Assembly (NCBI GenBank): GCA_016342345.1
Contig: JAEINO010000025.1
Span: forward strand, 1-51,390
Direction: 5' to 3'
Source: Pseudodesulfovibrio sp.
Lineage (GTDB): Bacteria; Desulfobacterota; Desulfovibrionia; Desulfovibrionales; Desulfovibrionaceae
Length of the DNA stretch: 51,390 bases
The translations under genes were made by a program, and so were the position numbers. Of this stretch, positions 1 to 51,390 are shown piece by piece (position 1 is the first letter of the stretch; each line of letters opens with the position of its first letter). The notes under the pieces are model-generated. The model was not told where the DNA came from, searched no databases, and was given only the letters and a program-made list of their open reading frames with translations.

Positions 1-215
1 ACGGAAAACAATTCGTTGGAATCAAGATAGGATGTGATAGTATAAACGGAATTGTACCCAGCCAAATCCCGGGCAAGACGCACGTGGCCGGACTTGTTAT
101 CCTCGGCTGTACAAACGCAAACAAAATCCAGGCCGAGCCGTTGGCAGGCCCACATGACCCGCATGGCAATCTCGCCGCGATTGGCAATGAGAACCTTGTG
201 TCGGTCAACGTGCAT
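1..215 (-). CDS. Biotin carboxylase N-terminal fragment (runs off the window)
   Basis: The reverse strand from an ATG at 215 reads about 71 residues with no stop before the window edge. The segment KVLIANRGEIAMRVMWACQ is the signature start of the biotin carboxylase N-terminal domain shared by acetyl-CoA, propionyl-CoA and pyruvate carboxylases, which carboxylate biotin with ATP and bicarbonate. Only this fragment is visible, so the parent enzyme cannot be named. The start lies 12 bases after the stop of the PilZ gene, so the two are probably cotranscribed with motAB. A weak GGGA lies 6 bases before the ATG. Confidence 0.8.
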   Translation of the reverse strand, partial: MHVDRHKVLIANRGEIAMRVMWACQRLGLDFVCVCTAEDNKSGHVRLARDLAGYNSVYTITSYLDSNELFS

Positions 216-227
216 GAAAAATCCCGA

Positions 228-608
228 TCAACCCTGTTCGCGTTGCTTCTTGCGCAATTCGATGAGTCTCTTCTGAACCTCCAGAACCAACTTGTCGAGC
301 TTGACCTGTTTCTGACGTTCAAGGTCAACAAAATTGATACCAATGATTCCATTATCAAGAACCCGCATGACCACCGCATTGACTTCACCGAGGAACAGCT
401 TTTTGCTGATCAGCAACTCAATTTTCAGCGGCTGGTTTTCCTTGAACCCCTTGCTCGGATCAAGAACGGCAAACCCCGTTGCGCTCAAATCCTTGACCTC
501 AAAGACCCGCTTCAACGCAGGGAACCGAACAGTCAAGCCGGGAACCTTGGTACGAAAAGCCTTGCGAAGCTGATCGTCGTCATCGGGTATAGTTATTTCG
601 AACCCCAT
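228..608 (-). CDS. PilZ domain protein (putative c-di-GMP effector)
   Basis: The 126-residue product is a single PilZ domain followed by a charged helical tail rich in Lys, Arg and Glu. Near residue 15 is an RKAFR element (RxxxR-like), and further on DLSATGF matches the (D/N)xSxxG motif; together these bind cyclic di-GMP in this family. I chose the ATG at 608 because GGGAGA lies just upstream. A GTG at 620 would put that ribosome site inside the gene. It sits directly downstream of motB, so a role in c-di-GMP control of the flagellar stator or motility is likely but inferred from position. Confidence 0.8.
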   Translation of the reverse strand: MGFEITIPDDDDQLRKAFRTKVPGLTVRFPALKRVFEVKDLSATGFAVLDPSKGFKENQPLKIELLISKKLFLGEVNAVVMRVLDNGIIGINFVDLERQKQVKLDKLVLEVQKRLIELRKKQREQG

Positions 609-659
609 AATCTCTCCCACTAATAAAAATCACGTACGCAGCAATCCATGCTTACAAGC

Positions 660-1406
660 TTACTTGCCCATGACCCGTTTTTCAAGCACGAACTCGACCC
701 GACGATTTTTAGCCCGATAATCATCCGTCGTATTGGGATAAATAGGATTCAGATATGCCAACCCCGTGGCAGTCAACCGCGTGGATTCAAGTCCCATCTT
801 GAGTAACTCTCGCAGTACATTAACAGCCCGCAATGCAGAAATTTCCCAGTTATCCACGAATCTCGATTTCTGGCTGGGACGAACATTATCCGTATAGCCG
901 ATAATCTTGATATTCTGATCCTTATGCTGAATGAAAAAATCCTTCAGTGTGGTAACCATTTGCACACCCTTGGGTGTAAGCGAGACCTGACCTGACTTAA
1001 ACATGACATCACCTGGAACACGAATGGTAATGACACCGTCCTCGAAATGAGCACTGACAAGTCCTTCCACGCCCTTCTTGGTCTGCAGAGTCTTGACCTC
1101 GGCAAAGACCTTTCGTTGTGATTCGATGATCTGGCGACGCATGAGGGCCTGATCAATAAGCACACCAGCCTCTTCTCGAGTGATCTTACTGGTAGCAATC
1201 TTGTCCATCTTGCCCTGAAGGGCCTGGGTCACGGAAGAAAAGGTCTCCGAGAATTTCTCGGTATCCAGAGTGGACATGGAATAAAGTAATACGAAAAAAA
1301 CCAGAAGCAGCATGGAAAGATCAGCAAACGTGGTCAGCCACTCACTGCCTCCATCGCTATCGCCCTCGTCGTCGTAAGCCATGACAAATTCATGTTCATC
1401 ATTCAT
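660..1406 (-). CDS. motB: Flagellar motor protein MotB
   Basis: The 248-residue product is a stator subunit that anchors the MotA/MotB proton (or sodium) channel to peptidoglycan. After a short acidic cytoplasmic tail comes one membrane helix, roughly residues 27-45 (LSMLLLVFFVLLYSMS), preceded by FAD whose Asp29 matches the conserved ion-carrying aspartate. The C-terminal half is an OmpA-like domain with IIGYTDN and RAKNRRVEFVLE. Length is normal for the family. Its start overlaps the motA stop by one base (TGATG), which suggests translational coupling. Confidence 0.93.
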   Translation of the reverse strand: MNDEHEFVMAYDDEGDSDGGSEWLTTFADLSMLLLVFFVLLYSMSTLDTEKFSETFSSVTQALQGKMDKIATSKITREEAGVLIDQALMRRQIIESQRKVFAEVKTLQTKKGVEGLVSAHFEDGVITIRVPGDVMFKSGQVSLTPKGVQMVTTLKDFFIQHKDQNIKIIGYTDNVRPSQKSRFVDNWEISALRAVNVLRELLKMGLESTRLTATGLAYLNPIYPNTTDDYRAKNRRVEFVLEKRVMGK

Positions 1407-2158
1407 CAGTTCTTCTCACGCTCGTTTGGAGCCAGGAAAGATGAAAGCTTTTCGTAGACAAGCCTGGGGTTATTGTTTTCCAGAATTGATTTGGCACCTT
1501 CAAAAATGACTTCCAGATGCAACTGTTCCTGCAAGGTCCGAGCCTTGAGTTTTGCGGCAATTGGAATAAAGAGCAACGTGGACATGGCCGAACCGTAGAA
1601 AGTCGTCAGTAGTGCAACCGCCATGGCCGGACCAATGGATTTCGGATCATCAAGCTGTGACAGCATCTGCACAAGGCCAATGAGTGTACCCATCATCCCG
1701 AAAGAAGGAGCCAGCGAGGCAAGCCGCTTGAAGACATCCTGCCCCACCTGATGACGCCGCCGCATGGAAGTGATTTCAATCGACAGGGTTGACCGGATGA
1801 GTGATGGATCAGCATTGTCGGCAATAAGCTGACAGGATTTTTTGAGAACCATGTTTTCGGTCTGGACATTCTCAAGAGCAATGAGCCCCTCTCGACGACT
1901 GATCTCAGCAACCTTGACCATGATATTGACAACGTCGCGAACTTTGCTTTTTCGTTGTACGAACATCTTGAATGCTGCGTTAAAGGCTTGTATGACTTCT
2001 TCAAAGGGGAAAGCCACCATAATTGAGGCAAGAGTTCCACCGACAACAATCATCATGCCGGGAATGTTGATGAAAACATCCACAGCACCACCAATGACAA
2101 TGGCTCCCATAATGAGAGACAAACCCACGGCAAGACCAAGTAACGTCACGATATCCAT
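1406..2158 (-). CDS. motA: Flagellar motor protein MotA
   Basis: The 250-residue product is a MotA/PomA-type stator subunit with about four membrane helices. The N-terminal pair includes GLSLIMGAIVIGG and PGMMIVVGGTLASIM. The cytoplasmic loop carries charged residues (SMRRRHQVGQDVFKRLA), and the C-terminal pair includes APSFGMMGTLIGLVQML and FYGSAMSTLLFIPIA. The short loop and TLASIMVAFPFEE resemble the PomA/MotA2 group more than E. coli MotA. It is the first gene of the leftward motA-motB-pilZ-carboxylase unit. Confidence 0.93.
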   Translation of the reverse strand: MDIVTLLGLAVGLSLIMGAIVIGGAVDVFINIPGMMIVVGGTLASIMVAFPFEEVIQAFNAAFKMFVQRKSKVRDVVNIMVKVAEISRREGLIALENVQTENMVLKKSCQLIADNADPSLIRSTLSIEITSMRRRHQVGQDVFKRLASLAPSFGMMGTLIGLVQMLSQLDDPKSIGPAMAVALLTTFYGSAMSTLLFIPIAAKLKARTLQEQLHLEVIFEGAKSILENNNPRLVYEKLSSFLAPNEREKN

Positions 2159-2249
2159 AAATCGAGCCTATCCTTAATTTCAATTCGGTCCGTTGCTGAT
2201 TCAAACCCCTACTCGGCGCATACAAACAATGCGAAACAAAGGAATCAAC

Positions 2250-3077
2250 ATGAAATACCACGAGATCATACAACATTCTGCCGCATATATACAAGAAAAA
2301 CTAGGCATAATTCAAAATGGCACTGTCGGCCTTGTTACGGGCACCGGCCTGGGAGCGCTGACCGAAGCAATCGGAAACCAGAAATATCTTCCATACGAAG
2401 ACATCCCGAATTTTCCGATGTCCACTGTTTCGAGCCATGCCGGACGCCTGATCAAGGGCGATATATCAGGAACACCAGTCGTTGCCCTGCATGGCCGATT
2501 CCATCTGTACGAAGGGTTCGATGCCCGGGAAGTGACACACGGCATCCGCACTCTGGGAGAAATGGGAATCAGGACCCTGATACTGACAAACGCAGCCGGA
2601 GCTCTCAACCCGTCCTTTGAAACAGGCTCTCCAATGATCATCGAGGATCATATAAATCTGACCGGAACAACACCCTTGCGCGGCAAAAACCACGATGCAT
2701 GGGGCGACCGGTTTCCTGACATGTGTGCAGTATACAACCCCGAACTGCGCAACCTTGCCATCAAGAAAGCTCTTGAATCGGGCATTCGCCTGGAGCGCGG
2801 CGTCTTCCTCCAGATCATGGGTCCCAACATGGAAACCCCTGCTGAAACCCGTATGTATAAGGCTATGGGGGCCGACGCAATAGGCATGTCAACATGCATG
2901 GAAGCCATTGCCGCGCACCACATGGGCATCAAGCTGCTCGGCATTTCCTGCCTGACAAACAAGAACCTCCCGGACTGCATGCAGGAAGCCGCCCTAGATG
3001 CTGTCATTGCCCAAGCTGAAAAATCATCTGCTGCCATGACCAAACTTATCAGAGCCATCCTAAAGGAAATCGCGTAA
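2250..3077 (+). CDS. punA: Purine nucleoside phosphorylase (trimeric PNP type)
   Basis: The 275-residue product splits 6-oxopurine nucleosides with phosphate into base and ribose 1-phosphate. Family motifs visible are GTGLG (phosphate loop), HGRFHLYEG, TNAAGALN and GPNMETPAE, whose Glu contacts the base. CLTNKN has Asn where methylthioadenosine phosphorylases have Asp, which favours guanosine/inosine as substrate. I chose the ATG at 2250 because AAAGGA precedes it and the length then fits the family; an in-frame start at 2193 would add 19 unlikely residues. It is divergent from motA with about 90 bases between. Confidence 0.9.
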   Translation: MKYHEIIQHSAAYIQEKLGIIQNGTVGLVTGTGLGALTEAIGNQKYLPYEDIPNFPMSTVSSHAGRLIKGDISGTPVVALHGRFHLYEGFDAREVTHGIRTLGEMGIRTLILTNAAGALNPSFETGSPMIIEDHINLTGTTPLRGKNHDAWGDRFPDMCAVYNPELRNLAIKKALESGIRLERGVFLQIMGPNMETPAETRMYKAMGADAIGMSTCMEAIAAHHMGIKLLGISCLTNKNLPDCMQEAALDAVIAQAEKSSAAMTKLIRAILKEIA

Positions 3078-3155
3078 AGTACCGAATAAGCACATGAGTG
3101 CCTATAGCCTCCGGCTTGGTACAGAACTTCAATTGAAAAACCGGGATGACACCTC

Positions 3156-3815
3156 ATGAATAAAGCGGCCATGATTCTCATGATGATTCTCACCACCATT
3201 TTCGCATCAGGATGCGGCAATCGCATGTGGGAAAGCACCAAGAAAACAACTTCGGACACATACGACTTCATGTTCGACACCGCACCAACGACTCGTTCAT
3301 ACCACGATGCGACCTCAATCCCCATCATCGAACTCAATTACCAGGCTGCGGACACCATCTATTCAAACGTCGGACAATTTGAACTCTCCAAGCATTCCGC
3401 CATATTTGTTCGCGCCTTCACAAACCAGAACGATCCAAGCGACAACTCAATTTTCGGACAAGTCGTAACCGAACAGATCGCAGATCGTCTGGTCCAACGC
3501 GGCGTACTCATTACAGACGGAGAACCCGGCGAGACTGATTCTGCTTATGCAAAAGACATTTCTCAAACTGATTACCGAACCATGAATTCAAACAAATTAA
3601 GCAAACTGCCACCACGAGCCGCAATGCTCTCCGGCACCTACGTCATCGGCGACAATTATATCTACATGGCAGCCAAAATTACCAGACTTGTCGACAAAAC
3701 CGTTATCTCCGGTCACAACTGGACACTTCCGATCACTGATAACATTCGCCAAATGTTACCCCAACTCAAACTTGATGAAGGGCTTGAACCCTCCGTCAAA
3801 ACCAAATTCAACTGA
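3156..3815 (+). CDS. FlgO-like outer membrane lipoprotein
   Basis: The 219-residue product starts with a lipoprotein signal peptide ending in the lipobox ASGC near residue 20. The body resembles the FlgO domain: SIFGQVVTEQIADRLVQRGV, then AAMLSGTYVIGDNYIYMAAKIT and a stretch ending HNWTLPI. FlgO proteins are outer-membrane lipoproteins linked to flagella or surface structures in Vibrio. Its place near motAB agrees with that but does not prove it. The gene stands alone and is followed by a clear hairpin terminator. Confidence 0.65.
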   Translation: MNKAAMILMMILTTIFASGCGNRMWESTKKTTSDTYDFMFDTAPTTRSYHDATSIPIIELNYQAADTIYSNVGQFELSKHSAIFVRAFTNQNDPSDNSIFGQVVTEQIADRLVQRGVLITDGEPGETDSAYAKDISQTDYRTMNSNKLSKLPPRAAMLSGTYVIGDNYIYMAAKITRLVDKTVISGHNWTLPITDNIRQMLPQLKLDEGLEPSVKTKFN

Positions 3816-3827
3816 CCAGCCAACAAG

Positions 3828-3857
3828 AAGAGCCACCGGAATACCGATGGCTCTTTC
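3828..3857. terminator. Bidirectional hairpin terminator
   Basis: AAGAGCCA-C-CGG pairs with CCG-A-TGGCTCTT around a 4-base loop. T residues follow on the plus strand, and AAG runs flank it on the other. It lies between the convergent lipoprotein gene (ending 3815) and korC (ending 3881) and can serve both. Confidence 0.75.
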
Positions 3858-3880
3858 CATTTGAATCATACAAAATCGAA

Positions 3881-4486
3881 CTATCTGCGAGTCAGGTCCT
3901 CTTCATCACGCCAGACATCGCCGACATCGTCGCCCCATTGCTTTTTGGCAAGACGGTAACCAAGGTTGAACGCCTTGGTATTTATGGCCTTGATCTTGGA
4001 CGGAAGCACGGACTCCAGGCTTTTGCGCATAGTCCCCTGATTCACAAAGGGAAGCAGGAAGGAGAGAGAGCCAAGCACCACGGTATTCATGGCCTGAGCA
4101 ATGCCAATCTTGTCTTTGGCAAGATTGGTAAACGGAAGACCAAGGAACCTGTTTGTCGGGGATTGCTTGACCAGATCAGACTCCACCACCAGAACACCAC
4201 CCGATTTCAGGTAGGGATAGTAGGTGTTACAGGCCTCCTGAGAAAGAGCCACAAGCAGATCAAGGCTCTCCGCCTTCGGATAGCTGATGGGCTTTGAACT
4301 GATCACCAGATCACAGCGGCTCGAACCACCACGAGCTTCAGGGCCGTAACTCTGGGTTTGGGTTACGTTGTACCCATGGCCCAAGGCAAGCCCCTGACCC
4401 ATGATCTTGCCCAAAGTGATGATGCCCTGACCGCCCAGGCCGGAAAACCGGATTTCAAATCTATCAAGTTCTTGCGGCGATTTCAT
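3881..4486 (-). CDS. korC: 2-oxoacid:ferredoxin oxidoreductase, gamma subunit (KorC-like)
   Basis: The 201-residue product is the gamma subunit of a 2-oxoacid:acceptor oxidoreductase, probably 2-oxoglutarate-type. The N-terminal FSGLGGQGIITLGKIMGQG and YGPEARGGSSRCDLVIS are the family hallmarks. The complex decarboxylates a 2-oxoacid to its acyl-CoA and reduces ferredoxin, which supplies the incomplete or branched TCA route in sulfate reducers. It is the last gene of korDABC; its ATG follows directly on the korB stop. The exact 2-oxoacid (2-oxoglutarate or branched chain) cannot be fixed from sequence alone. Confidence 0.88.
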   Translation of the reverse strand: MKSPQELDRFEIRFSGLGGQGIITLGKIMGQGLALGHGYNVTQTQSYGPEARGGSSRCDLVISSKPISYPKAESLDLLVALSQEACNTYYPYLKSGGVLVVESDLVKQSPTNRFLGLPFTNLAKDKIGIAQAMNTVVLGSLSFLLPFVNQGTMRKSLESVLPSKIKAINTKAFNLGYRLAKKQWGDDVGDVWRDEEDLTRR

Positions 4487-5338
4487 CTACTTGCCCCCCT
4501 TGACGGTCTTCTTCTGAAACTCAGCCTTCATGGCAAAGTAACGTTCCTCAAAGCCGGGACGATCCTTGGCAACAAACACACCGATAGGCAAACGGTCTTC
4601 GCGCTGATCTTCAGGCAATTCTTCATATCGCTCCACGGAAATGGCAGCTTTTTTCATCCATTTATACATATCAACAGGAGATTTATACTTATTTTTGCGA
4701 CCATATTGCGTGTGGCACGGCGTGATAGCCTCAACCAAGCTGAAACCGGGACGCGCAATGGCCTCGGTCATAATCTTTTCAAGTTTCCTGACATGGAAAA
4801 CGGTACCACGGGCCACATAGTTTGCACCGGCACCCTTGGCTAATTCCACGGTATCAAAGCTCTTGTCCAACTGACCATAGGGACTGGTCATGGTGGTCGA
4901 CCCCAATGGAGTGGCAGGGGAACTCTGACCACCGGTCATGCCATAGATATTGTTGTTCAACACCAGAGCCGTAACGCCTATATTGCGACGAGCTGCGTGA
5001 ATCAGGTGGTTGCCACCTATGGACAAGGCATCCCCGTCACCCATGATGGTGATAACATTGAGTTTCGGATTAGCCATCTTGATCCCGGTGGCAAAAGTCA
5101 ATGCACGACCATGGGTGGTGTGAATGGTGTTAAAATCCACATACACGGCAAGACGACCTGAACAACCAATGCCCGCGACAACAACAACGTCATCTCGCGG
5201 AATGCCCAGGGAATGGATGCTGCGAATCAGGGTTCCCAGCACGATTCCATGGCCGCAACCGGCGCACAGGACATGTGGAAACTTCTTATTGTGCCTCAGA
5301 TACTGATGAATTATTTCATTTCCTGTTATTTCACTCAT
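4487..5338 (-). CDS. korB: 2-oxoacid:ferredoxin oxidoreductase, beta subunit (thiamine-PP binding)
   Basis: The 283-residue product is the TPP-binding beta subunit. Early Cys residues (LCAGCGHG and GIGCSGR) match the family pattern. The thiamine-pyrophosphate motif begins GDGDALSIGGNHLIHAARRN and ends near NNNIYGMTGGQ. Length is normal. It acts in the cytoplasm with KorA, KorC and the ferredoxin-like KorD. The gene lies 4 bases after the korA stop. Confidence 0.9.
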   Translation of the reverse strand: MSEITGNEIIHQYLRHNKKFPHVLCAGCGHGIVLGTLIRSIHSLGIPRDDVVVVAGIGCSGRLAVYVDFNTIHTTHGRALTFATGIKMANPKLNVITIMGDGDALSIGGNHLIHAARRNIGVTALVLNNNIYGMTGGQSSPATPLGSTTMTSPYGQLDKSFDTVELAKGAGANYVARGTVFHVRKLEKIMTEAIARPGFSLVEAITPCHTQYGRKNKYKSPVDMYKWMKKAAISVERYEELPEDQREDRLPIGVFVAKDRPGFEERYFAMKAEFQKKTVKGGK

Positions 5339-5342
5339 ATCA

Positions 5343-6488
5343 CTACCCCTGCATGATGACCTTGAGAATTTCCGAGGGAGTGACGATCTGGCCGTCTATG
5401 CGGTTGATGGTACGGACCGGAACCCGCCCCATGTTAACACGCTTCACCTCGCGGGACATCTGACCCATATTCATTTCGGGCACAATCAGGGACTTGGCGT
5501 GAGCCAGGACCCTTTCAGTATGCCTGCGGGGATACGGGAACAGGGTCTTCAATTTCAACAACCCGGCCTTGACGCCATTTTCACGCGCCTGCTGCACAGC
5601 CAATTCCGCGGAACGGGCCACACAACCGTATGCAATAACAACAACATCGGCATCATCAGTATCTATTTCCTCCACAAGCTGGATATCATAGAAGAACTGA
5701 TCGATCTTACGATGGATGCGTTCCATGAGCTCAACGACCTCCTCTGGTCGCTGAGAAGGAAAACCATTGCGGTCATGAGTCAAACCCGTGACATGAAAAC
5801 GGTAACCGGAACCAATGGGAGGCATGGGCGACACGCCACGCACGGTCTCCTCATACGGCTTGTACCATTCTGGAGGCATGCTCGGGATCGTGCGGGAAAA
5901 GACTTCAAACTCGCCCTCATTGGGAATCTCGATCTTCTCGCGGGTATGGGCAGTGACCTCGTCCAGAAGCAGAATGACCGGAGTGCGATACTTCTCTGCC
6001 ATATTAAAGGCCGTAATGGTCATCTCCAGACATTCCTGCACATTGGAAGCGGAAAGCACGATAATCGGATGATCGCCATGAGTACCCCATCGAGCTTGCT
6101 GCACGTCACCCTGCGCCGGACATGTCGGCAAACCAGTGGACGGCCCGCCACGCATGACATTAACCAGCACCACCGGAGTTTCAGCCATTATGGCGTATCC
6201 AAGATTTTCCTGCATCAGCGAAAAGCCCGGCCCCGACGTTGCGGTCATGGCCTTGCGACCGGCAAGCGATGCGCCGATGATTGCTCCCATGCTGGCGATT
6301 TCGTCTTCAAGCTGAATAAAAACTCCGTCTTCGGTTTTGGGCAACCTGGCCGACATGATTTCCATGATCTCCGTAGACGGAGTAATGGGATATCCACCAT
6401 AAAAAGAACACCCTGCCAAAAGCGCACCCTCGACAACAGCTTCATTGCCAAGGGCGAAAATTTCCTTGCGTTTCTTGCGTCTGGCCAT
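5343..6488 (-). CDS. korA: 2-oxoacid:ferredoxin oxidoreductase, alpha subunit
   Basis: The 381-residue alpha subunit begins with LGNEAVVEGALLAGCSFYGGYPITPSTE, abbreviated here to its key part GGYPITPSTE, the substrate/TPP contact region. This is followed by TATSGPGFSLM and RGGPSTGLPT, both diagnostic of alpha subunits. A C-terminal transketolase-like part (VIAYGCVARSAELAV) is present, so alpha domains I and II are fused as in 2-oxoglutarate and branched-chain enzymes. It sits between korD and korB with gaps of 4-6 bases, so it belongs to one leftward operon. Confidence 0.9.
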   Translation of the reverse strand: MARRKKRKEIFALGNEAVVEGALLAGCSFYGGYPITPSTEIMEIMSARLPKTEDGVFIQLEDEIASMGAIIGASLAGRKAMTATSGPGFSLMQENLGYAIMAETPVVLVNVMRGGPSTGLPTCPAQGDVQQARWGTHGDHPIIVLSASNVQECLEMTITAFNMAEKYRTPVILLLDEVTAHTREKIEIPNEGEFEVFSRTIPSMPPEWYKPYEETVRGVSPMPPIGSGYRFHVTGLTHDRNGFPSQRPEEVVELMERIHRKIDQFFYDIQLVEEIDTDDADVVVIAYGCVARSAELAVQQARENGVKAGLLKLKTLFPYPRRHTERVLAHAKSLIVPEMNMGQMSREVKRVNMGRVPVRTINRIDGQIVTPSEILKVIMQG

Positions 6489-6494
6489 GAATTT

Positions 6495-6767
6495 TTACGC
6501 TCCCTTCCCGGTTGCGGTCTTCTTGTCAGAATTCTCGGATTTATCTTTTTGCGGAAACTCCTTGTCCCGGACCACGATGGCAAAATCCGGACAGTGCAAC
6601 TCGCAAAATCCGCAACGAATGCAATCCTCTTCACGCACTACCGTACACTTTCCCTGAGCATTCAGCTCAAGCACCTTGGCCGGACAGAACTCGACACAAA
6701 TGCCGCAGCCCTTACACCAGTCAGGATACACGGTAACCTTGCTTTTTCCCTTGTCTTTTTTGGCCAT
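6495..6767 (-). CDS. korD: 2x[4Fe-4S] ferredoxin-like delta subunit
   Basis: The 90-residue product carries two classic [4Fe-4S] motifs, CKGCGICVEFCP and CIRCGFCELHCP. It is flanked by lysine-rich ends (MAKKDKGK, and a Lys/Ser/Asp tail). It probably carries electrons from the KorABC active site to ferredoxin. The start at 6767 is set by GGAAGGAGCT directly before the ATG; an in-frame start at 6830 would add 21 residues with no such site. It is the first gene of the korDABC operon. Confidence 0.88.
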   Translation of the reverse strand: MAKKDKGKSKVTVYPDWCKGCGICVEFCPAKVLELNAQGKCTVVREEDCIRCGFCELHCPDFAIVVRDKEFPQKDKSENSDKKTATGKGA

Positions 6768-7027
6768 AGCTCCTTCCAACACTGCTACGTTTTCAAATAC
6801 AACACCCTGTAACTCGCACCACCAAAACACACCTTGCCAACCTAAAATATTATTATTTCAAGCAACAACGACTCACCAAGTGAGTCTTCATTTCATACGA
6901 TTGCATACAGCCCATAGTAACGTATCCATGGACACCATGATCCAAAACTGAACAAGCATCGGAAAACACGATGTTCAACCGACGTTTCCTGACCCGTATA
7001 CGAAGAAAAAGAATAAATCTAGATAAA

Positions 7028-7666
7028 CTACACAGAGAGGATAGCAAGGGCATTAACCACCGAAGCAGCCAGAGCAGAGCCGCCCTTTCTACCTTCAATG
7101 GCAATATAGGGGATATCACGGCTCATGAGCAAAGCCTTGGACTCGGCAGCGTTGACAAACCCGACGGGCATGCCAACCACAAGAGCAGGAGAAGCTTCAC
7201 CGTTATCGAAATGCTCAACCAGACGAATAAGTGCAGTGGGCGCATTTCCAATCACGTATATTTCAGGTTTGATCTCTTTGACAGCTATATCAACCGCAGC
7301 CCTGGCACGGGTAATGCCCTCGGACTTTGCCCGGGAGATAACGCGCTCATCATTCATGAGACAATGCACGGTACCTGCAAGTGGCTCCAGACGCCGAACA
7401 GGAATTCCGCGCTTGGCCATCTCGGTATCAGTTACGATTGTAGCACCGTTTCGGAGTGCATTCAGACCGGATTCTATGGCATCAGGATGAAAACGAACAA
7501 GTTTAAGCAACTCAAAATCCGCCGTTGTGTGAATCATCCGGCGCACAATTTCCCATTTTTCGTTTTCAAAAGGACGCGGTTTCGGTACTTCCGAATCAAT
7601 AATTCGGAAAGATTCAGCTTCGATATCTTCCGGTTTCATGAAGTTTTGCAGTGTAATATTGCTCAT
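7028..7666 (-). CDS. cbiC: Precorrin-8X methylmutase
   Basis: The 212-residue product belongs to the CbiC/CobH family, which moves the C-11 methyl of (cobalt-)precorrin-8 to C-12 to form (cobyr)hydrogenobyrinate in cobalamin synthesis. RRMIHTTADFE contains the conserved catalytic His. IVTDTEMAKRGI and NAPTALIRL, and the end with GMPVGFVNAAESK, are family motifs. No other cobalamin gene lies in the window. It is the last gene of a six-gene leftward run behind a transporter and deoC, 12 bases after the deoC stop. I see no clear terminator after it; the 260 bases to korD hold no gene. Confidence 0.9.
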   Translation of the reverse strand: MSNITLQNFMKPEDIEAESFRIIDSEVPKPRPFENEKWEIVRRMIHTTADFELLKLVRFHPDAIESGLNALRNGATIVTDTEMAKRGIPVRRLEPLAGTVHCLMNDERVISRAKSEGITRARAAVDIAVKEIKPEIYVIGNAPTALIRLVEHFDNGEASPALVVGMPVGFVNAAESKALLMSRDIPYIAIEGRKGGSALAASVVNALAILSV

Positions 7667-7678
7667 AACAGCACCCTT

Positions 7679-8335
7679 TTAACCGGAAATAATGACAACG
7701 GATGCAGATGCACCAATACGACTTGCCCCGGCTTCGATCATGGTAAGTGCATCTTTATATGTAGATATACCGCCACTGGCCTTGACTCCGATATCAGGAC
7801 CAACAGTCCTGCGCATCAACTTGACGGCTTCCACAGTGGCCCCACCCGGTCCAAAACCAGTGCTGGTTTTGACAAAAGATGCTCCGGCATCCACGCTCAA
7901 CAAACACGCTTTTACAACTTCATCATCAGACAACATCGCGGTTTCAAGAATGACTTTAACCGGAAAACCATCTGCAGCATGAACCACGGCCTGAATATCC
8001 CTGAGAACAAGAGCGGTATCCCCTCCCTTGAAGGCCCCAATATTCATGACCATATCAATCTCTCGAGCACCCCGCTGAACAACATCCCGCGTCTCGTAGG
8101 CTTTTACTTCAGGCAATGTCGCACCCAAGGGAAAACCCACCACGGAAACCGGAGTCGGGATTTTGTCCTTAAGAATCGAGCATATTGGAGAAATCATGGA
8201 CGGGTTGACACACACACCATAGAAACCAAAACGCACGGCCTGGGAGCAAAAATCTTCCAACTCCCGAACCGTAGCGGCAGGTTTCAGCAACGTATGATCA
8301 ATGTAAGCCGCAATATCCGTAGGCGACAATACCAT
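7679..8335 (-). CDS. deoC: Deoxyribose-phosphate aldolase
   Basis: The 218-residue product splits 2-deoxyribose 5-phosphate into glyceraldehyde 3-phosphate and acetaldehyde. Visible motifs are DHTLLKP at the start, IDMVMNIGA, and FVKTSTGFGPGGAT with the Schiff-base lysine. VKASGGI carries the second catalytic lysine. Length is normal for the short bacterial type. The start codon abuts the stop of the upstream permease, so translation is probably coupled. Its place behind an amino-acid transporter is odd; it may make sense with the nucleoside phosphorylase elsewhere in the window, but that is only inference. Confidence 0.92.
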   Translation of the reverse strand: MVLSPTDIAAYIDHTLLKPAATVRELEDFCSQAVRFGFYGVCVNPSMISPICSILKDKIPTPVSVVGFPLGATLPEVKAYETRDVVQRGAREIDMVMNIGAFKGGDTALVLRDIQAVVHAADGFPVKVILETAMLSDDEVVKACLLSVDAGASFVKTSTGFGPGGATVEAVKLMRRTVGPDIGVKASGGISTYKDALTMIEAGASRIGASASVVIISG

Positions 8336-9052
8336 TTAACGATCCCTCGCCTGGTAACGGGAAAGCTGCGCTTCCATGCGACGACTGATGGATGTCAAAA
8401 TATAACAAACAACAAAATACAAGGCCGCAATTGTTATCCAGACCTCAAAAGAACCGATCATTTCCCGGTTATCCACTTGCACTCCGGTTCGCGTGAGTTC
8501 GTTAACGCCAATAACCGAGGCCAGCGATGTGTCCTTGGTCAGAGACACGAACTGATTCACGAACGATGGAATCATGTTCCGAAGAGCCTGCGGCAAGATA
8601 ACGAAGCGCATGGCCTGGTATTTGGACAAACCGGAACCGCGAGCGGCCTCCATCTGTCCACTGGGCAAGGCCACCACGCCAGCACGGACGATCTCGCCGA
8701 TATAAGCACCAGTGAAGATCATGAAGCACACCATGGTGGTGGTAAAGGCGGGCAAGGACTGCCCGAGCAGAACCGGTGCCAGAAAAAAGAACCAGAAGAT
8801 AAGCAAAAGAAGCGGCATGCCGCGAATCATTTCAATATAGAAAACTGCCGGATACTTGATCCACCACTTCTTTGACAAGCGCATGAGACCGGCAGCAAGG
8901 CCTATCCAAAACGCACCAAAGATACCGGCAATGGCCAATATTATAGCAGCAGCAAGGCCCCCAATGTTATGGATGTACGGAAAGATCCCATCCAGCTTGG
9001 CAGCACCCCAAAGAAAATAATCAAAGTTGTCTATTACGATATCCCAATGCAT
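8336..9052 (-). CDS. Polar amino-acid ABC transporter permease 2 (GltK-like)
   Basis: The 238-residue inner-membrane permease has about five helices and the HisM/GltK family EAA loop: EAARGSGLSKYQAMRFVILPQ is shortened here to its key part, GSGLSKYQAM...LPQALR. RGMPLLLLIFWFFF near residue 90 is also typical. It pairs with the upstream permease to form the channel of an importer for polar amino acids, most like glutamate/aspartate systems. The start at 9052 lies 12 bases after the upstream permease stop. Confidence 0.87.
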   Translation of the reverse strand: MHWDIVIDNFDYFLWGAAKLDGIFPYIHNIGGLAAAIILAIAGIFGAFWIGLAAGLMRLSKKWWIKYPAVFYIEMIRGMPLLLLIFWFFFLAPVLLGQSLPAFTTTMVCFMIFTGAYIGEIVRAGVVALPSGQMEAARGSGLSKYQAMRFVILPQALRNMIPSFVNQFVSLTKDTSLASVIGVNELTRTGVQVDNREMIGSFEVWITIAALYFVVCYILTSISRRMEAQLSRYQARDR

Positions 9053-9064
9053 TACCGGCTTCTC

Positions 9065-9832
9065 CTAATACCTGACCTGAATCATGAAGTGCTTGTTGTA
9101 CATGTTGATGCAGATCGAAACGAACAGGGAGATCAGCAGGTAGATCAACAAAGCAGCAGAAAAAGCCTCAAACGGGGCACCATAGTAGGATTCTACCTGG
9201 CTTGCCATAAACATCAAATCGGTAACGCCGATGACCATGCATAACGACGAGTTCTTTATGAGATTCAACGCCTGGGAAATGAGCGGTGGTATAACGATGC
9301 GCAACGCCTGTGGCAAAATCACATATCTGTACGCCTGGAAAAATGACAGACCGACAGCGCGTGAAGCTTCAAGCTGATTCTTGGGAATGGAAAATATACC
9401 GGCACGAATCTCTTCGGCTATAAAAGCCGCCGAATAGACGGTCAGAGCTATGACACCGGTAATGAACTCCACATTGAACAACATCCACTCGCCGATATAC
9501 TCATGGCCGAACAGGGAAAACGGTCCGGGAAACCAATAATAAAGATCGTTCATCCACTCGTTGAGACCAGCGGGAATGACGAAATGAGATGCATTATACC
9601 AAAAAAATATCTGCACAAGGAGCGGTGTATTTCTGAAAAATTCAACATAAGCGAGACTGAACCATTGCAAAGGCTTGAACGGGGTCAGCCGCAAAACGCA
9701 AATGACGATGCCCAGCAACATGGCAAGAACCAGCGCAACAACAGAAATCTGCAAGGTAGTGACAAACCCTTCCCACATCCATTGGGCAGGTTCGCCGGAA
9801 AGCATGATTTCCCAATTGAAATTGTAAGCCAA
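9065..9832 (-). CDS. Polar amino-acid ABC transporter permease 1 (GltJ-like)
   Basis: The 255-residue permease has an N-terminal periplasmic/membrane start, then EFFRNTPLLVQIFFWY and the EAA loop LEASRAVGLSFFQAYRYVIL followed by PQALR. This is the HisM/GltJ permease family. The operon order (ATPase, binding protein, two permeases) supports a complete importer. An in-operon stem-loop lies between the binding-protein gene and this gene. Confidence 0.87.
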   Translation of the reverse strand: MAYNFNWEIMLSGEPAQWMWEGFVTTLQISVVALVLAMLLGIVICVLRLTPFKPLQWFSLAYVEFFRNTPLLVQIFFWYNASHFVIPAGLNEWMNDLYYWFPGPFSLFGHEYIGEWMLFNVEFITGVIALTVYSAAFIAEEIRAGIFSIPKNQLEASRAVGLSFFQAYRYVILPQALRIVIPPLISQALNLIKNSSLCMVIGVTDLMFMASQVESYYGAPFEAFSAALLIYLLISLFVSICINMYNKHFMIQVRY

Positions 9833-9871
9833 AGTGCTATCCGTCTGTTAAAATTTGAAAGGTTTAAATAA

Positions 9872-9895
9872 CCGGGAGCGCAAACGCGCTCCCGG
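9872..9895 (-). terminator. Stem-loop between binding-protein and permease genes
   Basis: CCGGGAGCG pairs perfectly with CGCTCCCGG around a 6-base loop. No clean T-run follows on the minus strand (TTATTTAAA). It is better read as an attenuator or 3'-end stabiliser that lets the binding protein be made in excess over the permeases, as is known for many ABC operons. Confidence 0.6.
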
Positions 9896-9915
9896 AAAAT
9901 CAGACAAACACAGTC

Positions 9916-10722
9916 TTACATGGGCCAGAGTTCGATCTGCCAGCCAGAAGGCAGGTCGTAACCCATCCACTTCTTGAACAACTGCTGGTAAGTTCCATCG
10001 ATCCACATCTCGTTGAGACTCTTGTTAACGAAATCACGGAAAGCGGAATCGTTCTGAGGAACACCGAGACCGTAAGGCTCGGAAGCAAAGAATTCACCCA
10101 CAATTGCCCAATCCTCGGGGTGTTCCGCACCGGCCTTGAGGCCAGCCAGGATACCGGAATCAGTGGTAACAGCCTTGACCTTGCCCTGCTTCAGAGCCAT
10201 GAAAGCCTGCGGATATTCATCGTAGGAGATGACCTGGGCCTTGGGCTGAGCATTCTTGATATTCTTTTCAGAGGTAGAACCCTTGACCGTTCCGACCTTC
10301 TTGTTGACCAGATCAGCGGTAGACATGACAACACCGTCATTTTTGACCAGCAGTTTCTGACCATCCATGAAGTAGGTAATGGAAAAGTCGATCTGCTCAT
10401 CACGGGAAAACTTGTGGGTCATGGTAGCTGCCAGAATATCGACAGAACCCTGCACCAGCATTGGGATACGATTCTTGGAAGTAACAACCTTGAACTCGGT
10501 CTTTACGCCAAGCTTATCAGCAATGTATTTACAAACGTCAACGTCGAAACCGACAAGTTCCTTGCTATCGGCATCAACGAAACCGAACAGATTGACGGAA
10601 TCCTTTACACCACAAACCAGGACACCGGCTTTCTTGACATCTTCAATTTTTCCGGCATTCGCGGCAGCAACGCCGAACACGAATGACAGAATCAGAGCCA
10701 GAATGATAACCAAACGTTTCAT
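9916..10722 (-). CDS. Periplasmic polar amino-acid binding protein (GltI-like)
   Basis: The 268-residue product begins with a cleavable signal peptide (LVIILALILSFVFGVAAANA). The family-3 solute-binding fold follows, with GFDVDVCKYIADKLGV, DILAATMTHKFSRDEQIDFS and KVGTVKGSTSEKN. The arrangement around SRDEQIDFS and the ending SEPYGLGVPQNDS resembles glutamate/aspartate-binding GltI proteins. The exact ligand cannot be fixed by eye. It is the second gene of the importer operon. Confidence 0.88.
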   Translation of the reverse strand: MKRLVIILALILSFVFGVAAANAGKIEDVKKAGVLVCGVKDSVNLFGFVDADSKELVGFDVDVCKYIADKLGVKTEFKVVTSKNRIPMLVQGSVDILAATMTHKFSRDEQIDFSITYFMDGQKLLVKNDGVVMSTADLVNKKVGTVKGSTSEKNIKNAQPKAQVISYDEYPQAFMALKQGKVKAVTTDSGILAGLKAGAEHPEDWAIVGEFFASEPYGLGVPQNDSAFRDFVNKSLNEMWIDGTYQQLFKKWMGYDLPSGWQIELWPM

Positions 10723-10761
10723 AGGTCCTCCTCTCTCTTGGAATTTCAGTTCATATACAAA

Positions 10762-11490
10762 TTAAAGAATCTCTTTCAGGAAATTCTTCGTACGCTCATT
10801 CTGAGGATTCTTGAAAAACTCATCCGGCGGGGCCTGTTCAACCACGACTCCCTCATCCATGAAGAGAACGCGATCACAAACTTCACGGGCAAAGCCCATT
10901 TCATGGGTGACGCAGAGCATGGTCATGCCTTCACGGGCCAAATCTTTCATTACATTAAGTACCTCGTTGATCATTTCCGGATCCAAAGCCGAAGTCGGCT
11001 CATCAAAAAGCATGACCTTGGGTTTCATGGCCAACGAACGAGCGATAGCCACCCGTTGCTGCTGACCACCGGACAACTCGGCAGGATACTTATGCGCCTG
11101 ATCATGGATTCCAACCCGCTCCAACAGAGCCAGGGCATGAGCCTCGGCTTCGTCCGAAGACACATTCTTGACTTTGATCGGGGCCAGGGTGACATTTTTC
11201 AGGACGGAAAGATGGGGATAGAGGTTGAACTGCTGAAAAACGATACCGATTTCGGCACGCAGATCATTTATGTTTACATCCTTGTCCAGAATGTCCTTAC
11301 CGTCAAAAAGTATCTGTCCCTTCTGGTATTTTTCCAGCCGGTTGATACAACGGATAAAGGTACTCTTCCCGGACCCGGACGGGCCACAAATAGCCAGGAC
11401 ATCGCCCTTGTCCACCGACTCGGTGATACCTTGAAGGACGTGAAAATCACCATACCATTTGTGCAGCTTCTGCACTTCAATCATTGCCAT
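10762..11490 (-). CDS. Polar amino-acid ABC transporter ATPase (GltL-like)
   Basis: The 242-residue ATPase carries Walker [10 protein letters not shown], the Q-loop region [10 protein letters not shown], signature [12 protein letters not shown], Walker [13 protein letters not shown] and the H-loop CVTHEMG. It has the GlnQ/GltL family length. It is the first gene of the leftward operon that also holds gltI-like, two permeases, deoC and cbiC. The 254 bases upstream, shared with the divergent RND genes, hold no other gene I can support. Confidence 0.92.
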
Positions 11491-11744
11491 ATGAAAGTAA
11501 CTCCGAACGTAAAGTGGACATAAAAGATGAAACCCGACCAGCCTGGGAATAATCCACGGCGGCTTAAGCCGGGTATCGGAATTGCCTCATACTTGTTATC
11601 CGAATCAGTTAAAAAGTCAAGGTAGTGTTCATAAATCCGACGTTCACTGACTCGATTTTCTTCCATTCTAATTGCCAGAAACTACCATAAACGTTATGAA
11701 AATGAAGCTCTTCTTTCAAACAACTGTACAAATCAGGAGCAATC

Positions 11745-12926
11745 ATGGCCCATCTGCGCGCTTTGACATTCTTAAATAAATTTTTTCCTTGTTTCCACAA
11801 TCCGTCTTTTCGTATTTTCTTTCTGATTATTGCGATTTCCTGTTCCCTCTCAGCCTGTACCGAAAGCCAAAAAACTGATCAAGGGCCTCCATCTGTTCCC
11901 GTAACAACGGTAAAAGCCGAGACAAAAGACACCCCGGTAAGCCTCAAAGCTGTCGGGAATGTCAAGGCATCGAACTCCGTAACGGTCAAATCTCGTGTGG
12001 ACGGACACATTCTGCGCATTCATTTTCTGGATGGAGACACGCTGAAAGCAGGACAATTACTCTACACAATTGATCCTGAAACATATATTTACACACAAAA
12101 AGGTGCACAAGCGAATGTGGCAGGAGATCGAGCTTCAGCCGAATTGGCACGAAAGGATTACATCAGATACAAGGAATTGTTTGAAAAAAATGTCGTTTCC
12201 AAGGACGAATACGAACAAAAACTTACCGCTTATGAAACCGCACGCAAAACAATGGAAGCCGATGCAGCTCAAGAGGACATAGCCAAACGCAACGTCCACT
12301 TCACCCAGATAACCTCACCAATAGATGGCATCGCTGGCAGCACCCTTCTTGACGAAGGTAACCTTGTGGCCGCCGACAAGGACGAACTCGTCATCATCAA
12401 GACCGTTACCCCTGCAGACGTCCAGTTCTCGATCCCCGGCCACGATCTTAATCTGGTTCGCTCACATTTCGTTGATGATGAACTCCCGACATTCGCCAAA
12501 CCAGCTTCTATGGAAATGGAACCAGTCGAGGGAATTCTCACCTTCGTGGACAACTGGGTCAACCCGGACACCGGCATGATTTCTCTCAAGGCACGATTTG
12601 CCAACGAAGAGGCCAAACTCTGGCCCGGCCAATTCGTCACTATTTCCCTTGTTCTCGATACTCTCAAGGATGCGGTTCAAATCCCTGCCCAGGCTGTCCA
12701 GCGTGGCCCCAAAGGCAAATACGTCTACATCGTCAAGGACAACAAGGCCATCATGAACCCGGTTACGATCGGTATGCGCATAAATGACAAAGTGGTTGTA
12801 AACAAAGGGCTGGCAGCAGGGGAAACCGTAATCATCGAAGGCATGCTCAGGCTTTTCCCGAACGCGCCTGTCACAATCTCTGAAGAAAAAGGCACTGACA
12901 ACAGCACAGAGGGAGGAAACTCCTGA
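11745..12926 (+). CDS. RND efflux periplasmic adaptor (lipoprotein)
   Basis: The 393-residue membrane-fusion protein links an inner-membrane RND pump to an outer-membrane channel. A signal peptide ends in the lipobox LSAC near residue 38, so it is lipid-anchored like AcrA. The biotinyl-lipoyl halves (SRVDGHILRIHFLDGD and TSPIDGIAGSTLLDEG) bracket a helical hairpin. A beta-barrel and membrane-proximal domain follow (GPKGKYVYIVKD). AGGAG lies before the ATG. Its TGA overlaps the pump ATG. No outer-membrane factor gene is nearby. Confidence 0.9.
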   Translation: MAHLRALTFLNKFFPCFHNPSFRIFFLIIAISCSLSACTESQKTDQGPPSVPVTTVKAETKDTPVSLKAVGNVKASNSVTVKSRVDGHILRIHFLDGDTLKAGQLLYTIDPETYIYTQKGAQANVAGDRASAELARKDYIRYKELFEKNVVSKDEYEQKLTAYETARKTMEADAAQEDIAKRNVHFTQITSPIDGIAGSTLLDEGNLVAADKDELVIIKTVTPADVQFSIPGHDLNLVRSHFVDDELPTFAKPASMEMEPVEGILTFVDNWVNPDTGMISLKARFANEEAKLWPGQFVTISLVLDTLKDAVQIPAQAVQRGPKGKYVYIVKDNKAIMNPVTIGMRINDKVVVNKGLAAGETVIIEGMLRLFPNAPVTISEEKGTDNSTEGGNS

Positions 12927-15900
12927 TGCAGGTCACCGAACTTTTCATCAAACGCCCGGTCATGACAACCCTGACCATGCTGGGGCTCCTGTTTTTCGGC
13001 ATCGTCTCATACACGAAGATGCCCGTAAGCTATCTGCCAGCCGTGGAATTCCCAACCATTCAGGTCAGTGCCTACATGTCAGGTGCCAACCCGCAAACGA
13101 TGGCCTCCAGCGTGGCATCCCCCCTGGAACGCGAATTTTCATCCATCGCCGGACTTCAATCCATGAGTTCGGTCAACTCTCTTGGAAGTACGCTCGTCAC
13201 TCTCCAGTTTGAACTTGAGCGCAACATAGACGGCGCGGCTCTCGACGTTCAATCCGCCATTTCCCGAGCGGAAAGCGATCTGCCGGACGAAATCACCGAG
13301 ATGCCAAGCTTCGAAAAAGTGAACCCGGCAGACAGCCCCATCCTCTACATGTCCTTGAAGTCAGATGCCCTGCCCATGTCAACGGTCAACGACTACGCCA
13401 AGACGTTTCTCACCCAGACCATTTCCATGATTCCAGGCGTTGCCCAAGTGGAAATATACGGCGAAAAACAATATGCAGTCCGCATTCGTCTTGATCCAAG
13501 GGAACTTGCATCCCGAAAACTCGGCATAGACGAAGTCAAGGATGCCATCGCCGATGCCAACGTCAACCTCCCCCTCGGCACATTGGAAGGGACAAAACAA
13601 TCCCTGATGCTGGACGCCGATGGACAACTCCTCACGGCCGAAGCTTACCACGATATCATCGTCGCCTATCGTGACGGCCAACCCGTCCGGCTCTCCGATC
13701 TGGGCGTGGTTGAAGATGGCGTCAAGGATGAACGGTTCAGTTCATGGATCAACGAGGACACGAACCTGACCATCGCCGTCAAGCGGCAACCGGGAACCAA
13801 CACCATCGAAATTGTCCAGGACATCCGCGACAAACTTCCCTGGATACAATCCCAAATGCCCGCGTCCATCATCATGAAAATTGTTCACGACAAAAGCATC
13901 TTCATCGATGACTCCGTGCAGGACGTGAAATTCACACTGGGCCTGGCCGTGGCTCTCGTCATTCTGGTGGTATTCATCTTCCTGAGAAACCTGGCCGCCA
14001 CATTCATCGCATCCATCGCCATTCCATTTTCCATCGTGGCCACCTTCGCAATAATGCTCTCCATGGACTTCACCCTTGACACTTTTTCGCTCATGGCTCT
14101 CACCCTTTCAGTGGGATTTGTTGTCGACGATGCCATCGTCATGATCGAAAACGTCGTGCGCCATATGGAAATGGGAAAAACGCCGATGCAAGCTGCCAAG
14201 GATGGAGCCAGCGAAATCGGATTCACAATCATTTCAATGACGCTTTCGTTGGCTATCGTCTTCGTACCCATCATGTTTATGGCAGGCATCATTGGCCGAG
14301 TGCTTCATGAATTCGCCATGACCATCACCGCCGCAATTCTGGTTTCCGGCGTGGTTTCCCTTTCGCTGACCCCCATGCTTGCCAGTCGCATGCTCAAGAA
14401 AAAGAGCCGAATCACCGAATCAGATCCTGTTTTTGACCGCCTCATGGTCGCCTACAAGGCAAGCCTTGCATACTGCATCCGGCACAGGGCAATCACCATG
14501 ATCGCGTCCGGCATTCTCTTCGCTGCCACGGCAGGAATATTCATAATCATTCCCAAGGGATTCCTGCCCAGCGACGATCAAGGCACCTTCATGGGCTTTA
14601 CCCAAGCCAGACAAGGCATTTCCTACGAGGCCATGCTTGATCTGCAAAAACAACTCATCCCGATCTTCAAGAAAAGCCCCGCCCTCAAAGACCAGATCCA
14701 AATCATCGGGTCTCCGCTCTCCAATCAGGGCATGGCTATCGGCATCCTGAAATCCGCCGACCATCGGGATCAAAGCCTTGATGAAGTCATCGGAAAACTC
14801 TGGGGACCAACCAATTCAGTTCCGGGTCTGGAAACATTTCTCGTCAATCCACCAATGATCGAAATCGGAGGCAAGCAGTCCAAGGGCGATTACATGTTTA
14901 CCCTGCTCTCTCCAGACTCGCAGACTCTGTACAAGGGAGCCGAGGAATTCCTTGCAGAATTGCGCAAAAACCCGCTTATCACCGGAGTTTTCAGCGATTT
15001 GCAAATATCCACTCCACAAGTGGAAATCAACATTGACAGGGACATGGCCGGAAGCCTCGGCATTTCGGTCAATGCCATTGAAAGCGCACTTTTTTCGGCA
15101 TACGGAGAAAGACAGATTTCCACAATTTATGCCGTGAATGATGAATACAAGGTCATCCTTCAACTCAAACCGGAATTCCAGAAAAACGCCGATGCATTGT
15201 CCATGCTCTATATTCGTTCGGATTCCGGGAACCTCATCAGACTGGATGCCCTGGGTGAAATTCGGGAAACAGTTGGCCCGGTCACGGTCAACCACACCGG
15301 CCAACTTGAATCCGTGTCCTTCTCCTTCAATGGCGCACCCGGAACGGCCATGGGTCAGATAACCCAGATAGTGAATCAATTGGCTCGCGAAAAACTCCCG
15401 GAAACAATCAGCACGAACTTCGAGGGAACCGCCGGAGCATTCGCTGAATCCATGAACTCGCTCTACTTCCTGCTCTTCATCGCCATCGTCGCCATCTATA
15501 TCCTGCTCGGCTGTCTGTATGAATCATTCATCCATCCGCTGACCATCCTTTCGGGCCTGCCATCTGCCGCATTTGGCGGTCTGGCAACGCTCATGCTCTT
15601 CGGCTACGACCTTGATCTCTATGGCATGGTTGGCATCATCCTGCTCATCGGAATCGTAAAGAAAAACTCCATCATGGTTGTCGATTTCGCCATTGAGGCC
15701 GAGAAAAAAGGGGTCACGCCAGCAGAAGCCGCCTTTCAAGGTGCGACCACTCGCTTCCGCCCCATTCTCATGACCACCCTCGCTGCCATCATGGGCGCAC
15801 TTCCTATCGCACTCGGCATCGGTGCTGGCGCAGAAGTCCGCAGACCTCTCGGACTCGCCGTTGTCGGCGGCCTAGCCTTTTCGCAAATCGTGACTCTCTA

Positions 15901-15994
15901 CATCACGCCCATTTACTACACATACATGGATGAATTTCAAATCTGGATCAGCAAACGGGCAGCAGAAAAGGCTGAAGTCGAGAGTAACGCGTAA
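12926..15994 (+). CDS. RND family efflux pump, inner-membrane transporter
   Basis: The 1022-residue product has the size and twofold plan of HAE1-type drug/proton antiporters such as AcrB and MexB. The first helix follows FIKRPVMTTLTM. TM4 carries VGFVVDDAIVMIENV with the paired Asp used for proton transfer. FMAGIIGRVLHEFAMTI and the C-terminal repeat (GIILLIGIVKKNSIMVVDFA) match. Two large periplasmic loops are present. The substrate cannot be read from sequence. It is cotranscribed with the adaptor through a TGATG overlap. Confidence 0.93.
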   Translation: MQVTELFIKRPVMTTLTMLGLLFFGIVSYTKMPVSYLPAVEFPTIQVSAYMSGANPQTMASSVASPLEREFSSIAGLQSMSSVNSLGSTLVTLQFELERNIDGAALDVQSAISRAESDLPDEITEMPSFEKVNPADSPILYMSLKSDALPMSTVNDYAKTFLTQTISMIPGVAQVEIYGEKQYAVRIRLDPRELASRKLGIDEVKDAIADANVNLPLGTLEGTKQSLMLDADGQLLTAEAYHDIIVAYRDGQPVRLSDLGVVEDGVKDERFSSWINEDTNLTIAVKRQPGTNTIEIVQDIRDKLPWIQSQMPASIIMKIVHDKSIFIDDSVQDVKFTLGLAVALVILVVFIFLRNLAATFIASIAIPFSIVATFAIMLSMDFTLDTFSLMALTLSVGFVVDDAIVMIENVVRHMEMGKTPMQAAKDGASEIGFTIISMTLSLAIVFVPIMFMAGIIGRVLHEFAMTITAAILVSGVVSLSLTPMLASRMLKKKSRITESDPVFDRLMVAYKASLAYCIRHRAITMIASGILFAATAGIFIIIPKGFLPSDDQGTFMGFTQARQGISYEAMLDLQKQLIPIFKKSPALKDQIQIIGSPLSNQGMAIGILKSADHRDQSLDEVIGKLWGPTNSVPGLETFLVNPPMIEIGGKQSKGDYMFTLLSPDSQTLYKGAEEFLAELRKNPLITGVFSDLQISTPQVEINIDRDMAGSLGISVNAIESALFSAYGERQISTIYAVNDEYKVILQLKPEFQKNADALSMLYIRSDSGNLIRLDALGEIRETVGPVTVNHTGQLESVSFSFNGAPGTAMGQITQIVNQLAREKLPETISTNFEGTAGAFAESMNSLYFLLFIAIVAIYILLGCLYESFIHPLTILSGLPSAAFGGLATLMLFGYDLDLYGMVGIILLIGIVKKNSIMVVDFAIEAEKKGVTPAEAAFQGATTRFRPILMTTLAAIMGALPIALGIGAGAEVRRPLGLAVVGGLAFSQIVTLYITPIYYTYMDEFQIWISKRAAEKAEVESNA

Positions 15995-16029
15995 CCACAC
16001 CTAAAAATACATCCACGAACCACACAAGA

Positions 16030-16058
16030 AAGACCCGCTCAAAAGGAGCGGGTCTTCA
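16030..16058 (+). terminator. Terminator of the RND operon
   Basis: AGACCCGCTC pairs with GAGCGGGTCT around a short A-rich loop, starting 36 bases after the pump stop. The following T-run is short (TTC). Confidence 0.75.
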
Positions 16059-16165
16059 AATGGCTGACATAGGCACTCTGGCAGGCCGACTTTTTTCATT
16101 CTGATGCCAAAGGAACGACTCCGACTTCTATAGAATTTCCCTCGCTAGATCCTGAAGCTAGCGTA

Positions 16166-16750
16166 TCAACCAATGTCACCATTTCGGCACGAATCATGCC
16201 GAAAGCAATCGATCAAATGGTCATTGACCATGCCTATGGCCTGCATGAATGCATACATGATCGTCGGACCTACAAAGTTGAAACCGCACTTCTTCAACGT
16301 CTTACTCATGGTCTGGGACACATCAGTCTGGGCCGGAAGCTCCTCCATTGTTCGCCAACTGTTCTGAATGGGCCGCCCATCCACGAACTGCCACAGGAAA
16401 TCGCTGAATGAGCCGTGTTCTTCCATGGTCCTCAGATAAGCTTGTGCATTTTTTATGGTCGATTGGACTTTTAGCCTGTTACGTACAATATCAGGATTTT
16501 GCAGCAATTCGGCAATCTTTGCATCATCGTAAAGAGCTATCTTTTCAGGATCGAACTGATCAAAAGCCGTCCAATATGCCTCCCGCTTGCGCAGAATCGT
16601 GATCCAATTCAGGCCAGCCTGCGCCCCTTCCAATATGAGCATGGCAAACATTTTTTGGTTGTCATACTCGGGAACACCCCATTCCTGATCATGATATTGA
16701 ACATATAATTGGTCGGATTCGCACCATGGGCATCGCTTCAGATCATCCAT
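16166..16750 (-). CDS. tag: DNA-3-methyladenine glycosylase I
   Basis: The 194-residue enzyme removes 3-methyladenine from alkylated DNA as the first step of base excision repair. The sequence follows E. coli Tag closely: RCPWC at the N-terminus (zinc-binding Cys), YHDQEWGVPE, LEGAQAGLNW with the base-pocket Glu, KKCGFNFVGPTIMYAFMQAIG, and NDHLIDCF with the C-terminal zinc His and Cys. I set the start at 16750 (MDDLKRCPWC), which gives the usual family length; the in-frame ATG at 16819 would add 23 residues. Confidence 0.92.
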   Translation of the reverse strand: MDDLKRCPWCESDQLYVQYHDQEWGVPEYDNQKMFAMLILEGAQAGLNWITILRKREAYWTAFDQFDPEKIALYDDAKIAELLQNPDIVRNRLKVQSTIKNAQAYLRTMEEHGSFSDFLWQFVDGRPIQNSWRTMEELPAQTDVSQTMSKTLKKCGFNFVGPTIMYAFMQAIGMVNDHLIDCFRHDSCRNGDIG

Positions 16751-16961
16751 CACACACTCCCTTTGATGTTTCCTCTCGAATATGAAAAATGCCCCCCGGC
16801 TTGGAGCTTTGACATACATCCGTCGGCTTCATCCCGTCAAAGAAAGAAAATGACCGACAATTAATATAAAAATCAAATGTAGCAATTCAAACATGATCTG
16901 ACACTTCCCCCGAGAAAAAAAAGCTCTCCCGTTTGATGGCATTGTTCACCAACCAACAAAA

Positions 16962-16991
16962 AAAGGCTTACCTCTAACAAGGTAAGCCTTT
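16962..16991 (-). terminator. Terminator after tRNA-Ser
   Basis: AAAGGCTTACCT pairs perfectly with AGGTAAGCCTTT around a 6-base loop. On the minus strand it is followed by a run of T, 9 bases beyond the tRNA 3' end. Confidence 0.85.
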
Positions 16992-16999
16992 GATATTCT

Positions 17000-17091
17000 T
17001 GGCGGAGAGGAGAGGATTCGAACCTCCGGACGAGTTACCCCGTCTCTGGTTTTCAAGACCAGCGCATTAAACCGAGCTCTGCCACCTCTCC
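17000..17091 (-). tRNA. tRNA-Ser (anticodon TGA)
   Basis: A 92-base class II tRNA lies on the minus strand. The 7-bp acceptor stem GGAGAGG/CCTCTCC is followed by discriminator G and an encoded CCA. The anticodon loop CTTGAAA reads TGA (Ser). There is a long variable arm, and the T-loop is TTCGAAT. A strong terminator follows. It shows no sign of an inserted element on either side. Confidence 0.95.
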
Positions 17092-17176
17092 GCGAGGGTC
17101 GGCACTACGTAGAATACCGAAATCAGGGAAGTTGGTTGTAGAAACAGAGCCATCGAATGTCAAGACTGAAAAGAAA

Positions 17177-17527
17177 TTACATCGCCCTTTCGAAAAGGTG
17201 ACCATGTTCTTCCAACCATGCACGAAGTTCATTATTGGAATCCTTGATGGGCTGTTTAAAACTGATCCCGGCAAAATTCTTGTAGAGCCAGTTCAAAGTG
17301 CCAACCATGCCCGAGAAAAGGCATCCTGACTCGCTTTCACACTCGGTAAAGACAACACACTGACAACACTCGACCATCAATCTTTCCTTAATGTCAGGCA
17401 GTTCTACCATGACACCCATCATACTAACATTCTTGACATACCCCAGCACAGGCTCATCCTGCCCTATCTGGCAAAGGCATGGTATGGGATTGATGAGGCT
17501 ATTACGTGAATACATTCTTCGATCCAT
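17177..17527 (-). CDS. PilZ domain protein
   Basis: The 116-residue product looks like a single-domain PilZ protein. MDRRMYSR at the start resembles the RxxxR c-di-GMP-binding element, and YVKNVSMMGVMVEL carries the (D/N)xSxxG motif (NVSMMG). The domain is unusually Cys-rich in the middle (VECCQCVVFTECESESGC), which is not a common PilZ feature. It lies 9 bases after the stop of the pseudo-receiver/TPR gene, so the two are probably one operon. Role unknown beyond probable c-di-GMP sensing. Confidence 0.7.
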   Translation of the reverse strand: MDRRMYSRNSLINPIPCLCQIGQDEPVLGYVKNVSMMGVMVELPDIKERLMVECCQCVVFTECESESGCLFSGMVGTLNWLYKNFAGISFKQPIKDSNNELRAWLEEHGHLFERAM

Positions 17528-17536
17528 GAAATCCTC

Positions 17537-19000
17537 CTATGCAGTCTGAGCACTCAAAAAGTCCTGCACCCCTTCATAGTCAGGAGCGATTTCACGCACA
17601 TGCCTGATCATCTTGTCCGCCTGAGGTTGATTCCCGCTAGCCTTGAACACCACCCCCATGTTGAACGCAACATCCGGATTTCCAACATACATCTTCGGAT
17701 TGATCTTGAGAGCCACAAGCATCCGCTTGACAGCAGAGGCGTAATCCTTGCCAGCATGATACGCAAGACCAAGGTTATATTGAATATTTTCATCACCAGG
17801 TGATAATTTCTCTGCTACGGTATAGGCCTCCACCGCATCCTCCCACAAACCAGCTTTCCGCAGGGAAATGCCCAGCCTGTTGAAAGTATTCATGCTTGCA
17901 AAACCTTTTGAGTCCTTAATCAGATCAAGGCTCTTCTTGAAATACTTTGAAGCCCGCTCCGGATCTGTTTCCACCAATTTTTCCGCTATATCCAGGCTCA
18001 TTTCGCCCACGATCGCCCGAGCTTCAGACTCGGCGGCTGTAATGGCCTTGTCGTAATAATTCTCGGCTTCATCGACCTTCCCGAGGTCATAATTCAAATC
18101 GCCAATCTTCATTTTGCGATTGAAATTAAGTGGCGACATGGTGTCGAGCTTGATCAGGTATTCGCACATTCCCTCTCTGTTCTGATCTTCGGCATGCATG
18201 AGAAACATTCTCTTGAGAGGGTCGATAAACATCTTGGAATCCCTCTCAGCCAGCAGATACTCAGCCATGGCAGCCTTGCGCCTTGCCAATCCCTTGTAGG
18301 CATCCCCCATGATGATATGGGCCTGAGGACTCTTTGGCCGCTTGGTCAAAATGGTATTGGCAACACGAATAGCATCTTCAAACCGGTTGTCCAGATTCAA
18401 TCTATTCCCCACAAGAACAAGTTCATCAATCTCGGTTTGAGGCTTTAGAATATATACAAGCTTGCGAATGATCTCATTGACACTGGCAGACATATTTAAG
18501 ACATGGTTCGCTCCCTCCTCATAAAACTGCATCAAATGATTCTTGTCCACTTCACGAGCAAGAATGATCACCGGCATTTTCAAATAATCTTTTCTGATGT
18601 GTGAAAGGAGTTGCAGATTGCTTTTACCATTCATCAAATGTTCCAAAAAGACAAAAGGAGCCAACCCGTTCTTGATGAATTCATCAATCTTGGACATGGC
18701 CAGTTCAGGTTCATGAACAATCTGTATTAATTCCGAATCGATTCCGAGTTCAAAGACCACGGATCGTTTAAACGACTGATAAAAGACCTTATCATTACCT
18801 ATCAGGACAAATACCCCACCACCATCAACAAATTCATAAATTATGTTCCCGTATTTGTTAATGACCTCTTCACTCGCCCTGACAACATACACGCCCCTGG
18901 ATTCGGACTGCTTTCTCGGTTCAACATCCGCAATCTTGTCTTCAACAGACTTGACGACATATACTCCCTTCATTGCCTTGTCTCTACGCCTGATTCTCAT
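17537..19000 (-). CDS. Pseudo-receiver domain plus TPR repeat protein
   Basis: The 487-residue product has three parts. Residues 1-50 hold two similar segments (GVYVVKS and GVYVVRA). Residues about 58-175 look like a response-regulator receiver, but the phospho-acceptor strand reads FVFLEHLMNG, with Glu where Asp is expected, and the later Lys/Thr positions are also changed, so phosphorylation is unlikely. Residues about 190-480 are tetratricopeptide repeats (GDAYKGLARRKAAMAEYLLA; YNLGLAYHAGKDYASAVKRML). It is likely a scaffold or adaptor. A run of nine G sits just before the start; a second possible start lies 27 bases downstream at the MKGVYVV Met. Confidence 0.75.
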   Translation of the reverse strand: MRIRRRDKAMKGVYVVKSVEDKIADVEPRKQSESRGVYVVRASEEVINKYGNIIYEFVDGGGVFVLIGNDKVFYQSFKRSVVFELGIDSELIQIVHEPELAMSKIDEFIKNGLAPFVFLEHLMNGKSNLQLLSHIRKDYLKMPVIILAREVDKNHLMQFYEEGANHVLNMSASVNEIIRKLVYILKPQTEIDELVLVGNRLNLDNRFEDAIRVANTILTKRPKSPQAHIIMGDAYKGLARRKAAMAEYLLAERDSKMFIDPLKRMFLMHAEDQNREGMCEYLIKLDTMSPLNFNRKMKIGDLNYDLGKVDEAENYYDKAITAAESEARAIVGEMSLDIAEKLVETDPERASKYFKKSLDLIKDSKGFASMNTFNRLGISLRKAGLWEDAVEAYTVAEKLSPGDENIQYNLGLAYHAGKDYASAVKRMLVALKINPKMYVGNPDVAFNMGVVFKASGNQPQADKMIRHVREIAPDYEGVQDFLSAQTA

Positions 19001-19223
19001 GCCCCCCCCCTGGATTCGCGACTATTACGCCACTACAAACTACGACTTCACCATATGGAGAACAATGAGAATCGGACGAACGAATTAAATAATAACACGG
19101 GATGCCCCGCTGATAAAAACATGCATGAATGAATTTGGACGAAGCCAAGGGAGATCACCCACAACCACAACAAGCCGTCAAACAACATATTATTGATTCA
19201 AACTATTCCATACCCAAAAAGGG

Positions 19224-19284
19224 GAGTAATATACTCATAAAAAACAAGAACACGTTTGACAGCACAAACAGCATCCCGTATGGA
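19224..19284 (+). promoter_or_regulatory. Promoter and palindrome upstream of the Fur-family gene
   Basis: A consensus -35 TTGACA at 19256-19261 is spaced 17 bases from TATGGA at 19279-19284. Just upstream lies the palindrome GAGTA-ATA-TACTC (19224-19236), a possible operator. The rest of the 19001-19309 interval holds nothing else I can support except the G-tract. Confidence 0.4.
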
Positions 19285-19324
19285 TTGATCTAATTGAAAT
19301 TCAAAAACAATGATCGGATATACC

Positions 19325-19762
19325 ATGAAGAGACCGCAAGACGTCTTTGCCAACTACCTGGCCGAAAAGAATCTTAAAATGACGCCCCAAAGGCGGATGA
19401 TTCTTGATACGCTGCTCAAGCAAAACGATCATCTCTCATCCGAAGACCTCTATTATCATGTCAAAAAACGCGATAAATCCATCGGACAGGCCACAGTATA
19501 CAGAACTCTCAAGCTGCTAACTGATTCTGGTCTGATCGACTCGTTGGATTTTGCAGATGGCGTTACTCGATACGAAATGACCTATGGCACGGACCATCAC
19601 GATCACCTCATTTGTGAACAATGCGGAAAGAACATAGAAATTCTCGATTCAACCATTGAGAATCGGCAAGAGGCACTTGCCAAGGAGCATGGTTTCACTT
19701 TGCTCAGACACAAAATGTATCTCTATGGCCTGTGCGAAAAGTGCCGCAATAAAAAAATATAG
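19325..19762 (+). CDS. Fur-family transcriptional regulator
   Basis: The 145-residue product has a winged-helix DNA-binding half (MTPQRRMILDTLLKQND, IGQATVYRTLKLL) and a metal-binding dimerisation half. HHDHLICEQCGK with a later CEKC forms the usual zinc site with two CxxC pairs. It could be Fur, PerR or Zur; the sequence does not let me choose. The Met at 19325 matches typical family starts; an ATG at 19310 is in frame, and neither has a strong ribosome site. It is a single gene, with a promoter-like TTGACA about 60 bases upstream. Confidence 0.88.
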   Translation: MKRPQDVFANYLAEKNLKMTPQRRMILDTLLKQNDHLSSEDLYYHVKKRDKSIGQATVYRTLKLLTDSGLIDSLDFADGVTRYEMTYGTDHHDHLICEQCGKNIEILDSTIENRQEALAKEHGFTLLRHKMYLYGLCEKCRNKKI

Positions 19763-19803
19763 CTCGCGCCAATCAGCGAAAAGACATCTTCAGGACAACG
19801 GAC

Positions 19804-20793
19804 CTACTCCTTGGTTTTTTCCAGGAATTGAGCCAGAGATTTCATTTCTCCATGCAATGTCTTCCAGACATACTGCCCGCCAACTTTATTGCCCTCTGCT
19901 GTAAACTGTATCCCGAGACCAATGGAACCGCCTTTGCCCTTGAAGCGGCTTCGTATGGTCCCGATCACATTGAAATAGGTAAATTTTTTAGTTTTCGGAT
20001 TCCAGACACTCACTCGGAGAATCAATTGCTTGCCCGACTTCAGAGGGGGCAGGCTTCCCTTGGGATGCAGGACGAACATACGCATCCCGCCAGCCGAGAT
20101 ATTTTCCACCGACAGACGCATATTAGTCCCATATTGTGACGGATTGTTCACGGTCTGGATATCCGGACGACTCATCCAGAACGTCTTTCGCTTTTGACCA
20201 TCCCAGGCCTTGACTCTGATAGCCCCCTCACGGGCAACTCGCTGGCGGGAGTGCTTGCGCCGAATAACGAATCGATAGCGGATGGGTGTCTGCAAAGACA
20301 GTTCCTTGATAACAGTCCCCCGTTTGACCATATGACTGACAAACGTGACAAATGCGTTGATCTTGCGTCCAGAATAAGCAAACGGCTTGGTAAAACAGAT
20401 GACTCGCTTGTTCTTGAGATGCAGGCTGGTGGGATTCACGTTCACCAGTTGCAATTTCATTTTGCCGCCAGCCACGCTCTCCACGCGAGCATTGCAGAGC
20501 ATACGACCGACTCCATCGCTCGAATACATATAAACATCAAGCATGATGCCCTTTGAAACCAGATAGTTTTCGACAATGCGCCGACTGCGCGGAGAAAGCA
20601 GCCGAGCAAAAAAACGCAACAAGGCGAATGCAAAGATATGTCGGTAATACCAGGCTGCCATAACAGCAACCACAGGGATGGCAACTGACAATATTTGGGT
20701 AAAAACACCAAATAAATCCAGTCGTTCCGACCCCGAACCGAATGTGCGCTGAACATCGCGCAGATAATCAAGTTGCGTTGTGAAATTCAACAT
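19804..20793 (-). CDS. Membrane-anchored PilZ domain protein
   Basis: The 329-residue product has one N-terminal membrane helix (ILSVAIPVVAVMAAWYY) and a helical linker. A YcgR-N-like beta domain (about residues 85-165) is followed by a PilZ domain. RRKHSRQR near residue 175 and VENISAGGMRM carry the c-di-GMP-binding RxxxR and (D/N)xSxxG elements. The layout suggests a membrane-tethered c-di-GMP effector, perhaps in motility or secretion. It is convergent with the Fur-family gene, 41 bases apart. Confidence 0.75.
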   Translation of the reverse strand: MLNFTTQLDYLRDVQRTFGSGSERLDLFGVFTQILSVAIPVVAVMAAWYYRHIFAFALLRFFARLLSPRSRRIVENYLVSKGIMLDVYMYSSDGVGRMLCNARVESVAGGKMKLQLVNVNPTSLHLKNKRVICFTKPFAYSGRKINAFVTFVSHMVKRGTVIKELSLQTPIRYRFVIRRKHSRQRVAREGAIRVKAWDGQKRKTFWMSRPDIQTVNNPSQYGTNMRLSVENISAGGMRMFVLHPKGSLPPLKSGKQLILRVSVWNPKTKKFTYFNVIGTIRSRFKGKGGSIGLGIQFTAEGNKVGGQYVWKTLHGEMKSLAQFLEKTKE

Positions 20794-20935
20794 TTTCCCG
20801 CCGCTGCAATTCAGGAAATTGACGCCATGAGTGTATCATATGTAACGCTTTGCAATTTCAATACCTCTCCCTCTACCACCCCTTCATACACACTATGTCA
20901 CGTAGCCTGTCAAAATCAAGTAATCCCGTTAAACG

Positions 20936-20966
20936 AAAAAGCCTGCGGCAAAGGCCGCAGGCTTTC
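20936..20966 (-). terminator. Terminator of thiM
   Basis: AAGCCTGCGG pairs with CCGCAGGCTT around a short loop. The minus strand continues into a T-run. It lies 22 bases after the thiM stop. Confidence 0.85.
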
Positions 20967-20987
20967 AGATTTCATGACTTGCAAAAT

Positions 20988-21794
20988 CTAAAGTGGATAG
21001 ATTTCCATAAATCTTTCAACATCAGTTTCAGTCAGTGAATACAAGGCGTCATACAAATGCATTTGAAAAGACCCCGGCCCATCAGACTTCTTCGCAGCCA
21101 AAGCACCAGCGATTGCCATGGCGATCATGCCATGCACGGTCGCCTCCAGACAATTCTTGTTCACAGCGGCAAAAGCTGCACAAATGGCCGAAGCTGTACA
21201 CCCAAGGCCAGTAATACGCGGCATGATCTCATGCCCTCCGCAAACCCGATAGCCCTCATTGCCGTCAGTCACCATATCCTCTTCTCCGCTAACGCAGACG
21301 ACACAGGAGTTGACCAGAGCAAGGGCCTGGGCAATACCCGCAGCAGATCCGGCACTCTGCGAGCTGTCCACGCCTTTCGACTGACCAGCTTCACCTGCCA
21401 GGGTCATGATCTCTGAGGCATTGCCACGGATCACCGACGGGCTGTATTTTCCGAGCATGGAAAGCGATGTGTCTGTCCTGAGTCGGGATGCACCGGCTCC
21501 CACAGGATCAAAAACAACGGGGATTCCCTTTGCATTGGCAGCAGCCCAGGCAGCGGCCATGACCTCTATGTCCCCCGCGTTGAGCGTTCCCACATTGATC
21601 ACCAGGGCAGCACTCAAACCAACCAGTTCCTCAACTTCATCCTTTGCAAAAGACATGATCGGAGATGCGCTAATGGCAAGCAATGCATTGGCTGTATTAT
21701 TGGTCACAACATAATTCGTAATATTGAGCACCAACGGATTGATGGTACGAATCAGATTGAGATCCCGCCAAAAAGTTTCAATATCAGGCATCAT
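20988..21794 (-). CDS. thiM: Hydroxyethylthiazole kinase
   Basis: The 268-residue ribokinase-fold enzyme phosphorylates 4-methyl-5-(2-hydroxyethyl)thiazole for thiamine salvage. Family motifs visible include NITNYVVTNNTANALLA at the start, VFDPVGAGAS, VIRGNASEI and the catalytic ITGLGCTASA near the C-terminus. Length is standard. No other thiamine gene lies beside it. I saw no TPP riboswitch upstream. Confidence 0.92.
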   Translation of the reverse strand: MMPDIETFWRDLNLIRTINPLVLNITNYVVTNNTANALLAISASPIMSFAKDEVEELVGLSAALVINVGTLNAGDIEVMAAAWAAANAKGIPVVFDPVGAGASRLRTDTSLSMLGKYSPSVIRGNASEIMTLAGEAGQSKGVDSSQSAGSAAGIAQALALVNSCVVCVSGEEDMVTDGNEGYRVCGGHEIMPRITGLGCTASAICAAFAAVNKNCLEATVHGMIAMAIAGALAAKKSDGPGSFQMHLYDALYSLTETDVERFMEIYPL

Positions 21795-21970
21795 ATTTCT
21801 CTCTTCATTAAAAAGACTTGATAGTTAAAATGATACAAAGGACCTAATCCACTGCGAACAGAAGTAAATCACGATTTCCCCTTCGGGGCTTATACCAAAA
21901 CCCTGGAGTAAAAAAGTCATTTCAGACCTGATGCCATTCTTCCCAAGTCAACCAATCAATCTGGCAGGCC

Positions 21971-22082
21971 ATCGACAAAGTTCCAAGTGCAAGACGCAAA
22001 AAGAATCCAAGACCGAAGCGTATTTCATACACGCAAGGATTTGGATTCTTTGCAGCAACGCAGCAATTGATCCTTTGTCGAT
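21971..22082. repeat. Nested inverted repeat, possible structured RNA
   Basis: ATCGACAAAG (21971-21980) is the exact inverse of CTTTGTCGAT (22073-22082). Inside it, GCAAAAAGAATCCAA (about 21996-22010) pairs with TTGGATTCTTTGC (22041-22053). This gives a long imperfect cruciform of 112 bases in a 383-base gap between thiM and the helicase gene. It could be a small RNA or a small mobile-repeat relic. I see no open frame in it. Confidence 0.5.
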
Positions 22083-22123
22083 GAAAAAGCATATACGCTG
22101 TCAGGCGCATATGCTTTTTCATC
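22080..22123. terminator. Second hairpin flanking the nested repeat
   Basis: GATGAAAAAGCATATACGC pairs with GCGCATATGCTTTTTCATC, with one A/C mismatch and a 6-base loop. With A5 on one side and T5 on the other it would work as a terminator in either direction. It shares its edge bases with the nested repeat, so the two may belong to one transcript. Confidence 0.55.
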
Positions 22124-22133
22124 GATACATATC

Positions 22134-22159
22134 AAGCACCCCGAAAAATCGGGGTGCTG
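22134..22159 (-). terminator. Terminator of the helicase gene
   Basis: AGCACCCCGA pairs perfectly with TCGGGGTGCT around a 4-base loop, 20 bases beyond the helicase stop. A short T-run follows on the minus strand only weakly. Confidence 0.7.
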
Positions 22160-22177
22160 CAATGCTTGTTCATATTT

Positions 22178-23434
22178 CTAGCGGGCCTGACTCCTGGCCG
22201 AGCGCTTGCGGCCCCCTACAGGGCCACGGCTCTTCTTGGTGTCATGAGAACGATTTCTGGCATTTTGAGGACGCGCCCTATTCATTCCAGGTTGTGGAGT
22301 AAACGGTCGGTCATAGTCAAATTCCTCCACTGTACAACGGTCGATCTGATGGTTCACGATGCGCTCAATATCACGCATGATATCATGATCTTCCCGAGTG
22401 ACCAGACTCAAGGCAGCACCTGTGCGGCCAGCCCTGCCTGTACGACCAATCCGATGGGTATATGTTTCAGCAGTATCAGGCACATCAAAATTGATCACAT
22501 GTGAAATTCGCTCACAATCAATACCACGAGCGGCAATATCCGTGGCCACCATGACATTGAAGGTACCATTCCGAAAACCATCCAACGCACGCTGACGCTG
22601 ATTCTGGCTCATGTTGCCCTGCAGAAAGGTGGCCTCAAGTCCCTTGCCGCTCAATTTCCTGGCAAGATTCTTGGCCTTGTGCTTGGTGCGGGTAAAAATC
22701 AACACGCTTTCATGGTCGGTCGTTTCAAGTAAAGTCTCCAGCAAACCAGTCTTGAGATGCTGGGAGACCGGATAAAATGCATGACTCACGCTTTTGACCG
22801 GAGAAGTATTGGCCACTTGAACAGTTGCCGGATCAACAAGAATCTTGTCCGCCAACTTACGGATATCCGAGGGCATGGTGGCTGAAAACAACAAATTCTG
22901 ACGTTGTGCGGGCAATTTGGAGATGATCCGCTTGATATCCGGCATAAAGCCCATATCCAGCATGCGATCAGCCTCGTCCAAGACAAGAGTCTTGACGTGG
23001 TCAAGCCTTATCACACCCTGATTGAGAAGATCGATGAGTCGGCCCGGACACGCCACAACAATCGTAGCCCGCTGCACGGCCTTGATCTGAGGATTGGCCC
23101 CAACACCTCCGAACACGGCTGCGCTGCGAATTCCGGTCTGCTTGCCCAAAGAAATGAAGTTCTCATGGATTTGCAGAGCCAGTTCGCGAGTGGGTGCCAA
23201 CACCAGCACTCGGGCAGGACCTTGGCCTGAAGCCTTGGCATCCAACAGCCGCTGCAGGATGGGCAGGGCAAAAGCTGCAGTCTTGCCTGTACCGGTTTGA
23301 GCCAGGCCCATGACGTCTCGACCTTGCAAGACGTCAGGAATGGCACGAGTTTGAATGGGAGTAGGAGTAACATAGCCACAGGCTTTGATTCCGGCGACAA
23401 TGCGTCGGTCAAAGGAAAAAGAATCAAAATTCAC
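22178..23434 (-). CDS. rhlE: DEAD-box ATP-dependent RNA helicase (RhlE-like)
   Basis: The 418-residue helicase has all core motifs: Q-motif with TPTPIQ, AQTGTGKTAAF (I), PTRELALQI (Ia), VLDEADRMLDMGF (II), FSATMP (III), and ARGID plus HRIGRTGRAG (V/VI). A basic Arg/Ser/Gly-rich tail follows (GGRKRSARSQAR), as in the RhlE group, which remodels RNA in ribosome assembly and decay. I chose the GTG at 23434 (VNFDSFSF) because AGGA lies 6 bases upstream. A longer frame to 23626 adds 64 residues unlike any helicase. A long untranslated leader is likely. Confidence 0.88.
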   Translation of the reverse strand: MNFDSFSFDRRIVAGIKACGYVTPTPIQTRAIPDVLQGRDVMGLAQTGTGKTAAFALPILQRLLDAKASGQGPARVLVLAPTRELALQIHENFISLGKQTGIRSAAVFGGVGANPQIKAVQRATIVVACPGRLIDLLNQGVIRLDHVKTLVLDEADRMLDMGFMPDIKRIISKLPAQRQNLLFSATMPSDIRKLADKILVDPATVQVANTSPVKSVSHAFYPVSQHLKTGLLETLLETTDHESVLIFTRTKHKAKNLARKLSGKGLEATFLQGNMSQNQRQRALDGFRNGTFNVMVATDIAARGIDCERISHVINFDVPDTAETYTHRIGRTGRAGRTGAALSLVTREDHDIMRDIERIVNHQIDRCTVEEFDYDRPFTPQPGMNRARPQNARNRSHDTKKSRGPVGGRKRSARSQAR

Positions 23435-23660
23435 AAAAAATCCTAGGGTGAAAGGAAAGTATATAACAACGGCGCGTGACGGCAGTCGTATTCCGGTTGT
23501 GCCGGAAGGTATTTGGCAGGACTCTGGTACGTGGAGTTGATCTTGGTCCGATAGATACGGAGCAGATACGCCCAAACAAGGGCAAAGAGAATTTCCGTGC
23601 GCCCAGTCACGCTGAGGTGCAAACACCTTACACAGTACTACCAGGATGTAAAGAGATATT

Positions 23661-23689
23661 ATTAGACAATCTTTCGATTACTTGATCAA
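23661..23689 (-). promoter_or_regulatory. Possible helicase promoter with long leader
   Basis: On the minus strand TTGATC is spaced 17 bases from TCTAAT (5 of 6 matches to the -10 box). It would start a transcript with a leader of about 220 bases before the GTG. The gap 23435-23938 otherwise holds no gene that I can support. Confidence 0.35.
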
Positions 23690-23938
23690 ACAATCTCCAA
23701 ACAATTCCATTTCAGATCCCAACCATTCAACATGCTATCATTTTTTGCAAATAGTAAAGACTCGAAACAGGTACAATATTTCCAACTCGTGAAACTTGAT
23801 CCAGCCCGCATGAAAACAAAAGGCACTTGCAAGGGGCATGGCCTTTTCACGAGCCTTTTGGTATGGATTATAAATCCTTTGAACAGCTTGCCATTGTCAG
23901 TTCAAACAAAATTCAGGACAGCGGAAGCGGAGTAGTAA

Positions 23939-25288
23939 ATGCAAAAAACAGATCATTTCGGACTTGATTTCGCCACCTTCGCAAGACTCATCGACAATCT
24001 GCACGACGAGGTTTTCATCTTCGACAACAACTACCGCATGTTGTACGTAAACAAGGCCTGCGAACGCCACTACGGTTTCACGCAGGAAGAAATGATTGGA
24101 CTGCAGTTCTGGGAAATAATCAACAAACATCATGCATGGAACCGTCCCGCCCTGCCCGCAGTATACAAGTACAAACGGCCGGTCAAACAGGAACAGAAAA
24201 CCTATCTGGGCCTGGACGTTCTGACAATCGCTATCCCCATTCTTGATGACAAGGGGGAAGTGGAATACGTGGTTCTGAGTATTCGGGACAACGCTCATGA
24301 AGGGCAGATTCCCCGGTTGGATGAACTCGACACAGAGCAGTATCTTTCTGATAAAACACACCCCAATGACATCATCTACCGCAGCAAACTCATGGAAGAC
24401 GTCATGGATTCGGCTCGCAAGGTGGCAAATCTGAGTGCTCCCTGCCTGCTGCTGGGCGAATCCGGAAGTGGTAAAAGCCTGTTGGCGAAATACATCCATG
24501 TCAATAGCAAACGTGCCGACAAACCATTCGTTGTTGTCAACTGCGCGGCCATTCCGGAACAACTCTTCGAATCCGAACTCTTCGGCCATGTACGCGGGGC
24601 GTTCTCAGGAGCCACCCATGCGCGAGGCGGACTGTTTGCTAAAGCTGAAGGCGGGACCCTTTTTCTTGATGAAATATCCGAGTTGCCCCTGCCCATGCAG
24701 TCCAAGCTGCTCCATGCAGTTCAGGAAATGGAATATCGCCCGGTCGGCAGTTCCACGACCGTTGAGGCAAACGTACGAATTCTTGCAGCATCCAACAGGA
24801 ACCTCGAACGCATGGCAAGAACAGGAGCCTTCCGTCAGGACCTCTATTTCAGACTCAATGTCTTTGACATTACCATCCCCCCGCTCAGAGAGCGCAAGGA
24901 TGATTTTTTGCCACTGATGTTCTATTTTCTCAACCATTTCTGCAAGCAGCACGGCAAGGGGAAACGCCTGTCCACCGATGCCCAAGCTCTGCTCAGTCAG
25001 CACTCATGGCCGGGTAACGTCCGCGAACTCGCCCATCTGGTAGAAAGACTGGTCGTCACCATCGAAGACGAGCTCATCACCAAGGAACACCTCCCAACCT
25101 CGATTTATGAAACCAGGGCACAGATCATTACGGCCACCTCTTCAGGTTCACTGGATAAAGCCATCGCCGAAATGGAACGCAAACTGGTGATGGATGCATA
25201 TAATGTACATGGGAGCACACGCAAGACTGCCGAAGCCTTGAATATAAGCCAATCCCGCGCTTCTCGCCTCATCAGAAAATACACTTAA
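23939..25288 (+). CDS. PAS-domain sigma-54-dependent activator with TyrR-like HTH
   Basis: The 449-residue enhancer-binding protein has a PAS sensor (about residues 12-115), a linker, and an AAA+ domain. This has Walker A GESGSGKS (173-180), the sigma-54 contact loop GAFSGA (220-225, Ser in place of the usual Thr of GAFTGA), Walker B TLFLDE and WPGNVREL. The C-terminal HTH STRKTAEALNISQSRASR resembles that of TyrR, whose sites are palindromes with an N6 centre. Just downstream lie three such palindromes and a sigma-54 promoter. It probably activates the EamA/hydroxylase operon in response to a small ligand. Confidence 0.88.
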   Translation: MQKTDHFGLDFATFARLIDNLHDEVFIFDNNYRMLYVNKACERHYGFTQEEMIGLQFWEIINKHHAWNRPALPAVYKYKRPVKQEQKTYLGLDVLTIAIPILDDKGEVEYVVLSIRDNAHEGQIPRLDELDTEQYLSDKTHPNDIIYRSKLMEDVMDSARKVANLSAPCLLLGESGSGKSLLAKYIHVNSKRADKPFVVVNCAAIPEQLFESELFGHVRGAFSGATHARGGLFAKAEGGTLFLDEISELPLPMQSKLLHAVQEMEYRPVGSSTTVEANVRILAASNRNLERMARTGAFRQDLYFRLNVFDITIPPLRERKDDFLPLMFYFLNHFCKQHGKGKRLSTDAQALLSQHSWPGNVRELAHLVERLVVTIEDELITKEHLPTSIYETRAQIITATSSGSLDKAIAEMERKLVMDAYNVHGSTRKTAEALNISQSRASRLIRKYT

Positions 25289-25294
25289 ACCTCT

Positions 25295-25388
25295 GAGTCA
25301 CAAAAGACTCACGAGTCAATCCAGACTCACACCTCAAAACCCAATCCCCCGTTAGCTTCACCCACACATCGCGAGTCTTTTTTGACTC
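25295..25388 (+). promoter_or_regulatory. Three GAGTC-N6-GACTC sites, likely upstream activator sites
   Basis: Exact palindromes lie at 25295-25310 (spacer ACAAAA), 25313-25328 (AATCCA) and 25373-25388 (TTTTTT). Their arms are GAGTC and GACTC, each followed by A. Centres are 18 and 60 bases apart and lie about 105-190 bases before the sigma-54 promoter. The N6 layout suits the TyrR-like HTH of the adjacent activator. Confidence 0.8.
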
Positions 25389-25482
25389 ACACCCCACAAT
25401 AGATTGACCGATTGATCAATCACTACACAATCGTATCATGCTGATATCATGACGTTTTTTATATAGAGCGTTAATATCAAGC

Positions 25483-25500
25483 TTGGCACAGCGATTGCTT
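25483..25500 (+). promoter_or_regulatory. Sigma-54 promoter
   Basis: TTGGCACAGCGATTGCTT carries GG and GC elements with exactly 10 bases between them, close to the consensus TGGCAC-N5-TTGC. It drives the gene at 25720 across a leader of about 210 bases. The rest of 25289-25719 holds no supported gene. Confidence 0.85.
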
Positions 25501-25719
25501 TTACAGATTAAAAATAATGTCAGAAGTGACCTTTTAAAACTATACCTTGAGGGGGGTAAATCTCACGCCATTAACCGTTGTTAGAGAAACACCACATTCA
25601 CGGATTCCCAAAATGCAAAAGCTTTACTGCGTGAGCATGGGGGCAGCCACATCAACATTTGAGTGTTGAGACAAGGCTAGGGAAACCCGGTGAATCACAA
25701 AACATTTCGAGGAGGAAGT

Positions 25720-26646
25720 ATGTTTAAGAATCAAGTCATTGTCGGATCACTTTACGCTCTGCTTGCCACAGTTCTCTGGGCAGGCGCATTCGTAGTTGCC
25801 CGTCTGGCCGTTGGCCAAATTTCTCCCATGACACTCGGCGCATCGCGCTGGTTCATGGCTCTTGTAATCCTCTCCTTTTTCACACTGCCAAAAGTCAGGA
25901 AGGAATGGCATATTGCCAAGAAATTCCTGCCTCAAATCATCGCAGCAGCCGGTCTTGGTGTGGCCGCATATTCCCCGCTGAGCTACTTCGCTGCCCAAAC
26001 AACATCTGCAATCAACCTGTCACTCATTTCAGTGACCACGCCCATCTTCATCGTCATCATCGCCTCGCTGATGGGCCAGAAGCAGTCCCTGAACACATGG
26101 CTCGGTTGCACCGTGGCCCTGATCGGCTCCTTCTATCTGGTATGCAACGGCGAGATCGGACGCCTGCTGGCTCTCCAGTTTGCAGCCGGTGACCTCCTGA
26201 TGCTCGCTGCAGCCATTGGTTTTGCCATCTACAGCCTGATTCTCAAGAAAATCCCCGATGGTCTGTCCCAGGCAACCATCCTTACCCTGATGGCATTCTT
26301 TGCAGTGCTCATGCTGATTCCATGCGTCATATGGGAATCCACCCAGCCTTCCATGCTCTTCAACATGAACGGCATTGTCTTCTTCAGCATCACTTTCTCT
26401 GCCATCTGTTCCTCAATCATCGCATGGTGGACCTGGAATATCGGCCTTGAAAAGGCAGGACCGGAACTCTCCGGCATGATCTATTACAGCCTGCCACTGT
26501 GGGGCGGCTTCTTCGCATTCGTCTTCCTTGGCGAAACAATGGGCATGACCCATCTTGTCAGCGGAATCCTGATCATCGGCGGCATATTCTGGGCCAGTCG
26601 CGGCACCAAGAAAGAGACCGCAGAAGCAATATCTAAAGAAGCCTAA
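25720..26646 (+). CDS. EamA/DMT family transporter
   Basis: The 308-residue protein has about ten membrane helices in two EamA repeats (ATVLWAGAFVVARLAVGQIS; GDLLMLAAAIGFAIYSLILKK). This family exports or imports small metabolites, often amino-acid derivatives or purines. GGAGGA seven bases before the ATG at 25720 fixes the start; the in-frame ATG-like start at 25690 has no site. It is the first gene after the sigma-54 promoter. A GC-rich hairpin separates it from the hydroxylase genes, so it may be made at a different level. Confidence 0.83.
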   Translation: MFKNQVIVGSLYALLATVLWAGAFVVARLAVGQISPMTLGASRWFMALVILSFFTLPKVRKEWHIAKKFLPQIIAAAGLGVAAYSPLSYFAAQTTSAINLSLISVTTPIFIVIIASLMGQKQSLNTWLGCTVALIGSFYLVCNGEIGRLLALQFAAGDLLMLAAAIGFAIYSLILKKIPDGLSQATILTLMAFFAVLMLIPCVIWESTQPSMLFNMNGIVFFSITFSAICSSIIAWWTWNIGLEKAGPELSGMIYYSLPLWGGFFAFVFLGETMGMTHLVSGILIIGGIFWASRGTKKETAEAISKEA

Positions 26647-26669
26647 ACCTCCGCTCTTTGACTTCATAC

Positions 26670-26692
26670 GGGGCGGGCAACATGCCCGCCCC
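26670..26692 (+). terminator. Hairpin between transporter and hydroxylase genes
   Basis: GGGGCGGGC pairs perfectly with GCCCGCCCC around AACAT. No T-run follows (GACAAATT), so this is more likely an attenuator or mRNA-end stabiliser than a full stop. Confidence 0.55.
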
Positions 26693-26812
26693 CGACAAAT
26701 TTCCTTCCGCAACCATCACGTTACGGAAAATGGGACGGACACCTCCGACCCACAGACGAATTACCGGCCAGTTTCCGGCCTACCGACAACGTTTGACCAA
26801 GGAAATCGACTT

Positions 26813-27316
26813 ATGACTCAAAACGAAAAACTGACAAAGCTCATCCAACTGACAATAAACGGAGAATCCCGTCCGTTGTTAGTGGAAGCGCACTGGACCC
26901 TCTCAAAAGTCCTGCGCAACGACTGTGGTCACACCGGCACCAAGGAAGCATGCAACGAAGGCGCATGTGGCTCTTGCACCGTACTCATTGATGACATAGC
27001 GACCCCGGCCTGCATGGTTCTCGCCATAGAACAGGAAGGCAAGAACATCGAAACCATCGAAGGGTTGTCCAAAGACGGACAATTGCATCCCATTCAGGAA
27101 GCATGGCTTGAGGAATATGGTGCCCAGTGCGGCTTCTGCTCGCCCGGCATGATCATGTCCACCAAGGGCCTGCTGATCAAAAACGCCAACCCCACCGATG
27201 ACGAAATCAAGGAAGCCCTGGGTGGCAACCTCTGTATCTGCAGCAACTACGAGCACATCATCAATGCCGTGAGAAGTGCGGCCAGAAAGATGTCAAAGGA
27301 GCAGGCGAATGTTTAA
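26813..27316 (+). CDS. Molybdenum hydroxylase, [2Fe-2S] subunit
   Basis: The 167-residue electron-transfer subunit of an xanthine-dehydrogenase-type enzyme has a plant-type ferredoxin domain: GTKEACNEGACGSCTVL, with the fourth Cys in TPACM. A helical second [2Fe-2S] domain follows: AQCGFCSPGM, then GNLCICSNY, where CxC is usually CRCTGY. It passes electrons from the molybdenum centre to FAD. Its stop overlaps the start of the catalytic subunit by 8 bases. AAGGA precedes the ATG. Confidence 0.92.
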   Translation: MTQNEKLTKLIQLTINGESRPLLVEAHWTLSKVLRNDCGHTGTKEACNEGACGSCTVLIDDIATPACMVLAIEQEGKNIETIEGLSKDGQLHPIQEAWLEEYGAQCGFCSPGMIMSTKGLLIKNANPTDDEIKEALGGNLCICSNYEHIINAVRSAARKMSKEQANV

Positions 27317-29678
27317 CACCAAAGCGGTAGGAACTGCCGTCCGTCAGAAGGATGGACGACCTCGCGTCACAGGTGAGGCAAAATTTTACGCTGACGTTCT
27401 CTTCCCTAACATGTTGCAGACCAGAATCCTTCGCAGCCCGTATCCGGCAGCGGACATTGTCAGCATTGACACAAGCGAAGCCGAGGCTTTGGCAGGCGTA
27501 CGTCTGGTCATGACCTACAAGAACTTCCCCAAGGCGTTTCGTGACACTCTCTATTACGTTGGAGATCTGGTTGCTGCGGTTGTTGCCGATGACGAAACAA
27601 TTTGTGAAGAAGCCCTTGAACTGATCAAAGTCGAATACACCAAGAAAAAGTTTGTCCTGAGCCTTGAAGAAGCCATAGAGCCCGGCTCCACCCAGGTATT
27701 CGAGGGCGTGGAAAACTGCCACGACTGGGAATTCCACTACACCATGAGTGATCGTGACCCGGAAACAAAACTCTTCAAGACCAAGACCCAAACAGAGTCC
27801 AACGCATTCGGCGACATTGATAAAGGATTTGCTGAAGCAGATGTCATCGTTGAACAGAAAGGCATCAAATACGCCTACTGCAAATCTCCGGCAATGGAAC
27901 CTCGTGGATGCTCTGCCAACTTTGATGGCAACAAGCTCAACGTCTACACCCATTCTCAAGGGTTGCACGACGAAAAGCTGTGTCTGGCTCAAGCATTGGA
28001 CATTGATTCTCATCTGCTCAATTACGTTTCTCCGTATACCGGCTCCAGCTTTGGCGGCAAGAACGCATTCCCGCTTGATCGGAACATTGCATCCCACTAT
28101 CTGATGATAGCCGGTCTTGCCACCCTGCACCTGAGAAAGCCCGTGCACTGCGGGTATTCCCGCGAAGAGGAAATGCTCTGCGGCTGGTCCCGCGGCAGCA
28201 TCGGCGATGTGAAACTCGGCTTCAAGAAAGACGGCACCATGACCACCATGGACTTCTTCCATTGGCAGGAAGCCGGTTCCGGCGGCGATAAATATCCGCC
28301 CAAGAACGCGGTCCTCGCAACGGGTTCAGTGCTTTACTCGCACAACGTTGAACACCAGCGCAGCAGAATCCGTTATGTCCACACCAACAGATTCTGCTGT
28401 GGCGGCTGGCAGGGATACGGCGTTCCCGAAGGAACGTACGCGGTTGAAACCACGGTGGACATCGCAGCCTATGAGATGGGCATTGATCCGGTGGAACTCC
28501 GCAAAAAGAACTGCATGCGAGCCGGGGATGTTGATTCCGGATGGGACCCGCTGACTTACAAATCCTGCTACATATCCTCTTCCGGCATCCGCGATTGCCT
28601 TGACGCTGGCGCAAAACACGTGGACTGGAAAAAAACATGGGAACACCCCAATAAAAAGACCGGACGCATCCGTCACGGCATGGGCGTTGCCATTTTCGCC
28701 ATGGCTGCAGGTCGTCCCGGACCTGGCAACTCCAGTGAAGCCATGGTCAAGATATTCCCTGACGGTTCCGCTGCCCTGGTTTGCGCAATCGCCGACATCG
28801 GTCAGGGACAGCACACCGTGCAGACCCAGATCGTGGCTGACGTACTCGGCCTCCCCTACGAAAAGATCGGCCTTGTCTGTCATGACACCGATTCCACTCC
28901 CTTTGCCACTCTGGTGGCCGGCAGTTGCGCAACATGGATTCAAGGCTGGACCACTTATGGAGCAGCCATGGATGCAAAACGCCAGGTTCTCGAACTCGCG
29001 GCTGACAAACTGAATGTTGCTGCCGATGAATTGACCATGGATGAGCATGGCGTGCATGTCACCGAGGACACGGACACGAAAATATCGTTCTCCGATGCAT
29101 TCGGCACACGCGGCCATTACGGCGGCATCCACGAGGTCATTGGCTACCATGTGCACAATTCACCTCACGCCACAGGTCACAAGGACGGCAAGGCAGACCA
29201 AATATATATTCCCAAGGAAAAAGGCGCACAGTTTATCACCATGGATGTGGATACCGAAACCGGCATCATCTCGAATGTCCATGTGGTCATGGCCCAGAAC
29301 GTGGGCAAGGCACTCAATCCGAAAGTAGTCGAAGGGCAGCTCCTGGGCTCACGCCATGGCGTGGAAAACGGCCTGCTTGCAAACGACTGCATCGTGGACA
29401 AGCGCAACGGCTGGCTCATGACTCCGAACTGGGTGGATTACCGACACACCACGGCAATGGACTGCGACGTGACTCCGCTGGTTATTGAAAAACCAGGCGA
29501 CCTGAGCCATCCGCTGGGTGCCACTGCATGCGGTGAAGGTGCAGCCTGTCCGACATTGGCTTCGTTCTCCAACGCCCTGTACAACGCCATAGGTGTCCGC
29601 ATTCTGGAAACGCCGTTCACTCCGGATAAAATCCTCACGGCCCTCGGTAAAATCCCGGCCAAAAAGGGGAAGAAATAA
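27309..29678 (+). CDS. Molybdenum hydroxylase, molybdopterin-binding catalytic subunit
   Basis: The 789-residue catalytic subunit binds the molybdenum cofactor and hydroxylates an unknown, probably N-heterocyclic or aromatic, substrate using water oxygen. It shows the XDH plan: GRPRVTGEAKFYADV at the start, PYTGSSFGGKN, the active-site loop GGWQGYGVPEG (Gln where the xanthine enzymes usually have Arg), ADIGQGQHTV and the catalytic Glu in CGEGAACPTLA. Start at 27309 is set by AGGAG. Selenium in such enzymes is a labile ligand added later, not selenocysteine, so none is expected in the sequence. Confidence 0.9.
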   Translation: MFNTKAVGTAVRQKDGRPRVTGEAKFYADVLFPNMLQTRILRSPYPAADIVSIDTSEAEALAGVRLVMTYKNFPKAFRDTLYYVGDLVAAVVADDETICEEALELIKVEYTKKKFVLSLEEAIEPGSTQVFEGVENCHDWEFHYTMSDRDPETKLFKTKTQTESNAFGDIDKGFAEADVIVEQKGIKYAYCKSPAMEPRGCSANFDGNKLNVYTHSQGLHDEKLCLAQALDIDSHLLNYVSPYTGSSFGGKNAFPLDRNIASHYLMIAGLATLHLRKPVHCGYSREEEMLCGWSRGSIGDVKLGFKKDGTMTTMDFFHWQEAGSGGDKYPPKNAVLATGSVLYSHNVEHQRSRIRYVHTNRFCCGGWQGYGVPEGTYAVETTVDIAAYEMGIDPVELRKKNCMRAGDVDSGWDPLTYKSCYISSSGIRDCLDAGAKHVDWKKTWEHPNKKTGRIRHGMGVAIFAMAAGRPGPGNSSEAMVKIFPDGSAALVCAIADIGQGQHTVQTQIVADVLGLPYEKIGLVCHDTDSTPFATLVAGSCATWIQGWTTYGAAMDAKRQVLELAADKLNVAADELTMDEHGVHVTEDTDTKISFSDAFGTRGHYGGIHEVIGYHVHNSPHATGHKDGKADQIYIPKEKGAQFITMDVDTETGIISNVHVVMAQNVGKALNPKVVEGQLLGSRHGVENGLLANDCIVDKRNGWLMTPNWVDYRHTTAMDCDVTPLVIEKPGDLSHPLGATACGEGAACPTLASFSNALYNAIGVRILETPFTPDKILTALGKIPAKKGKK

Positions 29679-30661
29679 TGAAAAGCTTCAAGCACATTGA
29701 CGCAGCCAGCGTCGAAGAAGCCGTATCGCTCCTGCAAGAGAGCGAAGGTCCCGCCTACGTCATCGCAGGTGGCAGCGATCTCCTGGGCTGTCTCAAGGAC
29801 AACCTCTGGATGGAATACCCCAAAGCAATCGTCAACCTGAAGACCATCCCCGGACTCGACACGATCAGTGTTGATGAAGACGGTCTTCACATTGGCGCAC
29901 TCGTCACCCTCACCAAGATTGCCGAGTCCGAAACGGTCAAGGAATTCTGGCCTGGTTTGGCTGAGGCAGCCCGCCGCACGGCTTCCCCCCTGCTGCGCAA
30001 CATTGGTACCATAGCCGGAAACATCTGCCAGGAAAACCGCTGCTGGTATTACCGCTACCCGGACAAGATCGGTGGTCGCATCGACTGTGTCCGCAAGGGC
30101 GGCAAACGGTGCCTGGCCGTACCCGGCGACCACCGCTACCACTCCATCTTCGGTGCCGTGAACAAATGCATAGCAGTGAATCCCAGCGACACGGCCCCGG
30201 CCCTGATCGCCCTGGATGCCACTATCAAGACAACCAAACGCACTATCCCGATTGACGAGTTCTTCTCTGCCGGGATGGGCGCACAGTCCACGACTCTGGA
30301 CCGCGACGAAATCGTCACGGAAATACTCGTGCCTCGTCCCGCACAGGAATGGACCAACGCATTCAGGAAAATCGCCTTCCGCAAGTCCATCGACTTTGCA
30401 CTGGTAAACTGCGCTGCCGCCCTGACCTTTGCCGATGGCAAAGTGACATCCGCACGTATCTGCCTGAACGGCGTGCACAACAACCCACGCCGTTGCGTTG
30501 AATCAGAAGCAGCCCTCATCGGCAAGCCCCTGAACGAAGCAACAGCGCAAGAAGCCGGAGAACTGGCCGTGGCCGAAGCCAAACCGCTTCTCCAAAACGG
30601 ATTCAAGGTTCCAATGGCCAAGACCATAGTGATCGACACTCTCATGGATTGCGTCAAATAA
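29678..30661 (+). CDS. Molybdenum hydroxylase, FAD subunit with extra Fe-S-like insertion
   Basis: The 327-residue subunit is a CoxM/XdhB-type FAD domain (YVIAGGSDLLG; SPLLRNIGTIAGNICQ). Right after that, residues about 115-160 contain four Cys in NRCWYYR, RIDCVRKGG, KRCLAV and NKCIAV. This order resembles the [4Fe-4S] insertion of 4-hydroxybenzoyl-CoA reductase beta subunits, rather than a simple xanthine dehydrogenase FAD subunit. Its ATG overlaps the catalytic subunit stop by one base. Confidence 0.88.
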   Translation: MKSFKHIDAASVEEAVSLLQESEGPAYVIAGGSDLLGCLKDNLWMEYPKAIVNLKTIPGLDTISVDEDGLHIGALVTLTKIAESETVKEFWPGLAEAARRTASPLLRNIGTIAGNICQENRCWYYRYPDKIGGRIDCVRKGGKRCLAVPGDHRYHSIFGAVNKCIAVNPSDTAPALIALDATIKTTKRTIPIDEFFSAGMGAQSTTLDRDEIVTEILVPRPAQEWTNAFRKIAFRKSIDFALVNCAAALTFADGKVTSARICLNGVHNNPRRCVESEAALIGKPLNEATAQEAGELAVAEAKPLLQNGFKVPMAKTIVIDTLMDCVK

Positions 30662-30684
30662 CGCACTGCAAGGAAATAAAAGGC

Positions 30685-31299
30685 ATGGAACAGAAACTAG
30701 CTAATATATCCGGTGTCATTCTCGCCGCCGGACAAGCTTCCCGGATGGGCAAAGACAAACTCTCCCTGCCCTTCCGGGGCATGCCCATGCTCCAACACGT
30801 GATCAACGCGGCACGGCGGTCCTGTCTCAAGGACGTGACCGTCGTGCTGCCACGAGACTCGAAACTGGAGCAGACTCTTGATCTGACCGGTTGCAGCATC
30901 GTGACCAGCATGCACCGCGAACTCGGCCAGGCCGAATCTCTCCAGGCGGGGTTACGCAATGTCATGGACCACGCAGATGGATGCATGGTCCTGCTCGGGG
31001 ACCAACCGCTGATCACCTCCGATACCCTCGACAGATTGGCATGGGCGTTCTCCCAACACCCTGACTGCTGGGTGGCTCCTGTACAGGAAGACATGCGCGG
31101 CAACCCGATCACCATTCCTTCAACCTGGTTCCACAAGGTGTTCGAACTTGAAGGCGACACCGGGGCCCGCCCTCTGTTGGCCGAACGCGGACTTGCTCTG
31201 CGTCTGGTACGAATCAACGAAGTGGGACCATTCATCGACGTTGACACCGAACACCAGTACCAGCATCTTCTTGAACGCTACGAAGCCAGGACCGCATGA
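30685..31299 (+). CDS. MobA/MocA-like nucleotidyltransferase
   Basis: The 204-residue product has the nucleotidyltransferase fold with LAAGQASRMGKDKLSLPF (the GxxxRMG-K signature), GDQPLITSDTL and a C-terminal DVDTEHQY. MocA-type enzymes attach CMP to molybdopterin for hydroxylases of the XDH family, matching the neighbours. I chose the ATG at 30685 because AAGGA lies upstream; a start at 30649 adds 12 residues. It overlaps the next gene by 4 bases. Confidence 0.85.
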   Translation: MEQKLANISGVILAAGQASRMGKDKLSLPFRGMPMLQHVINAARRSCLKDVTVVLPRDSKLEQTLDLTGCSIVTSMHRELGQAESLQAGLRNVMDHADGCMVLLGDQPLITSDTLDRLAWAFSQHPDCWVAPVQEDMRGNPITIPSTWFHKVFELEGDTGARPLLAERGLALRLVRINEVGPFIDVDTEHQYQHLLERYEARTA

Positions 31300-32126
31300 G
31301 GCACGCCATGAGCAACTTGACATCACCCACCATCGTCATCCGTGGTGCAGGAGACCTCGCAACCGGCGTGGCACTCCGCCTGCACAGGGCAGGATTCAAG
31401 AAAATCGTCCTGCTGGAAACAGACCACCCTCTGGCGGTACGCCGCACAGTGGCATTTTCCGAAGCCGTGTATCATGGCCGCATGACAGTGGAAGGAATCA
31501 CCGCCGTATTCCTTGGAACAGCCGAATGCGTACCAGACATATGGGCCACCGGAGACATCCCCATCCTGTCTGATCCAGCCGCCGAAACCCTTCACATAAT
31601 CCGCCCTGAAGTGCTGATTGATGCCATCATCGCCAAACGGAATCTTGGTACGAACATGTCACAAGCACCTCTCGTCATAGGACTGGGGCCGGGATTTGTG
31701 GCTGGTGAAGACGTACACCGAATAGTGGAAACCAAACGAGGCCATCATCTCGGCAGAGTCATCACAGCAGGATCAGCCGAACCAAACACGGGCATACCCG
31801 GAAATATCGACGGATACACCATCGAACGTGTCTACTGGGCTGAAAACCAGGGAATGTTCTCCACGTCGCTCAATATCGGTGACATGATTGCCGCAGGAGA
31901 TACCCTCGGCACAGTGGACAACGTCCCTGTAATTGTGAACATTTCTGGTGTCGTACGCGGTCTTCTGCGCAACGGCACCCCAGTCTCCAAGAAAACAAAG
32001 CTGGGCGATGTGGACCCGAGAGGAATCATCTCCTATTGCGGAGAAGCATCCGACAAGGCCCTGTCCATCGGCGGCGGCGTGCTTGAAGCGATCACCGCAC
32101 ACATGTTTTCCGGAGAAAATGCATGA
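31296..32126 (+). CDS. yqeB: YqeB family selenium-dependent molybdenum hydroxylase protein
   Basis: The 276-residue product matches the EF2563/YqeB family, which travels with yqeC, selD and selenium-dependent molybdenum hydroxylases. It starts with a Rossmann-like VIRGAGDLATGVALRL and ends with DPRGIISYCGEASDKALSIGGGVLEA, shortened here to its key IGGGVLEA end. Its exact reaction is not known; it is thought to help make or insert the labile-selenium cofactor. An in-frame start at 31308 with GAGG upstream is also possible. It overlaps yqeC by ATGA. Confidence 0.88.
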   Translation: MRHAMSNLTSPTIVIRGAGDLATGVALRLHRAGFKKIVLLETDHPLAVRRTVAFSEAVYHGRMTVEGITAVFLGTAECVPDIWATGDIPILSDPAAETLHIIRPEVLIDAIIAKRNLGTNMSQAPLVIGLGPGFVAGEDVHRIVETKRGHHLGRVITAGSAEPNTGIPGNIDGYTIERVYWAENQGMFSTSLNIGDMIAAGDTLGTVDNVPVIVNISGVVRGLLRNGTPVSKKTKLGDVDPRGIISYCGEASDKALSIGGGVLEAITAHMFSGENA

Positions 32127-32956
32127 ATACGCACACGGGCCACTCAGGCCCGGAAATTCTCATTGCGCCGGAACACCGGCTCATCACCCTTACCGGGGCG
32201 GGAGGGAAAACCTCCCTTAGTCGTTGGCTCGCTTCACACCTCCAATTGATACCTCGGCGAGTCATCATAACCACAACGACAAAGATCCTCCCGCTCCCCG
32301 GTATGACTACCATCCTGCATGAAGACGGCCCAGATTTCCTGGGTCGGATTCGCCGCGCACTCGACCAATCCCCCAGCATCATGGTTGCCAGCAGATTCGA
32401 TCCGGCCACGGGCAAGATCATCGGTCTGGACAAGGACATCATTACCTTCATGCACAAATCCAGACTGGCGGACACCATTCTGGTTGAAGCAGACGGCGCG
32501 GCCCGCAAACCCCTCAAGGCCCCCAACTGGCGCGAACCAGTCATTCCAGCTGGGACAGACCTGTGTATCGGCATCATGGGACTTGATGCAGCCTATCGCC
32601 CGCTCACCGAATCAAATGTACATCGTCATGAAATATTCTCGCAAATAACAAGCCTGAGGCCCAGCGAAAAGATCACACCAGCACACATGACCCGAATCGC
32701 CATGGCCCCGAACGGATTGTTCAAAGGATGCCCGCCGGATTGTGAACTCAGCGTTTTTCTGAACAAGACTGACATTCCCGAAGGAAAGGAATTGACTGAA
32801 GAATTCAACAGCACAGTCACCCGCAACGGACAGGCTTCATTCATAAAATGGTTTGCCGGAAGCACACAAGAACGCCGCATGATTCAAATTGGTCAGTATG
32901 CACAAGCATCACGGATTTTTTCCAGCACCCGCCTTGCTTTTTCACACCAGCTCTAA
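32123..32956 (+). CDS. yqeC: YqeC family putative selenium-cofactor protein
   Basis: The 277-residue product has a P-loop near the start (TLTGAGGKTSLSRWLA) and ADTILVEADGAARKPLKAP, which fit the YqeC family. That family is named in the selenium-dependent molybdenum hydroxylase system and probably uses a nucleotide. Its function is predicted only from its constant company with YqeB and the hydroxylases. It overlaps yqeB by four bases and is followed, 15 bases on, by the BCCT transporter. Confidence 0.85.
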   Translation: MNTHTGHSGPEILIAPEHRLITLTGAGGKTSLSRWLASHLQLIPRRVIITTTTKILPLPGMTTILHEDGPDFLGRIRRALDQSPSIMVASRFDPATGKIIGLDKDIITFMHKSRLADTILVEADGAARKPLKAPNWREPVIPAGTDLCIGIMGLDAAYRPLTESNVHRHEIFSQITSLRPSEKITPAHMTRIAMAPNGLFKGCPPDCELSVFLNKTDIPEGKELTEEFNSTVTRNGQASFIKWFAGSTQERRMIQIGQYAQASRIFSSTRLAFSHQL

Positions 32957-32971
32957 GAGGGAGGAGTCTTC

Positions 32972-34558
32972 ATGTCCAAAAAGGAAAAGGCCGCATCTAT
33001 CACACTCACATCCTGCCCGCCTGAAAAAGGTGGAGTCTGCGCCATCTGTTTTTTCGGCGCACTGATCATCATCCTCGGAGCCTGTATTCCTCTTTTCATG
33101 TATCCTGAAGCAGGAGAGCGGGTCATCAACACAATGTTCACCTTTGTGACCGTTGAAATGGGATGGCTCTACATGATCGCGGCAATGGGATCCTTTATCC
33201 TGCTCATGTGGTTCGCCTTTGGTCCCTTCAGCCACAAACGACTTGGCGACAAGATTGAATACTCCACTTTTTCCTGGATCGGCATGCTCTTCTGCGCAGG
33301 CGTTGGTGCCGGCATAATGTTCGGCGGTTCCATTGACTGGGCCTACTACATGTCCTTTCCCATGCACGGCGAACCAGCCGGTTCATGGAAAGCCGCCGAA
33401 TGGGGCACAGCGTACGGCATGTTCCACTGGGGCCCCATCTGCTGGGCCATCTACGCTACCCTGGCCGTGCCCATCGGCTACAGCTACTACGTCAAGAAAA
33501 TCCCCATTCTGAACATTTCCCAGGCCTGCACCGGCCTTCTCGGAGAACGCACACACGGCTGGCCCGGCAAGGTTATCGATATCCTGTTCATGACCGGCCT
33601 GGTGGCTGGTTCGGCCACGGCACTGGGTCTTGGCATCCCCATTGTGGCTGCGGCATTATCGTCCGTTACCGGCCTGGAGCATTCCTTTACGCTGGAATTC
33701 GGCACCCTGATTTTCGTGACCCTGATCTTTTCGGTCAGCTCCTGCCTGGGACTGAAAAAAGGCCTGAGCAAGCTCTCGGATTTCAATGTTTACATGGCCA
33801 TGGGATTGATGCTGTTCGTCTTCATTGTCGGACCAACCCTGTTCCTCACCGATATGGCCATCACGTCACTGGGCCTGATGGTTTCCGAATTCGTTCGCAT
33901 GGCCACTTGGATGGACCCGGTAGGCAAAAACGGCTTCACCCAGTCCTGGACCATATTCTATTACGCATGGTTCGTTGCCTACGCCCCATTCATGAGTTTG
34001 TTCATCGCCAAGATTTCGCGTGGTCGCACAGTGCGCCAAGTGGTCCTCGGACCGGTCATCGTGGCATCATTGGGCTGCGGCTGTTTCTACTTGATATTCG
34101 GGAATTTCGGCCTGCATCTTCAGCTCACAGGCCAACTCGATGTGGTCAACATGGTCAAGACCGTCAAGGGTGCCACTGCCATCATGGCCATTGCGGACTT
34201 CATCCCGTTTGCCCCTGTCTACAAACTGGTATTTGCCGGAGTCACGGCCATATCCATGGCCACCACATTTGATGCGGTTTCATTCGCACTGGCCGCAACC
34301 ACCACGGTCAAGCTCACCCCCGACGAAGAACCAGCCCGCTGGAATCGTCTGTTCTGGGCAATTTCACTCGGATTGGTACCCACAGGCATCATGCTCATCG
34401 ACGGCCCGCTCTCGGTTCTGCAAACAGCCTCGATAGTGGTGGGCTTGCCAGTGCTCATAGTGGTCTGGATCGGCGTGGCATCCTTTCTCACGGAATACCA
34501 TCGCACGGGCTGGGTTGAGGCAGGGGCAGAGCCTCTCTGCAAACCTGTTGATCTGTAA
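32972..34558 (+). CDS. BCCT family transporter
   Basis: The 528-residue protein has about twelve membrane helices and the betaine/carnitine/choline transporter signature near residue 325: WTIFYYAWFVAYAPF followed by KISRGRTVRQ. In BetP the substrate box has three Trp; here the matching positions read Trp, Phe, Tyr, so the substrate may differ from glycine betaine. The family takes up quaternary ammonium compounds with Na+ or by exchange. GAGGGAGGAG precedes the start. Its place inside the hydroxylase operon suggests that it imports the hydroxylase substrate. Confidence 0.87.
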   Translation: MSKKEKAASITLTSCPPEKGGVCAICFFGALIIILGACIPLFMYPEAGERVINTMFTFVTVEMGWLYMIAAMGSFILLMWFAFGPFSHKRLGDKIEYSTFSWIGMLFCAGVGAGIMFGGSIDWAYYMSFPMHGEPAGSWKAAEWGTAYGMFHWGPICWAIYATLAVPIGYSYYVKKIPILNISQACTGLLGERTHGWPGKVIDILFMTGLVAGSATALGLGIPIVAAALSSVTGLEHSFTLEFGTLIFVTLIFSVSSCLGLKKGLSKLSDFNVYMAMGLMLFVFIVGPTLFLTDMAITSLGLMVSEFVRMATWMDPVGKNGFTQSWTIFYYAWFVAYAPFMSLFIAKISRGRTVRQVVLGPVIVASLGCGCFYLIFGNFGLHLQLTGQLDVVNMVKTVKGATAIMAIADFIPFAPVYKLVFAGVTAISMATTFDAVSFALAATTTVKLTPDEEPARWNRLFWAISLGLVPTGIMLIDGPLSVLQTASIVVGLPVLIVVWIGVASFLTEYHRTGWVEAGAEPLCKPVDL

Positions 34559-34593
34559 TCAATTCCATTTCTCAACAAGACACTGAGGTTGAT

Positions 34594-35619
34594 ATGAAAA
34601 CCATGAACGTTGAAAACGCGGTCGGCACCGTATTGTGCCATGACATTACCCGCATAGTTCCGGGCGAAGCCAAAGGCCCTGCATTCCGCAGGGGGCATGT
34701 GGTCACCGAGGCCGACATCCCCACCCTGCTGGATATCGGCAAGGAACATCTCTACGTGTTCGATCCGGGCGATGGATATGTCCATGAGGATGATGCAGCC
34801 CGCCGCATTGCCAAGGCAGCCGCAGGCCCCGGCATAGACCTGAGCACCCCGGTGGAGGGCAAGATCACCCTGAGTGCCTCCATTGACGGGCTGGTGGACA
34901 TCGACACTGACACGCTTTTCAAGCTCAATTCCGTGAAAGACGTCATCTTCGGCACCATCCACACCAATCAACTGGCCAAAAAAGGCCGCAATCTGGCAGG
35001 CACCCGCGTCATTCCACTGGTGGTCCCGGAAGAGATCGTGGCCGAAGCCGAAACCATTCTCCGCGACAACGCTCCGCTTATTCAGATTCGCCCTCTCAAG
35101 GCCTGTCGCGTGGGTGTTGTCACCACCGGCAGCGAGGTCTACAGTGGCCGCATCAAGGACAAGTTCGGCCCGGTTATCAGAAAGAAATTCAAGAGTTACG
35201 GCAGCACTGTCATTGACCAGCGGCTTGTGTCGGACCAGCAGGACATGACCGTAAAGGCCATCCACGACCTGCTTGCCGAAGGTGCCGACTTCATTGTCCT
35301 GACCGGTGGAATGTCCGTGGACCCGGACGACCTGACCCCGGCCTCCATCCGTGCAGCCGGAGCAACAGTCACGACCTACGGCGCACCGACCTTTCCCGGA
35401 GCCATGTTCATGCTCGCCCATATCGGCGATGTGCCAGTGGTTGGCCTTCCGGGATGTGTCATGTATTACAAGGCGAGTATTTTCGATCTCATCATGCCTC
35501 GCATCCTGGCCGGAAAGGAAGTCACCCGCGACGACATCATCGCACTGGGACACGGCGGATTCTGCGAAGGCTGCAAGGAATGCCACTATCCGGCCTGCGG
35601 ATTCGGCAAAGGAGCATAA
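34594..35619 (+). CDS. MoeA/MogA-like molybdopterin-binding protein with Cys-rich tail
   Basis: The 341-residue product has a MoeA-like N-terminal part and a MoCF-binding domain (GVVTTGSEVYSGRIKD, LTGGMSVDPDDLTP, PGCVMYYKASIFD). The last 25 residues carry CEGCKECHYPACGFG, four clustered Cys that could bind metal or sulfur/selenium. It is found here between the BCCT transporter and XdhC, so it probably serves this hydroxylase rather than general cofactor synthesis. A partner role in selenium or sulfur transfer is only inference. Confidence 0.8.
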   Translation: MKTMNVENAVGTVLCHDITRIVPGEAKGPAFRRGHVVTEADIPTLLDIGKEHLYVFDPGDGYVHEDDAARRIAKAAAGPGIDLSTPVEGKITLSASIDGLVDIDTDTLFKLNSVKDVIFGTIHTNQLAKKGRNLAGTRVIPLVVPEEIVAEAETILRDNAPLIQIRPLKACRVGVVTTGSEVYSGRIKDKFGPVIRKKFKSYGSTVIDQRLVSDQQDMTVKAIHDLLAEGADFIVLTGGMSVDPDDLTPASIRAAGATVTTYGAPTFPGAMFMLAHIGDVPVVGLPGCVMYYKASIFDLIMPRILAGKEVTRDDIIALGHGGFCEGCKECHYPACGFGKGA

Positions 35620-35623
35620 AAGC

Positions 35624-36631
35624 ATGCGTGACGTATTTGAAGCCATCCTGCAATCCCTTGAACAGGATCAGGCCATTGTCCGTGCCTCGGTCATGAAAAG
35701 TTCGGGGTCCACGCCCCGTGCTGCCGGAGCCTCCATGGCCGTGTTCCCGGACGGTGCCATTATCGGCACCATTGGCGGCGGACTGGTCGAAAATGCAAGC
35801 ATTCACGCAGCAGTACGGATATTAAAAGACGGCGCATCCGAAATCCGGGAATTCGACCTCACGGGCAAGGACGCGGCCTCACAGGGCATGGTCTGCGGCG
35901 GGGAAATGACCATCCTTCTCGACCTCATGACCCCATGCGACGAACACATCTCCCTCGCAAAAGAAACCCTGAAGCTGTACAAGGCCGGGAAACCCGGCGT
36001 ATTCGCCACCATTTTAAACACGGACAAGACCGTTATCCGCAGGGGACTCTGGCCTCTTGGCGGCGAACTCCCGACAGGCGTGACGGAATTCACCATACCA
36101 GATCAGGCCCGCGCCCCGTTTGTCCACCCCCTTGAGAACGGGACACTCTTTGCCGAACCGCTGATTGTTGACGAGACCGTCCACTTCATCGGAGCAGGAC
36201 ACGTTGCCCAGGCCACGGCACGGCTTGCGGCCACCACCGGCTTCCGGGTAAACGTCATTGATGATCGCGCAGAATTCTCCAACGCGGCCCGGTTCCCGGA
36301 TGCGCAAAACGTGCGGGTCGTGGAAAGCCTCGACAACTGCCTGCCGGACTCGCTCACCCAGGACGACTATCTGGTCATCATGACACGCGGCCACCTGCAC
36401 GACAGAAACGTGCTGGCCCAGGCCCTGAAAACAAAGGCCGGCTACGTGGGCATGATCGGCAGCAAGAAAAAACGGACAACCGTCTACCAATCCCTGCTCG
36501 ACAACGGCTACACCCAGGACGATCTAAACCGCGTCCACTGCCCCATTGGCCTGCCCATCGGAGCCGAAACCCCGGAACAAATCGCGGTCAGCATCATGGC
36601 CGAACTCATTAAGTTCCGCGCCGGAATTTAG
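35624..36631 (+). CDS. XdhC/CoxI family maturation factor
   Basis: The 335-residue product belongs to the XdhC family, which binds molybdenum cofactor, protects its sulfuration (or selenation) and hands it to the apoenzyme. SSGSTPRAAGASMAV at the N-terminus and GTIGGGLVE, then GQGMVCGGEM-type CGGEM, are family signs. The C-terminal Rossmann part has FIGAGHVAQATARLAA and ends with GLPIGAETPEQIAVSIMAEL. GGAG lies before the ATG at 35624. It is the last gene of the operon. Confidence 0.9.
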   Translation: MRDVFEAILQSLEQDQAIVRASVMKSSGSTPRAAGASMAVFPDGAIIGTIGGGLVENASIHAAVRILKDGASEIREFDLTGKDAASQGMVCGGEMTILLDLMTPCDEHISLAKETLKLYKAGKPGVFATILNTDKTVIRRGLWPLGGELPTGVTEFTIPDQARAPFVHPLENGTLFAEPLIVDETVHFIGAGHVAQATARLAATTGFRVNVIDDRAEFSNAARFPDAQNVRVVESLDNCLPDSLTQDDYLVIMTRGHLHDRNVLAQALKTKAGYVGMIGSKKKRTTVYQSLLDNGYTQDDLNRVHCPIGLPIGAETPEQIAVSIMAELIKFRAGI

Positions 36632-36667
36632 TGACAGCACGAATAAATTTGGATTTATAGAATAAAC

Positions 36668-36698
36668 AAAGCCCCCAACCGCAAGGTTGGGGGCTTTT
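36668..36698 (+). terminator. Terminator of the hydroxylase operon
   Basis: AAAGCCCCCAACC pairs perfectly with GGTTGGGGGCTTT around GCAA. A T-run follows, 36 bases beyond the xdhC-like stop. Confidence 0.92.
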
Positions 36699-36801
36699 GT
36701 GTTGTTTTATCAGGAACAATAATCTGACATCAAAACAATTCAAATTTCGCCGCTCGTTGATCAGACAGAGTGGACCTATATTTAAATAAGCCATTCCGTT
36801 T

Positions 36802-37302
36802 TCATTGCTTAATTATTAACGCCTTCATCAAATTCCAAGAAGATACGGTACGGCACCATCGATTGTGTTTTATGCAGAACTGCTGCCATCGCTTGTAGTC
36901 AGGGTATTTTATTGAGTAGTCATACATTGGAAAATTCACCAAAATGGGCGAAAGTTTAGAACCATCAGAAGACTCAACATCTTCGATGTCCAATTCCCAT
37001 TCTGATCTCTCGTCAAATTTGTGGAGACCTTCTTCATCTTCCCAATAGACATACCGATCTTGCAACTTGTCAGGCAGCCCCGCTTCCAAAGGATTGTAGG
37101 AGCGAAATGGTTGTTTGACAGAGGTTGAATTCCAACCTTTTGGTAGCCTTGAATTTGGAAATGACTTCTCATCCCAATTATCAAAAGAGGGGTTTTGTGT
37201 TCTGCCTTTTGATTTGCCATGTCTAACTGTTGGCATATGTTTGCCCCAACACCGGACTCCAAAAATGATGATCAGTCCTATTAATGGGAATAGCCACTCC
37301 AC
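36802..37302 (-). CDS. Hypothetical membrane-anchored protein
   Basis: I do not recognise this 166-residue product. It starts with one likely membrane helix (LFPLIGLIIIFGV), then a polar, Trp/Tyr-rich domain (SYNPLEAGLPD; YVYWEDEEGLHKFDE; KYPDYKRWQQF). I prefer the GTG at 37302, which overlaps the TAG of the upstream lipoprotein gene, over a TTG at 37329. The base composition is more AT-rich than that of the neighbouring operon. It pairs with the lipoprotein gene as a two-gene unit between the hydroxylase island and the prophage. Confidence 0.55.
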   Translation of the reverse strand: MEWLFPLIGLIIIFGVRCWGKHMPTVRHGKSKGRTQNPSFDNWDEKSFPNSRLPKGWNSTSVKQPFRSYNPLEAGLPDKLQDRYVYWEDEEGLHKFDERSEWELDIEDVESSDGSKLSPILVNFPMYDYSIKYPDYKRWQQFCIKHNRWCRTVSSWNLMKALIIKQ

Positions 37303-37673
37303 TACTTCGGACTCCCATCCTGATTGCAATAAGCACCAAAAGCCGCAGGATGCCCTCTCTCCGTTGCCTCTTTGAAGGCTTCACAGGCTTCCGTTTTGTC
37401 CCCTCGATATAAGAGTAATTGTCCAACCCAATAAGGAGAATGGAAATCCTTTGGTACCTGAAGAGCCACGGCTCTACAAAAGTCTAGACAGTCATTTCTA
37501 TCTTTGTCAGTCACTCTTAGAATTGTGTTGGGCGTTGTATAACCGTCTGCCAAGACCACACACGCATGAACCTTTTCGGCATCAGTGTTTAGGCTTAAAA
37601 TATACCTTTCCGCCTTACTCGCACACCCCACAAGCAAAGCCAGCACCACCGCCACCATTATGATTTTCCGCAT
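37302..37673 (-). CDS. Hypothetical small lipoprotein
   Basis: The 123-residue product begins with a signal peptide and the lipobox LLVGCAS near residue 16. The mature part has four further Cys and an ending reminiscent of a Sel1/TPR repeat (ACEAFKEATERGHPAAFGAYC). GGAGGG lies 8 bases before the ATG at 37673. Function unknown. It overlaps the next gene by its stop codon (TAGTG). Confidence 0.65.
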   Translation of the reverse strand: MRKIIMVAVVLALLVGCASKAERYILSLNTDAEKVHACVVLADGYTTPNTILRVTDKDRNDCLDFCRAVALQVPKDFHSPYWVGQLLLYRGDKTEACEAFKEATERGHPAAFGAYCNQDGSPK

Positions 37674-38044
37674 TATAGAAGCCCTCCGGTATCGCACTCA
37701 AGATGTAACTATCCGAACCGATACCAGAAACCATGTAAACCATCAATTTACCATTCGCATTTCACGGAAGAGACACTTAATTCTGAAATAAGAAAGTTTA
37801 AAACAATATTAAATACAAAATATCAACTGACTATCTTCAACGATTAATCGAAGGGATTCGTGCAGTCTAAATATTCCACGAACATACCACTCAGGGTCAT
37901 TCCACGGCACTATTCACACCCGATTGACCTTGTATGGGAGAAGGGTAAGATGGTAGGATGATAACCACCTTAATTAGTAGCTATAACCGAAGGCGCGGTA
38001 GTTTGCATGATGATTTCACCCACAACTTTCACAGGGCGCAAAGA

Positions 38045-38078
38045 AAAATCCCAACAGTCGTTAAACTATTGGGATTTG
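38045..38078 (-). terminator. Hairpin after the tRNA-like site
   Basis: AATCCCAA pairs with TTGGGATT around a 16-base loop, 12 bases beyond the CCA end of the tRNA-like sequence. It may be the old tRNA terminator, left of the prophage. Confidence 0.5.
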
Positions 38079-38090
38079 TTAGGATCTGAG

Positions 38091-38164
38091 TGGTGGGTCA
38101 CCAAGGAATCGAACCTTGAACCTCCGGATTAAGAGGACAGACGTTACAACCACTACAGCTACCC
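38091..38164 (-). other. tRNA-Lys(CTT)-like att site at the prophage edge
   Basis: A 74-base minus-strand sequence ends in a sound 3' half: anticodon loop CTCTTAA, T-arm CAAGG-TTCGATT-CCTTG, 3' acceptor strand GTGACCC, discriminator A and CCA. The 5' half is degraded: the anticodon stem has two mismatches and one wobble, and the acceptor has one mismatch. This pattern fits an integration site in the tRNA 3' half, where phage DNA replaced the 5' side. An intact copy should lie at the other prophage end, outside the window. The rest of 37674-38267 holds no supported gene. Confidence 0.55.
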
Positions 38165-38208
38165 TTTCCCGCCTGATTGCTTGACTTTCCTCATTTTTGA
38201 CTGATAGA

Positions 38209-38265
38209 CCGTACCCCATAGATACCCCTTTTAGACTGTAAAATGAGGGGCCAACGAGGGGCAGA
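38209..38265 (+). repeat. Short direct repeats before the integrase, possible arm sites
   Basis: TACCCC occurs twice 11 bases apart, and GAGGGGC twice 11 bases apart (GAGGGGCCAACGAGGGGC), just before the integrase start. Paired short repeats here could be integrase arm-type or excisionase sites. The second pair also supplies the ribosome site GAGG. Confidence 0.3.
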
Positions 38266-38267
38266 TC

Positions 38268-39548
38268 ATGGCTATCAAAAAGTTCTCCACCGACTATCCC
38301 GGCATCCGTTACCGCGAGCATGCCAGCCGCATGTGCGGTCGTAAGCTCGATCGCTACTACTACATCCGCTATCGTCCTGAGCGCGGTGGTAAGCAGCGCG
38401 AAGAAGGCATCGGCTGGACAAGTCAAGGCTGGAGCCCTCGCAAAGTCTTTGAAGACGTTCTCAACCCGATCCAACGTGCCTGTGATACCGGAAAAGGTCC
38501 GCGCTCCCTCAAAGAAATGCGCGAGGCTGCAAAGCTGACCGAAGCCGAAATCGAAGCCGAGGCCGTCCAGGAGGAGAAGCAAGGCATCACCTTCGCCGAA
38601 GTGGCCGGCCGCTTCGTTGAGTGGGCCAAGGAAAACAAAGCCTCCTGGAAGGACGATGAAACACGCCTGCGCCTGCATGTGACCCCTCGCTTGGGCGAGA
38701 AGTCCATGACCACTATCACCACCAACGACATCGAGCGGATGAAGACCCAGCTCAAGCACATCAAACCGAAGCGCGGAAGGCATGCCACCTTGCGCCCGGC
38801 CACCATCACGCAGTGCCTTGCCGTGACACGCACCGTGTTCAACTTCGCCATGGAAACGCCGCTGAAGGACGACAATCCCGATGTTATGGTATTCACTGGC
38901 CGCAACCCGGCCCGTATGTCCTCCAAATTCAAGGGCGGCGTTCGCCCCCTGAAATTCGACAATCGCCGTATGCGGATATTTAACAATGAAGAGCTGGGGA
39001 AGCTCATGGAGGCGACGTGTGTTTCCTCTCAGGATTTGCACGATATTAGCCTCCTCGCCCTGGACGTGGGCATCCGCCGCCGCGAAGTCGTGGCACTGCG
39101 TCCGGAGTTCTTTATCCGCGAATCTATGGCCCTCAAAATTTTTGACCCGAAGAACAGTCTGACCCGCACCGTGTTCATCGGCTCCCTGATCCCCAAGGCC
39201 GCCGACATGATGCTGGCCCGCATGGACCGACTCCCGAAAAGAACCAACTGGATATTTCCCGGTCGATGGGGCGACCAGCGAGACCTGACCTCGATTACAC
39301 GACAATTCGGTGTGGTCTGCGGTTGGCTCAAAATCAATGATCATGTCACGGACGATAGGATGCGGGCCGTGTTCCACTCCCTGCGCCACACTCACGCCAC
39401 GAGAATGCTGGAGAAAGGCGTCGATATTTACTCCCTCAAGGACCTCATGGGCCATGAGGATATCGCGGTCACCGAGCGGTATCTCCACCTCTGCGACCAT
39501 GCCAAACGCAAGAAGGCCCTCAAGGGCGGCGGGTTTGATATTAGATAG
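38268..39548 (+). CDS. int: Phage tyrosine-type integrase
   Basis: The 426-residue recombinase has an N-terminal arm-binding part (PGIRYREH...YYYIRYR), an SAM-like core-binding domain around residues 105-200 and a catalytic domain. Catalytic residues visible are Arg in GIRRREVVAL, HSLRHTHAT (His-x-x-Arg) and LMGHEDIAVTERYLHL with the nucleophilic Tyr. It begins about 100 bases inside the tRNA-like att site and reads away from it, as expected for prophage integrases. Its end overlaps the convergent xis-like gene by 8 bases. Confidence 0.93.
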   Translation: MAIKKFSTDYPGIRYREHASRMCGRKLDRYYYIRYRPERGGKQREEGIGWTSQGWSPRKVFEDVLNPIQRACDTGKGPRSLKEMREAAKLTEAEIEAEAVQEEKQGITFAEVAGRFVEWAKENKASWKDDETRLRLHVTPRLGEKSMTTITTNDIERMKTQLKHIKPKRGRHATLRPATITQCLAVTRTVFNFAMETPLKDDNPDVMVFTGRNPARMSSKFKGGVRPLKFDNRRMRIFNNEELGKLMEATCVSSQDLHDISLLALDVGIRRREVVALRPEFFIRESMALKIFDPKNSLTRTVFIGSLIPKAADMMLARMDRLPKRTNWIFPGRWGDQRDLTSITRQFGVVCGWLKINDHVTDDRMRAVFHSLRHTHATRMLEKGVDIYSLKDLMGHEDIAVTERYLHLCDHAKRKKALKGGGFDIR

Positions 39549-39807
39549 TTGGGTTAACGACAATTTCGGACACTCCTTTACCTTCAAGATATTCAAGGAA
39601 AAACGGGGTCGGGTAGCAACGCTTTCCCGCGATATAGATGGCCTTGCGCGGGCCCTTGCCCTTCTCGTCGTCATTCTGAACAGTCTTCGGCTTGATGGCT
39701 CCACCAGTAAAATGATGGACGCTTGACCGCGCAATGAAAGGCGGCATCAGCCCGACAAACTCCCCAAGGATGCCAAGCTCCGGCTGTGGTTGTTTTGGTC
39801 TTGCCAT
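39541..39807 (-). CDS. Small phage DNA-binding protein, possible excisionase
   Basis: The 88-residue product has a likely helix-turn-helix region (FIARSSVHHFTGGAIKPKTV) and a winged-like end (AIYIAGKRCYPTPFFLEYLE). This pattern is seen in excisionase/AlpA-type proteins, but I cannot match it firmly. AGGAGA precedes the ATG at 39807. Size and position beside the integrase favour a role in excision or control of int. Confidence 0.55.
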   Translation of the reverse strand: MARPKQPQPELGILGEFVGLMPPFIARSSVHHFTGGAIKPKTVQNDDEKGKGPRKAIYIAGKRCYPTPFFLEYLEGKGVSEIVVNPTI

Positions 39808-39818
39808 TAGATTCTCCT

Positions 39819-40043
39819 TTATTCCTCCCCGCCCACCGGCAGGTCTTCGACAATCACCTTCACGCGCCGCTTGATGACGCGATGCCCGTTGCACATGCGA
39901 CAAACGCCGTCATATTCATCGACCAATATTGGCGACTCCGTGCCGTGCCCCTCGCACCGAGGACAGACGATCTGCCCCTCGGCCAGGATCGACCGGGCCT
40001 CCAGCAAAAATTCCTGATTTTCAATTTGCTCCTGTCGTGTCAC
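39819..40043 (-). CDS. Small zinc-ribbon protein (DnaJ-like CxxCxGxG)
   Basis: The 74-residue product holds two CxxC knuckles, CPRCEGHGT and CRMCNGHRV, in the CxxCxGxG style of DnaJ zinc domains. Such small proteins are common in phage early regions, with unknown roles. The GTG start at 40043 follows GAGGA by four bases. It sits just upstream of the xis-like gene in a short leftward operon. Confidence 0.6.
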   Translation of the reverse strand: MTRQEQIENQEFLLEARSILAEGQIVCPRCEGHGTESPILVDEYDGVCRMCNGHRVIKRRVKVIVEDLPVGGEE

Positions 40044-40084
40044 ATTATCCTCGCTGCCGGGTCGTTCCCGACGGTAACGCGAAT

Positions 40085-40112
40085 GAGAGGCCACGCCGCA
40101 AGGTGCGGCCTC
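40085..40112. terminator. Hairpin inside the leftward int-flanking operon
   Basis: GAGAGGCC pairs with GGCCTCTC, with further GC pairing inside. T-rich sequence follows on the plus strand (TCGTTTGTG). It may be an attenuator. Confidence 0.45.
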
Positions 40113-40121
40113 TCTCGTTTG

Positions 40122-40165
40122 TGACAACCGCGCCCGCAAGCGTCCGGCCCTTGGGCGCGGTTGTC
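40122..40165. repeat. 13-bp perfect inverted repeat
   Basis: GACAACCGCGCCC and GGGCGCGGTTGTC are exact inverses around 18 bases. With the hairpin 10 bases to the left it forms a double structure in the leader of the zinc-ribbon gene. Terminator, RNA switch or protein site are all possible. Confidence 0.6.
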
Positions 40166-40252
40166 TTCCGGCAGATGGCAAGCATCAGACTGCCTGACAC
40201 CGTTCGGGGAGGGGCTTTTATGAAATTTCTTTTTGGCCATGGTAATTATCCA

Positions 40253-40345
40253 TCAGTTGATTTTCCGAACCAATCCGGTGAGGAACATGCACACGGTCGA
40301 AAAAAGGTTGCCCAGCAACATGATAATGGCTTCAAGGTGTCTCAT
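40253..40345 (-). CDS. Predicted 30-residue hydrophobic peptide
   Basis: A short frame reads MRHLEAIIMLLGNLFSTVCM and ten more residues, ending VRKIN. AGGAG lies seven bases before the ATG. It has one membrane-length hydrophobic stretch between charged ends, like small phage membrane or toxin peptides. It is divergent from the promoter region of the ParB-like gene. Support is the ribosome site and the packing only. Confidence 0.4.
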   Translation of the reverse strand: MRHLEAIIMLLGNLFSTVCMFLTGLVRKIN

Positions 40346-40454
40346 GGTGTTCTCCTTTGTCTGATGCGTTCATATTCTCAGACATTTTTACAAACTCTTT
40401 GCATTTATTTTAAACTTTTTCACAACTATCTTAAATTATTTGATATAAATTTGA

Positions 40455-40495
40455 AGAAAATGCTTGCATTTTGCGCTAGCATTTGGCATATTGTA
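40455..40495 (+). promoter_or_regulatory. Promoter/operator region of the ParB-like gene
   Basis: The AT-rich stretch contains the direct repeats GCTTGCATTT and GCTAGCATTT 13 bases apart and the palindrome AAAATGC-TT-GCATTTT. A -10-like CATATT lies 17 bases after TTGCAT. The repeats may be operator sites for the RHH protein encoded downstream. Confidence 0.4.
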
Positions 40496-40537
40496 ATCAA
40501 CGAGGGGGCGGAAAGCCCAAAACAAAAGGAAAACAAA

Positions 40538-40837
40538 ATGATCATCAGCAGCCAACGCTATATCAACGAAGAAATCGTAGCCGAAAAGATCGAAGCCGCC
40601 GATTACGTTGTCTCCGTGTCCCGCGAATTTGGAATAGACGGTGAAACCTACCGCGTAATTATAGACGGGCATCACAGCCTGGAAGCCGCAACCCGCACCG
40701 GCAGTACCCCCGAATTTGAAGAAGTTGAAACCGAGACCGACAGCCTCCTTGATATAGATGACATCAACGGTTTTTTGGACGATCACTATGTAGACTGTTA
40801 CTGGTACAATATCGAAACCGGCCGCGAAATTTGGTAA
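40538..40837 (+). CDS. ParB-like domain small protein
   Basis: The 99-residue product has YRVIIDGHHSLEAATRTG, which resembles the ParB/Srx catalytic loop (VIDGHHRLxAA). The acidic second half (DDINGFLDDHYVDCYW) is unlike full ParB. Stand-alone ParB-fold proteins in phages can be nucleases, adenylases or regulators; I cannot choose. AAAAGGA lies upstream. It is the first of three genes with the RHH protein and an unknown protein. Confidence 0.6.
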   Translation: MIISSQRYINEEIVAEKIEAADYVVSVSREFGIDGETYRVIIDGHHSLEAATRTGSTPEFEEVETETDSLLDIDDINGFLDDHYVDCYWYNIETGREIW

Positions 40838-40849
40838 GGAGAAAACCTC

Positions 40850-41200
40850 ATGCCGACCATCACTATCCGCAATATCGACGACAAGACCGTCAAGGCCCTC
40901 AAGTCCCTCGCCAAAGATCGCGGCATCCCTTACAACTCCGTCGAGGAGCTGCTCCGGCGGGAGATCGCCCACATGACCAGGGCCGAAAACGTGTCCGGCA
41001 CCGATCTGCCCATTACTCTCTACATGACCCCCGCTCTGCCACGTCACTACGTTGCCGAGCGCGAGGACGGCAGCCGCTGGATTATCCTCGCCACCACGAC
41101 CGGCAAACAGTCGTGGGCCAGTGCCAGCGAGTACAAGGGCAACTACGATCTGGAGCGTCTGCCGGATTACATGGCAAAAATGTATCTGCCAGAGGATTAA
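40850..41200 (+). CDS. RHH-type DNA-binding protein (FitA-like N-terminus)
   Basis: The first 45 residues (MPTITIRNIDDKTVKALK, then KDRGIPYNSVEELLRREI) match the ribbon-helix-helix antitoxin/repressor fold seen in FitA. The remaining 70 residues (SGTDLPITLYMTPALPRHYVA; GKQSWASASEYKG) form an unknown domain. No VapC/FitB toxin follows, so an antitoxin role is doubtful; a phage repressor is more likely. It lies 12 bases after the ParB-like gene. Confidence 0.6.
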   Translation: MPTITIRNIDDKTVKALKSLAKDRGIPYNSVEELLRREIAHMTRAENVSGTDLPITLYMTPALPRHYVAEREDGSRWIILATTTGKQSWASASEYKGNYDLERLPDYMAKMYLPED

Positions 41201-41203
41201 AGA

Positions 41204-41632
41204 GTGGCCCGACAAGCAACCATCATCGGCAAGGCCGAAGACATTACCGGAGAGGTGTGGGACGTGCGCGAGTTGCGTCCTACGCCTCACGGCTTTGACA
41301 TCTTGCTCGGCTGGCCTCGGTCTGTCCAACGTGGCCCCGGTGGCGGCGGTGTGCGCGTGATCCTGACCCCGCACCTTGCCGACTATCTTGCCGCTCACTG
41401 CCATGCTCCCAACAAGATTGATCTGCCCATCGGCGGCACGACCATCAAGAGGCTGCGCAAACTGCTCGGCCAGGACTGGACGCTGGACAACGAGCAGTGG
41501 TGGCACGACCACAAGGCCGAATTGCTGGCATCCACGCTGACTGATTTTTGCCAACGCCACAGCAAGAGCCTGGGCGCGGCCAGTCAATGGCGAGCAGTGT
41601 TTGGTGGTAAGCGGTATAGTCATCGTCGTTGA
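41204..41632 (+). CDS. Unknown phage protein with HTH-like tail
   Basis: I do not recognise this 142-residue product. The middle has LPIGGTTIKRLRKLLGQDW and the end TLTDFCQRHSKSLGAASQW, which could be a DNA-binding helix-turn-helix. The GTG start at 41204 follows AGAGGA by 7 bases and lies 3 bases past the RHH gene stop, so the three genes form one unit. Confidence 0.55.
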   Translation: MARQATIIGKAEDITGEVWDVRELRPTPHGFDILLGWPRSVQRGPGGGGVRVILTPHLADYLAAHCHAPNKIDLPIGGTTIKRLRKLLGQDWTLDNEQWWHDHKAELLASTLTDFCQRHSKSLGAASQWRAVFGGKRYSHRR

Positions 41633-41654
41633 TCTCATGAGGTTGTATCAGTGG

Positions 41655-42053
41655 TTAATCCCAATCAGCGATTAGAATCAGATTTCCGTCAGGCATTTCA
41701 ATACCCATCTTTCGGTAGAAATCTTGAAACTGGCTCCACTTCGCTCGGACTGCTTCCATGTCAACAGATGGCATTTCTTTATCAATGATCTTGCAAGTGC
41801 GGGGAGCTACCGAGCAGGGCAACTCATCATATGGAAGATCGGGGAGTTTCCACCAGTTTTGCAAAAATCCATCATTGACGGCTAAAGGGATGGCCCAAAA
41901 GTAGGGTTCACATTCGTAAGCCGAAGCAACCGTGATTCCCGTCTCCTTTTCAAAGCCCCACATATAATCATTGTCCTCGGAAAGCAGAGCCTCGTCAGGA
42001 AGGCTCTCATTAGTGAGGCCAAAAGCCAGCATGGTATAGTGTCCTTGTCCCAT
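41655..42053 (-). CDS. Hypothetical phage protein
   Basis: A 132-residue acidic soluble protein rich in Trp, Tyr and Pro (YMWGFEKETGITVASAYECE; AIPLAVNDGFLQNWW). No family is recognised. AGGAG lies before the ATG at 42053. It is the last gene of the leftward early operon, convergent with the RHH unit. Confidence 0.6.
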   Translation of the reverse strand: MGQGHYTMLAFGLTNESLPDEALLSEDNDYMWGFEKETGITVASAYECEPYFWAIPLAVNDGFLQNWWKLPDLPYDELPCSVAPRTCKIIDKEMPSVDMEAVRAKWSQFQDFYRKMGIEMPDGNLILIADWD

Positions 42054-42091
42054 TTTATTCTCCTGTTCTCATGTAGGTGGTTATGCGTCTT

Positions 42092-42187
42092 TCAGACCGG
42101 CGCAAAAACGGCAAACGTGGAAATTGAAATACCTATGCATGTCACTGGCTGCCTGTCATTCTCAACGTGGGTCGTAATTTCTCTCAT
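42092..42187 (-). CDS. Predicted 31-residue phage peptide
   Basis: A short frame begins MREITTHVENDRQP and ends FAVFAPV. AAAGGAG lies seven bases before the ATG at 42187, and the gene fits the gap between two others in the operon. The start resembles a phage small-protein family beginning MRExxTH, so this may be a shortened member. Confidence 0.4.
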   Translation of the reverse strand: MREITTHVENDRQPVTCIGISISTFAVFAPV

Positions 42188-42231
42188 TCTATTTCTCCTT
42201 TGTATTTATGGACGTGGTTCTGCTGATCAGT

Positions 42232-42441
42232 TTATTTTTCGTAGTTCCAGTTTTTCGCAAGTCGTTTTTTATATGCTTCCATTTCTTCGTCTGATGCTTT
42301 TGCTTCGGCTTCAAAACATACAACTGACGCCATTTTCCAACCGGCAAACAGTGGGCTGAAAAAGCACCGGAGAATGAATCCGATAGGCAGCATCCACACC
42401 CCCAGCACTGCGACCAATACTCCAATATATCGTTGAATCAT
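42232..42441 (-). CDS. Hypothetical small membrane protein
   Basis: A 69-residue product with two likely membrane helices (YIGVLVAVLGVWMLPIGFIL and a shorter second) and a charged tail (SDEEMEAYKKRLAKNW). Its ATG overlaps the stop of the C5 methyltransferase gene (ATGA), which supports translation. Function unknown. Confidence 0.55.
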   Translation of the reverse strand: MIQRYIGVLVAVLGVWMLPIGFILRCFFSPLFAGWKMASVVCFEAEAKASDEEMEAYKKRLAKNWNYEK

Positions 42442-43367
42442 TTATTCCCCACTGATTTTGAAAACGTTTGGCGGCTGTGTTCTTGGATCAATCGCCCGAT
42501 GAAATAGGTGCAATGCGGCACTTGCCCGTTACCAATGCATCTAAGTCGGTCCACCCGATTGGGAGTCCCATCAACCACTCGACCCAATTCGGGTTCAGTT
42601 GCCCACCAGGTTTCTCCCCCTCTTTCAAGAGAGCACCCGGTATGCTGTCCCGGTCCCGCTGCGAGGGCGGCAAGGTCGAGTTTTTGGAATCTTGAGAGGT
42701 TGGTGTGGGCCACTTCTTTGGGGTGTTGACCATCTGAGGCAATGACTGTCCTGTCATGTTCTCCGTGATCGTCCCGCCTCGCATCCCGTCCGTTGCCGCT
42801 GGCGTTGCCCAGAGCTTGCGCTTGACTGCTGTTGCCAATCCGTCTCCGGCCTTGGCGTTGAGTTCCTTGCGGTTGTTGTTCCCATGCACTGTTGGGGTAG
42901 GCCACAATCCATATCCGGTCTCTTTTGTGTAGAGCACCAAGGGCCGCAGCTGGGATACAATGCCATTCCGCATCATACCGGAGCGCGGCAAGGTCGGAGA
43001 GGACAACGTCAAGCCCTCGACCAGTAAGGGCCGGGCTATTCTCAATGAGTGCGTATCGGGGTCGTATTTCAGCAATGGCTCTAGCAAATTCGCTCCACAA
43101 TCCACTTCTTTCACCTTGTATTCCTTCGCCGCTTCCAGCGACGCTGATATCTTGGCAGGGGAACCCGCCAGCAAGTAGCTCGATCGAGGGTGCTTTCGTG
43201 AAATCAACCTCTTTTATGTCTCCGTAGATCGGGACACCAGGCCAACGAGCTGCGAGAACTTTTCGGGCATACGGGTCGGCTTCACAGAACCAAGCGTGTT
43301 CAAACCCGGCCCATTCAAGGCCAAGATCGCCGCATCCGGCACCGCTAAAAAGGCTTCCAACTTTCAT
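42438..43367 (-). CDS. Phage DNA C5-cytosine methyltransferase 1
   Basis: The 309-residue product has the C5-methyltransferase motifs in order: SLFSGAGCGDLGLEWAGF (I), GGFPCQDISVAG (IV, catalytic Cys), IENSPALTGRG (VI, ENS instead of ENV), LHKRDRIWIVA (VIII) and CIGNGQVPHC (X). The target-recognition segment (about 190-265) is short and Arg/Gln/Gly-rich. It probably protects phage DNA from host restriction. It is 12 bases downstream of a second, different C5 methyltransferase gene. A long open frame lies in the +1 register over most of it. Confidence 0.88.
   Translation of the reverse strand: MKVGSLFSGAGCGDLGLEWAGFEHAWFCEADPYARKVLAARWPGVPIYGDIKEVDFTKAPSIELLAGGFPCQDISVAGSGEGIQGERSGLWSEFARAIAEIRPRYALIENSPALTGRGLDVVLSDLAALRYDAEWHCIPAAALGALHKRDRIWIVAYPNSAWEQQPQGTQRQGRRRIGNSSQAQALGNASGNGRDARRDDHGEHDRTVIASDGQHPKEVAHTNLSRFQKLDLAALAAGPGQHTGCSLERGGETWWATEPELGRVVDGTPNRVDRLRCIGNGQVPHCTYFIGRLIQEHSRQTFSKSVGNK
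42488..43114 (-). CDS. Candidate overprinted ORF inside methyltransferase 1 (+1 frame)
   Basis: An open frame of about 208 residues runs in the +1 register within methyltransferase 1. A GTG at 43114 follows AAGGAA by 6 bases. The product has LLKYDPDTHSLRIARPLL, WPTPTVHGNN, WATPA and WPTPTSQDS repeats and ends with GGQLNPNWVEWLMGLPIGWT. This layout recalls a widespread phage ORF family that I know from memory to lie over such genes. Whether it is translated is not shown; the resemblance could partly be a shadow of frame-0 conservation. Confidence 0.35.
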   Translation of the reverse strand: MKEVDCGANLLEPLLKYDPDTHSLRIARPLLVEGLTLSSPTLPRSGMMRNGIVSQLRPLVLYTKETGYGLWPTPTVHGNNNRKELNAKAGDGLATAVKRKLWATPAATDGMRGGTITENMTGQSLPQMVNTPKKWPTPTSQDSKNSTLPPSQRDRDSIPGALLKEGEKPGGQLNPNWVEWLMGLPIGWTDLDALVTGKCRIAPISSGD

Positions 43368-43379
43368 GACAACTGCCTA

Positions 43380-44333
43380 TCAAATCTGTGATTGCTTTAT
43401 TTCGATGTAGCTTTCGATGAACGCTTGCGCTTGGTCGGCAATGATTGCATTGCCATAGCCGCGCAATCGTCCCATACGGTCGGGAGAGACATCAGCCAGC
43501 GGGAATGTGCCGGATCCAACTGGCCTCCACTTTTCATCCCGGCAGAAGAGCCAGTCAGAATTTTCCCAGAAGCCGTTAACCGGGCCGGGCTGTTTCTGCT
43601 GACTAGGTGTACTTTTGATCCCAGACCGCAGTCGTTTCCGCGATAAATGCCCGTTTCCTTTGTTAGTCTCTGCTTGCGCTTCCACACCTTCTCTGGATCC
43701 GTGTTCGGTTCCACCACGCATGGAGTTGACCAGCCCGCAAGGTGTGCCACTCTTGGCAGTTGATCCAAGCGGCTCCTGCCGTCTGGTCGCTTCGTAGCCA
43801 TGCCAGGCGTGCCTTTCCAGTCCCGCGTCGATGCTGTCGGCCACCCAGTAAAGACGCTGCCTGATGTGCGGAGAGCCGAAGCCCGCAGCGCAGGTATCAA
43901 CCGCCCCACAGGCGTACCCCGATCCTTCCAGGTCAGCGTGTACAAGGTCGAGCCAAGCAAGTCCGTCTTTACTCGCAACCTGTTCGCCAAAGACATCCGG
44001 AGGCGAACAGACTGAGATGAGATGGAAGAGCGCGGGCCAAAGGTGCCGCTCGTCATCAAACCCAGCCCCTTTGCCTGCATCGCTGAAAGGCTGGCAAGGA
44101 CAGGAACCGGTCCACACAGGTTTATCGTCTGGCCATCCTGCGTTTCTGAGGGCGTAGGACCACACGCCGACTCCTGCGAAGAAATGGCACTGGGTAAACC
44201 CGGTAAGGTCATCAGGTGCGACATCGGATATGCTCCTCTCATCAACTTCGCCGTCTGCTATCACGCCCACCTTGATAAGTTCGCGGATCCATGCAGCGGC
44301 AAAGGGGTCAAATTCGTTGTAGTAAGCTGCCAT
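43380..44333 (-). CDS. Phage DNA C5-cytosine methyltransferase 2
   Basis: The 317-residue product is a more distant C5-methyltransferase. An N-terminal extension (YYNEFDPFAAAWIREL) is followed by FFAGVGVWSYALRNAGW (I), GSCPCQPFSDAGKGAGF (IV), VFGEQVAS (VI, GEQ in place of ENV), SPHIRQRLYWVAD (VIII) and GYGNAI (X). The recognition region lies between residues about 170 and 280. GEQ at motif VI is a clear change from the usual Glu-Asn-Val but keeps the Glu. It lies upstream of methyltransferase 1 in the leftward operon. Confidence 0.87.
   Translation of the reverse strand: MAAYYNEFDPFAAAWIRELIKVGVIADGEVDERSISDVAPDDLTGFTQCHFFAGVGVWSYALRNAGWPDDKPVWTGSCPCQPFSDAGKGAGFDDERHLWPALFHLISVCSPPDVFGEQVASKDGLAWLDLVHADLEGSGYACGAVDTCAAGFGSPHIRQRLYWVADSIDAGLERHAWHGYEATRRQEPLGSTAKSGTPCGLVNSMRGGTEHGSREGVEAQAETNKGNGHLSRKRLRSGIKSTPSQQKQPGPVNGFWENSDWLFCRDEKWRPVGSGTFPLADVSPDRMGRLRGYGNAIIADQAQAFIESYIEIKQSQI
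43397..44224 (-). CDS. Candidate overprinted ORF inside methyltransferase 2 (+1 frame)
   Basis: An open frame of about 275 residues lies in the +1 register within methyltransferase 2. The ATG at 44224 has AGAGGAG eight bases upstream, an unusually good site for a gene interior. The product begins MSHLMTLPGLPSAISSQESA, contains LMTSGTFGPRSS, LLGSTLYTLTWKD and WPTASTRDWKG, and ends with GGQLDPAHSRWLMSLP and a basic tail. The C-terminus parallels the +1 ORF in methyltransferase 1. Expression is not proven. Confidence 0.42.
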   Translation of the reverse strand: MSHLMTLPGLPSAISSQESACGPTPSETQDGQTINLCGPVPVLASLSAMQAKGLGLMTSGTFGPRSSISSQSVRLRMSLANRLRVKTDLLGSTLYTLTWKDRGTPVGRLIPALRASALRTSGSVFTGWPTASTRDWKGTPGMATKRPDGRSRLDQLPRVAHLAGWSTPCVVEPNTDPEKVWKRKQRLTKETGIYRGNDCGLGSKVHLVSRNSPARLTASGKILTGSSAGMKSGGQLDPAHSRWLMSLPTVWDDCAAMAMQSLPTKRKRSSKATSK

Positions 44334-44354
44334 TTTAAAAATGCCTTAGAACTA

Positions 44355-44888
44355 TCAAAGAGTTGCGTCTGCGTAGAACGCAGCGGCCTTATCACGGATC
44401 ACGTTTGCATGAGCCGCAACGTCAAGGTGTATGATTTTAAGATAGACGGTCCCGGTCATGAAGTCAGAATCGGCAATCAATTGCTTGAGCAGCCAATGAC
44501 GCAATTTACTTTCGGCGCGGGTGTATCGAGCGGCTTTGTCGAGCAGCTTGATTTTATTGTCTTGCTGGTCAACGGTTTTAGCCGCTTCATGGAAAAGGTA
44601 GGTCCACAATCCGGCAGAATCGCAATCAAGATAGCATTCATCTCCGCAGCAAATTTGAACACCTTCGCCTGTTGAGTGGAGTTCAATGGTGTACTTCTGA
44701 TGATAATACGGCTCGGCAGTGAATATTACTTCGGCCTGATAACCGTCGAATTCTCCGTCTATGGTGTCTATTTTCGACGTACTGGCATCGTATGAGTATT
44801 CAGAGCAGGGGCCGTCTACGAAATCTTTCACAGCCTCTTCAAAGTCAGCCACTGTCAGGTCAAAATAATCTTTCTGATTTTTACTCAT
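44355..44888 (-). CDS. Hypothetical phage protein
   Basis: A 177-residue acidic protein with no family that I recognise (YFDLTVADFEEAVKDFVDGP; AEVIFTAEPYYHQKYTIELH; KLRHWLLKQLI). The ATG at 44888 overlaps the stop of the upstream zinc-ribbon gene, while an ATG at 44909 is also in frame. It is part of the leftward early operon. Confidence 0.6.
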   Translation of the reverse strand: MSKNQKDYFDLTVADFEEAVKDFVDGPCSEYSYDASTSKIDTIDGEFDGYQAEVIFTAEPYYHQKYTIELHSTGEGVQICCGDECYLDCDSAGLWTYLFHEAAKTVDQQDNKIKLLDKAARYTRAESKLRHWLLKQLIADSDFMTGTVYLKIIHLDVAAHANVIRDKAAAFYADATL

Positions 44889-45228
44889 TGCCCACGATCC
44901 CTCCAACATTTGTCCGAATCTTGACGACTCGCGTTTCTATGTCTCCACCGCATTCGTGGCAGACCGTAAATGGATGATGTAATTCTTGAGAGTCTCCACA
45001 ATCGACACAGACAAACCGATTTTCAAGGCCGAAGGCGCGGCGCAATTCTTTGAAAGCGTCCTTGTCTCCGTCCTCAAGATTCAAATACTCAAGGGCTTTG
45101 TTGGCGTAGGTGTCGAGTTCAAGGAGCCGCGCCTGGGCCTCGGTGAAGGTACAAGACAGGCATTCACCGTGAGGCACGTCCCGGTGTGGGCAGCTATCGC
45201 AGGGGGAGAAAAGTTTTATTTCATTCAT
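44881..45228 (-). CDS. Phage zinc-ribbon protein
   Basis: The 115-residue product has two Cys clusters. The first is CDSCPHRDVPHGECLSC at the N-terminus; the second pairs CVDCGDS and VCHECGG near the C-terminus, with a helix between. It probably binds two metal ions and may touch nucleic acid or protein. No function can be assigned. It overlaps the next gene by 8 bases. Confidence 0.62.
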   Translation of the reverse strand: MNEIKLFSPCDSCPHRDVPHGECLSCTFTEAQARLLELDTYANKALEYLNLEDGDKDAFKELRRAFGLENRFVCVDCGDSQELHHPFTVCHECGGDIETRVVKIRTNVGGIVGNE

Positions 45229-45234
45229 ATCTGC

Positions 45235-45513
45235 CTAGCCTCCATTCTCTTTGCCTTCGGCCTTGGCAATTGCATCTTTTGCTTTCCAATACCAAGGCTC
45301 GTAGATTGTCTGCTTGTCGAAGTTGTGATCCTCCCAAAACAGGACGGCATCTTTCATGGCTTCCAGCATGTCAGGAGCTGCTGCGATAAGGTCGGAATTT
45401 GACCGACTCGCATTGGCAACGAATCGGTTGCCTCCTGTGACTACAAAGCGGTCAACGTGGCCCTTGGACTCTTTCTTGGTTACTTCCCATGGTCCCTGTG
45501 TAAATTTTGGCAT
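45235..45513 (-). CDS. Small phage protein (DLIAAAPDML family)
   Basis: The 92-residue product shows a pattern common in phage early regions: a start like MPKFTQGPWEVTK, a beta-rich middle (RFVVTGGNRFVANAS) and NSDLIAAAPDMLEAMKDAV before a Lys-rich end. These are often listed as Ea22-like or hypothetical, with unknown role. The start at 45513 gives the normal layout; the longer frame to 45603 adds 30 unlikely residues. Confidence 0.6.
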   Translation of the reverse strand: MPKFTQGPWEVTKKESKGHVDRFVVTGGNRFVANASRSNSDLIAAAPDMLEAMKDAVLFWEDHNFDKQTIYEPWYWKAKDAIAKAEGKENGG

Positions 45514-45530
45514 TGTCTTACTACCTCTCA

Positions 45531-45713
45531 TCATTTTGCTGTTTTCAAGGCGACGCCAATGCCGAACAAAAACAAGGCAACAAGCTGGATTCCAGCGGCC
45601 CAATGGTCATTATTGATCTTTGAAAAGTGGATTGACCAAAACCCATGACCCGCCCATATGCACATGACGAAGGCAAGCAAAACCATTCCGTTACTAATGA
45701 TGAAATCTTTCAT
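45531..45713 (-). CDS. Small two-helix membrane protein
   Basis: A 60-residue product with two membrane helices (NGMVLLAFVMCIWAGHGFW; AGIQLVALFLFGIGVAL) and a short basic tail. AGGAGA lies nine bases before the ATG at 45713. Function unknown; the shape would fit a holin or a phage membrane factor, but nothing else supports that. Confidence 0.5.
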   Translation of the reverse strand: MKDFIISNGMVLLAFVMCIWAGHGFWSIHFSKINNDHWAAGIQLVALFLFGIGVALKTAK

Positions 45714-45726
45714 TCTAAACTGTCTC

Positions 45727-45870
45727 CTAGTTCGCAGGCACATTCGGGCTAACATTCGATGAAAAAACGACACACGCTATAGGTATCCAGGCAATCACAT
45801 CGACGGGAACTTGCCGGCGAGGCCAGAAGCAAAACGCACAAACTTTGATAAAACCGTTTTGATCTTTCAC
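45727..45870 (-). CDS. Predicted 47-residue phage protein
   Basis: A GTG at 45870 preceded by GGAGGACAACA opens a 47-residue frame (KDQNGFIKVCAFCFWPRRQ... ending SPNVPAN). It fills a 170-base gap in an otherwise tightly packed operon and has a CxxC and a hydrophobic middle. The ribosome site is the strongest evidence; the product is not recognised. Confidence 0.5.
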   Translation of the reverse strand: MKDQNGFIKVCAFCFWPRRQVPVDVIAWIPIACVVFSSNVSPNVPAN

Positions 45871-45880
45871 TGTTGTCCTC

Positions 45881-46090
45881 CTAGTTCCCCGCCGTTTCCG
45901 ACATCATCACAGGATCGATCCGCTTTACGCATGAGGTGGCCTTGTTTGCACGACGGGGGCGCAGCCAGAGGAACCGGCCAATGCCAAGTTGGTGCTCGGC
46001 TCGGGCGCAACCGGACTCCCATTGAGGGCAATCGTAATCGTTGCAACGAGACCGTTCCGGGGCAAGGTCGCGGCTTTTGAAATTATTCAT
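45881..46090 (-). CDS. Small Cys-containing phage protein
   Basis: A 69-residue product with CNDYDCPQWESGCARA, a three-Cys pattern, and a basic middle (FLWLRPRRANKATSC). Its ATG overlaps the stop of the upstream gene by four bases (ATGA), which favours translation. Function unknown. Confidence 0.45.
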   Translation of the reverse strand: MNNFKSRDLAPERSRCNDYDCPQWESGCARAEHQLGIGRFLWLRPRRANKATSCVKRIDPVMMSETAGN

Positions 46091-46239
46091 GACAACATTC
46101 TCGGGTGAAATTTGAGACCGCTCTTGCGCTGCCGGGATCGACGCCATTCGTCGCGAATCATGAAGACAACATATCGACCGCACACCAATCCGAGGACGAT
46201 CAGGACACAAGCTGCGCCGGTTGCTATTCCTTCAAACAT
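46087..46239 (-). CDS. Small single-helix membrane protein
   Basis: A 50-residue product with one membrane helix (ATGAACVLIVLGLVCGRYVV) and a very basic tail (RDEWRRSRQRKSG). GGGGAGGG lies four bases before the ATG at 46239; this site, plus the ATGA overlap with the next gene, decides the start. Function unknown. Two GC-rich hairpins lie just upstream (46255-46320). Confidence 0.5.
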   Translation of the reverse strand: MFEGIATGAACVLIVLGLVCGRYVVFMIRDEWRRSRQRKSGLKFHPRMLS

Positions 46240-46342
46240 CTTGCCCTCCCCTTTCTTCCACTCCTCCGAAGGGGGCAGCCAATCCGCCCCCTTGAAGGAG
46301 TGTTTTCCCCCCGGCCTAGTTACGAAAACCGGGGGAAATTCG

Positions 46343-46555
46343 TTAGCGATCACCGACCGGCAGACCTCGTTCGCCACCGCCGGGAGGAGAAGCAAACCGC
46401 TTTTCCCGGCTGGTGATCTCGCTTAATGCCGACCGAGCAAAGAACAACGCCATGGACACCAGGCCGACAGGAACGAAGTAGAGCGCGCTTGACCCCTCTC
46501 TTTTCAGGGCGACAAGCTCTTCTGCAATGCGTTCAAGGCGGGCCGTGGGGGTCAT
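46343..46555 (-). CDS. Small phage membrane protein
   Basis: A 70-residue product with an N-terminal amphipathic helix (LERIAEELVALKREG), one membrane helix (ALYFVPVGLVSMALFFA) and a Gly/Arg-rich end. GAGGAGG lies seven bases before the ATG at 46555, and the gene follows directly after the CII-like gene. Function unknown. Confidence 0.5.
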   Translation of the reverse strand: MTPTARLERIAEELVALKREGSSALYFVPVGLVSMALFFARSALSEITSREKRFASPPGGGERGLPVGDR

Positions 46556-46557
46556 GA

Positions 46558-47070
46558 CTATGCCTCCTCGGCTCGTTGCAATTCCAATCGGCACGCGAGC
46601 ACGGCCAATTGCAGTTGGGTCAGGGCCGATTGAGCCTGAGCCTCAAACTTTTCCAATTCGTCAGGCCTCACGGCTTTGCCTCCGGGACCGTCTTCGTGCC
46701 GTGCATGTTCAAAACTTCGCACCAATGCGCCCAATTCGCCCATTGAGGCCATAAATTGCTTGCGGCATGCGTCTGTGCCTTCGACCTTGGGCAATTGCAC
46801 GAACAGCCCTCCTGCCTTGGCCGCGAAATAACGAGCCATGAAGGACTCGCCCCCGGCGGCGGACACGATGGAGTCCATGGACTCGACCGGAAATCGGCAA
46901 CCTGCGTTTGATTCGGACTGGTTCAGCCCGTTCATCAACGTCGAGTATGGCATGTTGGAAAGAGCGGCGATGCGTCGGGCCGAGTTGCCGCTGGGCGCGA
47001 ACTTGATCAGATCGTGTATGATCTCGGTGATGGTGTCGTATTGAGTCGGGTCTTTCAGATTCCTGGGCAC
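46558..47070 (-). CDS. Phage CII-family regulator
   Basis: The 170-residue product resembles phage regulatory CII-type (CP76) proteins. An N-terminal helical DNA-binding part has ITEIIHDLIKFAPSGNSARRIAALSNMPYSTLMNGLN, shortened here to its key IAALSNMPYSTLMNGLN. MDSIVSAAGGESFMARYFA follows, then a long C-terminal helix for assembly. It probably steers the lysis/lysogeny choice or early transcription. It lies second in the leftward operon after the Cro-like gene. Confidence 0.7.
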   Translation of the reverse strand: MPRNLKDPTQYDTITEIIHDLIKFAPSGNSARRIAALSNMPYSTLMNGLNQSESNAGCRFPVESMDSIVSAAGGESFMARYFAAKAGGLFVQLPKVEGTDACRKQFMASMGELGALVRSFEHARHEDGPGGKAVRPDELEKFEAQAQSALTQLQLAVLACRLELQRAEEA

Positions 47071-47144
47071 GGTAATCCTCCTTTGTTGTTACCGCGTGTC
47101 ATGCAAAAAAATATCTGCTATGCGGTGGCATGGTCGATAATTCG

Positions 47145-47453
47145 CTAGGCCGCGTCCGACGCACCAGAGCCTTCCTGTCTGGCCTTCGACAGCTTGTCTT
47201 GAAGCCATCCCGGCTTAGGTCCGCGCTGCTTGTCTACGCCCCTGGGCAGATAGACAATCGGAATATGCTTTCCAGTCGGCGTTACAAAAGTTTTCATGGC
47301 AGCACGCACATCGGTAGGCACTTCCGACAGATTACAAACGCGGCTGGTTCGGGGAACGGAAAGGCGGAGATGTTCAGCCAGCTCCTTGAGAGCCGAGCAA
47401 TTCATCTTGAGCCATCCTGAGATGCGTCCTTGACGTGGGTCTGTAGATTTCAT
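47145..47453 (-). CDS. Cro-like phage regulator
   Basis: The 102-residue product is the first gene left of the switch region and divergent from the CI-like repressor. A helix-turn-helix is likely around GRISGWLKMNCSALKELAEH, and the tail is basic (RGPKPGWLQDKLSKARQ). Sequence alone does not prove a Cro role; position and the shared operators support it. No good ribosome site precedes the ATG. Confidence 0.55.
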   Translation of the reverse strand: MKSTDPRQGRISGWLKMNCSALKELAEHLRLSVPRTSRVCNLSEVPTDVRAAMKTFVTPTGKHIPIVYLPRGVDKQRGPKPGWLQDKLSKARQEGSGASDAA

Positions 47454-47509
47454 AAATAATTATTTGCTTTAATTGTTTGGAAAACTTGTTTCGGTAACTG
47501 TTGAGACAA

Positions 47510-47553
47510 TCTATAATCGAATTTTCGATTGGCAGTCAATCTAAATTTCGATT
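47510..47553. promoter_or_regulatory. Phage switch: paired operators and divergent promoters
   Basis: Two 16-bp sites share one plan: AATCGAA-TT-TTCGATT (47515-47530, exact palindrome) and AATCTAA-AT-TTCGATT (47538-47553). Their centres are 23 bases apart. A leftward promoter TTGACT-18-TATAGA (47539 to 47510) has the first operator in its spacer. A plus-strand TATAAT lies at 47512-47517. Confidence 0.65.
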
Positions 47554-47571
47554 AAATGTGGAATTTTCGCT

Positions 47572-48111
47572 ATGATGTTGTTCGAACGTATTGAAAAAAT
47601 TGTCCAAAAAAAATTTGGAGGTAGCCGCTCCAGGCTTGCCAATGCACTGGGCGAAAAACAAAATACGTTCAACGCCTACTTTTCTGAGGAACGGCAGGAC
47701 AAATTCAAAGCCATCCATCTTGAGCGAATTTTCGATTTGTTCCCTGATATAAATCCCGTCTGGCTGTTGACTGGCGAGGGCGAGATGATTGGCGAGACAA
47801 CAGCCATTGTGCTGCCCACTGCCAGCTCCCGGATCAAACCATCGACCATGGAACTTGAGCGTTCGCCATTGTTGACCCAACTAGCGACGATCGAAGCGGC
47901 AATGGACTCTGCCGACGACCTCTCCAAAATCGAGGCCATGATCGCCGCACTCAAAGGTCAGCATCAGATGCTTTTCAAAAAACGTGGCGGCTACGGCAAC
48001 AAACTGGAAGCCCGCGAGTCACATCTCCACGAGACCTCGGCACCGTATCCGGGCGATGCCTGTGGCATCAACAGAACCTCCGGGCAACGGTCAGATCGAC
48101 TAAAAGACTAG
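47572..48111 (+). CDS. CI-like phage repressor (short, no peptidase domain)
   Basis: The 179-residue product has a CI-type N-terminal helix-turn-helix (GSRSRLANALGEKQNTFNAYF; FDLFPDINPVWLLTGEGEM). The last half is a helical and low-complexity tail with no S24/LexA protease residues, so RecA-triggered self-cleavage is unlikely; induction would need an antirepressor. It is divergent from the Cro-like gene across paired operators. The start at 47572 or 47575 (second Met) cannot be told apart. Confidence 0.72.
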   Translation: MMLFERIEKIVQKKFGGSRSRLANALGEKQNTFNAYFSEERQDKFKAIHLERIFDLFPDINPVWLLTGEGEMIGETTAIVLPTASSRIKPSTMELERSPLLTQLATIEAAMDSADDLSKIEAMIAALKGQHQMLFKKRGGYGNKLEARESHLHETSAPYPGDACGINRTSGQRSDRLKD

Positions 48112-48233
48112 GGATGGCGGACGGAATGAAGGGTTTTTTTTGGCTACAGTGATAGACAAACGTATTTCATACCGGTTGAGTCGTATTTGATTAACGATGA
48201 TGAAAACAAATTCAAATAGGAGGAGAAAGGATC

Positions 48234-48884
48234 ATGGGCAAATCCCCTCTCGATAAACACGGGCAACCTGCCAACAGGGCGTTCAATGCCCAACGAATAG
48301 CTGACCGGGAAACCGACGAACTCATCGGCCTCTGCCACGGGATGCTTTCGGACAGGCGCATCAATCAAGAAGAAGCTGATTTTCTGCATGAATGGCTCAT
48401 TTCAAAAAAAGCTGCTCGCGCACAATGGCCTGGCAACGTCATCCATGCACGCGTCTGCGAATATCTGGATGACGGAGTGCTTGATGCAGACGAGAAAATC
48501 GAACTTTTCGAGTTCATCGCCAAAGTTTCAAACCATTCCGACACCCCATTACCTGTGCCCACGAGCACATCTCTCCCCTTTGACCTGCCCATGCCAGATT
48601 TACTTTTCGACGGCACGGACTTCTGCTTGACCGGCAAATTTGCCTACGGCACCCGCAAGGATTGCGAACTCCTCGTAAGATCTCTCGGAGGCGACCTTTG
48701 CTCTACTCCTGTCAAACGAGGCTGCACCGTTGTCATTGGATACCTAGGCAGTCGAGACTGGATTCACTCCACCCATGGCCGCAAGATCGAAGCCGCTATT
48801 GATTATCGTGACGCAGGACACCCTATTTCCATCGTATCCGAAGACCATTGGATGCAATGCTACCTCAATGAGGTAGGACTCTAA
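48234..48884 (+). CDS. Phage BRCT-domain protein
   Basis: The 216-residue product has a helical N-terminal half (ETDELIGLCHGMLSDRRINQEEADFL, shortened here to LCHGMLSDRRINQEEA). A C-terminal BRCT domain follows: FCLTGKFAYGTRKDCELLV, then CTVVIGYLGSRDWIHSTHG and SEDHW. The BRCT fold binds phosphopeptides or DNA ends and is best known from NAD-dependent ligase, but no ligase core is present. AGGAGGAGAAAGG precedes the start. It opens the rightward unit after the repressor. Confidence 0.75.
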   Translation: MGKSPLDKHGQPANRAFNAQRIADRETDELIGLCHGMLSDRRINQEEADFLHEWLISKKAARAQWPGNVIHARVCEYLDDGVLDADEKIELFEFIAKVSNHSDTPLPVPTSTSLPFDLPMPDLLFDGTDFCLTGKFAYGTRKDCELLVRSLGGDLCSTPVKRGCTVVIGYLGSRDWIHSTHGRKIEAAIDYRDAGHPISIVSEDHWMQCYLNEVGL

Positions 48885-48888
48885 CCCC

Positions 48889-49164
48889 ATGAAAATCCGC
48901 ATTCTCGATCACGACTATGACCAGTTCCTCCTCGGCACAGGCCCGTCCGGGGAGCAGACGCTGATCCATCTCGGCAACCCGCAGTTTGTCTGCAAAATTG
49001 CAGACAATCCCGTGGACGTACCTGAAGAAGATTTCATCCACATGCTCGCCAATGGGCGCACTCTGCACTCACTTGCCCTGCTCGCTGGGGAACTGAACAC
49101 GCCCGAAGACTTCACCGCGCTCATGGCCGAGGCTGAGAGCGCGATCAAACGAATCAACGGATAA
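48889..49164 (+). CDS. Hypothetical phage protein
   Basis: A 91-residue acidic product (ILDHDYDQFLLGTGPSGEQT; VPEEDFIHMLANGRTLHSLALL) with no recognised family. It starts 4 bases after the BRCT gene stop, with AGGTAGGA upstream, so the two are cotranscribed. Confidence 0.6.
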   Translation: MKIRILDHDYDQFLLGTGPSGEQTLIHLGNPQFVCKIADNPVDVPEEDFIHMLANGRTLHSLALLAGELNTPEDFTALMAEAESAIKRING

Positions 49165-49176
49165 AAGGAGACTTCG

Positions 49177-49740
49177 ATGGACTACCTTTTCGCTATTATT
49201 ATGGTCCTGTCTCTGGCAGCTCTGGTTGTTGGATTGATCAAGCCGAGCCTTGTCATCCGATGGGGCGACCAAAAGCATAAAACACGTGGAGCCGTCACTG
49301 GTTTGTGTCTCGGCCTGGCCTTCACTTCACTCATATTAATTGGAGTTGCCGCACCCGATGTTGAAAAAACAGAGCAAGCGCAGAAAACAGCCGCACCTGT
49401 GACCATCGCACCTCTTTCCAACTTGACCTATGCCCAAATTGACCGCGCCTCCAAGAAGATGACCGAACTGCAATTCGACGAATACGCCAAGACCCTCAAG
49501 GGCAAACGGGTTGAGTGGCGAGGTACGATCGTCGATGTGGAGAAAACCATGTTCGGAGACTATGAAGTCCTCATCGACCAAACCGGCACCGGCATCCAGG
49601 ACGTCACCATCGAGGTGGATAAGAACACCGCCATGCGGTTGTCCAAGGACCAAACCATTCGCTACACCGGCACCATCGAGCAAACGATGTACACGCTTGC
49701 GATGCTTCTCATAACCATGGAAGACGCCAAGGTGATGTAG
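49177..49740 (+). CDS. Membrane protein with OB-fold-like C-terminal domain
   Basis: A 187-residue product with two N-terminal membrane helices (FAIIMVLSLAALVVGLIKP; AVTGLCLGLAFTSLILIGV). The outer domain has YAKTLKGKRVEWRGTIVDVEK and RLSKDQTIRYTGTIEQTM. The beta-rich part with VEWRGTIVDV resembles OB-fold (tRNA_anti-like) domains. Function unknown. It precedes the secreted nuclease gene, and the two could work together at the envelope. Confidence 0.65.
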   Translation: MDYLFAIIMVLSLAALVVGLIKPSLVIRWGDQKHKTRGAVTGLCLGLAFTSLILIGVAAPDVEKTEQAQKTAAPVTIAPLSNLTYAQIDRASKKMTELQFDEYAKTLKGKRVEWRGTIVDVEKTMFGDYEVLIDQTGTGIQDVTIEVDKNTAMRLSKDQTIRYTGTIEQTMYTLAMLLITMEDAKVM

Positions 49741-49746
49741 ACTACA

Positions 49747-50199
49747 ATGAGACAAGCCACCCTCACTTTTCTCCTCCTACTCTTTGCCATTCCATCCATG
49801 GCTCAGGAGATCGCGCCAGTCGTGCCCGGCGACCGGCTTACGGCACACGTTATCCACGTCACGGACGGCGATTCGCTGGAAGTGGAGCTGCGCGGCCTGC
49901 GCATGCGTGTCCGGCTTTCCGGCGTCAACTGCCCGGAATGGAACAAACCCGGAGGCAAGGAGGCAACGGCTTTCGCCAAGGCTTGGATCGCACACGGTCA
50001 GATCGTGGAACTTGAGGTCGCCCAGGACTGCTTCACGACCAAGCCCGATTGCTGGGACAAATACAATCGACTGCTGGCCTTTGTTTGGCGCGACGGGGAA
50101 ATGTTGCAGGAGGAGCTGCTCAAGAGTGGCAATGCGGAAGTGAAATATATCAATAAGACCGATAAATACTATGAGCGGTTTGTGGCTGCGAAGGAGTGA
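49747..50199 (+). CDS. Secreted thermonuclease-like SNase protein
   Basis: The 150-residue product has a signal peptide (LTFLLLLFAIPSMAQ) and an SNase domain: TAHVIHVTDGDSLEVELRG, VRLSGVNCPEWN and KYNRLLAFVW, with Asp and Arg residues at the usual catalytic places. It probably degrades DNA/RNA outside the cytoplasm; in phages such enzymes may spare the host or attack rival DNA. It lies 6 bases after the OB-fold gene and overlaps the next. Confidence 0.82.
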   Translation: MRQATLTFLLLLFAIPSMAQEIAPVVPGDRLTAHVIHVTDGDSLEVELRGLRMRVRLSGVNCPEWNKPGGKEATAFAKAWIAHGQIVELEVAQDCFTTKPDCWDKYNRLLAFVWRDGEMLQEELLKSGNAEVKYINKTDKYYERFVAAKE

Positions 50200-50204
50200 A
50201 TTTC

Positions 50205-50432
50205 ATGGAACGCTACGGGAATTTGCACGGCAACTCGGGAGTAACTACTTACAAAATCAATGATGACTCAATCTGCGTAGAATTCAAGGGAGGCAAGACC
50301 TATCTTTATACCTACGCCAGCGCGGGAGAGGAAAACATCGAGAAGATGAAAGAACTAGCCCGCGAAGGACGAGGGCTAGCAACTTTCATCTCGCAAGAAG
50401 TACACGACGATTCTGAAAGCAAAGGCTGTTAA
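50205..50432 (+). CDS. KTSC-like small protein
   Basis: The 75-residue product (GVTTYKINDDSICVEFKGGKT then YLYTYASAGEENIEKMKE) resembles KTSC-domain proteins, which have a V-EF-GG-Y-Y pattern and occur beside nucleases and lysyl-tRNA synthetases. Its role is unknown. AGGAG eight bases before the ATG at 50205 sets the start. It ends the rightward unit just before a terminator. Confidence 0.6.
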   Translation: MERYGNLHGNSGVTTYKINDDSICVEFKGGKTYLYTYASAGEENIEKMKELAREGRGLATFISQEVHDDSESKGC

Positions 50433-50436
50433 CACA

Positions 50437-50472
50437 AAAAAGCCCCCGGCCTCATCAAGACCGGAGGCTTTA
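50437..50472. terminator. Bidirectional terminator
   Basis: AAAGCCCCCGG and CCGGAGGCTTT (one bulge) flank 11 bases. It lies between the rightward KTSC-like gene and the convergent PLA2-like gene. Confidence 0.7.
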
Positions 50473-50476
50473 TCTT

Positions 50477-50707
50477 TCACTCTTCTCTTTTCGCCTTGTT
50501 CCAAAACCACCAGCCGATGCATCGGACAGCCGCCCAGACGAGCCAGGCGCGAATCGGCATGCCCTTGTCCTTGATGCACTCGCGCAGAATCCAATCCGCA
50601 TCGGCGCGGGACCAGCCCACCGCATAGGCGATGTCGTGCTGGTTGCAGCAGGCCTCAAAAGATGTACGCCACGGGATGCCAGTGCAGCCGTCAGGCCGGG
50701 AGGACAT
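50477..50707 (-). CDS. Phage phospholipase-A2-like small protein
   Basis: The 76-residue product has CCNQHDIAYAVGWSRADADW, which resembles the catalytic loop of prokaryotic PLA2-fold proteins (CCxxHDxxY) with the catalytic His-Asp pair. The C-terminus has a hydrophobic stretch (IRAWLVWAAVRCIGWWFW) that could enter a membrane. It may act on host lipids at entry or lysis. Its start overlaps the upstream tail gene by 17 bases. Confidence 0.6.
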   Translation of the reverse strand: MSSRPDGCTGIPWRTSFEACCNQHDIAYAVGWSRADADWILRECIKDKGMPIRAWLVWAAVRCIGWWFWNKAKREE

Positions 50708-51390
50708 ACGTCACATCGATTGCCACGACCTGTTCGGGAGTGGTCGCCGCATCCAACTCGTCCTTGAGCTTGAGCCGCTGACCAACAACGTAGGCCGCCA
50801 GAGGCCTCCATGCCATCGCGTTGTTTATGACATTCTGTACGAGTGTTGCCTTGTCCATGCCACGCCCGGCGGAAATGCCGTCCAGAGTCGGCGTGATGGC
50901 AGCGGAGTCAGCCTGATACGCAAGGGCTTCGGCCTCCTGATCCGTCCACGTCTCCACTTCCCACTGCGGATATTCGCGTTGGGCAATATCATCAAGAAAA
51001 ACCTGCGCATTGTCGCGAATTTCAGACTGCTTGGCCTGCCAGATACGGGCAAAATCGATTGACCACTCACCGGCGTCGTCATCCCATATGGGATAGGCAC
51101 TGTCAGGCGGCTCCACATCCGTATAGCCGGGCGGCACATCCGCATCAGGCACGATATACATCTGCTCCCGCGTGGACGTGTGCCACACCGGCAGCTTGGC
51201 AATGGGATTGGGATAGCTGATCACAAGCCAGCCATCCGTCATGGTTTCCACTGCCTCGCCAGGATCGTGAGTGTTCGGGTCACCGTCAAACGGCTCTCGG
51301 AGTACCGGCGTGGTGCCGACCGCATCCAGCCGCTCAAGCCACACCTGTTCGGTTTCATCACTACGGGCCAGATATGATGCTGGCACAACG
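50691..51390 (-). CDS. Phage tail-fibre-type protein (5' end beyond window)
   Basis: The visible 233 residues are open to the window edge, so the N-terminus is missing; a GTG at 51386 is not a safe start. The segment PPGYTDVEPPDSAYPIWDDD and the helical end (QNVINNAMAWRPLAAYVVGQ; TTPEQVVAID) look like tail-fibre or tail-accessory proteins. It marks the start of the structural region of the prophage, on the minus strand. Confidence 0.6.
   Translation of the reverse strand, partial: VVPASYLARSDETEQVWLERLDAVGTTPVLREPFDGDPNTHDPGEAVETMTDGWLVISYPNPIAKLPVWHTSTREQMYIVPDADVPPGYTDVEPPDSAYPIWDDDAGEWSIDFARIWQAKQSEIRDNAQVFLDDIAQREYPQWEVETWTDQEAEALAYQADSAAITPTLDGISAGRGMDKATLVQNVINNAMAWRPLAAYVVGQRLKLKDELDAATTPEQVVAIDVTYVLPA

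Follow-up and report, generated by a model that had tools for sequence, protein, structure and literature searches.

A predicted sigma-54 switch with three palindromic sites ahead of a molybdenum hydroxylase operon in Pseudodesulfovibrio sp.

Related systems and the organization of the locus

TyrR recognizes dyads of the form TGTAAA-N6-TTTACA. In Escherichia coli K-12, the sigma-54 activator gene ygeV is located next to xdhABC and near yqeB, yqeC and mocA. According to the accessible part of PMC6615313, the proline reductase activator PrdR has a TGT-ACA motif with a spacer of 10–12 bp, and DioR of Clostridiales is a sigma-54 activator predicted for yqeB/yqeC-type genes, its targets resembling the purine-type cluster of E. 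coli (ygeW, ygfK, ssnA, pbuX). One-component sigma-54 activators of Desulfovibrio vulgaris are, in the main text of PMC4641369 (Kazakov et al. 2015), often encoded beside their targets and combined with upstream sites and a -24/-12 promoter.

The stretch analyzed here (the window; 51,390 nucleotides, positions 1–51,390 of the forward strand of contig JAEINO010000025.1, Pseudodesulfovibrio sp., GCA_016342345.1) includes, in this order, a PAS/AAA+ activator gene, three dyads, a sigma-54 promoter and a ten-gene molybdenum hydroxylase operon. The initial annotation had placed the dyads and the promoter between the activator and the operon, and both the coordinates and the Pfam domains agreed with this. 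Features recognized beyond it were an IHF-like block, a leader element, selenium-cofactor genes and a BCCT transporter gene in the operon. The genome includes both rpoN and selD. Compared with plasmid records, the locus gave only partial matches covering at most 23% of the query (best 20 of 62).

The activator gene (23939–25288, plus strand) encodes a sigma-54 enhancer-binding protein of 449 aa, as judged from its translation and Pfam domains: a PAS domain (aa 19–117), an AAA+ domain (aa 145–311) and an HTH_50 domain (aa 404–448) with the recognition helix SQSRASRLIRK. The sigma-54 interaction domain PF00158 scored 220 bits (cut-off 20) and HTH_50 30.9 bits (cut-off 27), and two further features of sigma-54 enhancer-binding regulation, several sites placed ahead of a -24/-12 promoter and an rpoN gene in the genome, were also found. 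The L1 loop reads GAFSGA instead of the canonical GAFTGA in the window copy and in 18 of the 19 other orthologous copies, while GAFTGA occurs in L023 and GTFSGA in the Bacillota locus L059. GAFSGA is counted in the accessible part of Kazakov et al. (PMC4641369) among the L1 variants that would maintain activation. The regulators form a new group of a known kind, the sigma-54 activators.

The likeness to TyrR noted in the initial annotation held for the HTH_50-type C-terminus and also for the N6-centred dyads, but the half-site is different and the relationship distant (NCBIfam TyrR model 276.4 bits, cut-off 576). The best NCBIfam match was PrdR, yet it reached only 334.8 bits against a cut-off of 795. 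YgeV is 34% identical to the activator over 454 aligned positions; it has 592 aa and a more extended N-terminal region, differs in the C-terminal HTH and has no BCCT gene among the 19 neighbouring features shown. BCCT, betaine, carnitine and choline are absent from the main text of PMC6615313 as far as accessible, and the corresponding text of PMC4641369 includes none of the terms xanthine, molybd, GAGTC, TyrR, betaine, choline, carnitine, BCCT and selen. Literature searches for the dyad motif in several spellings found no paper, those for a BCCT-linked sigma-54/PAS/molybdenum hydroxylase system none evidently relevant by title among the matches listed, and those for the species with betaine or trigonelline none. 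The locus provides a DNA code open to testing, and a probable class of ligand, for sigma-54 activators of a group that a limited literature search did not reveal.

Palindromic sites and promoter in the window and its relatives

All three exact GAGTC-N6-GACTC palindromes given in the initial annotation were recovered: GAGTC-ACAAAA-GACTC (25295–25310), GAGTC-AATCCA-GACTC (25313–25328) and GAGTC-TTTTTT-GACTC (25373–25388). They are predicted activator sites aligned in the orthologues, where the dyads have free centres and near-constant spacing. A chance origin was rejected by dinucleotide shuffling of the 431-base intergenic region, none of the 5000 shuffles containing even one exact site. The whole genome (4.15 Mb) included five exact copies and one copy of the backward-read control pattern. 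One of the other two exact copies was on contig C41 and one inside an ORF judged by eye to encode a phage portal protein and to lie in a group of phage genes. With one of the only two extra sites inside this putative portal gene, the window genome gave no support for a wide regulon. Both arms of each dyad also match the GANTC methylation sequence. Methylation is an unlikely explanation of the motif, because 57 of 59 left arms had G at the variable base.

The promoter TTGGCAC-N5-TTGCT (25483–25499, plus strand) matched the sigma-54 consensus at 12 of 12 positions, with GG at 25485–25486 and GC at 25497–25498, confirming the exact GG-N10-GC spacing claimed earlier. Because of this match, the transcript start is expected near 25510. 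Between the dyads and the promoter lies a conserved block, ATCAATCA (25415–25422), which we take to resemble an IHF site and treat as a candidate; the pattern ATCA[AG]T[CT]A was present in 15 of the 20 orthologous loci. As a point against the switch, sigma-70-like matches numbered four where shuffles averaged 2.6; the two plus-strand matches were at 25404 and 25412.

The search for the same motif in relatives, set beforehand in the initial annotation, found GAGT-N8-ACTC dyads 3' of the regulator gene and a -24/-12 sigma-54 promoter downstream of them in all 20 orthologous loci, the window included, the promoters of L020, L021 and L023 being recognized by alignment and scoring. Loci lacking the motif, named in the initial annotation as refuting its reading, did not occur among these orthologues. 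In 19 of the 20 the switch stands ahead of the hydroxylase operon, or of the opening genes of this operon where the contig is short; in the remaining locus, L052, a different operon follows. When 84,980 species were scanned for the site pair only, leaving the regulator unused, 11 loci were detected while approximately 0.9 would be expected for uniform bases. Six of them were at this regulator or its operon, including a Bacillota homologue 48% identical and with a different downstream gene, and the other five were Streptomycetaceae loci with site pairs and without this regulator. In all 13 paralogue loci, GAGT-N8-ACTC was absent from the first 400 bases past the match. Nor is the motif present throughout the wider family, since 8 of 17 Bacillota homologues lacked GAGT-N8-ACTC in the 400 bases past the gene; six of these eight have an RLI helix, and one-mismatch sites were found downstream in L109 and upstream in L100, L102 and L106. 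The activator and its predicted DNA sites have thus been kept together across relatives; with the betaine-type transporters that accompany the family (below), this makes it very likely that the switch is real.

The fifth base of the half-site co-varies with the recognition helix of the regulator. With RL(I/L/V) helices, the position was C-G in 52 of 61 sites, drawn mostly from close relatives, and with the KLY helices that replace them in Bacillota homologues in none of eight. The contrast was significant (Fisher p = 2.9e-6) with sites treated as independent, the pattern spotted and tested on the same loci (post hoc) and one KLI site (L103b, G-C) excluded. The four KLY genes may represent one clade. 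This co-variation provides a compact test of DNA choice by such activators.

Operon genes, the BCCT link and the leader RNA

The operon, in which all genes are on the plus strand and presumably co-transcribed, begins with an EamA-family transporter gene (25720–26646; Pfam). It is followed by the [2Fe-2S] subunit (26813–27316; Fer2_2), the Mo-binding subunit (27276–29678; MoCoBD_1/2) and the FAD subunit (29678–30661; FAD_binding_5) of a molybdenum hydroxylase. Next are genes for a MocA-like nucleotidyltransferase (30649–31299), for YqeB of selenium-dependent Mo cofactor maturation (31296–32126; TIGR03309, 339.9 bits, cut-off 220), for YqeC of selenium cofactor biosynthesis (32123–32956; TIGR03172, 161.5 bits, cut-off 73) and for a BCCT (betaine/carnitine/choline) transporter (32972–34558; PF02028, 440 bits). 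The last two encode a molybdopterin-binding MoCF_biosynth protein (34594–35619; Pfam) and an XdhC/CoxI-like maturation protein (35351–36631; XdhC_C), the latter ORF overlapping the preceding gene and its true start probably being further downstream.

YqeB, YqeC and SelD have been proposed as a marker set of selenium-dependent molybdenum hydroxylases (SDMH; accessible part of PMC2276186), and all three were detected in the genome. The YgfJ/MocA accessory protein stayed under the TIGR03310 cut-off (156 against 186 bits), and the large subunit below the models TIGR03311 of Se-dependent XDH (150 against 830 bits) and TIGR03313 (205 against 1102 bits).

A BCCT neighbour was found in all 17 testable orthologous loci. 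All 14 Bacillota neighbourhoods had one too, and none of the 13 neighbourhoods of paralogues, with four of the five BCCT queries taken from four of the same Bacillota neighbourhoods (Pfam-named BCCT) and the controls being paralogues from the order of the window instead of Bacillota. The partner enzymes vary across the family, including enolase-superfamily enzymes, pyruvate formate-lyase, family III CoA-transferases, carnitine-acyltransferase-like and altronate/galactarate-dehydratase-like proteins, while BCCT is constant. Because the regulator family tracks BCCT transporters, the ligand of the activator is probably a quaternary-ammonium (betaine-type) compound. This makes an orphan selenium/molybdenum hydroxylase approachable, as its substrate and the inducer are probably the same compound. 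The pyruvate formate-lyase in Bacillota scored above its cut-off; it is an example of partner enzymes there that are not obviously betaine enzymes.

A conserved leader RNA element composed of a P1 helix and a GGGG-loop hairpin was placed at 25576–25700 on the plus strand with model R1. RNAalifold produced no structure from the MAFFT leader alignment, and therefore the structure was named by hand for A2. The window copy is weak and scored 76.6 bits (E 1.6e-15) as one of the training sequences. The only Rfam match in the part of the window scanned, WT1-AS_5, covered the dyads on the minus strand and reached 17.5 bits against a gathering threshold of 80; the leader of L039 gave none. A further helix inside P1 was weakly supported and absent from the window copy. 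The leader is a candidate new regulatory RNA and may add a second layer of control.

Proposed switch and alternative explanations

The whole switch, composed of the activator, the dyads, the sigma-54 promoter, a betaine-type ligand and the ten-gene operon, is considered likely. The one-component activator would bind the three dyads, with the consensus YGAGTCR-NWWN-YGACTCR, approximately 120–215 bp upstream of where transcription is expected to begin. Its PAS domain would detect the ligand, most likely a betaine-type substrate imported by the BCCT transporter of the operon itself. The AAA+ ring would then remodel the sigma-54 polymerase at 25483–25499 through DNA looping, possibly aided by an IHF-like bend at approximately 25415, and so switch on uptake, hydroxylation and selenium/molybdenum cofactor maturation. 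A wider reading is rather doubtful: that BCCT-linked sigma-54 activators form an undescribed group spanning phyla, in which PAS domains sense betaine-type compounds and two residues of the recognition helix set a GAGTC/GAGTK code, and that in sulfate reducers this group governs a selenium-dependent hydroxylase of a betaine-like N-heterocycle, the new leader RNA adding a cofactor or selenium check.

The switch could be real and the BCCT transporter incidental, the ligand being a purine or another N-heterocycle. This is suggested by the gene sets of YgeV, encoded beside xdhABC and near yqeBC-mocA, and of the clostridial DioR, the predicted controller of yqeB/yqeC genes in the accessible part of PMC6615313, as also the present operon combines YqeB and YqeC with a xanthine-dehydrogenase-like enzyme. 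However, the enzyme genes change across the family while BCCT stays, and YgeV is only distantly similar (34%), which makes this alternative unlikely. Very improbable is the explanation that another protein binds the dyads, or that they act as RNA hairpins of a terminator or attenuator following the regulator gene. Their five-base stems and six-base loops would suit hairpins, in 18 of 21 loci the first dyad starts 4–13 bases past the point where the coding match ends, and the Streptomycetaceae site pairs occur without this regulator. Yet the dyads are upstream of the promoter, the single terminator-like match (shuffle mean 2.5) is on the minus strand and none is on the plus strand, and the bases co-vary with the recognition helix of the regulator; terminators or attenuators were thus considered unlikely.

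It is also quite improbable that a riboswitch-like leader RNA chiefly controls the operon after initiation, the activator supplying a basal signal or a co-signal. The element was present in 10 of the 36 genus genomes, once in each and always between the regulator and EamA, its named pairs formed in 86.9% of cells in comparison to 25–40% when slid, and by eye the 3' strand of P1 is just upstream of the ribosome-binding site. Against this, the structure was hand-named from the same sequences, and ten of the eleven strong R1 matches were training sequences, the eleventh (L040) being nearly identical to one. The number of further pair types was no better than in shuffled data (351 of 500 reached the count), and the GGGG hairpin lacked any pair altered in both strands. 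Inside P1 the arms showed weak complementarity (combined p 0.019; p 0.83 for the window copy), the window leader folded only slightly better than shuffles (z -1.82), and in four related clusters the switch is present but this element is not. Wherever this could be judged, the leader RNA has so far been found only in clusters keeping YqeB/YqeC.

Regulator, sites and promoter in the window and in related loci

The initial annotation had proposed that a PAS/AAA+ activator, three GAGTC-N6-GACTC sites and a sigma-54 promoter form a switch for molybdenum hydroxylase genes. Between the regulator gene (23939..25288, forward strand) and the operon starting at 25720, pattern search found the three exact palindromes it had described, at 25295-25310, 25313-25328 and 25373-25388, and its promoter at 25483-25499 matched 12 of the 12 scored consensus positions. 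The 4.15 Mb genome holds five exact dyads, three of them here inside 94 bases, and one copy of a control pattern, the dyad read backward. An exact dyad appeared in 0 of 5000 dinucleotide-shuffled versions of the intergenic region. The regulator carries PAS, sigma-54 AAA+ and HTH_50 domains, and the operon encodes EamA and BCCT transporters, a three-subunit molybdenum hydroxylase, a MocA-like protein, YqeB, YqeC, a MoCF protein and an XdhC-like protein. The genome also encodes rpoN and selD; the selD match (contig C20:3431-4360) includes a single in-frame TGA, possibly selenocysteine.

A phage-integrase-family gene is present at 38268-39548, 1.6 kb past the operon end, and a gene resembling C-5 cytosine DNA methylase at 42438-43367. 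No clear tRNA-borne island was recognized, since the single tRNA found in the window lies at 17000-17091.

Searching 148 relatives gave 16 orthologous loci beside the window (identity 62-77%); a 395-genome phylum draw added two and a motif scan one (L054), making 20 with the window, counts that are not independent because some loci are near-identical (L039 and L040). The motif predicted for relatives was indeed recovered, GAGT-N8-ACTC being present 3' of the regulator gene in all 20. When at most one mismatch was allowed, 59 sites, 50 of them exact, were found in these loci and the Bacillota locus L059, with three sites in 17 of the 21 loci and two in the remaining four, and the consensus YGAGTCR-NWWN-YGACTCR. 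All 18 loci of the scored set have a -24/-12 promoter matching 10 or more of the 12 positions, as, in a separate comparison, do L059, L064 and L065 (the latter two being the genomes of L091 and L092). A ATCAATCA-like block separates sites from promoter in 15 of the 20 loci, and L054 has its third site and its promoter displaced some 250 bases further off.

The regulator gene is apparently frame-broken in L051 (13806-15151) and in L052 (13796-15165), where it is also diverged and each of the three dyads has one mismatch. In L048 (3334-6977) the large-subunit hydroxylase gene matched as two pieces with a gap of about 1.2 kb and a short repeated stretch, either an insertion or an assembly artefact.

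Judged from sequence comparison, the regulator-site-promoter switch is well supported, and is refined in its probable ligand class and its binding code. The general scheme has been described for one-component sigma-54 regulons (Kazakov 2015, PMC4641369) and in a Clostridiales study (PMC6615313); a term search of the two main texts found neither the dyad motif nor a BCCT-linked group, and the motif was not found in the literature in the spellings searched. The regulators would be a new group under an already known scheme, with a leader RNA beside it.

Site specificity and the recognition helix

As negative controls served thirteen paralogous activators (37-45% identity), those with loci from the 148-relative search. 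The exact dyad was absent from all 13 loci (3.6-4.4 kb each), and GAGT-N8-ACTC occurred within 400 bases 3' of the match in 0/13, the 400 bases of L118 beginning within the gene because its match ends ahead of the HTH. At least one exact dyad was present in 30 of 36 genus genomes: the 15 with an orthologue contained 62 dyads vs 20 control-pattern copies, the 21 without one 27 vs 17. Among the matches listed, which leave three orthologue genomes outside, closely spaced dyads were seen by eye only at regulator loci.

A scan for the site pair alone, without the regulator, in genomes of 84,980 species detected 11 loci against about 0.9 expected with uniform bases. Six belong to the regulator/operon system: L053, L054, L055, L059 and L062 have a regulator homologue, and L060 has the operon and shares its contig with G035, where the regulator had been found. 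L053, L055 and L062 are likewise known contigs (G029, G037 and G017), only L054 and L059 being new. L059 has a regulator of 48% identity, another downstream gene and its own -24/-12 promoter. The other five (L056, L057, L058, L061 and L063, all Streptomycetaceae) had no regulator homologue; each has a tandem pair of GAGTC-N6-GACTC dyads, spaced 18 bases apart, possibly sites of another protein.

In 297 genomes of the order of L059 (E <= 1e-110), 11 genomes, including that of L059, contained 17 homologous genes, nine with GAGT-N8-ACTC within 400 bases 3'. Four genes with a KLY recognition helix have two sites each, and C-G at position 5, the fifth half-site base, was present in 0/8 of these vs 52/61 for RL(I/L/V) regulators. 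With each site treated as independent, Fisher's test gave p 2.9e-6; one G-C site of a KLI regulator was excluded, and the pattern was noticed and then counted on the same loci. This co-variation argues, not decisively, that the regulator itself reads these dyad bases. The remaining eight genes, of which six encode an RLI helix, had no GAGT-N8-ACTC in the 400 bases 3'; L109, one of the eight, has a downstream site with one mismatch, and L100, L102 and L106 have such sites upstream.

Linked transporter and probable ligand class

A BCCT gene was present within the fetched stretch in 17/17 orthologous loci with a long enough contig (L037, L047 and L054 were too short), that of L052 having just 36% identity to the window's. 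In Bacillota it was found in 14/14 neighbourhoods within the fetched 10-18 kb, covering 16 of the 17 genes (L059 was too short), with four of the five BCCT queries taken from four of these neighbourhoods; the transporters of L100 and L110 are encoded on the opposite strand. Paralogue neighbourhoods had none (0/13, three spanning 5.4-12.3 kb). The partner enzymes vary, including enolase-superfamily, altronate/galactarate-dehydratase-like and carnitine-acyltransferase-like proteins, family III CoA-transferases and a pyruvate formate-lyase that scored above its cut-off. Since the BCCT gene is constant while the partner enzymes change, the ligand of the regulator group would be of betaine type.

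YqeB and YqeC have been proposed as markers of selenium-dependent hydroxylases (Haft and Self 2008, PMC2276186). L049, L050, L091 and L092 keep regulator, dyads, hydroxylase and BCCT gene and gave no YqeB/YqeC matches (L091 and L092 were searched as L064/L065), so selenium dependence may vary inside one enzyme group.

The leader element

Many orthologues share UGAGGGAAG between the promoter and EamA, the first operon gene. The element lies at 25576-25700 in the window and occurs also in L037-L040, L042, L044-L046, L048 and L051, as a partly structured part of the promoter-to-first-gene interval with a P1 helix around AUUCACC/GGUGAAU and a CAUG-GGGG-CAU hairpin. In an alignment of ten leaders (A2), with the structure named by hand, 86.9% of cells were paired vs 25-40% with the structure slid, and five pairs, all within P1, had changed on both sides. 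Of 500 shuffles, 9 reached the observed value for cells paired, 16 for pairs with double changes, 26 for cells with double changes, 3 for the covariation score and 351 for further pair types. Five leaders folded singly gave z-values from -1.0 to -4.5 (window -1.8). The inner helix is weakly supported.

The model R1 had strong matches in 11 of 21 sources, ten of them its training set; of three weak matches listed, that in L047 had E 0.16, and the others, which look like chance, E 0.04 and 0.8. The two copies scanned against Rfam matched no family. One copy each was found in 10/36 genus and 3/149 family genomes.

Wherever it could be judged, the element occurred only with YqeB/YqeC-holding clusters: in 10 of the 12 seen to hold these genes and in 0/4 without matches to them, an association that relatedness may explain. 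The exceptions are L043, which is diverged, and L041, in which an apparent transposase-bearing insertion of more than 1 kb (about 3540-5120, by eye) splits the leader between promoter and EamA.
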